The translations under genes and the position numbers were made by a program. Below the pieces are notes generated by a model. That model was not told the origin of the DNA. It searched no databases and was given only the letters and a program-made list of their open reading frames with translations. Shown piece after piece: positions 1 through 64,000 of a DNA stretch of 64,000 nt. Position 1 is the first letter of the stretch. Each line of letters begins with the position of its first letter. The stretch is from positions 186,001 to 250,000 of the forward strand of contig NZ_BCNT01000004.1 in NCBI RefSeq assembly GCF_001544075.1, given 5' to 3'. The stretch comes from Comamonas terrae (GTDB lineage Bacteria > Pseudomonadota > Gammaproteobacteria > Burkholderiales > Burkholderiaceae_C).

Positions 1-151
1 AACAGCCGGGATTTGGCGTTTTCTGCGGCCGGGAGTGTTGGAGATAAGCATTTCCCGTCATGGAAAAGTCGCGGTTTTTTGACAAACTGAAACAATTTGT
101 GTTTTCTGATGTAAAACGCGCGGTTGGATTCAAAGGATCAGAGGTAGACAG

Positions 152-1831
152 ATGAACATGTTGGGAATGATGCGGCGCTTCTCCATACGCACGCGCATGC
201 TGGGCGCGATTGGCGTGGTGATGGTGCTGCTGGGCTTGTTGGGCAGTGCGGGCATGCTGGGCATGTTCCGCATCCAGAGCATGAGCCAGGAGTTTTTGGA
301 CAACTCGTACGTCAAGATGGGCTACATGGCCGAACTGCGCACGCAGCTGGGCGCGATACGCGCGCACGAGAAGGACATGATCATCCAGTACGAGCGCGCC
401 GAGGAAGTGCGCAAGGCCTACAACCAGTGGGCCGAGTCCATGGAGAAGGCCAAGGCGGTGCTGGGCCACTTCACGAGCGACGACAACGCGCAGGACGATG
501 CGGTGGCCAAGGGCATCATCACGCGCATCGACAACTACCGCAAATCCTTCGAGCATGTGGCGCGCCAGCTGGAGGCCGGCGGCTACGACTCGGCCACCAC
601 GGCCAACCGCATGAGCGGCAAGGCCCTGGCCGAAGTGGCGGAAGCCGAGAAGCTGATGCAGCAGCTGAACCAGCTGTTGCGCGAGCAGTCCGATGCGCTG
701 GCCGCCGCCGAGCGCGATGTGGCCGAGCAGACGCGCTGGATGTTCATCGGTGCCGTGGTGCTGACGCTGGTGGTGGTGGTGCCGCTGACGCTGCTGAACA
801 TGCGCTCGATCTGCACGCCGCTCGTTGAGGCACGCCAGATGGCGCTGACCATCGCCAGCGGCGACCTGTCGCAACAGGTGCAAGTCTCGGGCCGCGACGA
901 GCTGGCCGAGCTGCAGCACGCGCTGGAGCAGATGCAACAGGGGCTGAGTGCCATGGTCACGCAGGTGCGCGACGCCAGCGGCAATATCGCCACGGCCAGC
1001 CAGGAGATCGCGACCGGCAACCAGGACCTGTCGGCGCGCACCGAGCAGACGGCCAGCAATGTGCAGGAGACGGTGGCTTCGCTGTCCCAGCTCACGGCCA
1101 CGGTGCAGCAGACGGCATCGTCGTCCCAGCTGGCCAACCAGCTGGCTTCCTCGGCCTCGGGCACGGCCAAGCAGGGCGGCCAGATCGTGAACCAGGCAGT
1201 GGTCAGCATGCAGGAGATCTCGGCGTCGAGCCGCAAGATCGGCGACATCATCGGCCTGATCGACTCCATCGCCTTCCAGACCAACATCCTGGCCCTGAAT
1301 GCGGCCGTGGAGGCAGCCCGCGCAGGCGAGCAGGGCCGCGGCTTCGCCGTGGTGGCGGGCGAGGTGCGCAGCCTGGCCCAGCGGTCGGCCCAGGCCGCCA
1401 GCGAGATCAAGGGCCTGATCAACACCAGCGTGCAAGCCGTGGATGTGGGCGTGCGCCAGGTGGAGGACGCGGGCAAGACCATGCAGGCCATTGTGGACAG
1501 CGTGCAGCGCGTGGGCGACATCATCGGCGAGATCACGGCCGCCTCCAGCGAACAGTCGCTGGGCATTGGCCAGGTCAACCAGGCCGTGGGCGACATCGAC
1601 CGCATGACGCAGCAGAATGCCGCGCTGGTGGAGGAGTCGGCTGCCGCGGCCGAGTCCCTGCGCGAGCAGGCGTCGCGGCTGGCGCAGGTGGTCAGCCAGT
1701 TTCGCGTGGCAGGCGGCATGCAGGCGCTGCAGCCCGCGCGCCATCCGGGCCTGGCGCCGGCCCGCAGCGCCGTGCGCACTGCGATTGCCGCGCCTGCAAG
1801 CCAAGAGCCGCAACTGCTGGAAAACGCCTGA
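152..1831 (+). CDS. Methyl-accepting chemotaxis protein, Tsr/Tar-like
   Basis: A 559-residue inner-membrane chemoreceptor that would signal through CheW/CheA. A first membrane helix lies at about residues 14-38, a periplasmic part to about 195, and a second helix at about 197-215, followed by a HAMP segment. The cytoplasmic hairpin tip at about 370-400 contains [19 protein letters not shown], the conserved CheA/CheW contact region. The periplasmic part looks all-helical, in keeping with a four-helix-bundle sensor; the ligand is unknown. The C-terminus (QLLENA) lacks the NWETF tether for CheR/CheB. The start is supported by AGAGG upstream. No other chemotaxis gene is in the window. Confidence 0.95.
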
Positions 1832-1846
1832 CCGGCCACCGGCCAG

Positions 1847-1885
1847 CAAAAAGCCCGGCAGCGACGATGCTGCCGGGCTTTTTTA
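1847..1885 (+). terminator. Rho-independent terminator of the chemoreceptor gene
   Basis: AAGCCCGGCAGC and GCTGCCGGGCTT form a 12-bp stem with a GACGAT loop, followed by a run of six T, 16 bp after the chemoreceptor stop codon. Confidence 0.9.
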
Positions 1886-1888
1886 TCT

Positions 1889-1946
1889 TGCAGCTACTGA
1901 AAACATAGCTGCTGGCGCTTGCCCCTTCAAGGCTGCAGGCGCCATA
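1889..1946. repeat. R1 dispersed hairpin repeat, copy 1
   Basis: This segment reads GCTACTGAAAACATAGCTGC followed by TGGCGCTTG and a degenerate complementary arm. The layout recurs at about 20598, 33493 and 44150 and in coding form at 60791. I recognise it as a short repeat common between genes of Comamonadaceae; that is memory, not a search. Its function is unknown. It lies between the chemoreceptor terminator and a parS-like site. Confidence 0.6.
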
Positions 1947-1951
1947 TGCCT

Positions 1952-1967
1952 TGTTTCACGTGAATCA
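1952..1967. promoter_or_regulatory. parS: parS-like ParB-binding site 1
   Basis: TGTTTCACGTGAATCA matches the bacterial parS consensus TGTTTCACGTGAAACA at 15 of 16 positions. Its last three bases are the stop codon of the flavin oxidoreductase gene on the other strand. It is the outermost of five such sites around parA and parB. Confidence 0.8.
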
Positions 1968-3077
1968 TCCGGCCATGGGGTAGTCGGTATAGCCCCTGGC
2001 GCCGCCGCCATAGAACAGCTTGGAGTCCCAGGCGTTCAGCGGCAGATCGTTGCGCAGGCGCCTGACCAGGTCGGGGTTGGAAATGAAGGCCTTGCCGAAG
2101 GCCACCACGTCGGCGTATCCGCTTTCCACGGCCTGCATGGCCATGGTCCGGTCGTAGCCGTTGTTGACCATCCAGGCGCCCTGGCCGCCGGCCTTGCGAT
2201 AGGCGTTCTTGAGCGCGGCGTAATCGAACGGCCGGTCCTCGAGTTCGCGCGGTCCGCCGGTCGAGCCTTCGATGATGTGGATATAGGCCAGGCCCAGCGA
2301 AGCCATCTGCCGCACCAGATACTCGAACAGCGGCTGGGGGTCTGCATCCACGATGTCGTTGGCCGGCGTCACGGGCGAGAGCCGGATGCCGACCTTGCCG
2401 CCGCCCACGGCATCGGCCACGGCGCGCACGCATTCCAGCACCAGCCGGCAGCGGTTCTCGATGCTGCCGCCGTAGTCGTCGGTACGCTCGTTGGCACCGG
2501 TCTTGAGGAACTGGTCCAGCAGATAGCCGTTGGCGCCGTGCAGCTCCACGCCGTCGAAGCCGGCATCCTCCACGGCAGCCCGCGCGGCAGCGGCAAACCC
2601 GTGCACGATGCCGGGCAGCTCTTCCTGGCGCAGGGCACGCGGCGCGGAAACCGGCACGAAATGGCCCTGGCCGCTGCCCTCGTCGATCACATAGGTCTTG
2701 GACCGGGCTGTGATGGCGGAGGGGCCTACCGGTGCCAGGTTGTCGGGCTGCAGCAGGGTATGGGAGATCCGGCCCACATGCCACAGCTGGGTGACGATGC
2801 GTCCTCCCTGGCCGTGGACGGCGGCCGTCACCTTCTTCCAGGCCTGGAGCTGCTCTTCGCTGTACAGGCCCGGCACGTCGGCATAGCCCTGGCCCTGGTG
2901 GCTGATGGCCGTGCCTTCGCTGATCAGCAGGCCGGCGCTGGCGCGCTGGCTGTAGTAGGTGGCCATGAGGTCGGTGGGCACTGCATGCGGCGCGCGGTTG
3001 CGCGTGAGCGGCGCCATGGCGATGCGGTTGGGCAGCTCCAGCGCGCCGGCGCGGACGGGGTTGAACAAAGAGGTCAT
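1965..3077 (-). CDS. NADH:flavin oxidoreductase, old yellow enzyme family (NemA-like)
   Basis: A 370-residue FMN-dependent ene-reductase of full family length. The N-terminus has the FMN-barrel opening (RIAMAPLTRNRA), followed by LWHVGRIS. The substrate-binding pair sits in ELHGANGYLLDQF: His and Asn, as in yeast OYE1, where many bacterial members have His/His. TDDYGGSIENR completes the signature. It would reduce activated alkenes, quinones or nitro compounds with NAD(P)H; the substrate cannot be told. The start at MTSLFNPV follows a good ribosome site (GGAG). It reads in the same direction as the upstream GST gene but is separated from it by a terminator. Confidence 0.92.
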   Translation of the reverse strand: MTSLFNPVRAGALELPNRIAMAPLTRNRAPHAVPTDLMATYYSQRASAGLLISEGTAISHQGQGYADVPGLYSEEQLQAWKKVTAAVHGQGGRIVTQLWHVGRISHTLLQPDNLAPVGPSAITARSKTYVIDEGSGQGHFVPVSAPRALRQEELPGIVHGFAAAARAAVEDAGFDGVELHGANGYLLDQFLKTGANERTDDYGGSIENRCRLVLECVRAVADAVGGGKVGIRLSPVTPANDIVDADPQPLFEYLVRQMASLGLAYIHIIEGSTGGPRELEDRPFDYAALKNAYRKAGGQGAWMVNNGYDRTMAMQAVESGYADVVAFGKAFISNPDLVRRLRNDLPLNAWDSKLFYGGGARGYTDYPMAG

Positions 3078-3090
3078 CACGGGCTCCTGA

Positions 3091-3126
3091 AAAAACAAAA
3101 GCCCGGAACGCGGGATCGTTCCGGGC
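3091..3126 (-). terminator. Terminator of the glutathione transferase gene
   Basis: On the minus strand CCCGGAAC and GTTCCGGG pair around GATCCCGC and are followed by CTTTTGTTTTTT. It lies between the GST stop codon and the flavin oxidoreductase start, so the two genes are probably separate transcripts. Confidence 0.85.
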
Positions 3127-3160
3127 CGATATGCCTGTAGGGCGTTGCGCCGGAAACGGC

Positions 3161-3769
3161 TTACTTGAGCAGGCCTTCGGCCTTCATGGCGGCCTGGACG
3201 GCGGGGCGTGCCAGCACGCGCTCGCGGTAGGCGAGGATGTTGGACAGGCCGGAGATGTCCACACCCACGAACTGCGCCCAGCCCGTGACGGTGAACAGAT
3301 AGGCATCGGCCACGGTGAACTGGTCGCCCATCAGATAGGTCTTGTTGGCCAGCTCGCCGTCCACCCATTGCAGGCGGCCGAGCACGCGCTCGCGCACGGC
3401 GGGTTTGTAGTCTTCGGGCGTGGCCGGGTTGAACAGGGGACCGAAGCCCTTGTGCAGCTCGGTGCTGATGAAGTTCAGCCACTCCTGCAGGTGGTAGCGG
3501 GCCATGGTGCCGTTGGCAGGCGCCAGGTTCTTCTCTGGCACCTGGTCCGCGAGGTACTGGACGATGGCCGGACCTTCATGCAGGGTGTCGCCGTTGTCCA
3601 GCACCAGAAAGGGCACGTAGCCCAGCGGGTTGATGGTGTAGTAGTCCGTCCCGTCCTGCAGCTTGTGGCTCTTGGTGCTGGCCAGGATGGCCTCGTACGG
3701 CAGGCCCGCTTCATGCAGCACGATATGCGGGGACAGGGAGCAGGCGCCCGGGCTGTAATAAAGCTTCAT
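3161..3769 (-). CDS. Glutathione S-transferase, beta-like
   Basis: A 202-residue cytosolic enzyme that conjugates glutathione to electrophiles. The thioredoxin-like N-terminal half starts MKLYYSPGACSLSPHI, with Cys10 in the position used by beta-class bacterial GSTs. NPLGYVPFLVLDNG gives the cis-Pro glutathione-binding turn and LHEGPAIVQYLAD the gamma-glutamyl site. The helical C-terminal half contains FTVADAYLFTVTGW, the N-capping motif of the family. Length is typical of the family. The substrate is unknown. It stands next to two other redox enzymes on the same strand, as separate transcripts. Confidence 0.93.
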   Translation of the reverse strand: MKLYYSPGACSLSPHIVLHEAGLPYEAILASTKSHKLQDGTDYYTINPLGYVPFLVLDNGDTLHEGPAIVQYLADQVPEKNLAPANGTMARYHLQEWLNFISTELHKGFGPLFNPATPEDYKPAVRERVLGRLQWVDGELANKTYLMGDQFTVADAYLFTVTGWAQFVGVDISGLSNILAYRERVLARPAVQAAMKAEGLLK

Positions 3770-3931
3770 AGCGAGTGGCTTCCATTCAGGTAAAAAGACA
3801 AGCAGGCATGCTAAACCGTATGCATGCCATCTGCATGCAGGGGCTACTGCAGGCCTGTGTCGGCCTATGCCGGCATCTGCACATGGGTATGCGCCGGCAT
3901 GGCCGGACGGTGGGCTGGTTGCGGCCGGGCT

Positions 3932-4507
3932 TCAGGCCAGGCGCCCGGCGGCCCACAGGATCTGCTCCACCAGGGCCTGCATGCCCTGCCGGTTCTGCAG
4001 GCGCTGCAGGTTGCCCGCTGCATCGAAGGCTTCCGAGGCCAGGCTGACCGCATGGCTGCGCGGCGCCACCCAGCACTCCAGGTTGAGCAGCAAGGGGGCC
4101 AGATGGGACTGCGCGCGCAGTCCGCCCATGCTGCCGGGCGAGGCGCTGGCCATGCCCACCACCTTGCCGCGGAAGGGCAGCACGCCGTCCGACCATTGCG
4201 GATCGGCCTTGACCGGGCTCGACGCCCAGTCCAGCGCGTTCTTGAGCAGGGCAGGATAGCTGCCGTTGTACTCGGGGGTGCAGATCAGCCAGGCCGGATG
4301 CGCATGCAGCTGCTGCTTGAAGCGGATCACGTCGGCTGGCGTACCCTCGGCCTCCAGGTCGGCGTTGTACAGCGGAATGTCGTAATCCGACAGCTCCAGC
4401 ACGGTGGGCGTGGCACCCAACTCGCGCGCGATGCCGGCGGCCGCATGGGCCAGCTTGCGGTTGTAGGAATCCCGGCGGGTGCTGCCCGCAAAAATGAGTA
4501 TCTTCAT
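3932..4507 (-). CDS. NADPH-dependent FMN reductase / quinone reductase-like flavoprotein
   Basis: A 191-residue flavodoxin-fold reductase. [16 protein letters not shown] near the N-terminus is the FMN phosphate-binding loop of the SsuE/ChrR/AzoR-like group, and [18 protein letters not shown] is the second conserved block around the isoalloxazine ring. It would reduce FMN, quinones or similar acceptors with NAD(P)H in the cytosol. The start (MKILIFAG) is fixed by the fold; the longer reading frame upstream adds no recognisable sequence. A parS-like site lies 59 bp upstream of the start, in the gap shared with mnmG. Confidence 0.9.
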
Positions 4508-4565
4508 GCCCGCATTGCAGCACAGCCGGGGCGCAGCTTTCCTGCTTTGGAGAGGGGCGGGGCGT

Positions 4566-4581
4566 TGTTTCACGTGAAACG
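4566..4581. promoter_or_regulatory. parS: parS-like ParB-binding site 2
   Basis: TGTTTCACGTGAAACG matches the parS consensus at 15 of 16 positions. It is intergenic, between the divergent FMN reductase and mnmG genes. Confidence 0.85.
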
Positions 4582-4773
4582 CGCATGCGGCCGGCGGCGA
4601 TGCGCACCGGGGCAACCCCATGCAAGGCATTGTTCGCGCAATGGTGGGAAAATTACGGGTTCCCCCGCAGGGCTCCCCGTTCAAGACACAGGAGGCGGCC
4701 CGCCATGAGAGCAGGAGCATGGGTGCTCCGTGCCGGGGGCCAAGGGCCGGGCATGGCCCGGAGAGTCAAGAAC

Positions 4774-6738
4774 ATGTTGTACCCACAGGAATTTGATGTG
4801 ATCGTGGTCGGTGGCGGCCACGCCGGCACCGAGGCCGCGCTGGCTGCTGCGCGCATGGGCTGCAAAACCTTGCTGCTGAGCCACAACATCGAGACCCTGG
4901 GCCAGATGAGCTGCAATCCTTCCATCGGCGGCATCGGCAAGGGCCATCTGGTCAAGGAAGTGGATGCGCTGGGGGGCGCCATGGCGCTGGCCACCGACAA
5001 GGGCGGCATCCAGTTCCGCATCCTCAACAGCTCCAAGGGCCCGGCCGTGCGCGCCACGCGCGCCCAGGCCGACCGCATTCTCTACAAGGCCGCGATCCGC
5101 GACATGCTGGAGAACCAGCCCAATCTGTGGCTGTTCCAGCAGGCGGTGGACGACCTGATGGTGGAGGGCGATCGCGTGGTCGGCGCCGTCACCCAGGTCG
5201 GCATCCGCTTCCGGTCGCGCACCGTGGTGCTGACGGCGGGAACCTTCCTCGACGGCAAGATCCATGTGGGCCTGAACAACTATGCGGCCGGACGCGCCGG
5301 CGACCCGCCGGCCGTGAGCCTGTCCGGACGCCTCAAGGAACTGAAGCTGCCGCAGGGGCGCCTGAAGACCGGCACGCCCCCGCGCATCGACGGCCGCAGC
5401 ATCGACTTCAGCCAGTGCGAGGAGCAGCCGGGCGACGGCATGCCGGGGGGCGTGAACGAAGGCCATGTACCCGTGTTCAGCTTCATGGGCAGCACGGCCA
5501 TGCATCCGCGCCAGGTGCCGTGCTGGATCACGCATACCAATGCGCGCACGCACGAGATCATCCGCAGCGGTTTCGACCGCAGCCCCATGTTCACGGGCAA
5601 GATCGAAGGCGTGGGCCCGCGCTACTGCCCCAGCGTGGAAGACAAGATCAACCGCTTTGCCGACAAGGAAAGCCACCAGATCTTCCTCGAGCCCGAAGGC
5701 CTGACCACCAACGAGTTCTACCCCAACGGCATCTCGACCAGCCTGCCCTTCGACATCCAGTACGAACTGGTGCGCTCCATGAAGGGGCTGGAGAACGCGC
5801 ACATCCTGCGCCCCGGCTACGCCATCGAGTACGACTACTTCGATCCGCGCTCGCTCAAGAGCAGCTTCGAGACCAGGCAGATCCAGGGCCTGTTCTTTGC
5901 CGGCCAGATCAACGGCACGACAGGCTACGAGGAAGCCGCAGCCCAGGGCCTGTTCGCGGGCCTGAATGCCGCGCTGCAATGCCGCGGCGAAGCTCCCTGG
6001 ACACCGCGCCGCGACGAGGCCTATCTGGGCGTGCTGGTGGACGACCTGATCACCAAGGGCGTGACCGAGCCCTACCGCATGTTCACCAGCCGCGCCGAGT
6101 TCCGCCTGCAGCTGCGCGAGGACAATGCAGACATGCGCCTGACCGAAGTGGGCCGCAGGATGGGCCTGATCGACGATGCGCGCTGGGACGCCTTCAGCCG
6201 CAAGCGCGATGCTGTTTCACGTGAAACAGAGCGCCTCAAGTCCACCTGGGTGAATCCGCGCATCGTTTCGGCCGAGGAGTCCGAGCGCGTGCTCGGCAAG
6301 GCCATGGAGCGCGAGTACAACCTGTTCGATCTGCTGCGCCGCCCCGGCGTGTCCTACGGAACCCTCATGGGCATGAACGAAGGCCGGTACGCTTCGGCGG
6401 ACGTGAGCCCCTATGCCCTGGGCGACCTGAGCGAACCGGTGATCGAGCAGGTGGAGATTGCGGCCAAGTACTCGGGCTATATCGACCGCCAGAAGGACGA
6501 GGTCCAGCGCGCCGCGCATTTCGAGACGCTGCGCCTTCCGGCCGAACTCGACTACATGCAGGTCACGGCCCTGTCGTTCGAGGTGCGCCAGAAACTGCAG
6601 AAGCATCGGCCCGAGACACTGGGCCAGGCTTCGCGCATCTCGGGCGTGACGCCGGCGGCGATTTCGCTGCTCATGGTGCATTTGAAGAAGGGTGGCTTCA
6701 AGGGCTTCGCTTCCTCTGCCGAAGAGGCTGCGGCATGA
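4774..6738 (+). CDS. mnmG: tRNA uridine-5-carboxymethylaminomethyl modification enzyme MnmG (GidA)
   Basis: A 654-residue FAD protein that with MnmE installs the cmnm5 group on U34 of certain tRNAs, needed for accurate decoding. Residues 9-20 hold the FAD dinucleotide site ([12 protein letters not shown]). [26 protein letters not shown] and [14 protein letters not shown] are family signatures. Length is standard. The start MLYPQEFD has GGAGAG 8-13 bp upstream; an upstream in-frame extension of 63 codons looks non-coding. The stop overlaps rsmG by 4 bp (ATGA), so the two are translationally coupled. The gene carries a perfect parS site in its coding sequence (peptide VSRET). Confidence 0.97.
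6213..6228. promoter_or_regulatory. parS: Perfect parS site inside mnmG
   Basis: TGTTTCACGTGAAACA is an exact 16-bp palindromic parS. It is read in frame as part of A-V-S-R-E-T-E in mnmG. It is the only exact copy I found in the window, and so probably the highest-affinity ParB loading site here. Confidence 0.93.
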
Positions 6739-7457
6739 GCCGCCCGGCCGCTCCGAAGGCTCATGGCACCGCAGTCCGTCAGGGCGAAGGTACTCCCGTG
6801 AGCGAAGCATTGCGTCCGCAGCTGGAGGCCGGCGTTGCCGCGCTGCAGCTGGAGCTGGTGCCGGCGCAGATCGATGCGCTGATGGCTTTTATCGATCTGC
6901 TGCAGAAGTGGAACAAGGTCTACAACCTGACCTCGGTGCGCGATCCGCAGGAGATGCTGACCCACCATCTGCTCGACAGCCTGGCGGCCGTGCCGGCCCT
7001 GCTGCGCCATGTGCAGACCTTGCCGGTGGAAGAGGGTGCACGCCTGCCACTGCTGGACGTGGGTTCGGGCGGCGGCCTGCCCGGCGTGGTGTTTGCCATC
7101 TGCTGCCCGCAGATCGACGTGAACTGCGTGGACACCGTAGGCAAGAAGGCGGCCTTCATCCAGCAGGTCGCGGCATCGCTGCGCCTGCCCAATCTGCACG
7201 GCATCCACAACCGCGTGGAAAACCTGAATACCATGTTCCCGGTCATCAGCTGCCGCGCCTTTGCCTCGCTCGTGGATTTCACGACCTGGTCGCGCAAGGC
7301 CTTGGCTGAAGGCGGCATATGGTTTGCGATGAAGGGCAAGCACCCTGAGGAGGAAATGGCCGCGCTGCCTGCCGATGTGCAGGTGTTTCACGTGGAACCC
7401 TTGCAGGTGCCGGGCCTGGATGCCGAGCGCTGCGTCGTGTGGATGCGGGCCGCCTGA
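6735..7457 (+). CDS. rsmG: 16S rRNA (guanine527-N7)-methyltransferase RsmG (GidB)
   Basis: A 240-residue SAM-dependent enzyme that methylates G527 of 16S r[18 protein letters not shown] is the SAM-binding motif I with its usual [24 protein letters not shown] and LLDSLAAVP are the N-terminal family blocks. The first ATG overlaps the mnmG stop by 4 bp; a later GTG (at VSEALRPQ) would give a protein nearer the usual 210-220 residues, so the first 20 residues are uncertain. A degenerate parS-like site lies near the 3' end. Confidence 0.95.
7384..7399. promoter_or_regulatory. Degenerate parS-like site 4 inside rsmG
   Basis: TGTTTCACGTGGAACC matches the parS consensus at 14 of 16 positions, with both mismatches in the right half. 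It encodes V-F-H-V-E in rsmG. Its spacing in the series of sites suggests it may be a weak or decaying ParB site. Confidence 0.55.
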
Positions 7458-7472
7458 CATTCACTTCATGCC

Positions 7473-7505
7473 AATGAAAAGGCGCCCGCGTGGCGCTTTT
7501 TCATT
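7473..7505 (+). terminator. Terminator after rsmG
   Basis: AATGAAAAGGCGCC pairs with GGCGCTTTTTCATT across a short CGCGT loop, with a U-rich 3' arm. It ends the mnmG-rsmG transcript. Confidence 0.88.
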
Positions 7506-7677
7506 GCTGCCGGGCCGCCCGAAGGCAACAAGCCGTTTTCTCTGGAGCAGCGGCTGCACGTCAGTGAACAAGCATGTGAGCGGTTTTAATACACCGTGAT
7601 ACGCGGCATCTGCTCCGGATTCATGCACTGGCGACAACCCTCGCATAAACTCCACGTTTTCATCGTGCAGGGTTTGA

Positions 7678-8292
7678 ATGTTCGGCATATCCGATTACGG
7701 TGCGTTTGTTGTCGCCATCATCGTCTTTCTGATGATTCCGGGGCCCGGCAATCTTGCACTGATCACGTCTACCGGCAAGGGTGGCATGCGCGCCGGCATG
7801 GCGGCCTGCCTGGGCGTGATCGCGGCGGATCAGGTGCTGATGTGGGTGGCGGTGGCCGGCGTTGCCGCGGTGCTGGCGGCCTATCCTGCCGCCTTCCATG
7901 CCGTGCAGTGGCTGGGCGCCGTCTACCTGGGCTGGCTGGGCTACAGGCTCTGGACCAGCAAGCCGGGCAGCAGACCTGCCGTCGACATCCTGCCGCGCCA
8001 CTATTTCCGCCAGGGTGCGCTGATCACCCTGATGAACCCCAAGGCCATCGTGTTCTACATGGCGTTTTTCCCCATGTTCGTGGACCCGGCGCACCACCAG
8101 GGCCTGCTCACGTTCGGCGTGATGGCGGCCACCGTGGCCGCGCTCACCTTTCTCTACAGCCTCGTGGTCGTGCTGCTGACCTCGCACCTGGCGGCGCGCC
8201 TGCGCGCCAATCCGCGTGTGGTGAGCGCAATGGAGAAAACCGCTGGCGTGTTCCTGATCGGGTTTGGCCTCAAGCTGGCCACGACCTCCTAA
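7678..8292 (+). CDS. LysE/RhtB family amino acid exporter
   Basis: A 204-residue inner-membrane protein with five to six hydrophobic segments. The family motif PGPGNLALITSTGKGGMRAG follows the first helix and LMNPKAIVFYMAFFPMF begins the fourth. Members export amino acids such as lysine, homoserine or threonine, or related compounds; the substrate here is not evident. Length is typical. It lies 12 bp upstream of parA on the same strand and may be co-transcribed with it. parA has no obvious ribosome site of its own, so coupling to this gene is plausible. Confidence 0.92.
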   Translation: MFGISDYGAFVVAIIVFLMIPGPGNLALITSTGKGGMRAGMAACLGVIAADQVLMWVAVAGVAAVLAAYPAAFHAVQWLGAVYLGWLGYRLWTSKPGSRPAVDILPRHYFRQGALITLMNPKAIVFYMAFFPMFVDPAHHQGLLTFGVMAATVAALTFLYSLVVVLLTSHLAARLRANPRVVSAMEKTAGVFLIGFGLKLATTS

Positions 8293-8304
8293 ACCAAAAA
8301 TCTC

Positions 8305-9075
8305 ATGGCCAAAATCTTCTGTGTAGCCAATCAAAAAGGTGGCGTGGGCAAGACCACCACCACCGTCAATCTTGCCGCTGGCCTGGCCAAGGTCGGCCAG
8401 CGGGTGCTGCTGATCGACCTCGATCCCCAGGGCAATGCGACCATGGGCTCGGGCGTGGACAAGCGGGCGCTGGAGCTGTCGGTCTACGACGTGCTGCTGG
8501 AGAACAACAGCATCCAGGAAGCGGCGGTGAATTCCGAGCAGGTGGGCTACCACGTGCTGGGAGCCAACCGCGAGCTGTCGGGCGCGGAGATCGAGCTGGT
8601 GACGCTGGAGCACCGCAACGAGCGGCTCAAGAATGCGCTCAAGGCGGTGGATGCCGACTACGATTTCGTGCTCATCGACTGCCCGCCGTCGCTGTCCATG
8701 CTCACGCTCAACGGCCTGTGCGCGGCGCACGGCGTCATCGTGCCCATGCAGTGCGAGTACTTCGCGCTCGAAGGCCTGACCGACCTGGTCAACACCATCA
8801 AGCAGGTGCATGCCAACATGAATCCGGACCTGCAGATCATCGGCTTGCTGCGCGTGATGTTCGATCCGCGCACCACGCTGCAGCAGCAGGTCAGCGACCA
8901 GCTCAAGGAGCATTTCGGCGACAAGGTGTTCGATACCGTGATCCCGCGCAATGTGCGCCTGGCCGAGGCCCCCAGCTATGGCGTGCCCGGCGTGGTGTTC
9001 GATGCGTCGGCCAAGGGCAGCAAGGCCTTTGTCGAATTCGCCAAAGAGATGGTGCGCCGCATCAAGAAGATGTGA
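8305..9075 (+). CDS. parA: Chromosome partitioning ATPase ParA (Soj)
   Basis: A 256-residue deviant Walker A ATPase that moves ParB-parS complexes along the nucleoid. KGGVGKTTTT at 11-20 is the deviant Walker A (signature Lys11), VLLIDLDPQGNAT at 34-46 the switch region, and FVLIDCPP at 121-128 Walker B. The lack of an N-terminal HTH extension and the short length are typical of chromosomal (type Ib-like) ParA. No clear Shine-Dalgarno sequence precedes the ATG. A parS-like site follows directly after the stop codon. Partner parB is 0.87 kb downstream, separated by a hydrolase gene and a 241-bp inverted-repeat segment. Confidence 0.97.
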   Translation: MAKIFCVANQKGGVGKTTTTVNLAAGLAKVGQRVLLIDLDPQGNATMGSGVDKRALELSVYDVLLENNSIQEAAVNSEQVGYHVLGANRELSGAEIELVTLEHRNERLKNALKAVDADYDFVLIDCPPSLSMLTLNGLCAAHGVIVPMQCEYFALEGLTDLVNTIKQVHANMNPDLQIIGLLRVMFDPRTTLQQQVSDQLKEHFGDKVFDTVIPRNVRLAEAPSYGVPGVVFDASAKGSKAFVEFAKEMVRRIKKM

Positions 9076-9091
9076 CGTTTCACGTGAAACA
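9076..9091. promoter_or_regulatory. parS: parS-like ParB-binding site 5
   Basis: CGTTTCACGTGAAACA matches the parS consensus at 15 of 16 positions. It begins at the base after the parA stop codon and lies 35 bp before the next gene. Confidence 0.85.
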
Positions 9092-9126
9092 CCCCGATCA
9101 GGCAAAGGCAGAAGGCGTGGGCAGCT

Positions 9127-9705
9127 ATGGAATCCGAAGCATTGCAGGCTGAAGACGTCTGGCTGTTGCCCGGCTGGCAGAACTCGGACGCCGATCATTG
9201 GCAAAGCCGTTGGCAGGCCCTGTACGGCTACCGGCGGCTGGAGCAGCACGACTGGCTGCGTCCGCTGCGCGGGGACTGGAGCATACGCCTGCAGGAAACC
9301 GTGCTGGATGCGCCGCGGCCCGTGGTCCTGGCGGCGCACAGCCTGGGCTGCGTGCTGGTGGCGTGGTGGGCCGCCCATGCAGCGGCGGGCAACGAGAAGC
9401 TCGCCCGCAAGGTGGCCGGTGCGCTGCTGGTGGCTCCGGCCGATACCGAGCAGGACAGCCTGCGTGCCGTGCTGCCGGGCTGGGCGCCGGTAATGATGCA
9501 GAAGCTGCCGTTTCCCTCCATCGTGGTGGGCAGCGAGAGCGATCCCTATTGCACGCTGGCGCGCGCCCAGGCCATGGCTCATGCCTGGGGCAGCCGTTTC
9601 GTGAACGCGGGTGCCGCCGGTCATATCAACACGGCCAGCGGCCTGGGCAACTGGGGCAGCGGCCATGCGCTGCTGCAAACCTTTCAACCTAGAAATGGCA
9701 GTTGA
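9127..9705 (+). CDS. RBBP9/YdeN-family serine hydrolase
   Basis: A 192-residue alpha/beta hydrolase of the RBBP9 family. The opening VWLLPGWQNSDADHWQ is the family signature. The expected triad is visible: Ser72 in AAHSLGC, Asp139 in SESDPYC and His166 in GAAGHINT. Members hydrolyse small esters in vitro; the bacterial role is unknown. It sits between parA and parB on the same strand, 51 bp after parA. Its last codons (R-N-G-S-stop) form part of the left arm of a 20-bp inverted repeat, so its C-terminus may have been changed by that element. Confidence 0.88.
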   Translation: MESEALQAEDVWLLPGWQNSDADHWQSRWQALYGYRRLEQHDWLRPLRGDWSIRLQETVLDAPRPVVLAAHSLGCVLVAWWAAHAAAGNEKLARKVAGALLVAPADTEQDSLRAVLPGWAPVMMQKLPFPSIVVGSESDPYCTLARAQAMAHAWGSRFVNAGAAGHINTASGLGNWGSGHALLQTFQPRNGS

Positions 9706-9926
9706 CCGCTTGCCTTTTTCACGAGAGCCGCATGAACACTGATTTTCACTGCTTCGTTCGCATTCACCCATGTGGTGAACAGCGCTACACGCCCGCCAGC
9801 ACCGCGCCCGGAGCGCCATGCGGCGTTGCAAATCCTCGCCATGGCAAAGCCATTGCTGCGGTTTGCGCCTTGCCTGGCATACCGGTCACGGCACTGGCGG
9901 ACGTGTTCAACTACCGTTTCTAGGTT
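9686..9926. repeat. 241-bp segment bounded by 20-bp inverted repeats (MITE-like candidate)
   Basis: AACCTAGAAATGGCAGTTGA at 9686-9705 is matched at 18 of 20 positions by the reverse complement of 9907-9926. The inner 201 bp hold no convincing gene. The left arm includes the stop codon of the RBBP9-like gene and the right arm ends 17 bp before the parB start. Symmetry of this size is what a miniature inverted-repeat transposable element shows. I found no clear target-site duplication and no second copy in the window, so the mobile nature is inference. Confidence 0.55.
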
Positions 9927-9943
9927 CAAGGAAAGAACAAGCC

Positions 9944-10873
9944 ATGGTGACAAAGAAACCCAAGGGGCTGGGACGCGGCCTGGAAGCACTGCTGGGCCCC
10001 AAGGTCAGCGAAAAGGCCGAGGCCGGGCAGGGCGCCGCGCCTGCCGGCGTGCCGACCAGCCTGGCGCTGGAAGTGATGGTGCCCGGCCAGTACCAGCCGC
10101 GCACGCGCATGGACGAGGGCGCGCTGTACGAGCTGGCCGAAAGCATCAAGGCCCAGGGCATCATGCAGCCCATTCTGGTGCGCAGGCTCAGCAAGGGAGA
10201 GCACAGCGGCAAGTACGAAATCATTGCCGGCGAACGGCGCTTCCGCGCTTCGCGCCTGGCCGGCCTGACCGAGGTGCCGGTGCTGGTGCGCGAGGTGCCA
10301 GACGAGGCCGCGGCCGCCATGGCGCTGATCGAGAACATCCAGCGCGAGGACCTCAATCCGCTGGAAGAGGCCCAGGGCCTGTCGCGCCTGGTCAAGGAGT
10401 TCGGCCTGACGCACGAACAGGCCGCCCAGGCCGTGGGCCGCTCGCGCAGCGCCGCGACCAATCTGCTGCGCCTGCTGAACCTGGCCGAGCCCGTGCAGAC
10501 CATGCTCATGGCCGGCGATATCGACATGGGCCATGCGCGGGCGCTCCTCACGCTGGATCGCGCCACGCAGATCACGGCGGGCAACCAGATCGCGGCCAAG
10601 AAGCTGTCGGTGCGCGAGGCCGAGTCCCTGGTCAAGAAGATCGGCGCGGAATTCAGCCTCACGCGCCAGAAGGCCAAGAAGGACGTCAAGTCGCGCGACG
10701 TCAAGCGCATCGAGGAAGAGCTGTCGGACCTGCTGATGGCCGACGTGGAGGTGCGCGTCAAGAAGACCGTGCGCCGCGGCGGCAAGGTGCAGGACGTGGG
10801 CGAGGTGGCGATCCAGTTCGGCTCGCTCGAAGCGCTCAACGGCATCATCGAGCGCCTGCGCGCCGAAGGCTGA
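9944..10873 (+). CDS. parB: Chromosome partitioning protein ParB (Spo0J)
   Basis: A 309-residue CTP-dependent DNA clamp that loads at parS. It starts with the basic KKPKGLGRGLEALLG leader typical of chromosomal ParB and contacted by ParA. The CTP-binding domain shows GERRFRASRLAGL and ENIQREDLNPLEEAQ; the helix-turn-helix (HEQAAQAVGRSRSAATNLLRL) follows at about 165-185, and a C-terminal dimerisation part ends the protein. The ATG at 9944 has AAGGAAAG upstream; a 42-codon upstream extension runs through the inverted-repeat segment and is unlikely to be used. Five parS-like sites lie within 8 kb upstream. Confidence 0.96.
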   Translation: MVTKKPKGLGRGLEALLGPKVSEKAEAGQGAAPAGVPTSLALEVMVPGQYQPRTRMDEGALYELAESIKAQGIMQPILVRRLSKGEHSGKYEIIAGERRFRASRLAGLTEVPVLVREVPDEAAAAMALIENIQREDLNPLEEAQGLSRLVKEFGLTHEQAAQAVGRSRSAATNLLRLLNLAEPVQTMLMAGDIDMGHARALLTLDRATQITAGNQIAAKKLSVREAESLVKKIGAEFSLTRQKAKKDVKSRDVKRIEEELSDLLMADVEVRVKKTVRRGGKVQDVGEVAIQFGSLEALNGIIERLRAEG

Positions 10874-10893
10874 AGCGCGCGCCCTGCCAAACA

Positions 10894-10919
10894 AAAAGGC
10901 CTCCGCAAGGAGGCCTTTT
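10894..10919. terminator. Bidirectional terminator between parB and the CsgG-like gene
   Basis: AAAAGGCCTCC-GCAA-GGAGGCCTTTT is a perfect 11-bp stem with a GCAA tetraloop and A and T runs on the two sides, so it can serve both converging genes. Confidence 0.92.
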
Positions 10920-10943
10920 GCATGGGACGGAGCCCCGGAGCGA

Positions 10944-11771
10944 TTACTGGCCGACCTTGAGCTGGCCGCCGCGGCCCAGGCCGCCCTTGACTTCCTGCGC
11001 CTTGTAGTTGCGCAGCGAGACCACCATGTTGTTGTAGGCGTCCATGAAGGCGGCCACGGTGGCCTTGCCTTCGGGCGAGCGCGAGAAGCCGCCCAGGCCG
11101 GCTGCAGCGCCGCCGCCGAAGGCACCCATGGCCGCGCCGAAATTGGTGGCCGTGGCATTGCCTTCGGAGATCGAGATCTGCACGCCCGAGCGGATGTCGA
11201 ACATGCTCAGCGTCACGACCGAGGCCTTGCTCTGCATGGCGCCGCCGATCAGCGTGCCCACGTTGCCGAACAGGCCGCCCACGCCGGCAGCCAGCTGGCC
11301 CGTGGCGTCGTTGTCGATGATGATGGACGGCTCCATGTAGTAGTCGGCCGCCACGCGCTGGCCCTTCTGCTGGCGCGAGCCGGCGCGGAACTCGCCCGAG
11401 TTGCGCTGCTTGTCGGTGATGGCGCTGAGCTTGCTTTCGGTGCGGTTGTTGCCGATGGAGGTGATCACGAAGCAGTTGGACTGCTGCACGGCCAGGCGGA
11501 TCAGCGGCTCGATGGTCGTGATCTTGGTGGCGGCGCCGAAGCTGGCATACCACTCCTTGCCGCGGCCGTCGTCCACGGCCAGCGTGCCCAGGGGTGCGCT
11601 GCAGCGCTCCAGCGTGGGGTTGGCATTCACGCTGCTGGCGCCCCCGGCTGCGCCGGTAGCCGCCGTGGGGGCCGTGCCGGTGCTGATCGTGCCGCCGCCG
11701 GGGGTCACGCAGCCGGCCAGGGCCAGGGAGGCAGCCAGGGCTGCAAGGCGCAGAGTTGTCTTCTTGGACAT
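10944..11771 (-). CDS. CsgG-like outer-membrane lipoprotein
   Basis: A 275-residue predicted lipoprotein: basic start, hydrophobic stretch and lipobox LAGC with Cys21. The mature part, with Gly/Ala/Thr-rich spacer, contains blocks such as PLIRLAVQQSNCFVI and AADYYMEPSIII and a Gly/Ala-rich segment (AAMGAFGGGAAAGLGGF) resembling the membrane-spanning part of CsgG/HfaB proteins. CsgG forms a secretion pore for curli subunits, but no curli genes are nearby, so the role is open. It follows a Sel1-repeat lipoprotein gene by 62 bp and is probably co-transcribed with it. Confidence 0.75.
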   Translation of the reverse strand: MSKKTTLRLAALAASLALAGCVTPGGGTISTGTAPTAATGAAGGASSVNANPTLERCSAPLGTLAVDDGRGKEWYASFGAATKITTIEPLIRLAVQQSNCFVITSIGNNRTESKLSAITDKQRNSGEFRAGSRQQKGQRVAADYYMEPSIIIDNDATGQLAAGVGGLFGNVGTLIGGAMQSKASVVTLSMFDIRSGVQISISEGNATATNFGAAMGAFGGGAAAGLGGFSRSPEGKATVAAFMDAYNNMVVSLRNYKAQEVKGGLGRGGQLKVGQ

Positions 11772-11833
11772 GAATATGCTTTCAGTTGTGTAAAGGATTT
11801 TGAAAAAAGGCGCTGAAGCGGCGCCGCCGGCTT

Positions 11834-12436
11834 TCAGCGCAGATACCAGCCCGTTGTGCCCCAGATCCAGCTATAGGGCGTATTGGCGTACCAGGCATTG
11901 AGCGATTTGCGGTCCTCTTCGCGCACCCGGTAGTTTTCCTGGGCTTCGCGCTTGGCTGCCTGGGCCTGGGGCAGCAGGCGCTTGGCCTCCTTGTTGCCCT
12001 TGGCCGCGGCACGCGAGAGCCAGGTTTCGGCTTCCGCGGGGTCGGAACCCATTTCCTCGAAGCCCAGCAGGTAGAGCCGGCCCAGGGCAAACTGGGCGGG
12101 ACCGTAGCCGCGGTCACCGGCCTTGCGCATCCATTCGATGGCCTGGTAGGTGTTGCGCTCCACGCCGTCGCCGCGCAGCAGGCGCAGGCCGAGGTCGTAT
12201 GCCGCCTTGGGGTCGCGCTCGGCCAGGGCGGCCAGCGCGGCCATGCGGCGTTCTGCTTCGGGATTGACGGGCTCGCCCTGGAAGGTGGCGATATGGCGCG
12301 GCTGGTTCACGCACTGGTCGCCATTGCAAAGGCGCACCGTGGGTGCCAGCGGTGTGAGTTGCTCTTCCGGTGTCTGCGTCGCACAACCCGTCAGCATCAA
12401 GGCAGCCAGTGACAGGCTGGTGAAAACAAGGCGCAT
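11834..12436 (-). CDS. Sel1/TPR-repeat lipoprotein
   Basis: A 200-residue predicted lipoprotein. The start MRLVFTSLSL has GAGGAATA upstream, and the lipobox is MLTGC. Residues about 65-140 hold two Sel1-like repeats (AAYDLGLRLLRGDGVERN and PAQFALGRLYLLG), helical repeats used for protein contacts. The C-terminal part is charged and ends with an aromatic tail. It is the first gene of a two-gene unit with the CsgG-like lipoprotein, which suggests a shared envelope function. No specific function can be assigned. Confidence 0.82.
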   Translation of the reverse strand: MRLVFTSLSLAALMLTGCATQTPEEQLTPLAPTVRLCNGDQCVNQPRHIATFQGEPVNPEAERRMAALAALAERDPKAAYDLGLRLLRGDGVERNTYQAIEWMRKAGDRGYGPAQFALGRLYLLGFEEMGSDPAEAETWLSRAAAKGNKEAKRLLPQAQAAKREAQENYRVREEDRKSLNAWYANTPYSWIWGTTGWYLR

Positions 12437-12475
12437 GGATATTCCTCGGAGATTCTGATTCACAGAGTAAGAAAA

Positions 12476-12481
12476 AGTATA
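12476..12481 (-). promoter_or_regulatory. Possible -10 element for the lipoprotein pair
   Basis: On the minus strand TATACT lies 40 bp upstream of the Sel1 lipoprotein start in an AT-rich patch containing CGTATAGGTATACT. No good -35 stands at the right distance. The remainder of the gap up to 12674 is AT-rich and shows no gene. Confidence 0.35.
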
Positions 12482-12674
12482 CCTATACGTATTGCGTAAA
12501 TTCTGTGCAGATCGTATGGAGAGGTGCCCGATTTTCCACGCAGTTCGCCACGGCGCAAATACCGGATGGGCTTAAATGGGCGATTTGAATATCAATGAGA
12601 TTCGGGGAATTAATAGTTTCAACGGGTTTTGTTTCAGAACATTACATTTTGTTTTTAGGGCACCATCGCCCACC

Positions 12675-13469
12675 ATGCTCCGTTTATCCGCCATGACCTT
12701 CTGGCCCTTGCCGGCCTTGCTGACCTGGGCTGCCGCTTGGACGGCGTATGCGCTGTGCAGCAAATTCCTGCCCTGGTGGCTGGCTTTTCTGCTGGCCGGG
12801 AGCCTGGGCTGCCTGGCCAGCCTCCGGGGCTCTACCTGGTGGCGCCGGCTGATGATCGCGGGCGGTTTTCCGCTGTCCTTTGTCGCGCTGTCGGCCAGCA
12901 TGCTGCCGGGCTGGGCCTGGCTGCTGCCGCTGGCATTGCTGCTGCTGGTCTATCCGCTCAACGCATGGCGCGATGCACCGCTCTTTCCCACCCCGCTGGA
13001 TGCGCTGGACGGCCTGGCCGAGAAGATCGCGCTGCCGCCGGGTTCGGCGGTGCTCGACGCGGGCTGCGGCCTGGGTGACGGGCTCAAGGCCTTGCGCAGG
13101 GCCTTGCCGCAGGCCCGGCTCCACGGCCTGGAATGGAGCTGGCCGCTGCGCTGGCTGTGCGCGCTGCGCTGCCCCTGGGCACGCGTGCGACGCGCGGATA
13201 TCTGGCTGGCGGACTGGAGCGGCTACCAGCTCGTGTATCTGTTCCAGCGGCCCGAAAGCATGGGCCGCGCGGCGGTCAAGGCCGCCACCGAAATGCAGCC
13301 CGGCAGCTGGCTGGTAAGCCTTGACTTTCCCCTGCCCGGCGTGGAGCCCAGTTTCGAGCTGCCCGGCGCGGGGCGCCACCGTGCCTGGGTGTATGCGATG
13401 CCGCTGGGCGGTCCGGAGGAGGCCCTGCAGGAACCCGGGCCGGGCCGCCCCAGGGACGGCCGTTTCTGA
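12675..13469 (+). CDS. Membrane-anchored class I SAM methyltransferase-like protein
   Basis: About 264 residues. Two to three hydrophobic helices fill residues 5-95 (for example WWLAFLLAGSLGCLASL and WAWLLPLALLLLVYPL). They are followed by a methyltransferase fold with SAM motif I, AVLDAGCGLGDGLKAL, and the post-I acidic residue in LHGLEWSW. The substrate is unknown. The start is uncertain: ATG 12675 gives a compact protein, ATG 12693 is also possible, and a 33-codon upstream extension looks non-coding. It converges on the AraC regulator gene; its role is not suggested by neighbours. Confidence 0.7.
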   Translation: MLRLSAMTFWPLPALLTWAAAWTAYALCSKFLPWWLAFLLAGSLGCLASLRGSTWWRRLMIAGGFPLSFVALSASMLPGWAWLLPLALLLLVYPLNAWRDAPLFPTPLDALDGLAEKIALPPGSAVLDAGCGLGDGLKALRRALPQARLHGLEWSWPLRWLCALRCPWARVRRADIWLADWSGYQLVYLFQRPESMGRAAVKAATEMQPGSWLVSLDFPLPGVEPSFELPGAGRHRAWVYAMPLGGPEEALQEPGPGRPRDGRF

Positions 13470-13486
13470 CGCGGTCGGGGGCGGTT

Positions 13487-14377
13487 CTAGGCGTCCGGTG
13501 GCGTCCCGCTGTGCAGGCCGAAAAAGCGGGCGGGCGGCATGCCCACGGTGCGGCGCACCATGGCACTGAAGGCACTGGGGCTGTAGTCGAGCTCGGCGGC
13601 AATGCGCTGTATGGGCCAGTTGCGCGCGGCCAGGCTGGTGGCATGGGCCAGCACCACCTGCTGGCGCCAGTGGGTGAAGGTGCATTCGAGTTCCTGGCGG
13701 AACAGGCGGGCGACCGTGCGCGGACTGGCACCTGTGTCGCGTGCCCAGTCCTGGAGCGTCAGATGGCGGGTCGGATCGGCCAGCACGGCCTCGCACAGCA
13801 GACGCAGGCGCTTGTCCTGGGGCAGGTTCACGCCCAGCGGCACGGCGCTGGCGCGGCGCAGCTCGTCCAGCAGCAGGGCGCTCAGATGGCTTTCGCGTGC
13901 AAGGTCCGCGCTGCACAGCGGCGCACCGTCGTCGGGCTCGGTGGACAGTTCCCGCGCCACGGCGCGCAGCAGGTCCGAGGCATTGAGCACGCGGCACTGG
14001 CGCCAGGCGGCCTCGTGCGCGCGCGGCACGTCGGGACCGCAGCGCCCTTCGGGCTGGTGGAAATACAGGGTGCGCAAGTCGGCGCTCTCCACCATGGTCA
14101 CTGCATGCTCCACGCCCGGCGGCACCCATAGCGCACGTGACGGCGGCACGATGAAAGTGCCCTGCGCCACCGTCAGGCGTATGGTTCCGGTGGTGGAGAT
14201 GGCCAGCTGTGCCCAGGGATGGCGGTGGGGAACGACCTGGGTGTCCACTTCCAGCCAGCGGCATTTGGCCCGTACGGGGCGCCGGGCCGTAGGCACGAAG
14301 AGATGGGGCGTGAGCGACTCCACGTAGCTGGAGGCCTTGCCTGCGCGCAGCGGTTCGATGGGCATGGTGCTTGGCAT
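13487..14377 (-). CDS. AraC-family transcriptional regulator
   Basis: A 296-residue regulator with an N-terminal cupin-like sensor (VVPHRHPWAQLAI and VPPGVEHAV, the histidine-containing strands) and a C-terminal double helix-turn-helix of about 100 residues (SPRTVARLFRQELECTFTHW, then IQRIAAELDYSPSAFSAMVR). The domain order fits AraC regulators that respond to a small molecule bound in the cupin. It is divergent from a major-facilitator exporter gene with only about 56 bp between start codons, so that exporter is its likely target. Confidence 0.9.
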   Translation of the reverse strand: MPSTMPIEPLRAGKASSYVESLTPHLFVPTARRPVRAKCRWLEVDTQVVPHRHPWAQLAISTTGTIRLTVAQGTFIVPPSRALWVPPGVEHAVTMVESADLRTLYFHQPEGRCGPDVPRAHEAAWRQCRVLNASDLLRAVARELSTEPDDGAPLCSADLARESHLSALLLDELRRASAVPLGVNLPQDKRLRLLCEAVLADPTRHLTLQDWARDTGASPRTVARLFRQELECTFTHWRQQVVLAHATSLAARNWPIQRIAAELDYSPSAFSAMVRRTVGMPPARFFGLHSGTPPDA

Positions 14378-14433
14378 GTTTGCAACAGCAATTGGCAGAC
14401 TATCGCATACAAGACGTGGAAGCACTGCCTAAG

Positions 14434-15723
14434 ATGCGATCCATGAACCGCCCCGCTTCCACCACTTCGTCTCCTGCTGCTCCCGATACGTTGCGCAGCG
14501 ATGCGCGCACCATCGGGCTGATCGGCCTGGCCCATGGCTCCTCGCACTTTTTCCACCTGCTGCTGCCGCCGCTGTTTCCCTGGCTGATCAAGGACTTCGG
14601 CTACAGCTATGCCGAGCTCAGCGTGCTGGTGTCGCTGTTCTTCGTGGTCTCGGGCACGGGGCAGGCGCTGGCCGGCTTTGCGGTGGACCGCTTCGGCGCG
14701 CGGCCCATCCTGTTCTCGGCGCTCGGCAGCTTTGTCGTGGCCGGCCTCATCGCCAGCACGGCGCAGGGCTACGCCATGCTGCTGGCCGCGGCCTTTTTTG
14801 CAGGCCTGGGCAATGCGCCGTTCCACCCCGTGGACTTCACCATCCTCAACAAGCGGGTCTCGCAGCAGCGCATAGGCCATGCTTTCTCGGTGCATGGCCT
14901 GTCGGGCAATATCGGCTGGGCGCTCGCGCCGGTGTTCATGGCCGGCATCACCTCGGCCACGGGCTCGTGGCGCACGGCCTGCTTCTGCGGCGCGCTCTGG
15001 GCGGCCGTGGTGCTGGCCATCATGGTGCTCAACCGCGATGCGCTGGACGATCGCGCCCAGACCGCCGGCGCGCCCGCGGCCAGGCCCGACAGTCATGCCG
15101 CGGCGGTGCCCAGGGAGCATCCGATGGCCTTCATGAAGCTGCCTTCGGTGTGGCTGTGCTTCTCGTTCTTTTTCTGGAGCACCTGCGCGCTCAGCGCCAT
15201 CCAGAGCTTTGCCAGCCCCGCCATGCAGGCCATGTACGGGCTGCCGCTGAGCGTGACGGCGCTCATCGTCACGGGCTACATGCTGTGCGGGGCCGCGGGC
15301 ATGCTGGTCGGCGGCTTCCTGGTGGGACGCGTGCAGCGGCTGGAGAAGGTGATTTCCATCTGCATGATGGGCTCGGGCATTTTGCTGTTCATCGTCGGCA
15401 CGGGCTGGCTGCCGGGCATGGCGGCCGTGGCCGTGGCGTCCATCGCCGGCCTCGGCACGGGTCTGGCCGGACCTTCGCGCGACATGCTGATCAAGCGCGC
15501 CGCGCCGCCCGGCGCCACGGGCCGCGTCTACGGCACGGTCTACTCGGGTCTGGATCTGGGCTTTTGCCTGGCAGCGCCGGTGTTCGGCTGGATGCTCGAC
15601 CATCAGATGCACAACAGCGTGTTCTACGGCTCCGCCATCGCTCTGGTGCTCAGCGTGGTATCCGCCGTCATCGTGGGCGACGGCGTGAGCAAGAAAAGCC
15701 GCGCTGCGCTGGCTGCGGGTTAA
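14434..15723 (+). CDS. Major facilitator superfamily exporter, Fsr-like
   Basis: About 429 residues with twelve hydrophobic segments and a central hydrophilic loop. GLAHGSSHFFHLLLPPLFPWL, slightly varied, is the opening helix of the fosmidomycin-resistance (Fsr) type of the MFS, and AVDRFGARPILF is the loop 2-3 motif A. It would be a drug or metabolite/H+ antiporter in the inner membrane. ATG 14434 has GGAAG upstream; ATG 14443 is an equally possible start. The divergent AraC gene probably controls it. Confidence 0.88.
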   Translation: MRSMNRPASTTSSPAAPDTLRSDARTIGLIGLAHGSSHFFHLLLPPLFPWLIKDFGYSYAELSVLVSLFFVVSGTGQALAGFAVDRFGARPILFSALGSFVVAGLIASTAQGYAMLLAAAFFAGLGNAPFHPVDFTILNKRVSQQRIGHAFSVHGLSGNIGWALAPVFMAGITSATGSWRTACFCGALWAAVVLAIMVLNRDALDDRAQTAGAPAARPDSHAAAVPREHPMAFMKLPSVWLCFSFFFWSTCALSAIQSFASPAMQAMYGLPLSVTALIVTGYMLCGAAGMLVGGFLVGRVQRLEKVISICMMGSGILLFIVGTGWLPGMAAVAVASIAGLGTGLAGPSRDMLIKRAAPPGATGRVYGTVYSGLDLGFCLAAPVFGWMLDHQMHNSVFYGSAIALVLSVVSAVIVGDGVSKKSRAALAAG

Positions 15724-15747
15724 GGCGCGGCAGCTGCCGGCCGCAAT

Positions 15748-15779
15748 GCCTCCGGAAGGGATTCCGGGGGCTTTTTTTC
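15748..15779 (+). terminator. Terminator after the MFS exporter gene
   Basis: GCCTCCGGAA pairs with TTCCGGGGGC around GGGA, one mismatch, followed by seven T. Confidence 0.85.
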
Positions 15780-15941
15780 GGCTGCCGGCGGCGCTCCGGC
15801 CATGGCGTGTGCGTGTTTTCCCCTGTCTCGTTCTGGCGCCGGCATGGGCGGTGCGCTGCTAAGCTGGCCCGTTTTCGGGGCTTTGCCGCTCCATGCCCAC
15901 CGGCATGTGCGCGGCCGCCCGCAATCCAGAGGAGACACGCC

Positions 15942-17243
15942 ATGGTTGGCACCCCCCGCCGCGCGGCCCATGCAGCCGCCGCCCTGTTTCGCATTTCCCC
16001 GCTGGCCCTGGCCCTGCTGCTGGGCACGGCCCAGGCCGCACCGCAGGCGCCCGTGCTGGAGCTGGCGCAGAAGGAGCAGCAGCCGCTGCTCGACACCTTG
16101 CGCGACCTGGTGCACATCGAGTCCGGCAGCAAGGACGTGGAGGGCGTGAAGAAGATTGCCGACTACGTGGCCGGCAAGCTGCGCGCGCAGGGCGGCAAGG
16201 TGGAGGTGATACAGCCCACCGACGTATACCGCCTGGATGACACGCCCGAACAGGTCGGCCCCATGGTGCATGCCGAATTCAAGGGCAAGGGCACGAGCCG
16301 CATCATGCTGATCGCCCACATGGACACGGTCTACCTGCCCGGCATGCTCAAGGACCAGCCGTTTCGCATCGACGGTGACAAGGCCTACGGCCTGGGCATT
16401 GCCGACGACAAGCAGGGTGTGGCCCTGATCCTGCACACGGTGGAGCTGCTGAAGAAGCGCGGTTTCGACGACTACGGCACACTCACGGTGCTGATCAACG
16501 GCGACGAGGAAATCAGCTCGCCCGGCGCGCGCAGCACCATCACGCGCCTGGGCGCCGAGCAGGACGCCGTGTTCTCGTTCGAGGGCGGCGGCACCGACGG
16601 CAGCCTGCGCCTGGCCACCAGCGGCATCGGCGCGGCCTACCTCCAGGTCAAGGGCAAGGCCTCGCATGCGGGCGCCAAGCCCGAGGACGGCGTGAATGCG
16701 CTCTACGAGCTGTCGCACCAGCTGCTGCAGCTCAAGGACCTGTCCCGGCCCGAGCAGGGACTCAAGCTCAACTGGACCGTGGCCAAGGCCGGCACCAACC
16801 GCAACGTGATCCCCGCCGAGGCCACGGCCCAGGCCGATGCGCGCGCGCTGCGCGTGGCCGACTTCACGGCGCTGGAGAAAGCCATGCACGACAAGGTGGG
16901 CCACAAGCTGCTCGAAGCCAGCAAGGTGGAGCTCAAGTTCGAGGTGCGCCGCCCGCCGCTGGAGGCCAGCGAGGCCGCGCGCAAGCTGGCCCGGCATGCG
17001 CAAGGCATTTACGGCGACGAACTGAAGCTGCCCATGAAGGTCATGGACAAGGCCACGGGCGGGGGCACCGATGCGGCCTTTGCGGCCCTCAAGGCCAAGG
17101 GCGCGGTGATCGAAGGCTTCGGCCTCAGCGGCTATGGCGCCCACTCCAACGATGCCGAATACGTGCAGGTCAACACCATCGCGCCGCGCCTGTACCTGGC
17201 CGTGCGCATGATCGAGGACCTGTCGCGCGGGCAGGTGAAGTAA
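15942..17243 (+). CDS. Exported M20 metallopeptidase, glutamate carboxypeptidase (CPG2) type
   Basis: A 433-residue zinc exopeptidase. CPG2 relatives release C-terminal glutamate from folate-like or N-acyl substrates. A signal peptide precedes cleavage near ALLLGTAQAA (about residues 20-33), so it acts in the periplasm. Metal-site motifs are in order: AHMDTVY (His126, Asp128), GIADDKQG (bridging Asp), NGDEEISSPG (catalytic Glu pair), and GAHSNDAEY near the C-terminus. The ATG has GGAGA 8 bp upstream; an in-frame open stretch far upstream is a shadow of the exporter gene. It has its own terminator. Confidence 0.9.
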   Translation: MVGTPRRAAHAAAALFRISPLALALLLGTAQAAPQAPVLELAQKEQQPLLDTLRDLVHIESGSKDVEGVKKIADYVAGKLRAQGGKVEVIQPTDVYRLDDTPEQVGPMVHAEFKGKGTSRIMLIAHMDTVYLPGMLKDQPFRIDGDKAYGLGIADDKQGVALILHTVELLKKRGFDDYGTLTVLINGDEEISSPGARSTITRLGAEQDAVFSFEGGGTDGSLRLATSGIGAAYLQVKGKASHAGAKPEDGVNALYELSHQLLQLKDLSRPEQGLKLNWTVAKAGTNRNVIPAEATAQADARALRVADFTALEKAMHDKVGHKLLEASKVELKFEVRRPPLEASEAARKLARHAQGIYGDELKLPMKVMDKATGGGTDAAFAALKAKGAVIEGFGLSGYGAHSNDAEYVQVNTIAPRLYLAVRMIEDLSRGQVK

Positions 17244-17264
17244 GGCTGCCCGAGCGGCTCCGGC

Positions 17265-17297
17265 AAAAAAGGCTTGCCCTGGGGCAAGCCTTTTTTG
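17265..17297. terminator. Bidirectional terminator between carboxypeptidase and Bug genes
   Basis: AAAAAAGGCTTGCC-CTGG-GGCAAGCCTTTTTT is a perfect stem flanked by A and T runs, placed between two converging genes. Confidence 0.92.
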
Positions 17298-17317
17298 CTG
17301 CTGCGGGGGCGCGCGGC

Positions 17318-18328
17318 CTACTGGGCGCTGATGCCCTTGTCGTTGGCGATCTTGCTCCAGCGCGCGAAGTCGCCGGCCAGGCGTGCCTTCATCGCGGCGC
17401 TGTCCTGGTAGCGGGCAATGGCGCCGGCGGCCAGCATCTTCTGTTGCAGCGCCGGATCGGCCAGCACCACCTTCAGTTCCTTGTTCAGGCGGTCCACCAC
17501 GGCCTGCGGCGTACCCAGCGGAGCCACGAGGCCGCCCCAGGTGTCGGCGTCAAAGCCCGGGAAGCCCTGCTCGGCCACCGATTTCACGCCGGGCAGCAAC
17601 TGCTTGGCCTGGTTGGAGCTCACCGCGATCGCGCGCAGCTTGCCGGCCTGGATATGCGGCAGCGCGGCCACCACGTCGGCAAACATCACGGGAATCTGGC
17701 CGCCGATCAGGTCGGTCACCGCGGGCGCGCTGCCGCGGTAGGCCACGTGCTGCATGTCGAAGCCGCCCAGGTCCTTGAGCTGCTCCATCGACAGGTGGCC
17801 GAAGCTGCCGGTGCCCGAGCTGGTGTAGTTCAGCGAGGGCTGGGCCTTCTTGGCATGGGCGATCAGGCCGGGCAGGTCCTTCACGTCGGGCAGCACGCGC
17901 GGATTGACGATGATGGCCATCGGCAGGTCGTACACCGTGGCCACGGGCAGGAAGTCCTTGCGCACGTCGTACAGATTGTTCTTGAACAGCACGGGCGCGA
18001 GCAGCGCCGGCATGCCGAACATGGACAGCGTGTAGCCGTCGGGGGCCGACTTGATGAAGCTGGCCGTGCCGATCGATCCCGAAGCGCCCGCGCGGTTCTC
18101 GATGATCACGTTCTGCCCCAGGCGCTCGGACAGGCTTTGGGCCACCAGGCGGGCCGCGGTATCGGTGGGGCCGCCGGGCGGGAAGGCCACGACCATCTTG
18201 ACCAGCTTGTCCGGCCACGGGCCGGCCGCCTGGGCCGGGGGCAGGAGGCCGGCGGCGAGGCTGGCGCAGCAGGCCGCCAGCGCGGTGCGGCGGGACATGC
18301 GGGAGGTGCGGGGGAAATTGCTTTGCAT
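17318..18328 (-). CDS. Bug-family (TctC-like) periplasmic receptor 1
   Basis: A 336-residue periplasmic solute-binding protein of the tripartite tricarboxylate transporter (Bug) family. The N-terminus carries a twin-Arg-like leader (MSRRTALAACC) and a hydrophobic stretch ending AQAAG. VVAFPPGGPTDTAARLVA and IENRAGASGSIG are the two ligand-contact loops of the family, and HVAYRGSAPAVTDLIGGQ is the third conserved block. Ligands are usually carboxylates; this one is unknown. No TctA/TctB membrane genes are in the window. It lies 37 bp downstream of the CoA-transferase gene on the same strand, suggesting one transcript. Confidence 0.92.
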   Translation of the reverse strand: MQSNFPRTSRMSRRTALAACCASLAAGLLPPAQAAGPWPDKLVKMVVAFPPGGPTDTAARLVAQSLSERLGQNVIIENRAGASGSIGTASFIKSAPDGYTLSMFGMPALLAPVLFKNNLYDVRKDFLPVATVYDLPMAIIVNPRVLPDVKDLPGLIAHAKKAQPSLNYTSSGTGSFGHLSMEQLKDLGGFDMQHVAYRGSAPAVTDLIGGQIPVMFADVVAALPHIQAGKLRAIAVSSNQAKQLLPGVKSVAEQGFPGFDADTWGGLVAPLGTPQAVVDRLNKELKVVLADPALQQKMLAAGAIARYQDSAAMKARLAGDFARWSKIANDKGISAQ

Positions 18329-18365
18329 GGTTGTCTCCTGAAAGCTGATGATGAAAACGGTGCGG

Positions 18366-19574
18366 TCAGACCACCTGCCGGGCGCGCAGCGCGGCCACGG
18401 CCCCGGGCGCCAGGCCCAGCAGCTCGCCCAGCACCTCGTCGGTGTGCTGGCCCAGATGCGGAGGCGGGCGGCGCACGGGCAGGCGCTGGCCGTCCATGGC
18501 GTAGGGCGGCGCGAGCACGGACAGGGGGCCGGCTTCGCTGTCGTCGAAGTGGTGCAGCAGGCCGGCTTCGCGCGTGCGCTCGGAGGTCAGCGCCTCCAGC
18601 AGTCCGAACACTTCGCCGCAGGGAATCTGCGCGGCGCGCAGCTTCTCCAGCAGCTCGGCGCGCGTGCGCCGGCGCAGTTCGGCCTCGATCAGCGGCATCA
18701 GTTCGGCGCGGTGGGCCGAGCGCGCCACATTGGTCGCAAAGCGTTCGTCCGCCGCCCATTCGGGCCTGGCTATCACCTCGGAGCAAAAGCGCGCGAACTG
18801 GCCGTTGTTGCCCACGGTGATGACCAGCGGTCCGTCGGCCGCCTCGAACACGCCGTAGGGCACGATGGACGGATGGGCGTTGCCGAACTTGGGCGGATCG
18901 CCGTCCTTGAGCAGCGCCTCCATGCCGTAGTAGCTGGTGATCATCAGGCCGCAGTCGTACAGCGCCATCTGCACATGGCGGCCCCTGCCGGTGCGCTCGC
19001 GCTCCAGCAGCGCCGCCAGGATGGCCTGGGCCGAATACATGCCGGTGAACATGTCCACGGCCGCGACGCCGAACTTCAGCGGGCCCTGGCCGGCCTCGCC
19101 GTTCATGGCCATGATGCCGGACTCGCCCTGCACCACGAGGTCGTAGCCGGGGCGCTGCGCCTCGCTGCCGCCGCGGCCGTAGCCCGAGATGGAGCAGTAC
19201 ACCAGGCGCGGGTTCAGGGCCGAGAGCTGCTCGTAGCCCAGGCCCAGCTTCTCGGCGCCGCCCACCTTGAAGTTCTGCACCACCACGTCGCATTGCGCGG
19301 CCAGCTCGCGGGCCAGTTGCAGGCCGGCCTCGGACTGCAGGTCCAGCGTGATGGAGCGCTTGTTGCGGTTGGCGCTGTTGAAGTAGGAGGTGTTGCGCGA
19401 GCCCACGCGCACGCCCCAGTCGCGCGTGTCGTCGCCGCGCGCCGGATGCTCGACCTTGATCACGTCGGCGCCGAAGTCGGCCAGCGCCATGGCGCACATG
19501 GGGCCGGCCAGCACGCGGGACAGGTCCAGCACGCGGATGCCGGACAGCGGTTGGAGGGGAGAGGAGTTGTTCAT
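18366..19574 (-). CDS. CaiB/BaiF family CoA transferase
   Basis: A 402-residue class III CoA transferase. The N-terminal block LSGIRVLDLSRVLAGPMCAM and VIKVEHPARGDDTR are family signatures, and the aspartate expected to carry the CoA ester lies in the region YDLVVQGESGIM. It would move CoA between carboxylic acids, activating an incoming acid. It is divergent from a LysR gene and is followed by a Bug receptor gene, so uptake and activation of one carboxylate is a fair guess. The start MNNSSPLQ has GGAG upstream. Confidence 0.92.
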   Translation of the reverse strand: MNNSSPLQPLSGIRVLDLSRVLAGPMCAMALADFGADVIKVEHPARGDDTRDWGVRVGSRNTSYFNSANRNKRSITLDLQSEAGLQLARELAAQCDVVVQNFKVGGAEKLGLGYEQLSALNPRLVYCSISGYGRGGSEAQRPGYDLVVQGESGIMAMNGEAGQGPLKFGVAAVDMFTGMYSAQAILAALLERERTGRGRHVQMALYDCGLMITSYYGMEALLKDGDPPKFGNAHPSIVPYGVFEAADGPLVITVGNNGQFARFCSEVIARPEWAADERFATNVARSAHRAELMPLIEAELRRRTRAELLEKLRAAQIPCGEVFGLLEALTSERTREAGLLHHFDDSEAGPLSVLAPPYAMDGQRLPVRRPPPHLGQHTDEVLGELLGLAPGAVAALRARQVV

Positions 19575-19646
19575 GCCTGCCTGTCTTGCCGCCTGGGGAA
19601 CGGCGGCAGCAATATCCAGGCGCTGATTGTCGATATGTTTAATTAA

Positions 19647-19695
19647 TTTGACAATTGTGCTGATAATTGAAATGTATGTTGACAGAGATTTGACA
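19647..19695. promoter_or_regulatory. Divergent control region of the CoA-transferase and LysR genes
   Basis: This AT-rich stretch stands out in GC-rich surroundings. It holds CAATT-N8-AATTG (19652-19669), a palindrome near the size bound by LysR regulators, and three direct copies of TTGACA at 19648, 19679 and 19690. The last copy directly precedes the LysR start codon. Autoregulation together with activation of the CoA-transferase unit is the expected arrangement. Confidence 0.5.
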
Positions 19696-20595
19696 ATGGA
19701 TGTGAATGCATTGGGCCTGCTGGTGGAGATCATCGATGCCGGCAACCTGAGCCGGGCCGCGGCCCGCCTGGGCATGAGCCGCGCCAACGTGAGCCACCGC
19801 CTGAGCCAGTTCGAGCGCGAGCTGGGCCAGCAGCTGCTGCGGCGCACCACGCGCCAGATCGAACCCACGGAGCTGGGCCGGCGCCTGTACGAGCACGGCC
19901 GCAGCATCCGCCACGAGCTGCAGGCCGCCGACGAATCGGTGGCCGCGCTGGGCCAGGCGCTGCAGGGCCGCGTGCGCCTGAGCGTGCCCAACGGCTACGG
20001 CCAGCTGGCCATGGCCGGCTGGCTGACCGACTTCATGCGGCGCTATCCCGGCATTGCGCTGGAGGTGATCTTCGACAACACCGTCGAGGACCTGATGGAA
20101 GGCCGCGTGGACTGCGCTGTGCGCGTGATGAACGACCCGCCCGAGCACTTGGTCGCGCGGCACCTGGGGCCGGTGCAGTACGTGGCCTGCGCCACGCCCG
20201 CCTGCGTTGCGCAGTGGGGCCGGCCGCAGACGCTGCAGGAGCTGCTGCGCCGGCCGTTGATCGCCTCGGGCCTGACCGAGCAGAAGCTGCGCATGGCCGG
20301 CCTGCAGCCGCTGGCCAAGGGCGATGCGGCGCTGCCCATGCGCCTGGTCTCGCCCAATTTCCACTTCCTGCGCGAGGCGCTGCTGCAGGGGCTGGGCATG
20401 GGCATCGTGCCCGACTACATGGTCAGCGAATCCATTGCCTCGGGTGCGCTGCAGGAGCTGGTGCTGCCGGCCGGCAGCCTGGACTTCCTGGCCACGCACA
20501 AGTATCTGCTGTACATGCCCACGCGTTTCCAGACCCGCGCCATCCGGACGTTGATCGACTTCGTGCACACGCGGGCGCTGGAGGATGCCGCCTGA
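19696..20595 (+). CDS. LysR-family transcriptional regulator 1
   Basis: A 299-residue regulator. The winged helix-turn-helix at residues 5-63 (NLSRAAARLGMSRANVSHRL and then RTTRQIEPTELGRRLYEH) is followed by the effector domain with VRLSVPNGYGQLAM and the C-terminal LGMGIVPDYMV. It belongs to the group that regulates adjacent catabolic genes. The divergent CoA-transferase/Bug unit is the probable target, and the downstream aldolase gene may be another. The ATG at 19696 is chosen because the HTH starts right after it. Confidence 0.93.
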   Translation: MDVNALGLLVEIIDAGNLSRAAARLGMSRANVSHRLSQFERELGQQLLRRTTRQIEPTELGRRLYEHGRSIRHELQAADESVAALGQALQGRVRLSVPNGYGQLAMAGWLTDFMRRYPGIALEVIFDNTVEDLMEGRVDCAVRVMNDPPEHLVARHLGPVQYVACATPACVAQWGRPQTLQELLRRPLIASGLTEQKLRMAGLQPLAKGDAALPMRLVSPNFHFLREALLQGLGMGIVPDYMVSESIASGALQELVLPAGSLDFLATHKYLLYMPTRFQTRAIRTLIDFVHTRALEDAA

Positions 20596-20597
20596 CA

Positions 20598-20660
20598 TGG
20601 CACTCCGAAAACAGGAGCTTGTGGCGCTTTCCTGTCGGACATCTCACGTTGGAAAGAGCC
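20598..20660. repeat. R1 dispersed hairpin repeat, copy 2
   Basis: The segment contains CTCCGAAAACAGGAGC followed by TTGTGGCGCTTTCC, close to the copy at about 44161 (CTCCAGAAAATGGAGC, then GCGTGGCGCTTTCC). It begins 2 bp after the LysR stop codon. The remainder of the gap to 20787 shows no gene. Confidence 0.5.
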
Positions 20661-20787
20661 TGCAATCGTCCATGGTCGGGCGCTGGCAGCTCACTTTTCA
20701 GGTAGAGCGCTGTCATCTGCCGAACAGTCCCGATGCGCGCGGCTGGCTACAGTGCCAGCATTACGGCAAACACCACAGGAGACACCC

Positions 20788-21567
20788 ATGAGCCAACCCC
20801 TGCCGGCCTCGGCCGACCTTCCCAGCGTGCAGCATCTGGTCAGCCCCGAGGAGTGGCAGCTGCGCGTCGATCTGGCCGCCTGCTACCGGCTGGTGGCCCA
20901 GTATGGCTGGAGCGACCTGGTCTTCACCCACATCAGCGCGCGCCTGCCCGGGCCCGAGCATCACTTCCTCATCAACCCCTACGGGCTGATGTTCGACGAG
21001 ATCACGGCCTCGTCGCTGGTCAAGGTGGACATGCAGTGCAACAAGCTCATGGACTCGCCGTTTCCGGTCAATCCCGCGGGCTTCGTCATCCACAGCGCCG
21101 TGCACGAGGCGCGCGAGGACGTGCAGTGCGTGCTGCACACGCATACGCGCGCCGGCGTGGCCGTGAGCGCGCAGAAGAACGGGGTGCTGCCCATCAGCCA
21201 GCAGAGCACCTTCGTGCTGGCCTCGCTGGCCTATCACGACTATGAAGGGGTGGCCTTCCGCCCCGACGAGAAGCCGCGCCTGCAGGCCGATCTGGGGGCT
21301 GCCAACTTTCTCATGCTGCGCAACCACGGGTTGCTGACCTGCGGACCCACGATCGCCGATGCCTTCCTGGCCATGTACACCTTCGAGGCGGCCTGCAAGA
21401 TCCAGATCGATGCGCAGGCCGGTGGCGAGCTCACCGAGGTCGATCCGCGCATCGTGCAGGGCGTGGCCGAGGCCATGAAGGTGCAGACCGGCGGCCTGGG
21501 CGGCCAGTTCGTCTGGCCGGCGCTGCTCAGAAGGCTGGACCGCACCGATCCCGGCTACCGCCGCTGA
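20788..21567 (+). CDS. Class II aldolase/adducin family protein
   Basis: A 259-residue zinc-dependent aldolase-like protein. The zinc histidines are visible in HTHTRAGVAV (His-X-His) and in the later NHGLLTCG block; the first domain has GWSDLVFTHISARLPG. Class II aldolases cleave or decarboxylate sugar-like or hydroxy-acid substrates; the substrate is not evident. The start MSQPLPAS has AGGAGA 8 bp upstream. It is converging with a GlcD-type oxidase gene across a shared terminator, and the LysR and CoA-transferase genes upstream hint at a hydroxy-acid catabolic group. Confidence 0.88.
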   Translation: MSQPLPASADLPSVQHLVSPEEWQLRVDLAACYRLVAQYGWSDLVFTHISARLPGPEHHFLINPYGLMFDEITASSLVKVDMQCNKLMDSPFPVNPAGFVIHSAVHEAREDVQCVLHTHTRAGVAVSAQKNGVLPISQQSTFVLASLAYHDYEGVAFRPDEKPRLQADLGAANFLMLRNHGLLTCGPTIADAFLAMYTFEAACKIQIDAQAGGELTEVDPRIVQGVAEAMKVQTGGLGGQFVWPALLRRLDRTDPGYRR

Positions 21568-21580
21568 CCACGCACGCAGA

Positions 21581-21611
21581 AAAAAAGGGCCTGGATTCCA
21601 GGCCCTTTTTG
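21581..21611. terminator. Bidirectional terminator between aldolase and FAD-oxidase genes
   Basis: GGGCCTGG-ATT-CCAGGCCC is flanked by six or more A and five T, suiting both converging genes. Confidence 0.9.
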
Positions 21612-21635
21612 CTTGGCGGATGGACCACGCAGCGT

Positions 21636-23063
21636 TTACTGCAGCGCGAAGATCTTGCCGGGATTGAGGATGTTGCGCGGGTCCAGCGCCTGCTTGATGG
21701 CGCGCATCATCTGCACGGCGCCGTCGCCGGCCTCCTCGCGCAGAAAACCCTGCTTGTGGATGCCCACGCCATGCTCGCCCGTGCAGGTGCCCCCCAGCGC
21801 GATGGCGCGCTGCACGAGCTGGCTGTTGAGCTGCTCGGCGCGCGTGCGCTCGTCCTCGCTGTCGGGGTCGATCAGGTAGCCGAAGTGGAAGTTGCCGTCG
21901 CCCACGTGGCCGACGAGGAAGTAGGGGATGCCGCTGGCATCGGCCTCGGTCACGCAGTCCAGCAGCGCATCGGCCAGGCGGCTGATGGGCACGCAGGCAT
22001 CGGTGGTGATGCAGCGGCAACCGGGGCGGCTGGCGACGGCCGCGAAATAGGCGTTGTGGCGGGCCGTGAACAGGCGCGTGCGGTCCTCGGGGCGTTCGGC
22101 CCATTCGAAGGCATTGCCGCCGAATTCGCCCGCGATCTCCTGCACCATCTCGGCCTGTTCCTTCACGCCCGTGGGCGAGCCGTGGAACTCCATGAGCAGC
22201 ATGGGCTCCTCGCGCAGCTCGAGCTTGCTGTAGGCATTGACCATGCGCACCGAGTTCACGTCGATCAGTTCCACGCGCGCGATCGGCACGCCGACCTGGA
22301 TGGTCTGGATCACCGTGCGCACGGCGGCCTCGATGCTCGGGAACGAGCAGACCGCGGCCGACACGGCCTCGGGCAGCGGATACAGGCGCACCGTGATCTC
22401 CGTGAAGATGCCCAGCGTGCCCTCGCTGCCCACCATCAGGCGCGTGAGGTCGTAGCCGGCCGCGCTTTTCTTGGCGCGGTTGCCGGTGCGGATCACCTCG
22501 CCGCTGGCCGTCACCACTTCCAGCGACAGCACGTTCTCGCGCATGGTGCCGTAGCGCACGGCATTGGTGCCGCTGGCGCGCGTGGAGGCCATGCCGCCTA
22601 TCGAGGCATCGGCGCCCGGATCGATGGGGAAGAAGAAGCCCGTGTCCTTGATCGCGTCGTTGAGCTGCTTGCGCGTGATGCCGGGCTGCACGGTCACCGT
22701 GAGGTCCTCGGTGTTCACCGAGAGGATGCGGTTCATGCGGCTCACGTCGATGCTGATGCCGCCTTCCACGGCCAGCAGATGGCCTTCGAGCGAGGAGCCT
22801 GCGCCATACGGGATCACCGGCACGCCATGTCGGGCGCACAGCCGCACGGCATCCTGCACGTCCTGCGTGCTTTCGGCAAACACCACGGCAGCCGGCGGCG
22901 GCGCGGCGATCGCGCCCTCGTCGCGGCCATGCTGCTCGCGCACGGCCAGGGCCGTGGAGCACTGGCTGCCAAAGCGCGCCGCCAGCGCTTGCACAAAGGC
23001 TTCGGGAACGGGACGCTGCACGAATTCGGGATGCAGCAGGGAGGTGGCAACAGGGGCGTTCAT
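21636..23063 (-). CDS. FAD-linked oxidase, GlcD / D-lactate dehydrogenase type
   Basis: A 475-residue flavoprotein of the VAO family. IPYGAGSSLEGHLLAVEGGI and DPGADASIGGMASTRASG form the FAD pyrophosphate-binding domain. The C-terminal part holds VGHVGDGNFHF and TCTGEHGVGIHKQGF, the metal/substrate-contact blocks of D-2-hydroxyacid dehydrogenases. It would oxidise a D-2-hydroxy acid such as lactate or glycolate and pass electrons to the respiratory chain. It resembles single-subunit D-lactate dehydrogenases; glcE and glcF are absent. The start MNAPVATS is supported by GGAGAG upstream. Confidence 0.92.
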   Translation of the reverse strand: MNAPVATSLLHPEFVQRPVPEAFVQALAARFGSQCSTALAVREQHGRDEGAIAAPPPAAVVFAESTQDVQDAVRLCARHGVPVIPYGAGSSLEGHLLAVEGGISIDVSRMNRILSVNTEDLTVTVQPGITRKQLNDAIKDTGFFFPIDPGADASIGGMASTRASGTNAVRYGTMRENVLSLEVVTASGEVIRTGNRAKKSAAGYDLTRLMVGSEGTLGIFTEITVRLYPLPEAVSAAVCSFPSIEAAVRTVIQTIQVGVPIARVELIDVNSVRMVNAYSKLELREEPMLLMEFHGSPTGVKEQAEMVQEIAGEFGGNAFEWAERPEDRTRLFTARHNAYFAAVASRPGCRCITTDACVPISRLADALLDCVTEADASGIPYFLVGHVGDGNFHFGYLIDPDSEDERTRAEQLNSQLVQRAIALGGTCTGEHGVGIHKQGFLREEAGDGAVQMMRAIKQALDPRNILNPGKIFALQ

Positions 23064-23346
23064 CGGGTCTCTCCAGGGAACTTCAAAGAATACCACCGGC
23101 ACCTGCGGCAGCGGCCCTGCGGGCAGTGCCCATCGGCGATGCGCGCGCTCGCCTGCGCCGCGCACGCAAGGCCCACCCGATCGGGTGCAAAGCCGCGCCA
23201 GCCATAGATTTCTTCGCAGATAGCAAATGAAAAATAACCGTTTAGTTTTTGCCTGCCTTGCTTTTACATTGCGCTGAAACGGCCGCCGGCATGCAGGGAG
23301 CATGCCGCCGCGCCGGCTCATGCAGAAAGAAGAAAGGGAACTGGGA

Positions 23347-24348
23347 ATGGCCGACATCAGCCGCAGGGCGCTGCTACGCATGGGGGGCGGCGTGGCCGCC
23401 ATGCCGCTGCTGGGAGCCACCGGCCCGTGCGCGCTGGCCGCGGCACCGGCGGCCTGGCCGGCTAGGCCCATACGGCTGGTGGTGACCTTTCCTCCGGGCG
23501 GCTCCAGCGACATCGTGGCGCGCCTGATCGCGCCGCTGCTCAGCGAGCAGCTGGGCCAGTCCGTGGTCATCGACAACAAGCCCGGTGCGGGCTCGTCCAT
23601 CGGTGCGCAGCTGGTGGCGCAAAGTCCCAATGACGGCTACACGCTGCTGGTCTCGAATTCCGCCGCGCTGTCGATCGCGCCGTCGCTGCTCGAAAAGCGC
23701 AGCTACGACCCGCTGGCCAGCTTCGAGCATCTGGCCTATGTCGGCGCGGTGCCCACGGTATTCGCGCTGCACCCTTCGGTGCCGGCCGGCAACATCCGCG
23801 AACTGGCCGCCTGGATACGCGCCAGCGACAGTCCCGTGCCCTTCGGCAGCGGTGGAGCCGCATCGGTGGGGCATCTGGTGGGCGAGCAGTTCGCGCAGGA
23901 ACTGGGCCTGCGCATGGAGCATGTGCCGTATCGCGGCGCGGGCCCGATGCGGGCCGATCTGCTGGGCGGCCAGATCAAGATCGCCATCGATGCGCTGCCC
24001 CAGAACATCGCGCTGCAAAAGCAGGGGCGGGTCAAGCTGCTGGCCGTGACGTCGGCGCGCCGCGTGCCCCAGTCCCCGCAGACACCCAGCGTGGCCGAAC
24101 TCGGGTTCGGGCAGCTGGTTTCCGAGAACTATGTAGGCATCTCGGCACCGGCGGGCATTGCCCGCGAGCATGCGCAAAGGATTACCGAGGCCGTGCGCCA
24201 GGTCTGCCGCCGGCCCGAGGTCGCCCAGGCCCTGGAGGCCCAGGGCTTTGTGACGCAGGACATGGATGCCGCGGGCTTCACGCGCTTGGTCGCTGCACAG
24301 GCCAGCACCTGGGCCGCCGTGGCCAGGCGCACCGGCGCGACCCTGTAA
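23347..24348 (+). CDS. Bug-family (TctC-like) periplasmic receptor 2
   Basis: A 333-residue tripartite tricarboxylate transporter receptor. A twin-Arg-like leader (DISRRALLRMGGG) precedes a hydrophobic stretch ending near ALAAAPA, so export may use the Tat system. The ligand loops are VVTFPPGGSSDIVARLIA and IDNKPGAGSSIGAQLVA, with HVPYRGAGPMRADLLGGQ later. The ligand is unknown. The gap of 283 bp upstream has an AT-rich patch near 23230 but no promoter I can fix. A BMP-type gene follows 22 bp after the stop, suggesting one transcript. Confidence 0.9.
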   Translation: MADISRRALLRMGGGVAAMPLLGATGPCALAAAPAAWPARPIRLVVTFPPGGSSDIVARLIAPLLSEQLGQSVVIDNKPGAGSSIGAQLVAQSPNDGYTLLVSNSAALSIAPSLLEKRSYDPLASFEHLAYVGAVPTVFALHPSVPAGNIRELAAWIRASDSPVPFGSGGAASVGHLVGEQFAQELGLRMEHVPYRGAGPMRADLLGGQIKIAIDALPQNIALQKQGRVKLLAVTSARRVPQSPQTPSVAELGFGQLVSENYVGISAPAGIAREHAQRITEAVRQVCRRPEVAQALEAQGFVTQDMDAAGFTRLVAAQASTWAAVARRTGATL

Positions 24349-24370
24349 GCGTGTGGAAACGCTTGCGGAA

Positions 24371-25378
24371 ATGAACAAGACAACCGTTGAGAAGTACTCG
24401 AGTCAAGCAATGAGCAACCATCGCATTTCGCCCCGGCAGGCACGCTATGCCGTCGTGCTGTTCGGCCCCGAAGGACAGGGCAGCTTCAACGAATCCGGCC
24501 TGCTGGGCGCCCGCCGCGCGCAGGCCGCCGGCCATGCCGTGGACGTGCACTGGGTGGCCGCGCAGTCGGCCCGGGACCGCGCCGATGAAATGCAGCCCCT
24601 TTGCACGGGCGCCTACGACCTGGTCGTGGCGCACGGCGGCCAGGGCGACGGACCCGTGGACATTCTCGCTGCGCGGCATCCGCAGCAGGTCTTTGCGATC
24701 ACGCAGGGCAGCCTGGTGGCGGCCAATATCGCGCGCTACGAGGTGCTGCAGGAGCAATCGGCCTTTCTGGCCGGCGTGCTGGCCGCCAGCGTCAGCCGCA
24801 GCGGCGTGGCCGGGCATTTTTCGGGCGAGAAGGTGCCTCCGGGCCTGCGCGGGCGCGCGGCCTTCGCCCATGGTTTGTCGGCGGCCGGCTTTGGCGGGGA
24901 TTTCGTGACCCAGTTCTGCGGCCACCAGCACCGCCCGCAATGGGCCCGGGCCTGCGTGGAGGACATGGCCCGACAGACCGGCGTGGATGTGCTGTTCGCG
25001 ATGATCGACGGCGGCCGTCCCGGCGTGACGGAGGCCTGCCGGCGCCATGGCGTGGCGCAGATCGGCAATGTGCTGCCCTGGGTGCAGCGCGATCCCGGGG
25101 TCTTCATTGCCTCGGCCATCTGCGATTCCGGCGAGGCCGTCTTGCGTGCCATCGGCGACCATGCGCGGGGCGATCTGCCGCTGGGCGGATATCGCAGCTT
25201 CGGTCTGGAGGAGCCGTCCCTGGTCCGTCTGGACCTGGGCCCGCGCATCGATGCGCAAGCCCGTGTGGCGGTCGATGAATGGGCGCAGCGCCTGCTGCGC
25301 GGGGAGGTGGATATACGTTCCGTCTATACGGGGCCGGAATTTCCCCTGCCGGCCGGCGAAGCGGCCCTGGCTGCCTGA
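24371..25378 (+). CDS. BMP/PnrA-type substrate-binding domain protein without a visible signal peptide
   Basis: About 335 residues of the basic membrane protein (BMP/Med/PnrA) fold. The signs are LFGPEGQGSFNESGLLGARR, YDLVVAHGGQGDGPV, FAITQGSLVAANIARYEVLQ and AFLAGVLAASVS. Members usually bind nucleosides in the periplasm for ABC uptake. Neither candidate start (24371, or 24410 at MSNHRISP) gives a signal peptide or lipobox, so the protein is predicted cytosolic, closer to the regulator-like BMP proteins. No nucleoside transporter genes are nearby. It follows a Bug receptor gene in the same direction. Confidence 0.72.
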   Translation: MNKTTVEKYSSQAMSNHRISPRQARYAVVLFGPEGQGSFNESGLLGARRAQAAGHAVDVHWVAAQSARDRADEMQPLCTGAYDLVVAHGGQGDGPVDILAARHPQQVFAITQGSLVAANIARYEVLQEQSAFLAGVLAASVSRSGVAGHFSGEKVPPGLRGRAAFAHGLSAAGFGGDFVTQFCGHQHRPQWARACVEDMARQTGVDVLFAMIDGGRPGVTEACRRHGVAQIGNVLPWVQRDPGVFIASAICDSGEAVLRAIGDHARGDLPLGGYRSFGLEEPSLVRLDLGPRIDAQARVAVDEWAQRLLRGEVDIRSVYTGPEFPLPAGEAALAA

Positions 25379-25458
25379 GGCGGTTTCAGTCGGTACGCAA
25401 GGGCCCGTGGAACCTGGCTTTGCGCCAAGGGGGTGCGGGCCGGCCGCATGCTCCCTGC

Positions 25459-25486
25459 ACGGCGCACGGCGCACGGCGCATGGCGC
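25459..25486. repeat. Short tandem repeat, 7-bp unit
   Basis: Three exact ACGGCGC units are followed by ATGGCGC, just downstream of the EF-hand gene stop codon. No function is evident. Confidence 0.6.
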
Positions 25487-25487
25487 C

Positions 25488-25859
25488 TCAGGGCGCCTTC
25501 TGTACGCCCTTGTTGAACTCGGCCAGCGAAAGCTGGCCGTTCCCGTCGGCATCCATCTCCTCGAAGCGTTGCGAGACCGCCGGCAGCTGCCGCGCCTCTT
25601 CGGCGCTGAGCTGGCCGTCGCGGTTGGCATCGGCGCGCTGGAAGGCGGTCAGGGCGCTGTTGCCGGCGGCGCCTGGCGCCGGCGCATGCTGCACGCCCGT
25701 GGCGGCGCCGGACGCCACCAGCTGTGCGCGCTCATGGCTCTGATGGGCGGCATTCTGGGCCAGCACGGCTCCGGTCGATCCAAAGGTGAGGGCAGAGAAC
25801 AGCACCACGCTGAGCACCTCGAACGACGAGATATTGCAGTTGAGCATGGTCTTTTTCAT
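25488..25859 (-). CDS. Small exported EF-hand protein
   Basis: A 123-residue protein. A hydrophobic segment (VLSVVLFSALTFGSTGAVLA) after a short basic start looks like a signal peptide with cleavage near VLAQN. Two EF-hand calcium loops close the protein: DANRDGQLSAEE and DADGNGQLSLAE, each with the expected acidic positions and central Gly. It is likely a periplasmic calcium-binding protein of unknown partner. Only an R3 repeat lies directly upstream of the start, so its expression signals are unclear. Confidence 0.8.
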   Translation of the reverse strand: MKKTMLNCNISSFEVLSVVLFSALTFGSTGAVLAQNAAHQSHERAQLVASGAATGVQHAPAPGAAGNSALTAFQRADANRDGQLSAEEARQLPAVSQRFEEMDADGNGQLSLAEFNKGVQKAP

Positions 25860-25860
25860 C

Positions 25861-25937
25861 GCCGGGCCGTCCCAAGATGAAAAGCACCCCTCCCGGAGGG
25901 GCAGCGACCACACGGCAGTGGGGAGCGGGGGGTGTCA
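25861..25937. repeat. R3 dispersed repeat, copy 1 (upstream of the EF-hand gene)
   Basis: It starts GCCGGGCCGTCCCAAG, has a CCCTCCCGGAGGGG hairpin, then GCAGCGACCACACG and CAGTGGGGAGCG. The copy at 61381 shares the first 16 bases exactly and the same later blocks. It begins one base before the EF-hand start codon, reading away from it. The rest of the gap to 26128 shows no gene. Confidence 0.7.
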
Positions 25938-26128
25938 TTTTTCATGCCGGTTCATTCCTTCGCTAGTCAAACACAGGCCCGTATTGCAGCGCAGGCGCCC
26001 TGTGCGGGCCAGCTTTTTTGCCGGCTGTTGCCCTGGACTACATTTGCCTGCGAGTTGTAACCGCTGCCTGCGCAAGGCGTTCGTGTCCGATCACAATCGG
26101 GTGCAGAGCAATACGCAAGGAATACACC

Positions 26129-26692
26129 ATGGGCAACCGCCTCACGCAAATCGCGACCCGCACCGGCGACGACGGAACGACCGGCCTGGGCGACAACACC
26201 CGCGTTTCCAAGAACAGCGGCCGCCCGCATGCCATGGGCGATGTGGACGAGCTCAACTCCCACATCGGCCTGCTGCTGTGCGAGCCGCTGCCCCAGGATG
26301 TGCGCGAGCTGCTGGTCGATGTGCAGCATCAGCTCTTCAACCTGGGCGGCGAGCTGTCCATGCCCGGCTACGAGCTGCTCAAGGACGATGCGCTGCTGCA
26401 GCTGGACCAGGCCCTGGCGCGCTACAACGCCGGCCTGCCGCGGCTGCTGGAATTCATCCTGCCTGCGGGCACGCGCGCCGCGGCCCAGGCCCATGTCTGT
26501 CGTACCGTGGCGCGCCGCGCCGAGCGCAGCGTGGTGGCCCTGCAGCAGGGCGAGGCCATGCGCAGTGCGCCGCGCCAGTACCTGAACCGCCTGTCGGACC
26601 TGCTGTTCGTGCTGGCGCGCGTGCTCAACCGCATGGATGGCGGCGACGACGTGTACTGGAAGAGCGAGAGGCTGATGAAAGGCACACCCTGA
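26129..26692 (+). CDS. Cob(I)alamin adenosyltransferase, PduO type
   Basis: A 187-residue enzyme that transfers the 5'-deoxyadenosyl group of ATP to cob(I)alamin. TRTGDDGTTGLGDNTRVSK at 9-28 is the ATP-binding N-terminal signature of the PduO family. DVDELNSHIGLLL and the CRTVARRAERSVV block, followed by YLNRLSDLLFVLARVLNR, are the remaining family motifs. Length is standard. It has AAGGAA upstream of the ATG. It is alone in its direction here, with no cobalamin synthesis genes or riboswitch-like region seen. Confidence 0.95.
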   Translation: MGNRLTQIATRTGDDGTTGLGDNTRVSKNSGRPHAMGDVDELNSHIGLLLCEPLPQDVRELLVDVQHQLFNLGGELSMPGYELLKDDALLQLDQALARYNAGLPRLLEFILPAGTRAAAQAHVCRTVARRAERSVVALQQGEAMRSAPRQYLNRLSDLLFVLARVLNRMDGGDDVYWKSERLMKGTP

Positions 26693-26787
26693 GCGGCTGC
26701 GCCGCTTCCCCCTCTCTCGCTTCGCGGGAGGGGGACGAGACCCTCGCTGCGGGGCGGCCCTTGCTCGGTGTTTCCGGCTTGTGGCAT
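26687..26787. repeat. R2 dispersed repeat, copy 1
   Basis: It starts at the adenosyltransferase stop codon and includes CTTCCCCC, GGGAGGGGGACGAG, ACCCTCGCTGCGGGGCGGCC and CTTGCTCGGTGT. The core is nearly identical to copies at 27735, 30287, 52263 and (inverted) 56471. The stop codon TGA is part of the repeat's own CCCTGAG opening. Confidence 0.8.
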
Positions 26788-26833
26788 GCCTGTTCATGCG
26801 CAGCGCCATGGACGGACTGACAAGGAAAAATGC

Positions 26834-27742
26834 ATGCGCTTGCGGCATATCGAGGTCTTCAACGCGGTCATGCAGACCGGCAGCGTCAGCGCGGCCGCGC
26901 GGCTCATCAACATCACGCAGCCGGCCGTCAGCCGCACGTTGCAGCATGCGGAGCTGCAGCTGGGCTTTGCGCTGTTCCAGCGCACGCGCGGACGGCTGAC
27001 GCCGACCAACGAGGCCCAGGCGCTGTTCCCGCATATCGAGAAGCTGTTCGAGCAGCTCGACGAGGTGCAGCGCCTGGCGGCCAATCTGCGCCACGGCCAG
27101 GCGGCCGACCGCATCACGGTGCTCACCGTGTTCGCGCTCAGCCGCGAAGTGCTGCCGCGCGCCGTGGCCGGCTTTCGGCGCCGCCATCCGCAGGTCCAGG
27201 TGCATGTGCAGGCCTTGCACACGCCCCAGGTGGTCTCCGGCCTGCTGTTGCAGGAGGCCGATGTGGGCTTTGTCATCAGCTCCGTGGGCCAGCCCGTGCT
27301 GGAGCATGAGCTGCTGGCCGAGGTGGACATGTTCTGCGTGCTGCCCAAGGGGCTGCTGCCGCCTTCGCGCGTGCGACAGGCCGGCATGGCGCTGCAGGAC
27401 CTGGCCGCGCTGCCGCTGGTCGCGCTCGATGCGCGCGACCCCCTGGGCATGCGCATAGGCCAGGCCTGCCGCGAGCACGGCGTGGGCCTGTCGCCCGTGG
27501 TGACGGTGCAGACCTATCACGCCGCGCTGTCCATGGCCGAATACGGGCTGGGTGCGGCCATCGTGGACGGCTGCACGGCCCTGGCCGCCGATAGGCGCAA
27601 GGTCCATGTCGTGCCGCTGCTGCCGCAGATCGCGGTGGGCGTGAATGCGCTGCGCCTGGGCCAGCGCCCGAACTCGGTGCTCGCGCGCGCCATGACGCAG
27701 GAGATGCGCAAGGCGTTGAAAGAGTTGTTGGTATCCCCCTGA
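26834..27742 (+). CDS. LysR-family transcriptional regulator 2
   Basis: A 302-residue regulator. The N-terminal HTH is clear (MQTGSVSAAARLINITQPAV, then QLGFALFQRTRGRLTPTNEA), followed by a type 2 periplasmic-binding-like effector domain. Some members of this group control amino-acid catabolism. It is convergent with a DadA-like oxidase gene that begins a D-amino-acid group, which may be its target. The stop codon lies within the start of an R2 repeat. The ATG is preceded by AAGGAA. Confidence 0.92.
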   Translation: MRLRHIEVFNAVMQTGSVSAAARLINITQPAVSRTLQHAELQLGFALFQRTRGRLTPTNEAQALFPHIEKLFEQLDEVQRLAANLRHGQAADRITVLTVFALSREVLPRAVAGFRRRHPQVQVHVQALHTPQVVSGLLLQEADVGFVISSVGQPVLEHELLAEVDMFCVLPKGLLPPSRVRQAGMALQDLAALPLVALDARDPLGMRIGQACREHGVGLSPVVTVQTYHAALSMAEYGLGAAIVDGCTALAADRRKVHVVPLLPQIAVGVNALRLGQRPNSVLARAMTQEMRKALKELLVSP

Positions 27743-27820
27743 GGCGCTGCGCGCCTTCCCCCTGGAAGGGGGACGACACCCTCGCTGCGGGGCGGCCCTT
27801 GCTCGGTGTCTCTGGGTTGG
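27735..27820. repeat. R2 dispersed repeat, copy 2
   Basis: CCCCCTGAGGCGCTGCGCGC, then TTCCCCC and GGGGGACGACACCCTCGCTG with GCTCGGTGT. The TGA within CCCTGAGG is the LysR stop codon. Confidence 0.82.
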
Positions 27821-27861
27821 GCCGTGTCCGTTTGAGCGCTGCGAGTGACGAGAAGCCTGGC

Positions 27862-27884
27862 AAAGAGGCTGTTTACGCCTCTTT
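27862..27884 (+). terminator. Possible terminator after the LysR gene
   Basis: AAAGAGGC pairs with GCCTCTTT around TGTTTAC. The following bases (CCTG) are not a strong T run, so termination may be weak or bidirectional. Confidence 0.5.
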
Positions 27885-27900
27885 CCTGTTGGAGGCGCTG

Positions 27901-29124
27901 TCAGGCTTGCCGCATTTGCGCCGCGAGCCGCTGCGCCGAGCCGAAGGCCAGCGTCAGGCCGAGCGCGCCGTGGCCGGTCTGCAGCCACAGGTTGCGTGGG
28001 CCGCCGCGCTGGCGGCCCGTGATGGGCAGGCCCGTGGGCGTGGCGGGGCGCATGCCGCTCCAGGGACGGAGCGCGCCGTCCAGCGGCAGTTGGGCGAACA
28101 CCTCGCGGGTGGAGCGGCGCAGGCTGTCGATGCGGCGCGCATCGATGCGCGTGTCGGGTCCCACGATTTCCACCATGCCCGCCACGCGCAGGCGCTCGCC
28201 CAGGCGCGCAAAGACCACCTTGCGCGCCGTGTCGGTCACGCTCACGCGTGGCGCCGCATGCGGCAAGTGGGCCGGAATGTCGGCCGTGATGCTGTAGCCC
28301 TTGAGCGGGTAGACGGGAATGCGCAGGCCGAGCTCGCGCGCATGGAGCGCGCTTTCCCAGCCGCTGGCCAGAACGTAATGGTCGGCGTGCAGTGGCCCCG
28401 CTGCCGTTCGCAGGCCGGTGATGGCATCGCCCTGTCGCTCGAAGCCCCGCAATGCGGTACCGAAGCGCAGGTCGGCACCGCGCGCGGCCAGCCGCGCCGC
28501 GAGCTGCTCGCAGAGCTGGTGGCAGTCGGCCGCGCTCTCGCTTGGCGTGTAGACCGCGCCGGCGATGCGCGGCGCATATCCGGCCAGGGCCGGCTCTATG
28601 CGCGCCACTTCGGCCGCATCGACGATGCGCTGCCGCGCGCCGCCCAGCTGTGCCTGCAGCGCCACCTGGCGGGCAGCGGCATCCAGTCCCTGTTGCGTGG
28701 GATAGAGCACCAGCTTGCCCGGCGTGTGCAGGTCGCAGGCCAGCGCTTCCTGCACCTGCATCTCTTCGAAGGCCTGGCGGCTTTCTGCGGCCAGCGCCAG
28801 CAGCGCGCGCGTGCCGGCCGCGGAGGCCTGCGCATTGCAGGCTGCGAGAAAGCGCAGCCCCCAGGCCCATTGCCGGGGATCGGCGCGCAGCCTGAAGGCC
28901 AGCGGCGAATCCTTTGCCAGCAGCAGCTTGGGCAGCATCTTCCAGATGCCGGGATCGGCCAGCGGCTGCACATAGGAGTAGCTCAGCTGTGCGCCGTTGC
29001 CGCCGCTGGCGCCGGCTGCCGCATCCGGCGCGCGCTCAATCAGCGTGATGCGGTGGCCGGCGCGCTGCAGCACATAGGCCGTGGCCAGGCCGGCGATGCC
29101 GGCGCCCACGACACAGACATGCAT
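27901..29124 (-). CDS. D-amino acid dehydrogenase-like FAD oxidoreductase (DadA family)
   Basis: A 407-residue flavoprotein of the DAO superfamily. GAGIAGLATAYVLQ at 7-20 is the FAD dinucleotide motif, GGNGAQLSYSYVQPLADP matches the DadA active-site lead-in, and GHGALGLTLAFGSA near the C-terminus is the second FAD block. DadA deaminates D-amino acids to keto acids at the inner face of the membrane, feeding quinones. An alternative start five codons upstream (MEQRS) is possible. Neighbours include a GltI-like receptor and an Asp/Glu racemase. Confidence 0.88.
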   Translation of the reverse strand: MHVCVVGAGIAGLATAYVLQRAGHRITLIERAPDAAAGASGGNGAQLSYSYVQPLADPGIWKMLPKLLLAKDSPLAFRLRADPRQWAWGLRFLAACNAQASAAGTRALLALAAESRQAFEEMQVQEALACDLHTPGKLVLYPTQQGLDAAARQVALQAQLGGARQRIVDAAEVARIEPALAGYAPRIAGAVYTPSESAADCHQLCEQLAARLAARGADLRFGTALRGFERQGDAITGLRTAAGPLHADHYVLASGWESALHARELGLRIPVYPLKGYSITADIPAHLPHAAPRVSVTDTARKVVFARLGERLRVAGMVEIVGPDTRIDARRIDSLRRSTREVFAQLPLDGALRPWSGMRPATPTGLPITGRQRGGPRNLWLQTGHGALGLTLAFGSAQRLAAQMRQA

Positions 29125-29401
29125 TGATCGTTGTTCCATAGCTGTCGCACTGTAGGCCCGCGCCGGCCCGGCCAGCCATGGTTTTTGCTGCATGGGGTAT
29201 GCGCTCAGGTTATGGATTTTCTGCCTGCACGGAACGGCGGATGGAATACATCGCGAGGGAAATCCGGCCGAGATCCTTCCCCGTTGAATGCCTCGCCATC
29301 CATAAATACAAGGCATGGACCAGCCCGATATTGTCATCACCGCTTCGCGCCGGCTGTTCCTACACTAGCCCCCACATCCACCAACGATGAGGAGACAAGG
29401 C

Positions 29402-30283
29402 ATGAAACTTCACATCCGGCTGCTGTGCGCGGCCATGGGCCTGGGCAGCTTGGCAGTCGCCCAGGCCGATACCCTGGCCAAGGTGCGCGACAGCGGACGC
29501 ATCACGCTGGCCTACCGCGAGTCCTCCGTACCCTTCAGCTACCTGGAAAACGGCAAGCCCATCGGCATGACGGTGGAGATCTCGCAGGCCGTGGCCGAGG
29601 CCGTGAAGAAAGCGCTGAACAAGCCCGACCTCAAGGTCATGTGGCAGGCCGTGACCTCGCAGAACCGCATACCGCTGCTGGCCAACGGCACCATCGACCT
29701 GGAGTGCGGATCGACGACCAACAACACGGTGCGCGCCAAGGAAGTGGGCTTTGCCATCAACCATTTCTACACCGGCACGCGGCTGCTGGTGAAGAAGAGT
29801 TCGGGCATCCGGGACTATGCCGACCTCAAGGGCAAGACCGTGGCCATCACCACGGGCACGACCAATCTGCAGGTGCTGCGCAAGGCCAATGCCGAGCAGA
29901 ACTGGGGCCTGAACATCGTCATGGCCAAGGACCATGCCGACGGTTTCCTGCTCGTCGAGAACGACCGCGCCGCGGCTTTCGGCATGGACGACATCCTGCT
30001 CTACGGCCTGATCGCCAACGCCAAGAATCCGCAGGACTTCCAGGTCGTGGCCCAGCCGCTGCAGGTGGAGCCCTATGCCTGCATGCTGCGCAAGGACGAT
30101 CCGCAGTTCAAGCAGCTGGTCGACGGCGTGATCGGCGACATGATGAAGTCGGGCGCTTTCGCCAGGCTCTACGACAGGTGGTTCATGCAGCCGATCCCGC
30201 CCAAGGGCGCGGCGCTGGGCCTGGCCATGAGCGAGCAGCTGCAGCGCAACCTGCAGGAGCTCAGCGACAAGCCGGCTTTTTGA
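29402..30283 (+). CDS. Glutamate/aspartate-type ABC periplasmic binding protein (GltI-like)
   Basis: A 293-residue SBP_bac_3 protein. The N-terminus (KLHIRLLCAAMGLGSLAVAQA) is a signal peptide. Blocks of GltI proteins are visible: RITLAYRESSVPFSYLENGK, DLECGSTTNNTVR, and DLKGKTVAITTGTTN. The ligand is likely an acidic amino acid; ligand residues cannot be proved without a structure. GAGGAGACA precedes the start. No permease or ATPase gene follows; instead an Asp/Glu racemase gene comes after an R2 repeat. Confidence 0.92.
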   Translation: MKLHIRLLCAAMGLGSLAVAQADTLAKVRDSGRITLAYRESSVPFSYLENGKPIGMTVEISQAVAEAVKKALNKPDLKVMWQAVTSQNRIPLLANGTIDLECGSTTNNTVRAKEVGFAINHFYTGTRLLVKKSSGIRDYADLKGKTVAITTGTTNLQVLRKANAEQNWGLNIVMAKDHADGFLLVENDRAAAFGMDDILLYGLIANAKNPQDFQVVAQPLQVEPYACMLRKDDPQFKQLVDGVIGDMMKSGAFARLYDRWFMQPIPPKGAALGLAMSEQLQRNLQELSDKPAF

Positions 30284-30286
30284 AAT

Positions 30287-30394
30287 ACCCCCTGTGGCGC
30301 TTCGCGCCTTCCCCCTGAAGGGGGACGACACCCTCGGTGCGGGGCGGCGCGGCCGGCTTAGGCCCTTCCTCGGTGTCCCTCGCTTGGGGCGCGC
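30287..30394. repeat. R2 dispersed repeat, copy 3
   Basis: It starts 3 bp after the GltI-like stop codon: CCCCCTGTGGCGCTTCGCGC, CTTCCCCCTGAAGGGGGACG, then ACACCCTCGGTGCGGGGCGG and CTCGGTGTCCCTCGCTTGG. It separates the receptor gene from the racemase gene. Confidence 0.82.
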
Positions 30395-30434
30395 CGGTTT
30401 CATGCGCGGTGCTTGGAATGACAGAGATAGCGAA

Positions 30435-31214
30435 ATGACGGAAGTGAAACGGCAGCCCCCGCACGCCGTGGGCATTCTTGGCGGCATGGGGCCTGCGGCG
30501 GGCGCCGATTTCGTGCGGCTGTTCGTGCAGGCCTGCACCCGGCAGCTGCATGAGCAGGGGCGGCCCGTGCACGACCAGGCCTATCCCGAGCACTGGCTGG
30601 TGCAGCTGCCCATGCCCGACCGCACGCAGGCGCTGCGCGGCGACCCGCAGTCGCCCCTGGGGCCGGCACCGCACCTGTTGCAGGGCATGGGCCGCCTTGC
30701 CGCCCTGGGCGTGCGCAGCGTGGCGCTGGCCTGCAACACCGCGCATGCCTGGCATGGGCAGCTGCAGGCGCTGTTTCCGCAGCTGCATGTGCTGCACATC
30801 GCGCGGCAGACCGCGGCCCATCTGCAGGCCGCCGGCGCGCGCCAGGCCATCGTGCTGGCTACGCAGGGAACCTACGACAGCGGGCTCTACGACGCCGCGC
30901 TGGCCCGCCATGGCATCGCACCCCTGCTGCCCGATGCGGCAGGCCGTACGCAGCTCATGCGGGGCATCTACGAAGGCGTCAAGCAGGGTGACATGGCGCT
31001 GGCCACGCAATGCTTCGGCGCCGTATTGGTTCCGCTGCTGCAGCGCCACGGCAACGTGCCCGTGATCATGGGCTGCACCGAGATCCCGCTGGCGCTGCCG
31101 CAGGCACCGCAGGCGCTGGGCACGCAGCTGATCGATCCGGCCTGGCTGCTGGCGATGGCTCTGGCACGCGACGCCTATGGACTGCAAGCCCAGGAATCCG
31201 AGCACGCCGCATAG
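30435..31214 (+). CDS. Aspartate/glutamate racemase family protein
   Basis: A 259-residue PLP-independent racemase. Both expected catalytic cysteines are present: in LACNTAH and in IMGCTEIPL. The N-terminus GILGGMGPAAGADF is the family opening. It would interconvert L- and D-aspartate or glutamate in the cytosol. It follows the GltI-like receptor gene and stands near the DadA-like oxidase, giving a coherent acidic D-amino-acid group. The start MTEVKRQP is chosen because upstream sequence is R2 repeat. Confidence 0.92.
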   Translation: MTEVKRQPPHAVGILGGMGPAAGADFVRLFVQACTRQLHEQGRPVHDQAYPEHWLVQLPMPDRTQALRGDPQSPLGPAPHLLQGMGRLAALGVRSVALACNTAHAWHGQLQALFPQLHVLHIARQTAAHLQAAGARQAIVLATQGTYDSGLYDAALARHGIAPLLPDAAGRTQLMRGIYEGVKQGDMALATQCFGAVLVPLLQRHGNVPVIMGCTEIPLALPQAPQALGTQLIDPAWLLAMALARDAYGLQAQESEHAA

Positions 31215-31259
31215 CCACGGCAGCGCGGCGGCAGGCTCTGGCGGGGGCACAATCGCTGC

Positions 31260-31760
31260 ATGCCCCGCTCTGCCAACTCCCCCAAGTCCGGCCCCAGAAC
31301 CACGGCCCGCGCTGCCGCCGCACAGGATGGCGCGACCGAACCGGTGGATTCGTCTTTCCTGCGCACCCTGGTCGGCTACAACGCCCGCCGGGCGGCGCTG
31401 TCCATCATCGAAGTCTTCATGCAGCGCATGAGCGCCTACGACCTCAAGGTGGTGGAGTTCTCCATGCTGTCCCTGGTGGGGCACAACCCCGGCATCACCT
31501 CGCGCCAGCTGTGCGCCACGCTGGGCGTGCTGCCGCCCAACCTCGTGGGCCTGATCGCCGCGCTGGAGCGCCGGGGCCTGATCAAGCGCTTGCCCCATCC
31601 CAGCGACGGCCGGGCCATGGGCATACACCTGACGGCCGCCGGCACCGAGCTGATGCAGGAGGCCGAACAGACCGTCGCGCAGCTGGAGGTGGAGGCCACC
31701 TCGCGCCTGACGGACGCCGAGCGCAAGACACTGATCCGGCTGCTGCAGAAGATCTACTGA
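31260..31760 (+). CDS. MarR-family regulator (CouR-like position)
   Basis: A 166-residue winged-helix regulator. A poorly structured 30-residue lead is followed by dimerisation helices, the recognition helix region (PGITSRQLCATLGVLPPNLV) and the wing (RLPHPSDGRAMGIHLT), both typical of MarR. Such repressors often bind CoA thioesters or phenolic acids and control adjacent degradation genes. The neighbouring genes match the hydroxycinnamate set controlled by CouR in Rhodococcus, so a hydroxycinnamoyl-CoA ligand is my inference. Its 3' end overlaps the convergent amidohydrolase gene by 7 bp. Confidence 0.9.
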   Translation: MPRSANSPKSGPRTTARAAAAQDGATEPVDSSFLRTLVGYNARRAALSIIEVFMQRMSAYDLKVVEFSMLSLVGHNPGITSRQLCATLGVLPPNLVGLIAALERRGLIKRLPHPSDGRAMGIHLTAAGTELMQEAEQTVAQLEVEATSRLTDAERKTLIRLLQKIY

Positions 31761-32629
31761 GGCCGGGTCCCGAAGCCCAGCAGCCGCACCGCGTTGCCCT
31801 TGAGGATGCCGGGCATGACCTCGGGCTTGAAGCCCGCCTCCTGGAAGTCCTTCATCCAGCGTTCGGGCGTGATCAGCGGGTAGTCGCTGCCGAACAGCAC
31901 GCGGTCCTTCAGCAGGGTGTTGGCGTACTGGACCAGCTGCTTGGGGAAATACTTGGGGCTCCAGCCCGACAGGTCGATCCAGACATTGGGCTTGTGCGTG
32001 GCCACGCTCAGGGCCTCGTCCTGCCACGGAAAGCTCGGATGGGCCATGACGATCTGCATGTCGGGAAAGTCGATGGCCACATCGTCCAGGTGCATGGGGT
32101 TGCTGTATTCCAGCCGCAGGCCGCCGCCGCAGCGCATGCCGCTGCCGATGCCGCTGTGCCCGGTGTGGAAGATGGCCGGCAGCTTGTGCTCGGCAATCAC
32201 TTCGTAGATGGGCCAGGCCATGCGGTCGTAGGGGTGGTAGCCTTGCACCGTGGGGTGGAACTTGAAGCCCTTGATGCCTTCCTGCTCGATCAGGCGGCGC
32301 GCCTCGCGCGCGCCCATCTTTCCCTTGTGCGGGTCGATGCTGGCGAAGGCCACCATCATGTCGCTGTTGGCGCGCGCGGCCTCGGCGATCTCCTCGTTGG
32401 GAATGCGGCGGCGGCCCAGCTGGGACTCGCTGTCCACCGTGAACATGACCAGGCCGATCTTCTGCTCGCGGTAATAGGCCACGGTCTCGGCGATGGTGGG
32501 GCGGCGGCCGTTCTTGAAGTACTTGTCGGCCGCGCGGTCGTATTCCTCGCCATAGTTGTCGAACGGGTTCCAGCAACTGACTTCGGCATGGGTGTGGATG
32601 TCGATGGCAATCAGGTTCTCGTGGTCCAT
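31754..32629 (-). CDS. Amidohydrolase family 2 protein (CouO-like candidate)
   Basis: A 291-residue metal-dependent hydrolase of the TIM-barrel amidohydrolase 2 family. The metal site starts with AIDIHTHAEVS (His-X-His) and continues with GFKFHPTVQG, IFHTGHSG and the terminal Asp in LFGSDYPLI. In the actinobacterial cou pathway a protein of this family (CouO) cleaves the beta-ketoacyl-CoA made from a hydroxycinnamate. Here the gene is divergent from the crotonase-ligase-dehydrogenase unit, with 80 bp between starts, so the same role is probable. Decarboxylase activity, known for other family members, is the alternative. Confidence 0.85.
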   Translation of the reverse strand: MDHENLIAIDIHTHAEVSCWNPFDNYGEEYDRAADKYFKNGRRPTIAETVAYYREQKIGLVMFTVDSESQLGRRRIPNEEIAEAARANSDMMVAFASIDPHKGKMGAREARRLIEQEGIKGFKFHPTVQGYHPYDRMAWPIYEVIAEHKLPAIFHTGHSGIGSGMRCGGGLRLEYSNPMHLDDVAIDFPDMQIVMAHPSFPWQDEALSVATHKPNVWIDLSGWSPKYFPKQLVQYANTLLKDRVLFGSDYPLITPERWMKDFQEAGFKPEVMPGILKGNAVRLLGFGTRPQ

Positions 32630-32709
32630 GCAGCGCTCCTTGGTTCGGGTAAGTCCCGGTGAAATTGGTTATAAATAATAATCAAAATTCGCTCATCGAG
32701 AAAGCCTGT

Positions 32710-33492
32710 ATGAACTACCAAGACATCCATTTCGAACTGCGCGGCGACCACTCCGAAGTCGCCGTGGTCCGCCTGGCGCGCACCGCCAAGCGCAATGCCC
32801 TGAGCGACGGCCTGATCCTGGCGCTGCGCGATCTCTTCGAGCAGATGCCCGCCAGCGTGCGCGCGGCCGTCATCGACGGCGAGGGCCCGCATTTCTGCGC
32901 CGGCCTGGACCTGTCCGAATTGCAGGAGCGCGACGCGGGCCAGGGCCTGCACCACTCGCGCATGTGGCATGCGGCGCTGGACCGCGTGCAATACGGCCCC
33001 GTGCCCGTGATCGCCGCGCTGCACGGCGCCGTGGTGGGCGGCGGGCTGGAGCTGGCCAGCGCCTGCCATATCCGCGTGGCCGATGCCTCCACCTTCTACG
33101 CGCTGCCCGAAGGCTCGCGCGGCATCTTCGTGGGCGGCGGCGGCGCGGTGCGCATTCCCAAGCTCATCGGCGTGGCGCGCATGACGGACATGATGCTCAC
33201 CGGCCGCGTCTACGACGCGCAGGAAGGCGAGCGCGTGGGCCTGGCCCAGTACCTCGTGCCCGAGGGCCAGGCCTTCGACAAGGCGCTGGAGCTGGCACTG
33301 CGCGTGGCGCAGAACGCACCTCTGACCAACTACGCGCTGATGCACGCGCTGCCGCGCATTGCCGAGCAGCCGGCCGACCAGGGCCTGTTCACCGAAGCCA
33401 TGATGGCCGCCATCGCCCAGAGCGCGCCCGAGGCCAAGCAGCGCCTTGCCGATTTCCTCGAAGGCCGCGCAGCCAAAGTCCGCAAGAACTGA
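32710..33492 (+). CDS. Enoyl-CoA hydratase/isomerase family protein (CouM-like candidate)
   Basis: A 260-residue crotonase. The oxyanion-hole segments are DGEGPHFCAGLDLSEL and ALHGAVVGGGLELASAC, the latter with the family Gly-Gly pair; a Glu in LPEGSRGIFVGGGG is the likely acid/base residue. It is not close to the feruloyl-CoA hydratase-lyase Ech by its N-terminus, so plain hydration of the side chain fits better. It is first in the unit crotonase-ligase-SDR-M20-Bug. AAAGCC precedes the ATG and no strong ribosome site is seen. Confidence 0.9.
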   Translation: MNYQDIHFELRGDHSEVAVVRLARTAKRNALSDGLILALRDLFEQMPASVRAAVIDGEGPHFCAGLDLSELQERDAGQGLHHSRMWHAALDRVQYGPVPVIAALHGAVVGGGLELASACHIRVADASTFYALPEGSRGIFVGGGGAVRIPKLIGVARMTDMMLTGRVYDAQEGERVGLAQYLVPEGQAFDKALELALRVAQNAPLTNYALMHALPRIAEQPADQGLFTEAMMAAIAQSAPEAKQRLADFLEGRAAKVRKN

Positions 33493-33547
33493 AACTACCA
33501 AAAACATAGCTGCCAGCGCCTTGCCCACAAGCGACTGCGGCAGATTG
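33493..33547. repeat. R1 dispersed hairpin repeat, copy 3
   Basis: AAACTACCAAAAACATAGCT, then GCCAGCGCCTTG and CAAGCGACTGCGGCAG. It fills the gap between the crotonase stop codon and the ligase ribosome site, within one presumed operon. Confidence 0.6.
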
Positions 33548-33559
33548 GAGACAAAACCC

Positions 33560-35434
33560 ATGAGCGACACCACCACGGATGCGTCCCGCTACCGTCCCAT
33601 GCCTTTCGGCGTCACCCGCGTCAGCCTGCGCGATGGGGCGCCGGGCGTGCGCTACCTGTCGGCCGATTTGCCCCTGGGCGCGTATGCGCGCCGCGTGACG
33701 GACTATCTGCTGCACTGGGCCGAGGCGGCGCCCGAACGCAGCTTTCTGGCCCGCCGCGAGGCGCTGGCCGACGGCCGCACCGGGGACTGGCAGCACGTGA
33801 GCTACGGCCAGGCGCTGGAGGCCGCGCGCAGCATCGGCCAGGCCCTGCTCGACCGCGGCCTGACGGCCGAGCGGCCCGTGCTGGTGCTCAGCGAGAATTC
33901 GCTCGAGCATGCGCTGCTGGCGCTGGGCTGCATCTATGCGGGCGTGCCGTACTGCCCGGTGTCGCCGGCCTATGCCACGGTGAGCCAGGATTTCGACAAG
34001 CTGCGCCATGCGCTGGATACGCTCACGCCGGGCCTGGTGTTCGCCGCCGACGGCGCGCGCTATGGACGGGCCATCGAAGCCACGGTGGCGCCGGATGTGG
34101 AGGTGGTGCTGGCGCAGGGCGCGATCGCGGGCCGCGCCACCACGCCGTTCATCAGCCTGCGCGCCACGCCGGCCACCGCCGCGGTCGATGCGGCCATGCA
34201 TGCCACGGGCCCGGGCACCATCGTCAAGTTCCTGTTCACCAGCGGCTCCACCAAGCTGCCCAAGCCCGTGATCAACACGCAGCGCATGTGGTGCGCCAAC
34301 CTGCAGCAGATCACGCTGTCGCTGCCGGTGCTGGCCCAGGAGCCCCCGGTGCTGGTGGACTGGCTGCCCTGGAACCACACCTTCGGCAGCAACCACAACT
34401 TCGGCCTCGTGCTCATGCACGGCGGCACGCTGTACATCGACGACGGCAAGCCCACGGCGGCGCTGATCGGCGAGACGCTGCGCAATCTGCGCGAGATCGC
34501 GCCCACGGTCTACTTCAACGTGCCTGCGGGCTTCGAGATGATCGCCGAGGCCATGAAGACCGATGCACAGCTGCGCGACACGCTGCTGTCGCGCCTGCAG
34601 ATGTTCTTCTACTCGGGCGCCGGCCTGTCCCAGCCCGTGTGGGACAGCCTGCATGCCACGCAGGAATCTGCCATCGGCCAGCGCATCGTCATGGCCACGG
34701 GCCTGGGCATGACGGAATCGGCGCCGTCGGCGCTGTTCGTCAACAGCGCCGAGGTGCGCGCCGGCCATGTCGGCGTGCCCGTGCCGGGCATGACGCTCAA
34801 GCTCGTCGATGTGGACGGCAAGACCGAGGTGCGCTACCGCGGCCCCAATGTGACGCCCGGCTACTGGCGCTCCGATGCCGCCACGCGCGACGCCTTCGAC
34901 GAGGAGGGCTATCTGATCACCGGCGATGCGGTGAAGTGGATCGACGACAGCGACATCCACCGCGGCCTGGCCTTCGACGGCCGCATCGCCGAGGACTTCA
35001 AGCTCGCCACGGGCACTTTCGTGAGCGTGGGGCCGCTGCGCGCACGCATCGTCGCGGCCGGCGCGCCCTACATCCAGGACGTGGTGCTCACGGGCCTGAA
35101 CCAGAAGGAGATCGGGGCGCTGGTGTTTCCCGCAGCCGCCGCGTGCCGCGAGGCCAGCCGCCTGCCGGCCGATGCGCCCTGGACCGAGGTGCTGGCCAGC
35201 GCCGGCGTGCGCCAGCGCATCCAGGCCGTGCTGAACCAGCTCGCCCGCGATGCCACGGGCAGCGCCAGCCGCGTGGCGCGGGCGCTGCTGATGGCCGAGC
35301 CGCCCTCGCTGGACAAGGGCGAAATCACCGACAAGGGCTCCCTCAACCAGCGCGCCGTGCTCAGGCACCGCGAGGCGCTGGTGGCGGCGCTGCACGAGGG
35401 CACGGCGCCCGGCATTTTGCTGGCCCAGGCCTGA
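33560..35434 (+). CDS. Feruloyl-CoA synthase-like ligase (CouL-like candidate)
   Basis: A 624-residue AMP-forming acyl-CoA ligase. FLFTSGSTKLPKPVINTQ is the ATP-phosphate loop (A3) and GLGMTESAP the A5 motif; GYLITGDAVKWID gives the adenine/ribose Asp. The opening (PFGVTRVSLRDG) and length fit feruloyl-CoA synthases rather than the shorter 4-coumarate ligases. It would activate a hydroxycinnamic acid to its CoA thioester. GGAGACAAAA lies upstream of the start. It is in one unit with a crotonase and an SDR dehydrogenase, giving a hydration-oxidation route. Confidence 0.9.
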   Translation: MSDTTTDASRYRPMPFGVTRVSLRDGAPGVRYLSADLPLGAYARRVTDYLLHWAEAAPERSFLARREALADGRTGDWQHVSYGQALEAARSIGQALLDRGLTAERPVLVLSENSLEHALLALGCIYAGVPYCPVSPAYATVSQDFDKLRHALDTLTPGLVFAADGARYGRAIEATVAPDVEVVLAQGAIAGRATTPFISLRATPATAAVDAAMHATGPGTIVKFLFTSGSTKLPKPVINTQRMWCANLQQITLSLPVLAQEPPVLVDWLPWNHTFGSNHNFGLVLMHGGTLYIDDGKPTAALIGETLRNLREIAPTVYFNVPAGFEMIAEAMKTDAQLRDTLLSRLQMFFYSGAGLSQPVWDSLHATQESAIGQRIVMATGLGMTESAPSALFVNSAEVRAGHVGVPVPGMTLKLVDVDGKTEVRYRGPNVTPGYWRSDAATRDAFDEEGYLITGDAVKWIDDSDIHRGLAFDGRIAEDFKLATGTFVSVGPLRARIVAAGAPYIQDVVLTGLNQKEIGALVFPAAAACREASRLPADAPWTEVLASAGVRQRIQAVLNQLARDATGSASRVARALLMAEPPSLDKGEITDKGSLNQRAVLRHREALVAALHEGTAPGILLAQA

Positions 35435-35456
35435 ACCATATTCCAAGGAGACAGAT

Positions 35457-36221
35457 ATGCAGATTCAAGGACAGAGCGCACTGGTCACGGGCGGCGCATC
35501 GGGCCTGGGCGAGGCCACGGCGCGCGCACTGGCACGCCTGGGCGCCCGTGTGGCGGTGCTGGACCGCAATGCCGAACAGGCCGCCAGGGTGGCCGCGGAC
35601 ATCGGCGGCGTGGCCTGCGCCTGCGACATCACCGATGCCGCCAGCGTGGCCGCCGCGCTGGAGCAGGCCGCGGTCGCCCACGGCCCGGCACGCATTCTGA
35701 TGAACGTGGCGGGCATAGGCAGCGCCAAGCGCATCGTGCAGCGCGACGGCAGCGCTGCGCCGCTCGAGGACTTCGCGCGCGTCGTGAACATCAACCTCAT
35801 CGGCACATACAACGTGAGCCGCCTGTTCGCTGCGGCATGCAGCCGGCTGGAGGCTCTCGACAACGGGGAGCGCGGCGTGATGCTGTTCACGGCCTCGGTG
35901 GCGGCCTTCGACGGCCAGGTGGGCCAGCAGGCCTACAGCGCCTCCAAGGCGGGCCTGGCCGGCATGACGCTGCCCATGGCGCGCGACCTGGCCCAGCATG
36001 CGATACGCGTATGCACCATCGCGCCCGGCCTGTTCGCCACGCCACTGATGCAGGAGCTGCCCGAGGCCGTGCAGCAGTCGCTGGCCGCGAGCATCCCCTT
36101 CCCGCCGCGCCTGGGCCGGCCCGAGGAGTTTGCCGAGCTCGCCTGCCACATCGTGACCAACGGCCACCTGAACGGCGAGGTGATCCGCCTGGACGGCGCG
36201 TTGCGCATGGCTCCGCGCTGA
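35457..36221 (+). CDS. SDR 3-hydroxyacyl-CoA dehydrogenase-like (CouN-like candidate)
   Basis: A 254-residue short-chain dehydrogenase. TGGASGLGEATARAL at 10-24 is the NAD-binding Gly motif, NVAGIG the structural NAG-like motif, and the catalytic set is Ser in LFTASVAAF, Tyr and Lys in QQAYSASKAG. It most resembles type II 3-hydroxyacyl-CoA dehydrogenases (HSD17B10). In the pathway proposed here it would oxidise the beta-hydroxyl produced by the crotonase. AAGGAGACA precedes the ATG, 22 bp after the ligase stop. Confidence 0.9.
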   Translation: MQIQGQSALVTGGASGLGEATARALARLGARVAVLDRNAEQAARVAADIGGVACACDITDAASVAAALEQAAVAHGPARILMNVAGIGSAKRIVQRDGSAAPLEDFARVVNINLIGTYNVSRLFAAACSRLEALDNGERGVMLFTASVAAFDGQVGQQAYSASKAGLAGMTLPMARDLAQHAIRVCTIAPGLFATPLMQELPEAVQQSLAASIPFPPRLGRPEEFAELACHIVTNGHLNGEVIRLDGALRMAPR

Positions 36222-36250
36222 GTTGCCAATCCGAACGAACGGAGACCCGC

Positions 36251-37582
36251 ATGCCTGCTCTTTCCAAGCTCACGCTCGTCGCCTGCGCCGCCTGGGCGGC
36301 CTGCACCCTGGTGCCACCTGCTGCTGCGCAGACGGCCGCATCCGGGCGCCTGGCCCCGCTGGTGGACGAGATATACCCCCGGCTTGAAGCGCTCTACCAG
36401 GACCTCCATGCGCACCCCGAGCTGGGCTTCCAGGAAACGCGCACCGCCGCCGCGCTGGCCGCGCAGATGCGGGCGCTGGGCTTCGAGGTGACCGAAGGCG
36501 TGGGCCGCACCGGCGTGGTGGCGCTCTACCGCAATGGCAGCGGCCCGACGGTGCTGGTGCGCACCGAACTCGATGCGCTGCCGATGGAGGAGAAGACCGG
36601 CCTGCCCTATGCCAGCCGGGCCAGGGCGCAATGGAACGGCAGCGAGACCTTCGTGGCCCACAGCTGCGGCCATGACATACACATGGCCAGCTGGGTCGGC
36701 ACGGCGCAAGCGCTGCTCGCGCTCAAGGACCAGTGGCATGGCACGCTGATGTTCATCGGCCAGCCGGCGGAGGAGTCGGTGGGCGGAGCCAAGGCCATGG
36801 TGGACGACGGCCTCTTCAAGCGCTTTCCCAAGCCGGACTTCGCCTTCGCGCTGCACACAGATCCCATGGCCTACGGCTACGTGGGCTATCGCGCGGGGCC
36901 GATGACCTCGGCCGCCGACGGCCTGGAAATCACATTCAAGGGCCGCGGAGGCCATGGCTCGGCACCGCATGCGACGATCGACCCGATTGCCATCGGCGCG
37001 CATTTCGTGACCGATGTGCAGACCGTGGTCAGTCGCGAGAAGAACCCGTTCGAATTCGGTGTGGTCACCATCGGTGCGTTCCAGGCCGGCACTGTCGGCA
37101 ACATCATTCCCGCCGAAGCCAGGCTCAGCGGCACCATCCGAAGCTACGATCCCGCGGTGCGCCGGAAGCTGATCGACGGCGTACGCCGGACGGCGCTGGC
37201 ATCGGCCGCCAGTGCCGGCGCACCGGAACCCGAGCTGCATGTGGGCGAGGGCGGTGTCGGCGCCGTGGTCAACGATGCCGCGCTGGTGCAGCGCACGGTG
37301 GCCGCGCTGCAGGCGCAGCTGGGCGCCGACCATGTGGTGCAGGTGCCGCCCATTACCGCGAGCGAGGACTTCTCCGTGTTGGGCGAGAACGGCATTCCCT
37401 CGATGTTCTTTGTCGTCGGCGTGAGCGATCCCAAGGACGTGGCCGCGTCGAAGCAGCCCGGCGGCAAGCCGCTGCCCTTCAACCACTCGCCGTTCTTCGC
37501 GCCCGTGCCCGAACCCTCGATCAAGGTCGGCGTGCGGGCCATGACGACGGCGGTGCTGTCGGCCATGGGAGCGAAGCACTGA
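36251..37582 (+). CDS. Exported M20D amidohydrolase (ILR1/aminoacylase-like)
   Basis: A 443-residue metal-dependent amidohydrolase with a signal peptide (KLTLVACAAWAACTLVPPAA). LHAHPELGFQETRTA and HSCGHDIHMASW are the M20D signatures, the latter with metal His/Cys ligands; GQPAEESVGGAKAMV holds the catalytic Glu pair. Family members hydrolyse N-acyl amino acids, including auxin-amino acid conjugates. Being periplasmic and in the same unit as a hydroxycinnamate-type ligase, it may free aromatic acids from amide conjugates before uptake; this is inference. Confidence 0.88.
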   Translation: MPALSKLTLVACAAWAACTLVPPAAAQTAASGRLAPLVDEIYPRLEALYQDLHAHPELGFQETRTAAALAAQMRALGFEVTEGVGRTGVVALYRNGSGPTVLVRTELDALPMEEKTGLPYASRARAQWNGSETFVAHSCGHDIHMASWVGTAQALLALKDQWHGTLMFIGQPAEESVGGAKAMVDDGLFKRFPKPDFAFALHTDPMAYGYVGYRAGPMTSAADGLEITFKGRGGHGSAPHATIDPIAIGAHFVTDVQTVVSREKNPFEFGVVTIGAFQAGTVGNIIPAEARLSGTIRSYDPAVRRKLIDGVRRTALASAASAGAPEPELHVGEGGVGAVVNDAALVQRTVAALQAQLGADHVVQVPPITASEDFSVLGENGIPSMFFVVGVSDPKDVAASKQPGGKPLPFNHSPFFAPVPEPSIKVGVRAMTTAVLSAMGAKH

Positions 37583-37667
37583 GAAGGCCGAGCCAGGCGC
37601 CCGCCATCGCCCTCCCGAGGTGCACGCATGCAGCCTGAAAGTCCTTTCCCGCCACCAGGAGACATCC

Positions 37668-38675
37668 ATGCCAGTGCAACGCCGCCACTTCATCCAGACC
37701 CTGGGTAGCACCATCTGCGGCACGGCAGCCCTGGGCGCGTTCGCGCCCCTCGAGGCCGGGGCCCAGCAGGCGCTGGAGCAGGTCAAGATCATGTACGGCT
37801 TTCCGGCCGGCAGCGCGGGCGACAGCGTGGCGCGCCGCGTGGCCGAGAAGCTGGGCGGCACGGCCTACAGCAGGAATGCCGGCTATGTGGAAAACCGGCC
37901 GGGAGCCGGCGGCCGCATCGCGGTGGAGACGCTGAAGCACTCGGCCGCCGACGGCTCGGTGCTGGCGCTGGCGCCCGTGTCGGCCTTCTCGGTCTATCCG
38001 CACATCTATCCGCGGCTCGGCTACAAGGCCGAGGATGCGGCGCCGGTGTCCATGGGCGCCGTCATGCTGCACGGCCTGGCCGTGGGGCCGGCCGTGCCGG
38101 CCGAGGTCAGGACGCTCAAGGACTTTCTCGCCTGGGCCAGGGCCAACCCGGAAAAGGCCAGCTACGGCACGCCGGGATCCGGCTCCATGCCGCATCTGCT
38201 GGGTGCCCTGCTGGGCCTGCGCGCGGGCGTGCCGCTCAACCATGTGCCCTACCGCGGCACCGTGCCCAGCATCACCGATCTCGTGGGCGGCCAGGTTGCC
38301 GCGGCCGTGAACCCCAGCGGCGACTATCTGCAATACCTGAAGGCGGGCCGCGTGCGCGTGCTGGCCCTGTCGGGCAGGAAGCGCTCTCCCTACCTGCCCG
38401 ATGTGCCCACGTTTGCCGAGCTTGGCTATCCCGACGTGACGTCGGAGGAGTGGTTCGGCTTCTATGCCCCGGCCCGGGTGCCGTCGGCCGTGCTGGCCCA
38501 TGCCAACGCGGCCATCACGGCCGCGCTCAAGGACAGGTCGGTCATCGATTCGCTGGCGCTGGTGGGGCTGGTGGCGCGCGGCAGCACGCCGCAGGAGATG
38601 GCGGCCGACCAGAAGGCCGAGTTCGAGCGCTGGGGGCCGCTGGTCAGGCAGATCGGCTTCACGGCCGAGTCCTGA
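37668..38675 (+). CDS. Bug-family (TctC-like) periplasmic receptor 3
   Basis: A 335-residue receptor. A short leader with QRRHFIQTLGSTICG suggests Tat- or Sec-export, cleavage near AGAQQ. The ligand loops are MYGFPAGSAGDSVARRVAE and VENRPGAGGRIAVETL, and HVPYRGTVPSITDLVGGQ is the third block. The first loop has AGSAGDS where most Bug proteins have PGGxxD, so the ligand pocket may differ. It is the last gene of the ligase/SDR/M20 unit, and would bind the acid that the ligase activates. Confidence 0.88.
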   Translation: MPVQRRHFIQTLGSTICGTAALGAFAPLEAGAQQALEQVKIMYGFPAGSAGDSVARRVAEKLGGTAYSRNAGYVENRPGAGGRIAVETLKHSAADGSVLALAPVSAFSVYPHIYPRLGYKAEDAAPVSMGAVMLHGLAVGPAVPAEVRTLKDFLAWARANPEKASYGTPGSGSMPHLLGALLGLRAGVPLNHVPYRGTVPSITDLVGGQVAAAVNPSGDYLQYLKAGRVRVLALSGRKRSPYLPDVPTFAELGYPDVTSEEWFGFYAPARVPSAVLAHANAAITAALKDRSVIDSLALVGLVARGSTPQEMAADQKAEFERWGPLVRQIGFTAES

Positions 38676-38702
38676 GCCGCGCCTGCACCGGTGGCCAGCC
38701 GG

Positions 38703-39287
38703 TCAGTCCATGGCGGCCACGGCCGCCTTGTAGATGCTCTGGCGGGGCTGGGCCATGAGGCGGCGCAGCATGGGCTCGAACTCCGAGATCGGCAGCGTCT
38801 CGCCCCTGGGGTCGAAGGCCGGGTTGTCGTAGAGTTCGCAGAACTCGGCCGTGCGCTCGTAGTGCGGGTGGTCCCTGAACTGCGCGCGCATGTCGCGGTC
38901 CAGCCCGATGTGGTGAAAGAAGTAGTGGCCCTGGAAGATGCCGTGGTGCTTGACCATCCAGTGGTTGGCCTCGCTCACGAAGGGCTGGACAATGGCCGCC
39001 GCGATGTCGGGATGGTTGAACGAGCCCAGCGTGTCGCCGATGTCGTGCAGCAGTGCGCAGACCACGTATTCCTCGTCGCGCCCGTCGCGCAGCGCGCGCG
39101 TGGCGGTCTGCAGAGAGTGCGTGTAGCGGTCCACCGGAAAGCCGCCGTAGTCGCCTTCCAGCAGCTTCAGATGCGCCATGACGCGGTCCGGCAGCCCTTG
39201 CGCGAACTGCGCGAATTCGCCGCCTATCAATCGCCAGTCGTCGCGCGTGCTGTCCTGCATGCGGATGAAGTTCGCCCGTGCATTCAT
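38703..39287 (-). CDS. HD-domain protein, MIOX/PhnZ-like
   Basis: A 194-residue protein with a divalent-metal HD core: His57 in RYTHSLQT, His81-Asp82 in ALLHDIGD, and further His at 92, 109 and 114-115 (ANHWMVKHH). The arrangement, with a Tyr-Gly-Gly loop ahead of the first His, recalls HD-domain mixed-valent di-iron oxygenases such as PhnZ, TmpB and inositol oxygenase rather than phosphohydrolases. The substrate is unknown. It is 114 bp downstream of boxA on the same strand and may be read with it. Confidence 0.72.
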   Translation of the reverse strand: MNARANFIRMQDSTRDDWRLIGGEFAQFAQGLPDRVMAHLKLLEGDYGGFPVDRYTHSLQTATRALRDGRDEEYVVCALLHDIGDTLGSFNHPDIAAAIVQPFVSEANHWMVKHHGIFQGHYFFHHIGLDRDMRAQFRDHPHYERTAEFCELYDNPAFDPRGETLPISEFEPMLRRLMAQPRQSIYKAAVAAMD

Positions 39288-39401
39288 GCCTGTCTTTCGT
39301 GGGTGGATGTAGGGCTACTGTAGGGCGGCATGGAGGGCCGCGCTGTCAATGGCATGACATGCGCGCGAAAGGGCCGGGGGCGGCATCCCCGGTCCGCTGA
39401 A

Positions 39402-40703
39402 TCAATAGGTCTCCAGGTGCAGGCGTCCCTCGCGCTTGAGGCGCTGGCCCAGGGCTTCCCATTCGAGGCCGGCCTGCTGCGCCACATCGCGCAGGGCCAG
39501 CAGCACGCCTTCCTCCATGCTCTTGAGGCCGCAGACGTAGATGTAGGTGTTGTCGTCGCCCAGCAGCCGGGCCAGGTCCACCGCACGTTCGCGGATGGCA
39601 TCCTGCACGTAGCGGCGCGGCTGGCCGGGCACGCGCGAGAAGGCCAGGTTGTTGTCCATGAAGTCCTTGGGCAGGCTTTGCAGTGGGCCGAAGTAGGGCA
39701 GCTCCTGGGGCGTGCGCGCGCCGAAGAACAGCATGAGCTTGCCGCCGTCGAACTTGCCGCTCCTGCGCAGGCGCCGGCGCCATTCGGTCATGGCGCGCAT
39801 GGGCGCGCTGCCGGTGCCGGTGCAGATCATGACGATGTGCGAGCGCGGATGGTTGGGCATGAGGAAGGAAGTGCCGAACGGGCCGATGACCTGCACCTTG
39901 TCGCCCACCTGCAGGTCGCACAGATAGTTGCTGGCCACGCCGCGCACGGGCCGGCCTTCGTGGTCCTGGGTGACGCGCTTGACGGTCAGCGCCACGTTGT
40001 TGTAGCCGGGGCGTTCGCCGTTGCGCGCGCTGGCCACCGAATACTGGCGCGCGACATGGGGCTTGCCGCTGGCATCCAGGCCCGGCGGGATCACGGCAAT
40101 CGACTGGCCTTCGAGCACGGGAAACGGCATGGCGCCGAAGTCCAGCACGATGTGGTGGGTCTCGCTGGCGAAGCCTGCCTCCGTGCAGTTGAGATTGCCG
40201 GTCACGGTGGCCGTGACCGGATTCCTGGGGCCGTAGAGGTTGGAATAGGCATGGGCTGCGGACCAGGGCGGCACGGTGGCCCCGTAGGCGGCCGCCCTGA
40301 AGGCCGGTTCGGCGGCTGCGTTGCTGGCGCTGGCGCTGCTCGCCAAGGCGGCCGCCGCAATCACGGCCTGGGCCTGGGTCAGGTCCGCGGGTTCCTGCTG
40401 CGCGGCGGCCAGTCGCTCGGCCGGCAACTCCTCGGGCAGGCTTTCCCAGCCGTACTGCTGCGCCAGCGTGTAGGCCTGCAGGGCCGGCACCTTGCGCCAG
40501 TTGTCGATGGCGCCGGTGGGGCAGGGGGAGATGCAGTCCATGCAGCCATTGCATTTGTCGGCCATGACCACGTAGTTGGTGTCGTCATGCGTGATGGCAT
40601 CGACCGGGCAGGTGGCTTCGCAGGTGTTGCAGCGAATGCAGATTTCCGGATCGATCAGATGCTGGTTGAGGATGCCGTTTTCAATCAACGTGGTGGTGGT
40701 CAT
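39402..40703 (-). CDS. boxA: Benzoyl-CoA epoxidase reductase subunit BoxA
   Basis: A 433-residue iron-sulfur flavoprotein that passes electrons from NADPH to BoxB for epoxidation of benzoyl-CoA. The N-terminus holds two 4Fe-4S ferredoxin motifs, [12 protein letters not shown] and [12 protein letters not shown]. An Ala-rich linker at about 95-140 leads to an FNR-like reductase with [11 protein letters not shown] (FAD) and [12 protein letters not shown] (NADPH). The domain order is that of BoxA. It is the third gene of boxC-boxB-boxA, 70 bp after boxB. Confidence 0.96.
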
Positions 40704-40773
40704 GTTCTTCTCCCAACAAATATCGCCATGCCTTGGTGCGCGACCCTTGGAATCGGCGCAGCCGCCCAGGGGA

Positions 40774-42201
40774 TTAATTGAAGCGGACGTACTCGAAATC
40801 GACAGGCTGGCGATTGATGCCCATGACCGGCGGGGCAATCCAGCCCGCGAACTTGCCAGGCTCCAGGCACCGGCCCATGAGCGAGGCCACGAAGGTGCGG
40901 TCCTCGTCGGTGGGCAGCCATTCCTTCTTGCGCAGCTCCCATTCCTGCTCGCTCACGGGGCGGCCGTCGGGGCTGATGCGCACGCCGGCCAGCGCGCCGA
41001 TCTGGCGGTTGAAGGCCTTGTGCGGCACCGTGAGGCGGAAATCGATGCCGGCCTTTTCCATCACCTTGTTCCAGCGGCCCACGCCGGCATTGCTGTCCTT
41101 GATGTAGTCGTCGCGCAGCACCTCGTTCAGGGCGTTGAGCATGGGCACGTCCTTTTCCTGCAGCCTGCCGTCCACCACTTCCAGCACCTTGTACTGCTGG
41201 TCATGCAGCGCATGGTCGTCGCTGCGCTTGCCTTCCTCGTAGCGGCCCTTGAGGCCCGAGCTGTAGAAGGTGGCGGCATTGCTGGACTGGTCGGCGCCGA
41301 ACAGGTCGATGGTCACGCTGTAGTGGAAGTTCAGGTAGCGCTGGATGGTGGGCAGGTCGATCACGCCGGCCGCGCGCAGCCGGCTCACATCGTCGGTGCC
41401 GAGCTCGTTCATGACCTGGCAGGTGCGGGCCAGCACGCGCGAGACGCCGGATTCGCCCACGAACATGTGGTGGGCCTCCTCGGTCAGCATGAACTTGGTG
41501 GTGCGCGCCAAGGGGTCGAAGGCGCTTTCGGCCAGGGCGGCCAGCTGGAACTTGCCGTCGCGGTCGGTGAAGTAGGTGAACATGAAGAAGCTCAGCCAGT
41601 CGGGCGTCTTCTCGTTGAAGGCGCCCAGGATGCGCGGATTGTTCTCGTCGCCCGACTGGCGCTCGAGCAGTGCCTCCGCCTCCTCGCGGCCGTCGCGGCC
41701 GAAGTGCTTGTGCAGCAGGTAGACCATGGCCCACAGGTGGCGGCCTTCCTCCACATTGACCTGGAACAGGTTGCGCAGGTCGTACAGCGAAGGCGCGGTC
41801 AGGCCCAGGTGGCGCTGCTGCTCCACTGACGCGGGCTCGGTGTCGCCCTGGGTGACGATGATGCGGCGCAGGTTGGCGCGGTGCTCGCCGGGCACGTCCT
41901 GCCAGGCCTTCTCGCCCCTGTGGTCGCCGAAGTGGATGGTGCGGTTTTCCTCCGCGGGGTTGAGGAAGATACCCCAGCGGTAGTCGCGCATCTTCACGTA
42001 GCCGAACTGGGCCCAGCCCTGGGGGTCGACGCTGACCGCGGTGCGCAGGTAGACGTCGTGGTGGGTGGAGCCCTCGGGGCCCACGTCGTCCCACCACCTG
42101 ATGAAGTTGGGCTGCCAGCTCTCCAGCGCGCGCTGCAGGGTGCGGTCGCTGCTCAGGTCCACGTTGTTGGGAATCTTCTGGCTGTAGTCGATGCTGCTCA
42201 T
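40774..42201 (-). CDS. boxB: Benzoyl-CoA 2,3-epoxidase oxygenase subunit BoxB
   Basis: A 475-residue non-haem di-iron oxygenase that makes 2,3-epoxybenzoyl-CoA with O2 and electrons from Box[21 protein letters not shown] and [14 protein letters not shown] carry the two Glu-Glu-X-X-His iron motifs. Length is that of BoxB. It lies 25 bp after boxC on the same strand. The start MSSIDYSQ follows an AGGAGATA ribosome site. Confidence 0.97.
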
Positions 42202-42226
42202 GGGATATCTCCTGGATGCGGTGGGG

Positions 42227-43885
42227 TCAAACGCGATTGAAATCAAAGCCGGCTTTTTGTCCGGTGCCGTAAAGCTTTAAGGCGCCTTTTTCGCCCACGG
42301 CATTGGGGCGGTTGAAGATCCAGTTCTGCCAGGCCGACAGGCGTCCGAAGATGCGCGTGACCATGTTTTCCTTGCCGGCAAAGCGCAGGTTGGCCTCGAG
42401 GCCCGTGAGCGCATCGGGCGACATGGCGGCGCGCTCCTCGATGGCGATGCGGATCTCGTCCTCCCAGTCGATATCGTCGAGCGCCGCGGTGACCAGGCCC
42501 AGCTGCTGGGCCGCATCGCCGTCCAGCGCCCGGCCCACGGCGGCGCGCGCGGCTTCCAGCGGCGCGGCTTCTTCGTAGAAGCGGCGCTGCAGGCGGCTCT
42601 GGTCGTTGACCAGGGGCAGCAGGCCGAAATTGAATTCGTCCAGCACCAGGGTGGGCTGGCGCCCGGGCTCGTCGGGCAGCACCAGCATGTAGGCGCGGTC
42701 GGCGCAGAAGGCCAGCTCGGCCAGCACGCCGGCAAAGCAGGAGCCGGGCTCGATCAGCGCGAACAGCGAGCGCGAGGACACGTCCAGGCGCGCCAGCGTG
42801 CGGCGCAGCAGGCCTATGGTCTCGCGCACCAGCCAGTGGTCCCGGTGGGCCAGCAGGACCTGGTCGGCGGCCAGCACGGCGGCCGCATCGCCCTCGGTCC
42901 TGAGGATCCAGGTGCCTATGTCCGGCTCGTTGGTGCGCAGGTGCAGGATGGCGTCGTCCAGTTCGCGGCCCATGGCCAGCGGCCACCAGGCGGCGCCGGC
43001 CTGCGCGATGGCGTCGATGTCCCCGGGCTGCGGGCCCTGCGGCGCCCTGACCGTGACGGTGGCGCTGCGCTTGGCGCGGTCGATCTCCACGGCCACATGC
43101 CGATAGCCCAGGCTGGCGTCGCCGAGTTCGCGCTCGATGCGGGTCAGCGCAATGCCCTTGGCCGAGGCGGGGCGCTGGCTGGTTGCGGCCAGCTTCTGCG
43201 CGTGCTGCTCCACGGTCGCGGCAAATTGCGCGGGCTTGGCCACCGCATCGACCAGGCGCCAGTCCACGGCGCGCTGGCCGCGCACGCCTTCCACGCTGGT
43301 GCAGAAGATGTCGGCCAGGTCGTGGCGCACATGGCGCTTGTCGGTCACGCGCGTCAGCCCGCCCGTGCCGGGCAGCACGCCCAGCAGCGGCACCTCGGGC
43401 AGGGAGACGGAGGAGGAGCGGTCGTCGATCAGCACGATCTCGTCGCAGGCCAGGGCCAGCTCATAGCCGCCGCCCGCGCAGGCGCCGTTGACTGCGGCGA
43501 CGAACTTGAGGCCGTCGTGCCTGGAGCTGTCCTCGATGCCGTTGCGGGTCTCGTTCGTGAACTTGCAGAAGTTCACCTTCCAGGCATGCGAGGAAACGCC
43601 GAGCATGAAGATGTTGGCGCCCGAGCAGAAGATGCGCTCCTTGCCGCTGGTGACGATGACGCTTTTGACCTCGGGATGCTCGAAGCGGATGCGGTTGAGC
43701 GCATCGTGCAGCTCGATGTCCACGCCCAGGTCGTAGCTGTTGAGCTTGAGCTTGTAGCCGGGGCGTATGCCGCCGTCCTCGGCGATGTCCAGCTTCATGC
43801 GTGCAACCGGCCCGTCCACTTCAAACGACCAATGGCGGTACTGGCTGGGTTCGGTGCGGTAGTCGACGAGGGATTGCTGCTGCAT
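42227..43885 (-). CDS. boxC: 2,3-epoxybenzoyl-CoA dihydrolase BoxC
   Basis: A 552-residue crotonase-family ring-opening enzyme that hydrolyses the epoxide to 3,4-dehydroadipyl-CoA semialdehyde and formate. The first half shows the crotonase oxyanion region ERIFCSGANIFML and CAGGGYELALACDEIVLID; the second half is a more distant crotonase copy, as usual for BoxC. It is first of the boxCBA run. The region upstream carries a GCACAATTATGCA motif shared with the divergent boxR promoter. The start MQQQSLVDYR is the only one that leaves the N-terminus intact. Confidence 0.97.
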   Translation of the reverse strand: MQQQSLVDYRTEPSQYRHWSFEVDGPVARMKLDIAEDGGIRPGYKLKLNSYDLGVDIELHDALNRIRFEHPEVKSVIVTSGKERIFCSGANIFMLGVSSHAWKVNFCKFTNETRNGIEDSSRHDGLKFVAAVNGACAGGGYELALACDEIVLIDDRSSSVSLPEVPLLGVLPGTGGLTRVTDKRHVRHDLADIFCTSVEGVRGQRAVDWRLVDAVAKPAQFAATVEQHAQKLAATSQRPASAKGIALTRIERELGDASLGYRHVAVEIDRAKRSATVTVRAPQGPQPGDIDAIAQAGAAWWPLAMGRELDDAILHLRTNEPDIGTWILRTEGDAAAVLAADQVLLAHRDHWLVRETIGLLRRTLARLDVSSRSLFALIEPGSCFAGVLAELAFCADRAYMLVLPDEPGRQPTLVLDEFNFGLLPLVNDQSRLQRRFYEEAAPLEAARAAVGRALDGDAAQQLGLVTAALDDIDWEDEIRIAIEERAAMSPDALTGLEANLRFAGKENMVTRIFGRLSAWQNWIFNRPNAVGEKGALKLYGTGQKAGFDFNRV

Positions 43886-43933
43886 GGCGGGCCTCTTGAA
43901 GATGAAAAATAGTGCAGTTGCTATCGGGTGTAG

Positions 43934-43946
43934 GCACAATTATGCA
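43934..43946. promoter_or_regulatory. Candidate BoxR operator upstream of boxC
   Basis: GCACAATTATGCA differs at only two central positions from GCACAATATTGCA at 45490, in the boxR/boxD control region. On the minus strand it includes CATAAT, a fair -10 element, 53-58 bp from the boxC start. Further TGCA-type words follow at 43960-43990. Binding by BoxR is inference. Confidence 0.55.
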
Positions 43947-44149
43947 GAGTTGCCCAAAAAATGCACGCGGATTTAGGCATTATTTTGCATGTTTCATCGA
44001 TTCCAAGGGTAAATGCCTATGCGCGGACGTCGCCGTGCCGGAGTGTGAAGGCGAGGCGCCGGACGCAGGCAGGCGCAAGCTGCCGCCATGGTTTCATGGC
44101 GGCGAACAAGCGGAATGCGGAAGGCGGGCGTCCCGGCCGGCAGGAAGCC

Positions 44150-44222
44150 GGCTTCAGGCTGCTCCAGAAAATGGAGCGCGTGGCGCTTTCCAGGCATGGG
44201 CTGGAGGCCAGAATGGCTTGAG
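44150..44222. repeat. R1 dispersed hairpin repeat, copy 4
   Basis: GGCTGCTCCAGAAAATGGAG, then GCGTGGCGCTTTCCAG and GGGCTGGAGGCCAGAA. It lies between the small Cys-rich gene and the boxC control region. The rest of the 397-bp gap from 43886 to 44282 holds the boxC promoter area (43886-43990) and no gene I can support. Confidence 0.6.
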
Positions 44223-44282
44223 CCGGGGAGGCCGTGCCCGGATTGCCGGCGCCGGCTGCTGCCGGTGGGCCGCTGCGTGCAG

Positions 44283-44474
44283 TCAGGCGGCGGCTTCGGG
44301 ATGGCGCTGCAGCCACTGCGCGAGCTGCTGGCGGTACTGCCGCATTTCCTCGGCATAGCAGTCGTACACGCAGGGGTCGCAGCCGCTTTCGCAGCATTCG
44401 TTGGGCTGCGGCGCTTCGGGCGGAACGGGGCGCGGATCGTCGGCCATGCCGGGCTGGAGGGTGTTCATGGTCAT
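44283..44474 (-). CDS. Small Cys-rich protein, oxidoreductase-like domain
   Basis: A 63-residue protein with CCESGCDPCVYDCY, a four- to five-cysteine cluster that matches the short 'oxidoreductase-like' N-terminal domain found alone or ahead of reductases; it may hold a metal or Fe-S centre. The ATG overlaps the boxR stop codon by 4 bp (ATGA), so the two are coupled and probably co-transcribed. A later Met (third residue) is an alternative start. It is too short for most gene finders, but the Cys motif and the coupling argue that it is real. Confidence 0.7.
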   Translation of the reverse strand: MTMNTLQPGMADDPRPVPPEAPQPNECCESGCDPCVYDCYAEEMRQYRQQLAQWLQRHPEAAA

Positions 44475-45385
44475 GCCGCCGTGATCCGGCGCAGCTCCTC
44501 GAAGCTTTGCTGCAGCGTCTTGCCGCTGGTGTCGAGCCGGTGGTCGGCCTTGGAATAGAAGGCGGCGCGGCCGTCGAGGATGCGCCGCAGGTCGTCCATG
44601 GCTTCGGGGTTGGCGGCCATGGGGCGCGTGTCGCCCTGGGCGATGACGCGGCCCATGTGTTCCTCGGGATCGGCCTGCAGCCAGACCGTGGTGCAGTGGG
44701 TCAGCAGCTCGTTGAAGGTGGCGGGGTCGGAAACGATGCCGCCCGGCGTGGCGATCACCACGTCGCTGTAGATCTGCACGGCTTCCTCGAGCGCGCGGCG
44801 CTCGTAGCGGCGGTAGGCGCCGGCGCCGTAGAGGTCGTAGATCTCGCGCACGCTGCAGCCGGCCACGCGTTCGATCTCCTGGTTGAGTTCCAGGAACGGC
44901 ACCTGCAGCTGCTCGGCCAGCATGCGGCCCAGCGTGGACTTGCCGGCGCCGCGCAGGCCGATCAGCGCGATGCGCGAATGGCGGTGGGCATCGCCGCCGG
45001 GCGCCGTGCCCAGGATTTCCCCGGCCGCCATGCGCACGCGCTTGAGGTCTTCCTCGCTGCGGTTTTCCAGCAGCTCGCGCAGCAGCAGCCATTCGGCGCT
45101 GGAGGTGGTCACATCGCCGAGCAGTTCGGCCATGGAGCACTGCAGGGCCTGTGCGATCTGGTGCAGCACGAGGATGGAGACATTGCCCGTCCCGTATTCC
45201 AGATTGGCCAGGTGGCGCTCGGAAACCTGTGCCGTGACGGCCAGATTGCGGCGGGTCAGCCCCCGGCGCGCGCGCAGCTCGCGCACGCGCTCTCCCAGCG
45301 CCTGCAGCACCAGGCTTTTGCCGGCTTCGGCCGGGGTGGCCGCCCCCTCGCTGCCGGCCTCCGATGCAATCTCAAACTGATCCAT
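44471..45385 (-). CDS. boxR: Transcriptional repressor BoxR (HTH plus shikimate kinase-like domain)
   Basis: A 304-residue two-domain regulator. Residues about 35-90 are a Cro/CI-type HTH (RRGLTRRNLAVTAQVSERHL). From about 135 there is a shikimate-kinase-like domain with Walker A GLRGAGKSTLGRML that senses benzoyl-CoA in the BoxR/BzdR family. It represses the box genes until benzoyl-CoA accumulates. The start MDQFEIAS lies 54 bp from the GCAATATATTGC palindrome in the control region shared with the divergent unit. Confidence 0.96.
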   Translation of the reverse strand: MDQFEIASEAGSEGAATPAEAGKSLVLQALGERVRELRARRGLTRRNLAVTAQVSERHLANLEYGTGNVSILVLHQIAQALQCSMAELLGDVTTSSAEWLLLRELLENRSEEDLKRVRMAAGEILGTAPGGDAHRHSRIALIGLRGAGKSTLGRMLAEQLQVPFLELNQEIERVAGCSVREIYDLYGAGAYRRYERRALEEAVQIYSDVVIATPGGIVSDPATFNELLTHCTTVWLQADPEEHMGRVIAQGDTRPMAANPEAMDDLRRILDGRAAFYSKADHRLDTSGKTLQQSFEELRRITAA

Positions 45386-45438
45386 AAAGCTCCCCAAGAC
45401 GGCGTGAATCATAAACAGTCGGGGTTAACACCAGTCAT

Positions 45439-45450
45439 GCAATATATTGC
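45439..45450. promoter_or_regulatory. Palindrome in the boxR divergent control region
   Basis: GCAATATATTGC is a perfect 12-bp palindrome directly upstream of the -35 element of the rightward promoter. It shares GCAATAT/ATATTGC wording with the candidate operators. Confidence 0.55.
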
Positions 45451-45479
45451 TTGACACTGCATTGTGACCTATCTATCTT
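45451..45479 (+). promoter_or_regulatory. Promoter of the DUF4863-boxD-ligase-transporter unit
   Basis: TTGACA at 45451-45456, a 17-bp spacer and TATCTT at 45474-45479 form a good sigma-70 promoter, 81 bp before the DUF4863 start. The candidate operator at 45490 covers the expected transcription start. Confidence 0.6.
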
Positions 45480-45489
45480 TCGATTGCAC

Positions 45490-45510
45490 GCACAATATTG
45501 CATGTTGTGC
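45490..45510. promoter_or_regulatory. Candidate BoxR operator at the divergent promoter
   Basis: GCACAATATTGCA begins an inverted repeat GCACAA-N9-TTGTGC. It lies just after the -10 of the rightward promoter, a position that suits repression, and its 13-bp core recurs upstream of boxC. Confidence 0.58.
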
Positions 45511-45560
45511 GCCCGATATCAATCGCCGCAGGCTATCGCCCTGCGTCCCAGGAGACTGAG

Positions 45561-46070
45561 ATGGACGCGTGCTCCCTCCGTATTTCCCAGCAGGTTTTCC
45601 ACGATCTGGTGGCCGAAGTGGCCCGCGGCATGGCGGGCCGGCCGCTGGACGCGGACCTGCAGGACTGGCTGAACACGCACTATGGTGCACAGACCCCGCA
45701 TTACGCCGCATTGCGCCAGGCCTGCGCCACGGGGGTAGATCAAGGCTGGCTGTGTTCGCGTGAAAACGGCGGCATTCGCTGGGGGCGCGTGCACGAGGCC
45801 AGCGAGGCGCTGGGCGGCTTTTCGGTGGATGTGGTGGAAATGGACGGGGCGGCCGACCGCGGCATTGCGGGCCCCCACCATAGCCATCCGCTGGGCGAGG
45901 TGGACCTGATCCTGCCGCTGGACGAGGGCGCGCTGTTCGACGGCCACGGCGCTGGCTGGTGTGTCTACGGCCCGGGCAGCGCCCACAGCCCCACGGTGAG
46001 CGAAGGCGCGGCCCGCGTGCTGTACCTGCTGCCCCAGGGGCAGATCCAGTTCACGCGCCGCGCCGCCTGA
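45561..46070 (+). CDS. DUF4863 family protein
   Basis: A 169-residue cytosolic protein. The C-terminal half has a cupin-like His set: GPHHSHPLGEVDLILPL and GPGSAHSPTV. The family includes 4-hydroxylaminobenzoate lyase (PnbB) of nitrobenzoate degradation and occurs with box genes. As first gene of the unit with boxD and the benzoate ligase it may handle a benzoate derivative or intermediate; its function here is not established. AGGAGA stands 8 bp before the ATG. Confidence 0.82.
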   Translation: MDACSLRISQQVFHDLVAEVARGMAGRPLDADLQDWLNTHYGAQTPHYAALRQACATGVDQGWLCSRENGGIRWGRVHEASEALGGFSVDVVEMDGAADRGIAGPHHSHPLGEVDLILPLDEGALFDGHGAGWCVYGPGSAHSPTVSEGAARVLYLLPQGQIQFTRRAA

Positions 46071-46107
46071 GCGGCGGCCTCAGATTCCCTCCATTCCCCT
46101 CATCGCC

Positions 46108-47661
46108 ATGACGGAACTCCTTGCCAACCATGTCTGCGGCCGCTGGCAGGCCGGCACCGGCCCGGGCAGCGTGCTGCGCGACCCCGTGCGGGGCAGCGCA
46201 CTGGTGCGCGTGGACGCCACCGGGCTGGATCTGCCGGCCGCCTTTGACTATGCCCGCGAGACCGGCGGCGCGGCCCTGCGCGCACTGAGCTATGCCCAGC
46301 GCGCCAAACTGCTGGCCGATGCGGCCGGCGTGCTGCAGGCGGGCCGCGATGCCTATTACGCAATTTCCACGGCCAACTCGGGCACCGTGAAGAGCGACAC
46401 GGCCGTCGACGTGGACGGCGCCATCTACACGCTGGGCCAGTACGCCAGATGGGGCGCGGCGCTGGGCGATGCCCGCCATCTGGCCGACGGCGAGGCGGTG
46501 GCGCTGGCCCGCGACGGCGTGTTCCAGTCCCGGCACATCCAGGTGCCGGCGCGCGGCGTGGCGCTGTTCATCAACGCCTTCAACTTCCCAGCCTGGGGGC
46601 TGTGGGAAAAGGCCGCGCCCGCGCTGCTGTCGGGCGTGCCGGTCATCGTCAAGCCCGCCACGGCCACGGCCTGGCTCACGCAGCGCATGGTCCGCGACGT
46701 GGTGGAGGCCGGCATTGTGCCGCCCGGCGCGCTGTCGGTGATCTGCGGCAGCGCGGCCGGACTCATGGACCAGCTGCAGCCCTGGGACATGGTCTCCTTC
46801 ACGGGCTCGGCCGAGACCGCTGCCGCGATCCGCGGCCATGCAGCCGTGGCGCGCCACGCGGTGCGCAGCAATATCGAGGCCGACAGCATCAACAGCGCGC
46901 TGCTGCTGCCCGGCCACGGGCCCGACAGCGAGGCCGTGCGCCTGCTGGCGCGCGAAGTGGCGCGCGAGATGACGGTCAAGTCCGGCCAGAAGTGCACGGC
47001 CATACGCCGCGTCTTCGTGCCCGGGGCGCTGTACGACGCCGTGGCCCAGGCGATTGGCGCACAGCTGGCCGAGGTCGCCGTGGGCGATCCGCGCAGCGAG
47101 GGCGTGCGCATGGGCTCTCTGGTCAGCCGCGAGCAGTACGACAGCGTGCAGAAGGGCCTGGCCGGGCTGATGGCGCACACGGATGTGCTGCACGACGGCC
47201 GCAGGCGCGCCCTGGTGGATGCGGATCCGGCCGTGGCCGCCTGTGCCCGGCCCGTGCTGCTGGGCACGCGCAGCCCCGATGCGGCGTCCCTGGTGCACGA
47301 CATGGAAGTCTTCGGGCCGGTGGCCACGCTCATGCCCTACCGCGACCTCGCGCACGGGCTGGCGCTGGCCCGCCGCGGCCAGGGTTCGCTGGTGGCCTCG
47401 CTGTACGGCGAAGACCCGGCAGCGCTGGCGGCCGCGGCCGCCGACCTGGCCGCCAGCCACGGCCGCGTGCATGTGGTCACGCCCGAGGTGGGCAGGACCC
47501 ATACGGGCCACGGCAATGTGATGCCGCAGTCCCAGCACGGCGGGCCCGGGCGCGCCGGCGGCGGCAGCGAGCTGGGCGGCCTGCGCGCGCTGGACTTCTA
47601 CCACCGCAAGGCGGCCGTGCAGGCCAGCCCTGCCGTGCTGCAGGCCCTCGTCCCGGCCTGA
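46108..47661 (+). CDS. boxD: 3,4-dehydroadipyl-CoA semialdehyde dehydrogenase BoxD
   Basis: A 517-residue aldehyde dehydrogenase related to the PaaZ N-terminal domain. It oxidises the BoxC product to 3,4-dehydroadipyl-CoA. FINAFNFPAWGLWEKAAPAL and VIVKPATATAWLTQ form the NADP site, SFTGSAETA the Gly motif, and the catalytic Cys is in VKSGQKCTAIRR. The lack of a MaoC-type hydratase domain distinguishes it from PaaZ. It is 37 bp after the DUF4863 gene and 76 bp before the ligase gene. Confidence 0.94.
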   Translation: MTELLANHVCGRWQAGTGPGSVLRDPVRGSALVRVDATGLDLPAAFDYARETGGAALRALSYAQRAKLLADAAGVLQAGRDAYYAISTANSGTVKSDTAVDVDGAIYTLGQYARWGAALGDARHLADGEAVALARDGVFQSRHIQVPARGVALFINAFNFPAWGLWEKAAPALLSGVPVIVKPATATAWLTQRMVRDVVEAGIVPPGALSVICGSAAGLMDQLQPWDMVSFTGSAETAAAIRGHAAVARHAVRSNIEADSINSALLLPGHGPDSEAVRLLAREVAREMTVKSGQKCTAIRRVFVPGALYDAVAQAIGAQLAEVAVGDPRSEGVRMGSLVSREQYDSVQKGLAGLMAHTDVLHDGRRRALVDADPAVAACARPVLLGTRSPDAASLVHDMEVFGPVATLMPYRDLAHGLALARRGQGSLVASLYGEDPAALAAAAADLAASHGRVHVVTPEVGRTHTGHGNVMPQSQHGGPGRAGGGSELGGLRALDFYHRKAAVQASPAVLQALVPA

Positions 47662-47737
47662 AAACCGGGCATGGACCCGGCCGCAGAGCCGGGCCGCAAC
47701 CACACGTGCGCGGCAGCGGTGCGGCGCAAGGAGACAC

Positions 47738-49327
47738 ATGATGATCGACCTGGACCAGTCCTTCAACTTTGCGCAGCATCTGTTCGAGACCAACCGCGGG
47801 CGGGCCGGCAAGACGGCCTATACCGACGACCACGGCACGCTCAGCTACGGCGAGCTGGAAGACCGGGCGCGGCGCCTGGCCCAGGGGCTGCTGGCAGCGG
47901 GCATCCACCGCGAGGAGCGCGTGCTGCTGGTCATGCACGACATGCGCGAATGGGCCGTGTGCTTTCTGGGCGCCATGTATGCGGGCGTGGTGCCGGTGGC
48001 GGTCAACACGCTGCTGACGGCCGGCGACTATGCCTACATGCTCGAGCATAGCCGGGCCCAGGCCGTGCTGACCAACGGAGCCATGCTGCCCGTGCTGCGG
48101 CAGGCGCTGGACGGCGCCCGGCACGAGGCGGCCCGCATCTGGGTCGCGCATCCCGAGGAAGCCGGGACGCAGCTGCCCGCCGGCTGCGAGCCGCTGCAGC
48201 CCTGGCTGGATAGCCAGCAGCCGCTGGCGCAGCCGGCCGCCACGCGCGGGGACGACCCGGGCTTCTGGCTGTACTCGTCGGGCTCCACGGGCAAGCCCAA
48301 GGGCGCGGTGCACACGCATGCCAATCCCTACTGGACCGCCGAGCTGTACGGCAAGCCCGTGCTGGGCCTGACGGAAAGCGATGTCTGCTTCTCGGCTGCC
48401 AAGCTCTACTTCGCCTACGGCCTGGGCAATGCGCTGACCTTTCCGCTCAGCGTGGGCGCCAGCGTGGTGCTGATGGCCGAGCGGCCCACGCCCGATGCCA
48501 TCTTCGAGCGCTGGATGCGGCACCGGCCCACGGTGTTCTTCGGTGCGCCCACGGGGTTTGCGGGCATGCTGGCCTCGCCGCGCCTGCCGGCGCGCGAACA
48601 GGTCAGCCTGCGCATGTGCTCGTCGGCTGGCGAGGCGCTGCCGGCCGACATCGCCCGGCGCTTCAAGGCGCATTTCGGCGCCGACATCGTGGACGGCATA
48701 GGTTCGACCGAGATGCTGCACATCTTCATCTCCAACCGGCCGGGTGACATACGCTACGGCACCACGGGCCGGCCCGTGCCCGGCTACGAAGTGCAGCTGC
48801 GCGGCGAGGATGGCAGTCCGGTGGCCGATGGCGAGATCGGCGACCTCTACATCAGGGGCCCGAGCACGGCGCTGATGTACTGGCGCAACCGCGAAAAGAC
48901 GCGCGACACCTTCCAGGGCGGCTGGCTCAAGAGCGGCGACAAATACGTGCGCGACGCCGACGGCTACTACACCTATGCGGGCCGCAGCGACGACATGCTC
49001 AAGGTCAGCGGCATCTATGTCTCGCCGTTCGAGGTGGAGGCCACGCTGCAGCAGCATCCGGCCGTGCTCGAGGCCGCGGTCATCGGCAAGACCGATGCCG
49101 ACGGCCTGGTCAAGACCAAGTCCTTCGTGGTGCTCAAGAGCGGCTGCAGCGCGACCGAGCAGGAGCTCAAGGCCTTCGTCAAGGAGCGCCTGGCGCCCTA
49201 CAAATATCCGCGTTTCATCGAGTTCGTGGACGAGCTGCCCAAGACGGCCACCGGCAAGATCCAGCGCTTTCGCCTGCGCGAACAGGAAGCCCGCCATGAC
49301 GCAAAAACCGAGGCAAAAGCGGTTTGA
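47738..49327 (+). CDS. bclA: Benzoate-CoA ligase
   Basis: A 529-residue AMP-forming ligase that makes benzoyl-CoA, the entry to the box pathway. The phosphate loop is YSSGSTGKPKGAVHTHAN, the A5 motif DGIGSTEMLHIF, and the C-terminal catalytic Lys is in PKTATGKIQRF. FFGAPTGFAGML and KLYFAYGLGNALTFPL match benzoate-CoA ligases. GGAGACACAT precedes the first of two adjacent Met codons. It is followed 41 bp later by an alpha/beta hydrolase gene. Confidence 0.95.
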   Translation: MMIDLDQSFNFAQHLFETNRGRAGKTAYTDDHGTLSYGELEDRARRLAQGLLAAGIHREERVLLVMHDMREWAVCFLGAMYAGVVPVAVNTLLTAGDYAYMLEHSRAQAVLTNGAMLPVLRQALDGARHEAARIWVAHPEEAGTQLPAGCEPLQPWLDSQQPLAQPAATRGDDPGFWLYSSGSTGKPKGAVHTHANPYWTAELYGKPVLGLTESDVCFSAAKLYFAYGLGNALTFPLSVGASVVLMAERPTPDAIFERWMRHRPTVFFGAPTGFAGMLASPRLPAREQVSLRMCSSAGEALPADIARRFKAHFGADIVDGIGSTEMLHIFISNRPGDIRYGTTGRPVPGYEVQLRGEDGSPVADGEIGDLYIRGPSTALMYWRNREKTRDTFQGGWLKSGDKYVRDADGYYTYAGRSDDMLKVSGIYVSPFEVEATLQQHPAVLEAAVIGKTDADGLVKTKSFVVLKSGCSATEQELKAFVKERLAPYKYPRFIEFVDELPKTATGKIQRFRLREQEARHDAKTEAKAV

Positions 49328-49368
49328 TCCCAGCAGGGACGGGCGCTGACTGCTATGGATTCAAGACC

Positions 49369-50190
49369 ATGATGCCGCAAGCTGCAATCACCGGCGCTGC
49401 CGAGCGCGTGCGCATTCCCTGGCGCGGCCGCCAGGTGGAGATCGAATACCAGTGGCTGGAGGCGGACCGCCCCGACGCGCCGGTGATGATCTTTCTGCAC
49501 GAGGGCCTGGGATCGCTGGCCATGTGGAAGGACTTTCCCGCCCGGGTCTGCCGTGCTGCGGGACTGCGCGGCCTGGTCTATTCGCGCCCCGGCTACGGCA
49601 ACTCCACGCCGCGCCCGCCCGAAGAGGCCTGGGCGGCCGACTTCATGCACCGCCAGGCCTACGAGGTGCTGCCCGCGCTGCGCGAAGCCCTGGGCCTGGC
49701 ACGGCCGGCCTGGCTGCTGGGCCATAGCGACGGCGGCTCGATCGCGCTGCTGCATGCGGCGCGCTTTCCGGAGCTGACGGCCGGCACGGTGCTGATGGCG
49801 CCGCATGTGATGGTCGAGGACATTTCCGTGGCCAGCATTGCCAGGGCCGCCGAGGCCTACCGCCAAGGCGGCCTGCGCGAGCGGCTGGCGCGCTACCACG
49901 CCGATGTGGATTCGGCCTTCGGCGCCTGGGCCGGCATCTGGCTGGACCCCGCCTTCCGCCGCTGGAACATCGAGGCCGAGGCCGCCGGCCTGCGCAGCCC
50001 CACGCTGGCAATCCAGGGCCTGGACGACGAATACGGCACGCTGGAGCAAGTAAGGGCAATTGCTCGTATTGCTTTAAGTGTCAAGTTGTTAGAGTTGCCG
50101 GCGTGTGGCCATTCGCCCCACCGCGACCAGCCGCTACAGGTGACAGAGAGCATTCGGCAATTCATCCAAACCTCGAGGAGACAAGCATGA
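49369..50190 (+). CDS. Alpha/beta hydrolase of the box cluster
   Basis: A 273-residue alpha/beta hydrolase with nucleophile Ser in LGHSDGGSIA, oxyanion turn LHEGLGSLAMW, acid Asp in GLDDEYG and His in ACGHSPHRD. Box clusters of betaproteobacteria often include such a gene; a role as esterase or thioesterase that clears a dead-end CoA ester or takes in benzoyl esters is possible but unproven. Its stop overlaps the next gene by 4 bp. Codons between about 50047 and 50096 are unusually AT-rich compared with the rest. Confidence 0.85.
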   Translation: MMPQAAITGAAERVRIPWRGRQVEIEYQWLEADRPDAPVMIFLHEGLGSLAMWKDFPARVCRAAGLRGLVYSRPGYGNSTPRPPEEAWAADFMHRQAYEVLPALREALGLARPAWLLGHSDGGSIALLHAARFPELTAGTVLMAPHVMVEDISVASIARAAEAYRQGGLRERLARYHADVDSAFGAWAGIWLDPAFRRWNIEAEAAGLRSPTLAIQGLDDEYGTLEQVRAIARIALSVKLLELPACGHSPHRDQPLQVTESIRQFIQTSRRQA

Positions 50191-51356
50191 TCAAGCAATG
50201 GACAGCGATGGGCGCGGTGGCACTGGCCGCCGCGACGGCCGGTGGCGGCGCAATGGCGCAGGACAAGATCAAGGTCGGCTTCATGCTGCCCTTCAGCGGC
50301 ACCTATGCGGCGCTGGGCAATGCCATCGAGAACGGTTTCCGCATGCACGTGGCCGAGCAGGGCGGCAAGCTGGGCGGACGAGAGATCGAGTTCTTCAAGG
50401 TCGACGACGAATCGGACCCGGCCAAGGCCACGGACAACGTCAACCGCCTGATCAAGCGCGACAAGGTGGACGTGATCGTGGGTACCGTGCACTCGGGCGT
50501 GGCCATGGCCATGGCGCGCGCGGCCAAGGAAAGCGGCACCGTGCTCATCGTGCCCAATGCCGGCGCCGACGCCGTGACCGGGCCCATGTGCGCGCCCAAC
50601 ATCTTCCGCTCCTCGTTCAGCAACTGGCAGTCGGCCTATCCCATGGGCGTGGTCGCGGCCAAGCAGGAGGGCAAGAAGACCGCCATGACCATCACCTGGA
50701 AGTACGCGGCCGGCGACGAGATCACGGGCGGCTTCAAGGAAGGCTTCGAAAAGAGCGGCGGCAAGGTCGTCAAGCAGCTGACCTTGCCTTTCCCCAACGT
50801 GGAGTTCCAGGCGCTGTTGACCGAGATCGCCGCGGCCAAGCCCGATGCCGTGTTCGCCTTCTTCGCCGGCGCGGGTGCCGTCAAGTTCGTCAAGGACTAC
50901 CATGCGGCCGGTCTGTCCAAGACCATTCCGCTGTACGGCGCGGGCTTCCTCACCGACGGCACGCTGGATGCACAGGGCGAAGCGGCCCAGGGCATGCTGA
51001 CTACGCTGCACTATGCGGACGAGCTGGGCACCGAGCGCGACAAGACCTTCCGTACCAATTACGCCAAGAGCTACAAGCTCATGCCCGATGTCTATGCGGT
51101 GCAGGGCTACGACGCGGCGCAGATGCTGGCCGTGGGCCTGAAGGCTGCGGGCGGCGACATCGGCAAGAAGGACGTGTTCCGCACCGCGATCGAGAAAGCC
51201 ACCATCCCCAGCCCGCGCGGCGACTTCACGCTGAGCAAGGCCCACAATCCGGTGCAAGACATGTACCTGCGCAAGGTCGAAGGCAAGGAGAACAGGAAGA
51301 TCAGCGTGGCCATGAAGGCCCTGGCCGACCCTGCGCGCGGCTGCCGCATGCAGTAA
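50187..51356 (+). CDS. Branched-chain/aromatic ABC transporter periplasmic binding protein (LivJ-like)
   Basis: A 389-residue type I periplasmic binding protein with signal peptide (KQWTAMGAVALAAATAGGG, cleavage near AMAQD). IKVGFMLPFSGTYAALG and VIVGTVHSGVAMAMA are the ligand-loop blocks, and YAVQGYDAAQMLAVGL closes the second lobe. In this operon it probably binds benzoate or a relative. It is coupled to the hydrolase gene by a 4-bp overlap, with GAGGAGACA upstream, and starts a five-gene transporter set. Confidence 0.93.
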   Translation: MIKQWTAMGAVALAAATAGGGAMAQDKIKVGFMLPFSGTYAALGNAIENGFRMHVAEQGGKLGGREIEFFKVDDESDPAKATDNVNRLIKRDKVDVIVGTVHSGVAMAMARAAKESGTVLIVPNAGADAVTGPMCAPNIFRSSFSNWQSAYPMGVVAAKQEGKKTAMTITWKYAAGDEITGGFKEGFEKSGGKVVKQLTLPFPNVEFQALLTEIAAAKPDAVFAFFAGAGAVKFVKDYHAAGLSKTIPLYGAGFLTDGTLDAQGEAAQGMLTTLHYADELGTERDKTFRTNYAKSYKLMPDVYAVQGYDAAQMLAVGLKAAGGDIGKKDVFRTAIEKATIPSPRGDFTLSKAHNPVQDMYLRKVEGKENRKISVAMKALADPARGCRMQ

Positions 51357-51386
51357 GGCCCTCCGCATTTCATCGCAAGGACTGCC

Positions 51387-52256
51387 GTGGATTTCGCCAC
51401 CTTTCTGGTGCAGTGCCTGAACGCTGTTCAGTACGGGCTGCTGCTGTTTCTGCTGGCCTCGGGCCTGACGTTGATCTTCGGCATCATGGGGGTGATCAAT
51501 CTCGCCCACGGCAGTTTCTACATGATCGGCGCCTATATGGCGTTCGCGCTGGCCCCCGTCCTGGGCCAGCATTTCGTCACCATGCTGCTGGTCGGCACGG
51601 TGCTGGCAGTGGCCATAGGCTATGTGCTCGAGTGGGCCTTCTTCAGCTTTCTCTATGAGCGCGAGCACCTGCAGCAGGTGCTGATGACCTTCGGCCTGAT
51701 CCTGGTGTTCGAGGAGCTGCGCGCCCTGCTGTTCGGCAACGACGTGCACGGCGTGCAGCTGCCCGGATGGCTGGCCGGCAGCTTCTCGCTGGCCGGCCTC
51801 ATGAGCTACCCCTGGTACCGCATCTTCGCCTCGGCGGCCTGCCTGGTGGTGGCGCTGGCGCTGTACTGGGTGGTCAACCGCACGCGCCTGGGCATGATGG
51901 TGCGCGCGGGTGCCAGCAACCGCGACATGGTGCGCGGCCTGGGCATCGACATCCAGCGCCTGTACCGCATCGTGTTCGCCATGGGCGTGGCGCTGGCCGC
52001 GCTGGCGGGCATGATCGCCGCGCCCATGAGCTCGGTCTACCCCAACATGGGCTCCAGCGTGCTCATCATCTGCTTCGTGGTGGTCGTCATCGGCGGCATA
52101 GGCTCGATCACGGGCGCGCTGCTGGCATCGCTGCTCGTGGGCTTTGTCGATACCTTCGGCAAGGTGTTCTTCCAGGAGCTCAGCGGCATGAGCATCTACC
52201 TGCTCATGGCCATTGTCCTGGTATGGCGGCCCGAGGGCCTGATGGGCAAGCGATGA
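51387..52256 (+). CDS. Branched-chain/aromatic ABC transporter permease (LivH-like)
   Basis: A 289-residue inner-membrane permease with about eight hydrophobic segments. GVINLAHGSFYMIGAYMAF is the LivH opening block and GGIGSITGALLASLLVGFVD the cytosolic coupling region. The start is GTG, with AAGG 7 bp upstream. It pairs with the LivM-like permease gene downstream, from which it is separated by a 187-bp gap filled mostly by an R2 repeat. Confidence 0.93.
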   Translation: MDFATFLVQCLNAVQYGLLLFLLASGLTLIFGIMGVINLAHGSFYMIGAYMAFALAPVLGQHFVTMLLVGTVLAVAIGYVLEWAFFSFLYEREHLQQVLMTFGLILVFEELRALLFGNDVHGVQLPGWLAGSFSLAGLMSYPWYRIFASAACLVVALALYWVVNRTRLGMMVRAGASNRDMVRGLGIDIQRLYRIVFAMGVALAALAGMIAAPMSSVYPNMGSSVLIICFVVVVIGGIGSITGALLASLLVGFVDTFGKVFFQELSGMSIYLLMAIVLVWRPEGLMGKR

Positions 52257-52262
52257 AAAAAC

Positions 52263-52406
52263 ACCCCCTGTGTCGCTTCGCGCCTTCCCCGTTGCACATC
52301 GCCCTCTCTCGCCACGCGGGAGGGGGACAACCCCTTCGCTGGGGCAGCCCCTGCTGCGGGGCGGCGCGGCCGGCTCAGGCCCTTGCCCGGTGTTCCTTGC
52401 TTGGTT
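52263..52406. repeat. R2 dispersed repeat, copy 4, inside the transporter operon
   Basis: CCCCCTGTGTCGCTTCGCGC, GGGAGGGGGACAACCCCTTC, GCTGCGGGGCGGCGCGGCCG and TTGCCCGGTGTTCC. It has an internal GCCCTCTCTCGCCACGCGGG section as in copy 1 and thus is longer. It lies between the livH-like and livM-like genes, where it could fold in the polycistronic mRNA. Confidence 0.8.
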
Positions 52407-52443
52407 CACGCCAGTTTTACATGCAGTGCAAGGAGCCACTGAT

Positions 52444-53517
52444 ATGAGCAACACATCCTCCACGCCGCTGCCCCAGTCCAACCAGGCCTATGCCGAAGCC
52501 CCTTCGGTGAGCGGCAGGAGCCGGCCTGCGCGCTCGCACAGCCTGCTGGCCGGCGTGCTGCTGCCGCTGCTGGCGGCCGTGGCCCTGGGGCTTGCCCAGC
52601 CGTTCTGGTCATCCTATCTGTCGGATCTGGTGGTCAAGATCATGATCCTGGCCATCTTCGCGCTCAGCCTGCACATCCTCGTGGGCGGAGCCGGCCTCGT
52701 GAGCCTGGGCCATGCGGCCTTCTTCGGCATAGGCGCCTACGCGGCCGTGCTGGCCGCCACGCCCGACAGCAGCAATTTCGCGCTCATGCTGGGGGCTGCG
52801 GTCGCGGCCTCGGCACTGTATGCGCTGGTGGTGGGAGCGCTGAGCCTGCGCACCCGCGGCGTGTACTTCATCATGGTGACGCTGGCCTTCGCGCAAATGG
52901 CGTTCTTCGTGTTCCACGACACCAATATCGGCGGCGGCAGCGACGGCATCTACCTCATGGTGCGGCCGTCGCTGGGCGCGCTGGACATGGAGAGCGCCGG
53001 CACCCGCTACTACGTGGTGCTGGCCGCGCTGGTGCTGGTCTATGCCTTCATCGGCATGCTGCGCCACTCGCGCTTCGGCGCCGCGCTGGCCGGCATCCGC
53101 GTCAACGAGCAGCGCATGCGCGCGGCAGGCTTTGCGACCTACTGGTACAAGCTGGCGGGCTTCGTGATCGCCGGTGCGCTGGCCGGCGTCGCGGGCTTTC
53201 TGCTGGCGGCGCGCGACGGCGTGGTCAACCCCGAGCTGCTGGCCTGGCACCATTCGGGCGAAGTGCTGCTGATGCTCATCCTCGGCGGCATAGGCTCGCT
53301 GCGCGGTGCCGTCATCGGCACGGTGGCCTTCGTGGTGCTCAAGGAGCTGCTGAGCACCCAGGCCGTGGTGGGCAACCTGGCCGACCACTGGCAACTGACG
53401 CTGGGCCTGGCCATCATCGCCCTCGTGGCCCTGCTGCCCAAGGGCCTCATGGGCCTGGGCGAGCAATGGCGCCAGTGGCGCGACCGCTCACGCAGCAAAG
53501 GAGCACACCATGGCTGA
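52444..53517 (+). CDS. Branched-chain/aromatic ABC transporter permease (LivM-like)
   Basis: A 357-residue permease with a 35-residue polar N-terminal tail and eight to ten hydrophobic segments. GLVSLGHAAFFGIGAYAAV is the LivM signature; LGGIGSLRGAVIGTVAFV is the coupling loop. AAGGAG is 12 bp before the ATG. Its 3' end overlaps the livG-like gene by 8 bp. It forms the membrane channel with the livH-like protein. Confidence 0.93.
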   Translation: MSNTSSTPLPQSNQAYAEAPSVSGRSRPARSHSLLAGVLLPLLAAVALGLAQPFWSSYLSDLVVKIMILAIFALSLHILVGGAGLVSLGHAAFFGIGAYAAVLAATPDSSNFALMLGAAVAASALYALVVGALSLRTRGVYFIMVTLAFAQMAFFVFHDTNIGGGSDGIYLMVRPSLGALDMESAGTRYYVVLAALVLVYAFIGMLRHSRFGAALAGIRVNEQRMRAAGFATYWYKLAGFVIAGALAGVAGFLLAARDGVVNPELLAWHHSGEVLLMLILGGIGSLRGAVIGTVAFVVLKELLSTQAVVGNLADHWQLTLGLAIIALVALLPKGLMGLGEQWRQWRDRSRSKGAHHG

Positions 53518-54268
53518 AGCCCGACTGGCCGTGCGCGGCCTCACGCGCCGCTTCGGCGGCCTGACCGCGGTAAGCGGCGTGGACCTGGACCTGCACGATG
53601 GCGAAGTCCACGCCGTCATCGGCACCAACGGCGCAGGCAAATCCACCTTGATCAACATGCTCTCGGGCGAGATAGCGGCCAGCGAAGGCACGATCCGGCT
53701 CGAAGGCCGGGACGTCACGCGCATGCCCCAGCCGCGCCGCGCCAAGGCGGGCTTGGGCCGCAGCTACCAGCGCACCACCATCTTTCCTGAATTCACCGTG
53801 CTCGAGAACTGCCGGCTTACCGCCCAGGCGCAGATGCGCCCGCGCCCCTGGCGCATCTGGGAGCCTGCACAGCGCTGCCAGGCCAGCCTCGAGCGCGCGC
53901 AGGAGGCCCTGGTCCGCGCGGGACTGGCCGAGCAGGCGCAGCGCAGCGCGGGCAGCCTGAGCCACGGCGCCAAGCGCCAGCTCGAGGTGGCCATGTGCCT
54001 GGCCACCGGGCCGCGCGTGCTGCTGCTGGACGAGCCGCTGGCCGGCATGGGCGCTGAGGAGACCGAGCGCATGCTGGGTCTGCTGCAGGAACTGAAGACA
54101 GGCCACGCCGTGCTGCTCGTGGAACACGACATGGATGCGGTGTTCCGCATCGCCGACCGCATCACCGTCATGGTCAACGGCAGCGTGGTGGCCAGCGGCA
54201 CGCCGGCGCAGATCCGCGTCGATCCCGTGGTGCGCATCGCCTATCTGGGAGAGGAAGAACATGCTTGA
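53510..54268 (+). CDS. ABC transporter ATPase (LivG-like)
   Basis: A 252-residue ATPase. Walker A is GTNGAGKSTLINML, the signature LSHGAKRQLEVAMCLA has the LivG form, and Walker B is VLLLDEPLAGMG. LTRRFGGLTAVSGVDLDLHD opens the protein as in LivG. It would power the upstream permeases with LivF. Overlaps on both sides (8 bp each) show tight coupling. Confidence 0.94.
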   Translation: MAEARLAVRGLTRRFGGLTAVSGVDLDLHDGEVHAVIGTNGAGKSTLINMLSGEIAASEGTIRLEGRDVTRMPQPRRAKAGLGRSYQRTTIFPEFTVLENCRLTAQAQMRPRPWRIWEPAQRCQASLERAQEALVRAGLAEQAQRSAGSLSHGAKRQLEVAMCLATGPRVLLLDEPLAGMGAEETERMLGLLQELKTGHAVLLVEHDMDAVFRIADRITVMVNGSVVASGTPAQIRVDPVVRIAYLGEEEHA

Positions 54269-54992
54269 GGCCGCACCCCATGCCGGCGCCCTGTTCGGCG
54301 TGCGGGACCTGCACACCTATTACGGCGACAGCCACATCCTGCACGGCGTCTCGCTGGACCTGCCCGAGGGCAGGGCCGTGGGCCTGCTGGGCCGCAACGG
54401 CATGGGCAAGACCACGCTGATCCGCACGCTCATGGGCTATGTGCGCGCGCGCTCGGGGCAGGTGCTGGCGCAGGGACGCGATGTCACGGGCGCGCCGCCC
54501 GAGAAGATGGCGCGCTCGGGCATTGGCTACGTGCCCGAGGGGCGCGGCGTGTTTCCCAACCTGTCGGTCCGGGAGAATCTTGTGATGAGCGCGCGCGCGG
54601 GCCTGGACGGCCGCAGGCCGTGGACGCTGGAGCGCGTGCTCGAGACCTTTCCGCGCCTGAAGGAGCGCCTGTCCAACGGCGGCCACCAGCTCTCGGGCGG
54701 CGAGCAGCAGATGGTCTCCATAGGCCGCGCGCTCATGACCAATCCGCGCCTCATGATCCTGGACGAGGCCACCGAGGGCCTGGCCCCGCTGGTGGTGGCC
54801 GAAATCTGGCGCGTGATCGCCGAGATCCGCCGCACCGGCATTTCCACCCTCATCGTGGACCGCGACTACAAGAAGGTGCTGGCCCATACGGACCACGCCG
54901 TGGTCATGGAAAAGGGGCGGCTGGCGCTGCAATCGGATTCGGCCGCCCTGCTGGCCAGGCCGGAGCAGCTCTCGGCGCTGCTGGGGGTTTGA
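54261..54992 (+). CDS. ABC transporter ATPase (LivF-like)
   Basis: A 243-residue ATPase. LHTYYGDSHILHGVSLDL starts the core, Walker A is GRNGMGKTTLIRTL, GYVPEGRGVFPNLSVREN is the LivF Q-loop region, and LSGGEQQMVSIGRAL is the signature. The switch segment reads VDRDYKKVL where most LivF proteins have VEQN, a small departure. It ends the DUF4863-boxD-bclA-hydrolase-liv unit. No terminator was found directly after it. Confidence 0.93.
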   Translation: MLEAAPHAGALFGVRDLHTYYGDSHILHGVSLDLPEGRAVGLLGRNGMGKTTLIRTLMGYVRARSGQVLAQGRDVTGAPPEKMARSGIGYVPEGRGVFPNLSVRENLVMSARAGLDGRRPWTLERVLETFPRLKERLSNGGHQLSGGEQQMVSIGRALMTNPRLMILDEATEGLAPLVVAEIWRVIAEIRRTGISTLIVDRDYKKVLAHTDHAVVMEKGRLALQSDSAALLARPEQLSALLGV

Positions 54993-55219
54993 AGGTATCC
55001 GCTGGCCCCCCTTTTGTCCGCGCCTGTGGCACGTCATCCAGGCTGTGGGCAACGCTGCCGTAGGACGGCGTTGCTTCGTGCTCTGACTTGCCGCCGTTTG
55101 TTCGAGCGGAGCGGCTATGCCGCGCAGCGAGTTGGGCGGCACCACAGACTGGATGGCGTGACGCAGGTTTACCCCGGAGCGTAGCGCAGGGGCCGCAGGC
55201 AATGGGGCGTGTTCTTTTG

Positions 55220-55251
55220 CCTCCTTTGCTTGCACGAGCAAGAAAAGGAGG
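55220..55251. repeat. Hairpin repeat R4 in a 393-bp gene-free stretch
   Basis: CCTCCTTTGCTTGC-ACGA-GCAAGAAAAGGAGG is a 14-bp stem with one mismatch, preceded by GTTCTTTTG and followed by CGCCGGGGCGAGACCCGG. I recognise similar hairpins between genes in this bacterial family. The whole gap 54993-55385 shows no supported gene and has several short GC-rich inverted words, consistent with repeat debris. Confidence 0.6.
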
Positions 55252-55385
55252 TCACCCGCCGGGGCGAGACCCGGCCTCTGTCGCAAGCAGTACTCAAGCG
55301 CCGCAGGTGCAGCCCAAAGGGCAGGGGAGAGGAAGTCGCACGAGCCTTCGCTACGCTCGACCTGAGAGTGCAGCAACCACCGCTA

Positions 55386-55811
55386 TCAATTCTGAGGCGC
55401 CAGAATCGCCATGGTCAGACTGCAGTTGCAGGTGAGCTTGCCCTGCTCGTCATGCAGCTCGATGGCCCAGACGTGGGTGGTGCGGCCCAGGTGCACGGGG
55501 CGGGCCGTGCCGGTCACCCAGCCCTGGCGTGCGGCGCGCACGTGGTTGGCCGAGACGTTCAGGCCCACGCAGCGATGGCCTTCGGGAATGGAGCAGGCTG
55601 CGGCCACCGAGCCCAGGGTCTCGGCCAGCACCACGTTCACGCCGCCGTGCAGGATGCCGTAGGGCTGGCAGGTGCGCTCGTCCACGTGGATGCGGCCGCG
55701 GATGAAGTCGTCGCCGATCTCGGTGAGTTCGATGCCCAGGTGCGAGACCGCGGTGTTGGCGCCGGCGGCGTTCAGCGCTTCGAGATTCATTGCACGTGTC
55801 CAGATAGCCAT
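55386..55811 (-). CDS. Hotdog-fold acyl-CoA thioesterase, PaaI-like
   Basis: A 141-residue hotdog thioesterase. YGILHGGVNVVLAETLGSVA is the central helix block with the usual His-Gly-Gly and catalytic acid, and GLNVSANHVRAARQGWV the following strand. It would hydrolyse aryl or acyl-CoA thioesters in the cytosol; being near the box genes it may release CoA from stalled intermediates. The start at MAIWTRAM has AGGA upstream; a start seven codons earlier is possible. It follows a GFA gene by 17 bp. Confidence 0.88.
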   Translation of the reverse strand: MAIWTRAMNLEALNAAGANTAVSHLGIELTEIGDDFIRGRIHVDERTCQPYGILHGGVNVVLAETLGSVAAACSIPEGHRCVGLNVSANHVRAARQGWVTGTARPVHLGRTTHVWAIELHDEQGKLTCNCSLTMAILAPQN

Positions 55812-55828
55812 ATCGATCCTGTGTTTCG

Positions 55829-56296
55829 TCAATTAATGCGAGAGTTCTGTGTCGAGGCCTGCGCCATCGCTTCTTCATGCCGGGGCAAGCCATCCTCGGG
55901 CAAGGGCCACCAGGAGGCGCGCGAGGCCACATGCTGGTGACTGGCCAGCGAGGCCCTGCTTGGCTCGTCGAGCAGGCCGGCGCGTATGCGCAGCACACCG
56001 GCCGGACTGCTGCGCAGGCTGTAGACCGGCGAGCCGCATCGGGGGCAGAAAGCACGCAGCTTGCCAGGCGAGGATTCGAAGTGGCGCAACTGATCGCGCC
56101 CCGCAATCCAGCGGATTTGCTCCTGCCTTGCCGGGATATTGGTGGCCAGGGGGCCGCCCTGGGCTTTGCGGCACTGGCTGCAATGGCAGATTTGAATGCC
56201 GGCCAGTTCGCCATGGATCTCAAACCTCACCTGCCCGCATAGACAGGAGCCTGTGGTGACGGCCGTGGAGTCTTCCGGAATCTGGTGAATACGCAT
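55829..56296 (-). CDS. GFA/CENP-V family zinc protein
   Basis: A 155-residue protein with the zinc-binding cysteines of the GFA (glutathione-dependent formaldehyde-activating) fold: CLCGQVRFEIHG, CHCSQCRKAQGG and FCPRCGSPVYSL. Members are small zinc proteins; few have a known reaction. BoxC releases formate rather than formaldehyde, so no link to the box pathway is proposed. It is followed by the thioesterase gene on the same strand, probably as one transcript. Confidence 0.88.
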   Translation of the reverse strand: MRIHQIPEDSTAVTTGSCLCGQVRFEIHGELAGIQICHCSQCRKAQGGPLATNIPARQEQIRWIAGRDQLRHFESSPGKLRAFCPRCGSPVYSLRSSPAGVLRIRAGLLDEPSRASLASHQHVASRASWWPLPEDGLPRHEEAMAQASTQNSRIN

Positions 56297-56398
56297 GGCG
56301 CGAAACGGGTTGCATGAAAAATGACCCCCATGCTCCCCACTGTGCGTGGTTCGCAGCCCTTGCGGGCGGGGTTTTCCATCTTGGGTCGGCCCCACGAT

Positions 56399-56432
56399 GA
56401 AAAAAGGACGGCCTGAGACAGACCGTCCTTGA
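56399..56432 (-). terminator. Terminator after the CoA-transferase gene
   Basis: On the minus strand AAGGACGG and CCGTCCTT pair around a short loop and are followed by a T run (TTTTTTC). It lies about 140 bp after the succinyl-CoA:acetate CoA-transferase stop codon, beyond an R2 repeat. Confidence 0.8.
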
Positions 56433-56470
56433 TGCTACTGGATAAACGTATTTCGCCCAGCCGACGCTGC

Positions 56471-56566
56471 CTCGTCAGAGACACCGGGCAAGGTCCTGTC
56501 GCCCCGCCGCGAGGGCGTCGTCCCTCGGAGATCCCGGCCAGGAAGCCGCGCAGCGGCACAGGGCGT
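56471..56566. repeat. R2 dispersed repeat, copy 5 (inverted)
   Basis: On the minus strand the segment reads from CGCCCTGTGCCGCTGCGCGG through GGGACGACGCCCTCGCGGCG to TTGCCCGGTGTCTC. It follows the stop codon of the CoA-transferase gene by about 7 bp, the same 3' position seen in the other copies. Confidence 0.78.
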
Positions 56567-56572
56567 GAATGA

Positions 56573-58087
56573 TTAAACGCGCATGTCCCCGGTTTCCATG
56601 AAGCGCTCGTGCCACGACAGCGCTTCGCCCAGGATATGCGGCGTGTGCTGCGCGCCCTTCAGGCGGGCGCGGTCGAAATAGTCCTGCAGCCGGTCGCGGT
56701 AGTCGGGGTGGGCGCATCGGTCGATGATGACCTGGGCGCGCTGCTTGGGCGAGAGGCCGCGCAGGTCGGCCAAGCCCTGTTCGGTGACGATGATCTGCGT
56801 GTCGTGCTCGGTGTGGTCCACGTGCGAGCACATGGGCACGATGCAGCTGATCTTGCCGTCCTTGGCCACCGAGGGCGTGACGAAGAAGGACAGGTAGCCG
56901 TTGCGTGCGAAGTCGCCCGAGCCGCCGATGCCGTTCATCATGCCCGTGCCCATCACATGGGTGGAGTTGATGTTGCCGTAGATATCGGCCTCGATCATCG
57001 AGTTCATCGCGATGATGCCCAGGCGGCGCACCAGCTCGGGGTGGTTGGAGATCTCCTGCGGGCGCAGGATGATGCGATCGCGGTAGAAGTCGATGTGGTC
57101 CTCGAAGTCCTTGTACGCGGCGCCCGACAGCGAGATGGCCGTGGCCGAGGCGCGCGTCATCTTGCCTGCGCGCAGCAGGTCCAGCATGCCGTCCTGCAGC
57201 ACTTCGGTGAAGCCCAGCAGGTTCTCGAAGGGGCCGGTCAGCAGGCCCGCGAGCACGGCATTGGCCACATTGCCCACGCCCGACTGGATGGGCAGCATTT
57301 CCCTGGGCAGGCGGCCCATCTTCATCTCGTGCACGAGGAAGTCGATGATGTAGGAGGCGATCTTGTTGGAATTTTCGTCCGGCGTGGCAAAGACGTTGTC
57401 GCGGTCGCCCTTGTGGGTTTCGACGACGGCGACGACCTTGGCCGGATCCACGCGCAGATAGGGCTCGCCGATGCGGTTGTCGGCATGGGTCAGGCTGATG
57501 GGCACGCGGCGCGGCGGAATGGCCGTGCCGTAGTAGATGTCGTGCATGCCTTCCATCTTTGCGGGCGGCTTGGTGTTGACCTCGAGGATCACCTTGTCGG
57601 CGATCTCCAGCCAGGTCTTGTTGTTGCCCACGGCCGTGGAGGGGATCAGGCGGCCGTCCTCGGTCACGCCCAGCACCTCGACCACGGCGACATGCATAGG
57701 GCCCAGAAAGCCGAACCATGCATGCTGGGCCACGTGCGACAGGTGCATGTCGATGAAGTCGATCTCGCCCGCATTCACGGCCTTGCGGGCCGTGGGATCG
57801 GTGTTGAACGGCAGGCGCTGGCCTATGGCCTGGGCCTCGGCCATCACGCCATCGCATTCGGCCGCAGTGGAGGCGCCGGTCCAGACATTGATCCTGTAGG
57901 GCTTGCCGGCCGCATGCTCGGCCCGGGCGCGTGCGGCGATGGCCTGGGGCAGGGCCTTGGGGTAGCCGGCGCCGGTGAAGCCGCTCATGCCGACATTGGT
58001 GCCGTGGGGGATCAGTTCGGCGGCCTGTTCGGCCGTCATGATGCGCGAAAGAAAATCCGGATAGCGAACGCGATCTGCGATGGACAT
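56573..58087 (-). CDS. Succinyl-CoA:acetate CoA-transferase / acetyl-CoA hydrolase family
   Basis: A 504-residue class I CoA transferase. GTNVGMSGFTGAGYPKALP is the opening, GVGNVANAVLAGLL a CoA-binding block, and the Glu in IEADIYGNINSTHVMG is the likely covalent residue. It fits the AarC/Cat1/ACH1 group that exchanges CoA between succinate and acetate, useful when the box pathway makes acetyl-CoA and succinyl-CoA. GGAGA precedes MSIADRVR. An R2 repeat and terminator follow. Confidence 0.92.
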   Translation of the reverse strand: MSIADRVRYPDFLSRIMTAEQAAELIPHGTNVGMSGFTGAGYPKALPQAIAARARAEHAAGKPYRINVWTGASTAAECDGVMAEAQAIGQRLPFNTDPTARKAVNAGEIDFIDMHLSHVAQHAWFGFLGPMHVAVVEVLGVTEDGRLIPSTAVGNNKTWLEIADKVILEVNTKPPAKMEGMHDIYYGTAIPPRRVPISLTHADNRIGEPYLRVDPAKVVAVVETHKGDRDNVFATPDENSNKIASYIIDFLVHEMKMGRLPREMLPIQSGVGNVANAVLAGLLTGPFENLLGFTEVLQDGMLDLLRAGKMTRASATAISLSGAAYKDFEDHIDFYRDRIILRPQEISNHPELVRRLGIIAMNSMIEADIYGNINSTHVMGTGMMNGIGGSGDFARNGYLSFFVTPSVAKDGKISCIVPMCSHVDHTEHDTQIIVTEQGLADLRGLSPKQRAQVIIDRCAHPDYRDRLQDYFDRARLKGAQHTPHILGEALSWHERFMETGDMRV

Positions 58088-58184
58088 GGAAGTCTCCAAC
58101 TACAGAGGCTCCGGTCGGGCACGCGGGCCTGCCATCGCGGGCGGTGGCTTTCTGGGTCCATGCACTGCGCCTAGCCGGCACCTC

Positions 58185-58212
58185 AAAAAAAACCGCCCGG
58201 TCAGGGGCGGTG
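58185..58212 (-). terminator. Terminator after the NCS2 permease gene
   Basis: On the minus strand ACCGCCC and GGGCGGT pair around a CTGACC loop and are followed by eight T. Confidence 0.88.
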
Positions 58213-58318
58213 TATCTCCAGCGGGAAATGGTAACAGCGCGGAACGCGACGTCGGGGTTTCCCCGCAAAGGCCCCGCGCTGCTGTCAAGGGAATGTTTCC
58301 CCGGTTACATGGCGGCGC

Positions 58319-59635
58319 TCAATGGGCCTTGCCCTGAGTTTCATCGGCGTGCCGGCCCATGTTGAGCAGCGCATAAAGGATGATGGCGCCAAAGGTGGCC
58401 GTGCCGATGCCGCCGAGCTTGAATTCGCCGAAGGTCAGCGTGAAGTCGCCCGTGCCCAGGATCAGCGTGATGGCGGCCACGATGAGGTTCTTGTTCTGCG
58501 AGAAGTCCACGCGGTTGTCCACCCAGATCTTGGCGCCGGCCACGGCGATCAAGCCGAAGACCACGATGGACACGCCGCCCATCACGGGCAGCGGGATCGC
58601 CTGGATCAGCGCGCCGAACTTGGGCGAGAAGCCCAGCAGCACGGCCAGCACGGCGGCGCTGAAGAACACGGCCGTGGAATAGATGCGCGTGGCGGCCATG
58701 ACGCCTATGTTCTCGGAATAGGTGGTCACGCCCGTGCCGCCCACCGAGCCGCTGACCATGGTGGCCAGGCCGTCGCCGATGAAGGCGCGGCCCATGTACT
58801 GGTCCAGGTCCTTGCCGGTCATGGCCGTGACGGCCTTGATGTGGCCCAGGTTCTCGGCCACCAGGATGATGACCACGGGCACGATGAGCACCATGGCATG
58901 GGCGTTGAATTCGGGGGCATGGAAGTGGGGCATGCCGAACCAGGCCGCATTGGCCACGCCCGCCAGGTCCACGGGCGTGCCCCAGCCCAGCACGTTGGTG
59001 AACAGGCCGTAGATCAGCGTGGCCACGATCAGGCCCACGAGGATCAGCAGGCGCTGCACCATGCCGCGCGTGAACACGGCCACCAGGCCCACGCTCACGA
59101 AGGTCATGGCCTGCATCCAGGATTCGAAGTTGTTGGCCGCCATGTTCTTGACCGGGATGGCCGCCAGGTTCAGGCCGATCACGGCCACCACGGCGCCCGT
59201 GACCACGGGCGGCATGAAGCGCTCGATCCAGCGCGTGCCGATGGCTTGCACGGCAAAGCCCACCAGCATGTAGACCGCGCCGCAGGCGATGATGCCGCCC
59301 AGGGCCAGCCCGATGTTGGGGTTGGCGCCCTTGCCCGCATAGCCCGTCACCGCGATCACCACGCTGATGAAGGCGAACGAGGAGCCGAGGTAGCTGGGCA
59401 CCCTGCCGCCCGTGATGAGGAAGAAGATCAGCGTGCCGATGCCGCTCATGAAGACGGCCAGGTTGGGGTCGAACCCCATCAGAATGGGCGCCAGCACGGT
59501 GGAGCCGAACATGGCGATCACATGCTGCACGCCCATGAGGCCGGTCTGCGGCCAGGGCAGGCGCTCGTCGGGACCGATCACGCCGCCCGACTGCAGGACG
59601 TCGGCGGACCGTTGTGTCCAGTGGAAAAGGCCCAT
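58319..59635 (-). CDS. Uracil/xanthine permease, NCS2 (UraA/UacT-like) family
   Basis: A 438-residue permease with about fourteen hydrophobic segments. GLMGVQHVIAMFGSTVLAPI is the first family block; VAENLGHIKAVTAMTGKDL and GGTGVTTYSENIGVMAATR are the core substrate-site loops. NCS2 carriers import uracil or oxidised purines with protons or Na+. By sequence the uracil type is more likely, but I cannot fix it. The start MGLFHWTQ is chosen; an upstream extension adds no recognisable sequence. Confidence 0.92.
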   Translation of the reverse strand: MGLFHWTQRSADVLQSGGVIGPDERLPWPQTGLMGVQHVIAMFGSTVLAPILMGFDPNLAVFMSGIGTLIFFLITGGRVPSYLGSSFAFISVVIAVTGYAGKGANPNIGLALGGIIACGAVYMLVGFAVQAIGTRWIERFMPPVVTGAVVAVIGLNLAAIPVKNMAANNFESWMQAMTFVSVGLVAVFTRGMVQRLLILVGLIVATLIYGLFTNVLGWGTPVDLAGVANAAWFGMPHFHAPEFNAHAMVLIVPVVIILVAENLGHIKAVTAMTGKDLDQYMGRAFIGDGLATMVSGSVGGTGVTTYSENIGVMAATRIYSTAVFFSAAVLAVLLGFSPKFGALIQAIPLPVMGGVSIVVFGLIAVAGAKIWVDNRVDFSQNKNLIVAAITLILGTGDFTLTFGEFKLGGIGTATFGAIILYALLNMGRHADETQGKAH

Positions 59636-59801
59636 GGGAAATTGCTCCTTGTAAACAAATGCTGCGATGGTATGTGTTTTTCCCGGGCGGCAATGCCGGG
59701 GCCGCCCCTGGCCCGCGGCCAGGCGGCGCATCTTTCCTACGTGCCGTGCCGCGGGGAGTCATTAGAGTGGGATGCTCCCAACCCAAGCAAAGGAACAGAC
59801 C

Positions 59802-60041
59802 ATGCGCGTGGACATCTACCGCCGGGCCGAAGCCCAGGGCCGGTATTCGCATCTGGTCGTGCCCGAGGGGCGCGCCATTCCCGAGGAAGCCACCAATACC
59901 GACTGGGAGAACGAGCAGCGGGGCCAGGAGCTGGACGAAACCGCTGCGCAGTGGCCGCAGCTGGGCATCGAGGAGCCGGGCCGCCAGCTGCGCGACAAGG
60001 GCTACGCGATCACCAGCCTGGACCGCCAGACCGACGACTGA
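59802..60041 (+). CDS. Small conserved protein, DUF6139 type
   Basis: A 79-residue, acidic, soluble protein with PEGRAIPEEATNTDWENEQR and a C-terminal GYAITSL block. I recognise the pattern from small proteins of Burkholderiales (DUF6139); the function is unknown. AAAGGAACAG precedes the ATG. It stands alone, divergent from the permease and 64 bp before the synthetase gene in the same direction. Confidence 0.75.
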   Translation: MRVDIYRRAEAQGRYSHLVVPEGRAIPEEATNTDWENEQRGQELDETAAQWPQLGIEEPGRQLRDKGYAITSLDRQTDD

Positions 60042-60105
60042 AACGGCGGGCCGCACTGTCAAGCAAGGGACGCCAGCGGCCGGCGCGGCGCGCTAAGCTG
60101 GCTGC

Positions 60106-62262
60106 ATGCACAGCCGCACCGCCCAACCCCCCTTCGTTCCCCAGATCCGCCTCTACCAGGACTGGCTGCGCGAGACGCGCGGCCTGCAGTTCGACAGCTA
60201 CGACGCGCTGTGGCGCTGGTCGGTCAGCGATCTCGATGCGTTCTGGCAAAGCATCTGGGACTATTTCGACGTGCAGTCCCCCACTCCCCATACGGCGGTG
60301 CTGGCGCGCAACGTCATGCCCGGGGCGCAGTGGTTTCCGGGCGCCCAGGTCAATTACGCGCGCCAGGTGCTGCGCCATGTCGATGCCGCGCATGCGTCCG
60401 GCATGCCCGCGGTGGTCAGCCGCAACGAGAAGGGCCTGCACCGCGAGCTGTCCTGGCCCGAGCTGCGCCGCCAGGTCGCGGCCCTGGCCCTGCACCTGAA
60501 GGCCCAGGGCGTGAGCAAGGGCGACCGCGTGGCCGCCTACCTGCCCAATATTCCCGAAGCCATGGTGGCCTTTCTCGCCACCGTGAGCCTGGGCGCGGTG
60601 TGGAGCATCTGCGCGCCCGACATGGGCACGAATGCGGTGCTGGACCGCTTCCAGCAGATCCAGCCCAAGGCGCTGATCGCCGTGGACGGCGTGCACTACG
60701 CGGGGCGCGACCTGGACCGCACGGCCGTGCTCGACGAACTGCGGCACGGCCTGCCCAGCGTCTCCCATGTGGTGCTGGTCGCCAATCTGGATGCTGGAAA
60801 AAAGATAGCGGATACCGCAGACTACGCAACCGTTACGGCCAGAAATGATGCGGAAACGGCAGCCTTCGAGCCCGAATGGGTGCCGTTCGACCACCCGCTG
60901 TGGATCGTCTACTCCAGCGGCACCACGGGCCTGCCCAAGCCCATCGTCCACGGCCATGGCGGCATGGTGCTGGTGGCCCTGCAGCTCAAGGGCCAGCACA
61001 ACGACATAGGCTGCAGCTACGACCCCAACAGCTGGGGCGAGCGCTACCACTGGTACAGCTCCACGGGCTGGGTGATGTGGAATGCCCAGGTTTCGGGCCT
61101 GCTGGGCGGCACCACCTGCGTGATCTTCGACGGCAGCCCGGGCGGCAGCAAGGAAAAGCCCGACTGGACCGTGCTGTGGCGCTTCGCGGCCGAGACCGGC
61201 GTGACCAGCTTCGGCTCGGGCGCGGCCTTCTATGCCAACTGCATGAAGGCCGGCGTGGATCTGTCCGCCTGCGGCGACCTTTCGCGCATCCGGGGCCTGG
61301 GCAGCACGGGCTCGCCGCTGTCGGCCGAGGTGCAGCAGTGGGGAACCGAGCAGTTCCGCAAGATCCGACAAATGAGCGGCGCCGGGCCGTCCCAAGCCGC
61401 GAAGGCCTCCCCGGGGGGCAGCGACCCACACGCAGTGGGGGAGCGTGGGGGCGACATCTGGTGGAACAACCTGTCCGGCGGCACCGACTTCGCCGGCGCC
61501 TTCATCGGCGGCAACCGCGAGCTGCCGCTCACGCCGGGCATCATGCAATGCCGCCAGCTTGGCGCGGCCGTCGAGGCCTGGAACGAGCTGGGCCAGCCCG
61601 TCATCGACGAAGTCGGCGAGCTGGTCTGCACCCAGCCCATTCCGTCCATGCCGCTGTACCTGTGGGGCGATACGGACGGCAGGCGTTACCTGTCCAGCTA
61701 CTTCGACATGTACCCGGCCGGCCACGGCCGCCGGCCCGGCGGCGGCGACGGCCCGGCCGAGATGGGGCCGGTCTGGCGCCACGGCGACTGGATACGCGTG
61801 CTGCCCGATGGCGGCTGCATCATCTACGGCCGCAGCGACGCCACCATCAACCGCCACGGCCTGCGCATGGGCACCAGCGAGATCTACAGCGCCGTCGAAG
61901 GCCTGCCCGAGGTGCTGGACAGCATGGTGGTGGACCTCGAATACCTGGGCCGCGACAGCTACATGCCGCTGTTCGTGGTGCTGCGCCCCGGCATGGCGCT
62001 GGATGCGGCCCTGCGCGAGCGCATCAACGCGGCCATCCGCGCGGCCCTGTCGCCGCGCTTCGTGCCCGACGCCATCTTCCAGGTGGCCGAGATTCCGCGC
62101 ACGCTCTCGGGCAAGAAGCAGGAGCTGCCCATCAAGAAGCTGCTGCTGGGCCAGCCGCTGGCCAAGGTGGTCAACAAGGAAGCCATGGCCAACCCCGGCT
62201 GCCTGGACTGGTACGAGCAGTTCGCGCGCGCGCACCTTGCGCGCACGGCCCCGGCGGCCTAG
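60106..62262 (+). CDS. Acetoacetyl-CoA synthetase with repeat-derived inserts
   Basis: A 718-residue AMP-forming acyl-CoA synthetase; most family members have about 650. YSSGTTGLPKPIVHGHGG is the phosphate loop; SICAPDMGTNAVLDRFQQI and RYHWYSSTGWVMWNAQVSGL (varied) are acetoacetate-type blocks, and LSGKKQELPIKKLLLGQPL carries the C-terminal Lys. It would convert acetoacetate to acetoacetyl-CoA, linked to polyhydroxybutyrate or ketone use. Residues 426-450 are an in-frame copy of repeat R3, placed just before the conserved WWNNLSGGTDFAGAF region; residues about 229-248 resemble R1. The reading frame stays open through both. Confidence 0.88.
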   Translation: MHSRTAQPPFVPQIRLYQDWLRETRGLQFDSYDALWRWSVSDLDAFWQSIWDYFDVQSPTPHTAVLARNVMPGAQWFPGAQVNYARQVLRHVDAAHASGMPAVVSRNEKGLHRELSWPELRRQVAALALHLKAQGVSKGDRVAAYLPNIPEAMVAFLATVSLGAVWSICAPDMGTNAVLDRFQQIQPKALIAVDGVHYAGRDLDRTAVLDELRHGLPSVSHVVLVANLDAGKKIADTADYATVTARNDAETAAFEPEWVPFDHPLWIVYSSGTTGLPKPIVHGHGGMVLVALQLKGQHNDIGCSYDPNSWGERYHWYSSTGWVMWNAQVSGLLGGTTCVIFDGSPGGSKEKPDWTVLWRFAAETGVTSFGSGAAFYANCMKAGVDLSACGDLSRIRGLGSTGSPLSAEVQQWGTEQFRKIRQMSGAGPSQAAKASPGGSDPHAVGERGGDIWWNNLSGGTDFAGAFIGGNRELPLTPGIMQCRQLGAAVEAWNELGQPVIDEVGELVCTQPIPSMPLYLWGDTDGRRYLSSYFDMYPAGHGRRPGGGDGPAEMGPVWRHGDWIRVLPDGGCIIYGRSDATINRHGLRMGTSEIYSAVEGLPEVLDSMVVDLEYLGRDSYMPLFVVLRPGMALDAALRERINAAIRAALSPRFVPDAIFQVAEIPRTLSGKKQELPIKKLLLGQPLAKVVNKEAMANPGCLDWYEQFARAHLARTAPAA
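60791..60850 (+). repeat. R1-like repeat inside the acetoacetyl-CoA synthetase coding sequence
   Basis: ATGCTGGAAAAAAGATAGCG, then CGCAGACTACGCAACCG and GGCCAGAAATGAT follow the R1 layout, although with more mismatches than the intergenic copies. It is AT-richer than the gene around it and lies in a non-conserved loop before FDHPLWIVYSSG. Confidence 0.45.
61381..61455 (+). repeat. R3 dispersed repeat, copy 2, in frame inside the synthetase gene
   Basis: GCCGGGCCGTCCCAAG at its start is identical to the copy at 25861; CCTCCCCGGGGGGCAGCGAC and CACACGCAGTGGGGGAGCG follow. It is exactly 75 bp (25 codons) and begins on a codon boundary, so the frame is kept. Confidence 0.82.
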
Positions 62263-62363
62263 GGCGGCCAAGAGGCCCGGCCTAGGCGCATCCGGGCCGC
62301 CGTGTGGCGATAATCGGCCATGCTGTTACTGGATGTCGGTTCTTGGACGCGCTGAGCAGTCGC

Positions 62364-63917
62364 ATGGTGCGCGGTTTGCGCGCGGTGCGGCTCGGCCTGC
62401 TATGGGCCGCAGGGGGCTGCATGGCATGGGGCTGCGCGCTGGCATGCGAGGGCCCGCAGCATGTCCACCTGCTCCATCCCGTGGCGCTGAGCGCCGCGGA
62501 GCAGGCCGAATTCCGCGCCATGGCGCCGCTGCGCGTGCTGGCGGTCGACGCTCCGCCCATGGCGCGCTACGACCGGGAACGCAACCGCTACGCCGGCATC
62601 GGTGTCGACGTATGGTGCTTCATCGCCGCAGAACTGGGGCTGCGCTACGAGATCCTCCCGGACCGGGACATGACCGTCGCCGACAAGATCCGGCAGGTGC
62701 AGCAAGGGCGCGCCGACGTGTTCCTGCCGCTGAGCCAGCAGCCCGACCGGGCGCGCCTGGGCCTTTTCACGCTGCCCTACTATGCGAGCTACTACGCCAT
62801 CATTGCGCGCACCGGGCGGCGCCTGCAGGTGCACGGGCTGGACGACCTGGCGCCCTACCGTGTCGGCGTGGTCAAGGGTGTAGCGCTGGAGCCGCGCCTG
62901 CAGGCGGCCCTGCCGGCCTCCCGGCTCACCAGCTTCGACCAGGCGAACAGCAACGGCATGTTCCAGGCCCTGCTCGACGGCGCGCTGGACGTGGCCGTGT
63001 TCAACAAGAGCATCTTCGACGAGAAGCGCTACGCCTACGACTACTTCGACCTGGAGGTCATCCATACCCTGCGCGACGATCCGCGCGAGTACAGCTTCTA
63101 TTTCAGTCCCACGCCCGAGCATCGGCGCCTGGTGGAGGTGTTCAACCGCTATCTGGGCGCCATCGACGCGTCGGAATCGGTGGCACAGCACGAAAAGGGC
63201 GATCGCCAGCTCATCGAGCGCTATGTGGCGCAGCGCAGCCAGCGCACGCTGCTGCAGGTCGCCAGCGTGGCCGCGGTCCTGATGATGCTGGTGTTCGGCC
63301 TGGCCTTTCTGCGCTACCGGCGCCTGGCCCGTCTGCTGGCCCAGAGCAACCGGCAGATCCTGGAGCAGCAGCAGGCCCTGCGGGAGGCCAATGAGCAGCT
63401 GGCACGCCTGAGCCTGTGCGACGAGCTGACCGGCCTGGCCAACCGCCGCGCCTTCGGCCAGGCGCTGCAGCGCGAGCATGCGCGCCGCCAGCGCACGGGC
63501 GCGCCCCTGAGCATGCTGGTCATCGACGTGGACCACTTCAAGTGCGTGAACGACCACTACGGCCATGCGACGGGCGACGACTATCTGCGTTCCGTCGCGC
63601 AGGTGCTGTCCCAGGCGGCGGGCCGGGCCGCCGACCTGGCCGCGCGCCATGGCGGCGAGGAGTTTGCCTGCCTGCTGCCCGACACGCCGGCAGCCGATGC
63701 GCTGGCGCTGGCCGAGCGCATCCGCATGGCCGCGGCCGGGCTGGCCCTGCCCAATGCGCTGGCGGCCGCCGGCCGGCTCACGGTCAGCATAGGCGTCGCG
63801 ACCCTGGAAGCCGGCCCGGCCACGGCGCAGGACCTGCTGGCCGAGGCCGACGCACAGCTGTATGCGGCCAAGCGCGCGGGCCGCGACTGCGTGCGCGCCG
63901 CCGTGGTGCGGGCCTAG
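62364..63917 (+). CDS. Diguanylate cyclase with periplasmic SBP_bac_3 sensor
   Basis: A 517-residue membrane signalling protein. A signal-anchor (residues 8-27) leads to a periplasmic amino-acid-binding-like domain (MTVADKIRQVQQGRADVFLP, VGVVKGVALEPRLQ, FNKSIFDEKRYAYDYFD) up to about 300. A membrane helix (VASVAAVLMMLVFGLAFLRY), a short coiled coil and a GGDEF domain follow. DELTGLANRRAFG and RHGGEEFACLLP are complete catalytic motifs, and RAAD five residues before GGEEF is a product-inhibition I-site. It should make c-di-GMP in response to a small ligand. The start at 62364 is chosen over an upstream GTG at 62304. Confidence 0.9.
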   Translation: MVRGLRAVRLGLLWAAGGCMAWGCALACEGPQHVHLLHPVALSAAEQAEFRAMAPLRVLAVDAPPMARYDRERNRYAGIGVDVWCFIAAELGLRYEILPDRDMTVADKIRQVQQGRADVFLPLSQQPDRARLGLFTLPYYASYYAIIARTGRRLQVHGLDDLAPYRVGVVKGVALEPRLQAALPASRLTSFDQANSNGMFQALLDGALDVAVFNKSIFDEKRYAYDYFDLEVIHTLRDDPREYSFYFSPTPEHRRLVEVFNRYLGAIDASESVAQHEKGDRQLIERYVAQRSQRTLLQVASVAAVLMMLVFGLAFLRYRRLARLLAQSNRQILEQQQALREANEQLARLSLCDELTGLANRRAFGQALQREHARRQRTGAPLSMLVIDVDHFKCVNDHYGHATGDDYLRSVAQVLSQAAGRAADLAARHGGEEFACLLPDTPAADALALAERIRMAAAGLALPNALAAAGRLTVSIGVATLEAGPATAQDLLAEADAQLYAAKRAGRDCVRAAVVRA

Positions 63918-63936
63918 CGCCGCGCGCCAGTGGCGT

Positions 63937-64000
63937 TCACCGGCCCAGGAACCGGGGCTCGCGCTTCTCGCGCCAGGCCGCGCCGCCTTCCTGCAGGTCC
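63937..64000 (-). CDS. Enoyl-CoA hydratase/isomerase family protein, C-terminal end (partial)
   Basis: The last 20 codons and stop of a gene that continues beyond the window. The peptide EGGAAWREKREPRFLGR is the usual end of crotonase-family enoyl-CoA hydratases, in which a (F/W)xEKRxPxFxG ending is common. Nothing more can be said about its substrate. It converges on the GGDEF gene with a 19-bp gap. Confidence 0.7.
   Translation of the reverse strand, partial: DLQEGGAAWREKREPRFLGR

Follow-up and report, generated by a model that had tools for sequence, protein, structure and literature searches.

A gene cluster of Comamonas terrae probably encodes a CoA-dependent, β-oxidative deacetylation of plant cinnamic acids, ferulate and p-coumarate among them, as judged from the families of its proteins, from which both the reactions and the substrate are inferred. 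The ligase would convert the cinnamic acid into a cinnamoyl-type CoA ester, the crotonase would hydrate this ester to the β-hydroxyacyl-CoA, the HSD17B10-like SDR would oxidise the latter to the β-ketoacyl-CoA, and a metal-dependent amidohydrolase would hydrolyse a C-C bond of the β-ketoacyl-CoA to give acetyl-CoA and the free aromatic acid. As liberated products, 4-hydroxybenzoate and perhaps vanillate would enter protocatechuate 4,5-cleavage, and benzoate would be taken up by the benzoate-CoA ligase and the box enzymes. Five VanA_C matches in the genome count in favour of this reading. Routes of this kind are known, though little charted, as an alternative to the textbook pathway through vanillin.

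Gene content of the locus

The window analysed is a stretch of 64,000 nt (NZ_BCNT01000004.1, positions 186,001 to 250,000 of the forward strand; assembly GCF_001544075.1). The original prediction, that a MarR regulator, an amidohydrolase 2, a crotonase, a feruloyl-CoA-synthase-like ligase and an SDR lie together, was confirmed by their open reading frames, all five intact and free of stops, and by Pfam matches that each exceeded the curated cut-off (Table 1). Longer frames are also possible for the crotonase (start at 32659) and for the ligase (start at 33446). The same run, 31260 to 38675, holds two genes that had not been named, encoding an M20-family amidohydrolase and a TctC/Bug-type binding protein.

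Table 1. Features of the cinnamic acid locus and its neighbourhood (window coordinates)
Feature	Position	Strand	Match
MarR-family regulator	31260..31760	+	MarR_2, 48.1 bits
Amidohydro_2 protein, CouO/HpeF clade	31754..32629	-	Amidohydro_2, 175.6 bits
Inverted repeat, candidate operator	32665..32685		TTGGTTAT-N5-ATAATCAA
Crotonase, PRK08150 type	32710..33492	+	ECH_1, 147.9 bits; NF006013, 426.5 bits (cut-off 232)
Feruloyl-CoA-synthase-type ligase	33560..35434	+	AMP-binding, 167.0 bits; NF009232/PRK12582, 717 bits
HSD17B10-like SDR	35457..36221	+	adh_short, 149.4 bits
M20-family amidohydrolase	36251..37582	+	TIGR01891, 272.7 bits (cut-off 153.75)
TctC/Bug-type binding protein	37668..38675	+	TctC, 173.6 bits
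boxA, boxB, boxC	39402..43939	-	TIGR03224, 726 bits; TIGR03225, 909.2 bits; TIGR03222, 957.2 bits (all above cut-off)
BoxR-type regulator	44471..45412	-	NF006015, 446.7 bits (cut-off 204)
3,4-Dehydroadipyl-CoA semialdehyde dehydrogenase	46108..47661	+	NF008868, 875.8 bits (cut-off 444)
Benzoate-CoA ligase	47738..49327	+	TIGR02262, 789.8 bits (cut-off 375.25)

The amidohydrolase and its relatives

The likening of the amidohydrolase to CouO was borne out by phylogeny. The protein was 51% identical to CouO of Rhodococcus wratislaviensis along its full length (289 residues), and it fell into one clade with the proteins of cou-type and hpe-type loci in trees built without decarboxylases. Residues H12, H14, H155, H197 and D249 were invariant in 33 sequences. 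In a curated NCBIfam search, neither the window amidohydrolase nor four relatives matched a family.

In one genome of the same genus, an 87% identical relative sits after an acetoacetate-CoA ligase (above cut-off), which fits a β-ketoacyl-CoA substrate for the amidohydrolase. A 74% identical relative on a Pseudomonas putida plasmid lies in the same run as an acetoacetate-CoA ligase, a biotin carboxylase and a HAD protein, an arrangement that resembles the gene content described for the hpe cluster (PMC9618137). At locus L109, the amidohydrolase adjoins an acetoacetate-CoA ligase instead of a feruloyl-CoA-synthase-type ligase. The neighbours of a 94% identical relative in another genome of the genus are a MarR regulator and a tannase/feruloyl esterase. 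In Paraburkholderia sp. PREW-6R, the amidohydrolase gene lies behind those for a hydratase/lyase, an aldehyde dehydrogenase and the feruloyl-CoA-synthase-type ligase, and thus the enzyme is not confined to oxidative sets. We propose that the window protein is an aryl-β-ketopropionyl-CoA hydrolase.

The crotonase, the ligase and the SDR

The crotonase had 3hin, whose source organism we take to be R. palustris, as its closest solved relative (322 bits), followed by 4izb (DmdD) with 237 bits. It keeps both catalytic glutamates, E114 and E134, both of which DmdD needs, and it is proposed to be a hydratase of cinnamoyl-type CoA. The score of the ligase lies below the cut-off of the NF009232/PRK12582 model (777 bits); the next best match in the genome reached 89 bits. 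The best solved relatives of the SDR are mostly named 3-hydroxyacyl-CoA dehydrogenases, including the type II enzyme, presumably the human HSD17B10 type, and we propose this activity for the SDR. At the level of families, the window thus brings together a feruloyl-CoA-synthase-type ligase, an enoyl-CoA hydratase and a hydroxyacyl-CoA dehydrogenase.

A recurring inverted repeat at the pathway promoters

The best solved relative of the MarR regulator was 6c28 (67.4 bits), which is named CouR and which we take to be that of R. palustris; CouR of strain RHA1 (3fm5/5cyv) scored 37 bits. The amidohydrolase and crotonase genes are divergent and flank a 21-bp inverted repeat, to which 100 shuffles of the window yielded no match. 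A repeat of the same type was found at pathway promoters in eight of the 14 loci of relatives in addition to the window, an observation that is new here. A MarR protein of the window type was not seen nearby in four of the nine repeat-bearing loci (window counted). We nevertheless propose that the repeat is the operator of the MarR protein, which would act there as a repressor and would probably be released by cinnamoyl-type CoA.

Alternative functions of the cluster

Two alternative readings concern the enzymes that could cut the side chain. The amidohydrolase might be a decarboxylase like those for resorcylate or 5-carboxyvanillate, or some other, unrelated hydrolase, since it shares the Pfam family Amidohydro_2 with the decarboxylases and solved decarboxylases are among its weak matches. 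However, when the clade profile was compared with solved structures, entries named decarboxylase matched in part of their length with 22.6 to 28.7 bits, whereas the uncharacterised BB4693 reached 104 bits; close similarity to solved decarboxylases along the full length was not seen. From these scores and the full-length identity to CouO, and with the caveat that the trees held no decarboxylases, we consider this reading very unlikely. In the other reading, a non-oxidative lyase route, the crotonase would cleave the hydrated ester, releasing acetyl-CoA and an aromatic aldehyde, and other roles would fall to the amidohydrolase and the SDR. It draws on the name CouR borne by the closest solved relative of the regulator, and on CouA of R. 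palustris, an enoyl-CoA hydratase that is assigned to a non-β-oxidation route in PMC3610893; contrary to this, the review PMC10458429 describes the CouA route as β-oxidative. Against the hydratase/lyase model NF006588 (cut-off 276), the window crotonase scored only 76.5 bits, and no protein of the whole genome, listed as 100% complete, reached the cut-off (best, 130.8 bits). Moreover, both catalytic glutamates are kept in the window crotonase, whereas the lyase-type protein of locus L002 (507.9 bits) has no glutamate at the first catalytic place. The seven genes of the run include no aldehyde dehydrogenase; the closest one is the semialdehyde dehydrogenase that accompanies the box genes. The original prediction had disfavoured the classic Ech/Vdh route and had pointed to the lack of a vanillin dehydrogenase with the set; the first view is supported and the second holds for the run. 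Given a score so far below the cut-off and the two retained glutamates, we consider the lyase route very unlikely.

A third alternative keeps the β-oxidative chemistry and changes the substrate: the cluster might mainly serve cinnamate or another ring without a 4-hydroxyl group, with a benzoate product passing to the adjoining benzoate-CoA ligase and the box enzymes. In its favour, boxABC, BoxR, the semialdehyde dehydrogenase and the benzoate-CoA ligase directly adjoin the run, and the box genes could take up benzoate. However, no match to boxA, boxB, boxC or BoxR was detected in the 14 loci of relatives, which extend no further than ~8 kb from the amidohydrolase, and box adjacency was rejected as a conserved trait. 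Besides PobA (692.8 bits), the genome encodes a protein of the protocatechuate 4,5-dioxygenase type, and the pairing with a tannase/feruloyl esterase in the same-genus relative likewise speaks against this substrate, which we retain as a tentative possibility.

The M20 amidohydrolase, in a run with the pathway genes, has an N-terminus that by eye resembles a signal peptide. No match to it was found in the 14 relatives' loci, and it was rejected as a conserved pathway gene. Copies of the TctC-type binding protein that are 76%, 56% and 48% identical occur in three of these loci (L105, L107 and L117, respectively).

Comparison with known pathways

The β-oxidative cou pathway of Rhodococcus jostii RHA1 comprises CouL, CouM, CouN, CouO and CouR, and resembles the proposed route in its reaction order, its MarR regulator and the amidohydrolase-superfamily CouO that yields an aromatic acid (PMC4737184). 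As reference we took the cou locus of R. wratislaviensis (L011), in which the regulator matches solved RHA1 CouR with 298 bits; the likeness extends to the CouO-clade amidohydrolase. In contrast, the gene after couO encodes a MaoC-type hydratase (PF01575, 86.4 bits) where the window has a crotonase, and no BLAST match was found between the two. The presumed CouL was 29% identical to the window ligase over 253 residues and did not match the PRK12582 ligase model at an E value of 1e-70, and CouN was 27% identical to the SDR over 248 residues. An orthologous cou operon is therefore rejected, since its hydratase, ligase and SDR differ in family or subfamily from those of the window; the shared part is the CouO step. 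Of the original prediction, the kinship at this step and the lack of a lyase above cut-off hold, while the statement that the same five families form the actinobacterial cou route does not.

The closest whole precedent is the SpG8-1b hydroxycinnamic acid pathway of Agrobacterium fabrum C58 (Atu1416, Atu1417, Atu1415, Atu1421 and HcaR; PMC7797058). By their described functions, its feruloyl-CoA synthase, enoyl-CoA hydratase, phenylhydroxypropionyl-CoA dehydrogenase, final C-C-cutting enzyme yielding vanillate and MarR repressor parallel the functions proposed for the window set (PMC7797058). Atu1421, called a β-ketothiolase in print and likened here by description rather than by sequence (PMC7797058), may be an amidohydrolase of the CouO/HpeF clade, by analogy with a plasmid locus of Rhizobium sp. 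Q54 that holds the same five gene types as the window. A. fabrum has Atu1418-1420 in addition, for vanillate (PMC7797058), and the window has the M20, TctC and box neighbours. HpeF of strain GD02, a homologue 95% identical to CouO, belongs to the hpe pathway for acetovanillone and is proposed to cut hydroxyphenyl-β-ketopropionyl-CoA, but the β-keto acid arises from acetophenone carboxylation and not from cinnamoyl-CoA oxidation (PMC9618137). For piperine, Rhodococcus ruber No. 14 has a pathway that shortens an aryl side chain with four enzymes resembling those of p-hydroxycinnamate metabolism (PipU, V, W and X), but this pathway is actinobacterial and acts on a longer side chain, as far as its description goes (PMC12753220). 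Finally, the classical fcs-ech-vdh route, as at locus L002, shares the ligase subfamily PRK12582 but uses a p-hydroxycinnamoyl-CoA hydratase/lyase, of which the window genome has none above cut-off, and an aldehyde dehydrogenase.

Distribution in the family and the order

We surveyed 120 genomes of the family, one per genus and including the window's own, for the amidohydrolase, the ligase and the hydratase/lyase, a survey that is new here. The amidohydrolase was present in 47 genomes, the ligase also in 45 of these, and the two genes lay at most 10 kb apart in 38, so that their clustering exceeds chance. In the other seven of the 45 they did not lie within 10 kb of each other, which contig breaks may explain in some cases. 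The hydratase/lyase occurred in three of the 120. In a survey of 300 genomes of the order, the ligase accompanied the amidohydrolase in 13 of 15. Neither cutting enzyme was found in 28 of 73 ligase-bearing genomes of the family and in 18 of 36 of the order, which indicates that the ligase serves other routes too.

Implications

A broader and speculative extension, which we consider doubtful, is that the main partner of the ligase in the family is the amidohydrolase module, an exchangeable C-C-cutting cassette with a recurring MarR-type operator, and not the lyase; here, the operon would also have acquired an M20 enzyme, probably periplasmic, together with a binding protein, for the release and capture of cinnamoyl amide conjugates, and the aromatic acid would be passed on to the neighbouring box genes. 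PMC6307125 describes the enzymes that β-oxidise p-coumarate in Comamonas serinivorans as 'still not clear', and also lists a hydratase-lyase and proposes vanillin formation from ferulate in that strain. The window set provides candidate enzymes for a gap of this type (PMC6307125). The CouO-type enzyme appears as a movable module, paired with differing ligases, hydratases and dehydrogenases. If the survey holds, many members of the family would avoid free aromatic aldehydes by hydrolysing β-ketoacyl-CoA, which would matter for how genomes are annotated and for which strains are chosen to produce vanillin or vanillate.

Gene organization of the cluster

Open reading frames and Pfam matches placed seven intact genes in 31260-38675 (table). 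The five named in the original prediction, encoding a MarR regulator, an amidohydrolase, a crotonase, a ligase and an SDR, were found where expected and are the first five of the set, which the M20 and TctC genes complete. The ends of the MarR and amidohydrolase genes overlap by 7 bases. The M20 protein, with a signal-like N-terminus, and the TctC-type protein close the run; the M20 gene had no match in the 14 loci fetched around close relatives of the amidohydrolase (relatives' loci), and the TctC gene was found again in three of them (48-76% identity). Against a phosphonate-degradation HD oxygenase model with a cut-off of 214.6 bits, the HD-domain protein reached 32.9, a weak and partial similarity. 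A box benzoyl-CoA set directly adjoins the cinnamate-type genes in the window, and boxABC and BoxR were not beside pathway genes in the 14 relatives' loci.

Features of the gene set and its surroundings
Feature	Position	Strand	Remark
MarR regulator	from 31260	+	tail to tail with amidohydrolase gene
Amidohydro_2 gene	start 32629	-	divergent from crotonase-led + run
Inverted repeat TTGGTTAT-AAATA-ATAATCAA	32665-32685		between divergent amidohydrolase and crotonase genes
Crotonase	ATG 32710	+	
Ligase (feruloyl-CoA-synthase type)	ATG 33560	+	
SDR	from 35457	+	
M20 amidohydrolase	from 36251	+	
TctC-type binding protein	from 37668	+	run ends 38675
HD-domain protein	38703-39287		right of seven-gene set
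boxA, boxB, boxC, BoxR, semialdehyde dehydrogenase, benzoate-CoA ligase	39402-49327		all six over curated cut-offs

The amidohydrolase belongs to the CouO clade

In its own genome the amidohydrolase matched only itself (E up to 0.001), and four other Amidohydro_2 proteins exceeded the Pfam cut-off. Close relatives carry the names Acidovorax, Caldimonas, Rhizobacter and Thiomonas, among others, which suggests a betaproteobacterial host of the order Burkholderiales. As reference we took a Rhodococcus wratislaviensis locus (L011), a true cou cluster because its MarR protein scores 298 bits to 5cyv, the RHA1 CouR structure reported in PMC4737184. A quick tree of 108 rows (103 locus amidohydrolases, the window protein and four own-genome paralogues) carried a long-branch warning for the paralogues, L009 and L004; a careful tree, drawn from its midpoint, used 54 of these rows, chosen by hand with those sequences left out. 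In the careful tree, the window protein and 18 other proteobacterial proteins form a group (support 100/98), joined by a group of 11 actinobacterial proteins (support 99/94; 8 of them from cou-type loci) on a branch supported at 100/100. The corresponding group of 20 in the quick tree (SH-aLRT 99) includes the long-branched L004 protein, from a Rhodococcus opacus plasmid. The proposed kinship with CouO was supported by both trees and by 51% identity to the L011 protein over 289 residues.

Membership among resorcylate-type decarboxylases is disfavoured by profile comparison, the trees being built without decarboxylase sequences: the clade profile matched solved entries named decarboxylase weakly and partially (22.6-28.7 bits), and uncharacterised BB4693 at 104 bits. 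D10, H12, H14, H155, H197 and D249 were invariant in 33 aligned clade members.

Neighbour genes, classed by bit-score limits of our choosing, divided the 103 loci into cou-type with MaoC and CouN (36), acetoacetate-CoA-ligase-like with crotonase (19), feruloyl-CoA-synthase-type ligase with (9) or without (4) crotonase, hpe-like with biotin carboxylase (3), acetoacetate-CoA-ligase-like alone (3), tannase (2) and other (27, including L009, only 32% identical, and loci shortened by contig ends). HpeF of the acetovanillone pathway is reported as 95% identical to CouO (PMC9618137); the Rhodococcus sp. JS3073 amidohydrolase, 99% identical to that of L011, lies in an hpe-like locus, as does a 74% relative on a P. 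putida plasmid. The best contextual sign of a beta-ketoacyl-CoA substrate came from L109, a locus of the window's genus, because the acetoacetate-CoA ligase (over the TIGR01217 cut-off) adjoining its 87% amidohydrolase relative would make a beta-ketoacyl-CoA directly; the feruloyl-type ligase of that genome lies about 2.3 Mb off. The amidohydrolases of L019, L028, L033 and 16 other actinobacterial loci accompany an acetoacetate-CoA-ligase-like protein and a window-type crotonase, with no strong feruloyl-type ligase match within the locus. A tannase/feruloyl esterase, a porin, a TctC protein, a 94% amidohydrolase and a MarR lie together in another locus of the genus (L105:4768-9395), with no ligase, crotonase or SDR match within about 8 kb.

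Hydratase or lyase

The nearest solved relatives of the crotonase were 3hin (322 bits) and 4izb (DmdD, 237 bits). DmdD also hydrolyses its thioester, and the window enzyme may do so as a side activity. Both DmdD-type catalytic glutamates are kept (E114, E134); according to PMC3660561, DmdD is inactive when Glu121 is missing and almost inactive when Glu141 is. As the original prediction held, the classic route through an Ech/HCHL hydratase/lyase is disfavoured: against model NF006588 (cut-off 276) the crotonase scored 76.5 bits, and no protein of its genome, listed as 100% complete, exceeded 130.8 bits. The main doubt is a possible kinship of 3hin with R. palustris CouA, assigned to a non-beta-oxidation route in PMC3610893 and to a beta-oxidative one in a review (PMC10458429).

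Both cutting enzymes can occur side by side. A Paraburkholderia sp. PREW-6R plasmid locus (L002:3623-8891) carries in a row a hydratase/lyase (507.9 bits), an aldehyde dehydrogenase, the ligase and a CouO-clade amidohydrolase, and PMC9701309 reports that on ferulate P. aromaticivorans up-regulates vanillin dehydrogenase together with the ligase and hydratase/lyase. One genome of the window's genus (G133) has amidohydrolase and hydratase/lyase, with no ligase match at E 1e-110.

Distribution in the order and family

Among 300 genomes of the order, own included (E up to 1e-60 for amidohydrolase, 1e-110 for ligase and 1e-75 for hydratase/lyase), amidohydrolase occurred in 15, ligase in at least 36 and hydratase/lyase in at least 8. 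Amidohydrolase and ligase coincided in 13 (hypergeometric p 1e-11, kinship ignored), ligase and hydratase/lyase in 5, and the two cutting enzymes in 1; ligase stood with neither in 18. Among 120 family genomes, one per genus and own included, the corresponding figures were 47 (E up to 1e-100; 7 of 48 amidohydrolase places listed with one internal stop), at least 73 and at least 3; ligase and hydratase/lyase counts in both surveys are lower bounds and may be low, since those searches gave scores to a fraction of the initial candidates in each genome. Ligase was also present in 45 of the 47 amidohydrolase genomes, lying at most 10 kb away in 38, and 31 of 40 near pairs were separated by 848-1099 bases, room for a crotonase gene. 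One family genome (G354) had all three enzymes, and 28 of the 73 ligase genomes listed had neither cutting enzyme. Within the relatives' loci (flanks of some 8 kb, cut short by contig ends in L115, L116 and L118), ligase (at least 500 bits) was found in 10, crotonase (at least 300) in 9, SDR (at least 300) in 6, and all three in 5.

A putative operator

With up to 2 mismatches, TTGRTTAT-N5-ATAATCAA occurred on either strand of the window only at the inverted repeat, and in none of 100 window shuffles. A window-derived pattern (TTGATTAT, ATAATCAA; at least 13/16 matching, spacer 5) found sites in 6 of the 14 relatives' loci (L105, L106, L108, L110, L112, L116). The wider form TTGRTTAT-N5-ATAAYCAA, defined after seeing these, gave nine sites in eight loci, adding L111 and L117, with two in L110; it had none in L107, L109, L113, L114, L115 and L118, in four plasmid loci (L001, L002, L003, L006) or in eight shuffle rounds of the 14 loci. 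The sites lie upstream of aligned amidohydrolase or crotonase starts (a later start being assumed in L106, L110 and L111, where the longest open frames overlap the site), except in L117, where the site follows MarR and precedes a run of genes led by TctC. A window-type MarR is nearby in 5 of the 9 site-bearing loci, window counted, and absent near the other 4. The repeat is similar in type to the CouR box described in PMC4737184 (ATTGA half-sites, 5-base spacer) but not the same.

Relation to known pathways and downstream routes

The original prediction also held that the same five families form the cou route, and this did not stand. In L011 the gene after couO encodes a MaoC protein (PF01575, 86.4 bits), whereas the window has a crotonase; the presumed CouL (L011:1128-2663, labelled by position and type only) had no PRK12582 match at E 1e-70, and the window SDR shares 27% identity with CouN. 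Closer in composition is A. fabrum SpG8-1b, for which PMC7797058 describes a MarR repressor and four enzymes: feruloyl-CoA synthase, enoyl-CoA hydratase, hydroxyacyl-CoA dehydrogenase and one that makes the final cut. All five gene types also occur on a Rhizobium sp. Q54 plasmid (identities: SDR 56%, ligase 47%, crotonase 54%, amidohydrolase 59%, MarR 35% over 136 residues), where the amidohydrolase is annotated as 4-hydroxyphenyl-beta-ketoacyl-CoA hydrolase. The key enzyme and likely route of the earlier interpretation are thus retained, and its families for the whole set are not. Judged from sequence, the most likely assignment of the window set is to the A. fabrum-type pathway, with a CouO-clade hydrolase.

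PobA (692.8 bits, cut-off 538.7), a protocatechuate 4,5-dioxygenase beta-type protein (NF009903, 586.6 bits, cut-off 317) and five VanA_C matches over cut-off were found in the genome; the VanA_C domain is not known to be specific for vanillate. Together with the benzoate-CoA ligase and box genes, these would in principle let the organism take 4-hydroxybenzoate, perhaps vanillate, and benzoate.
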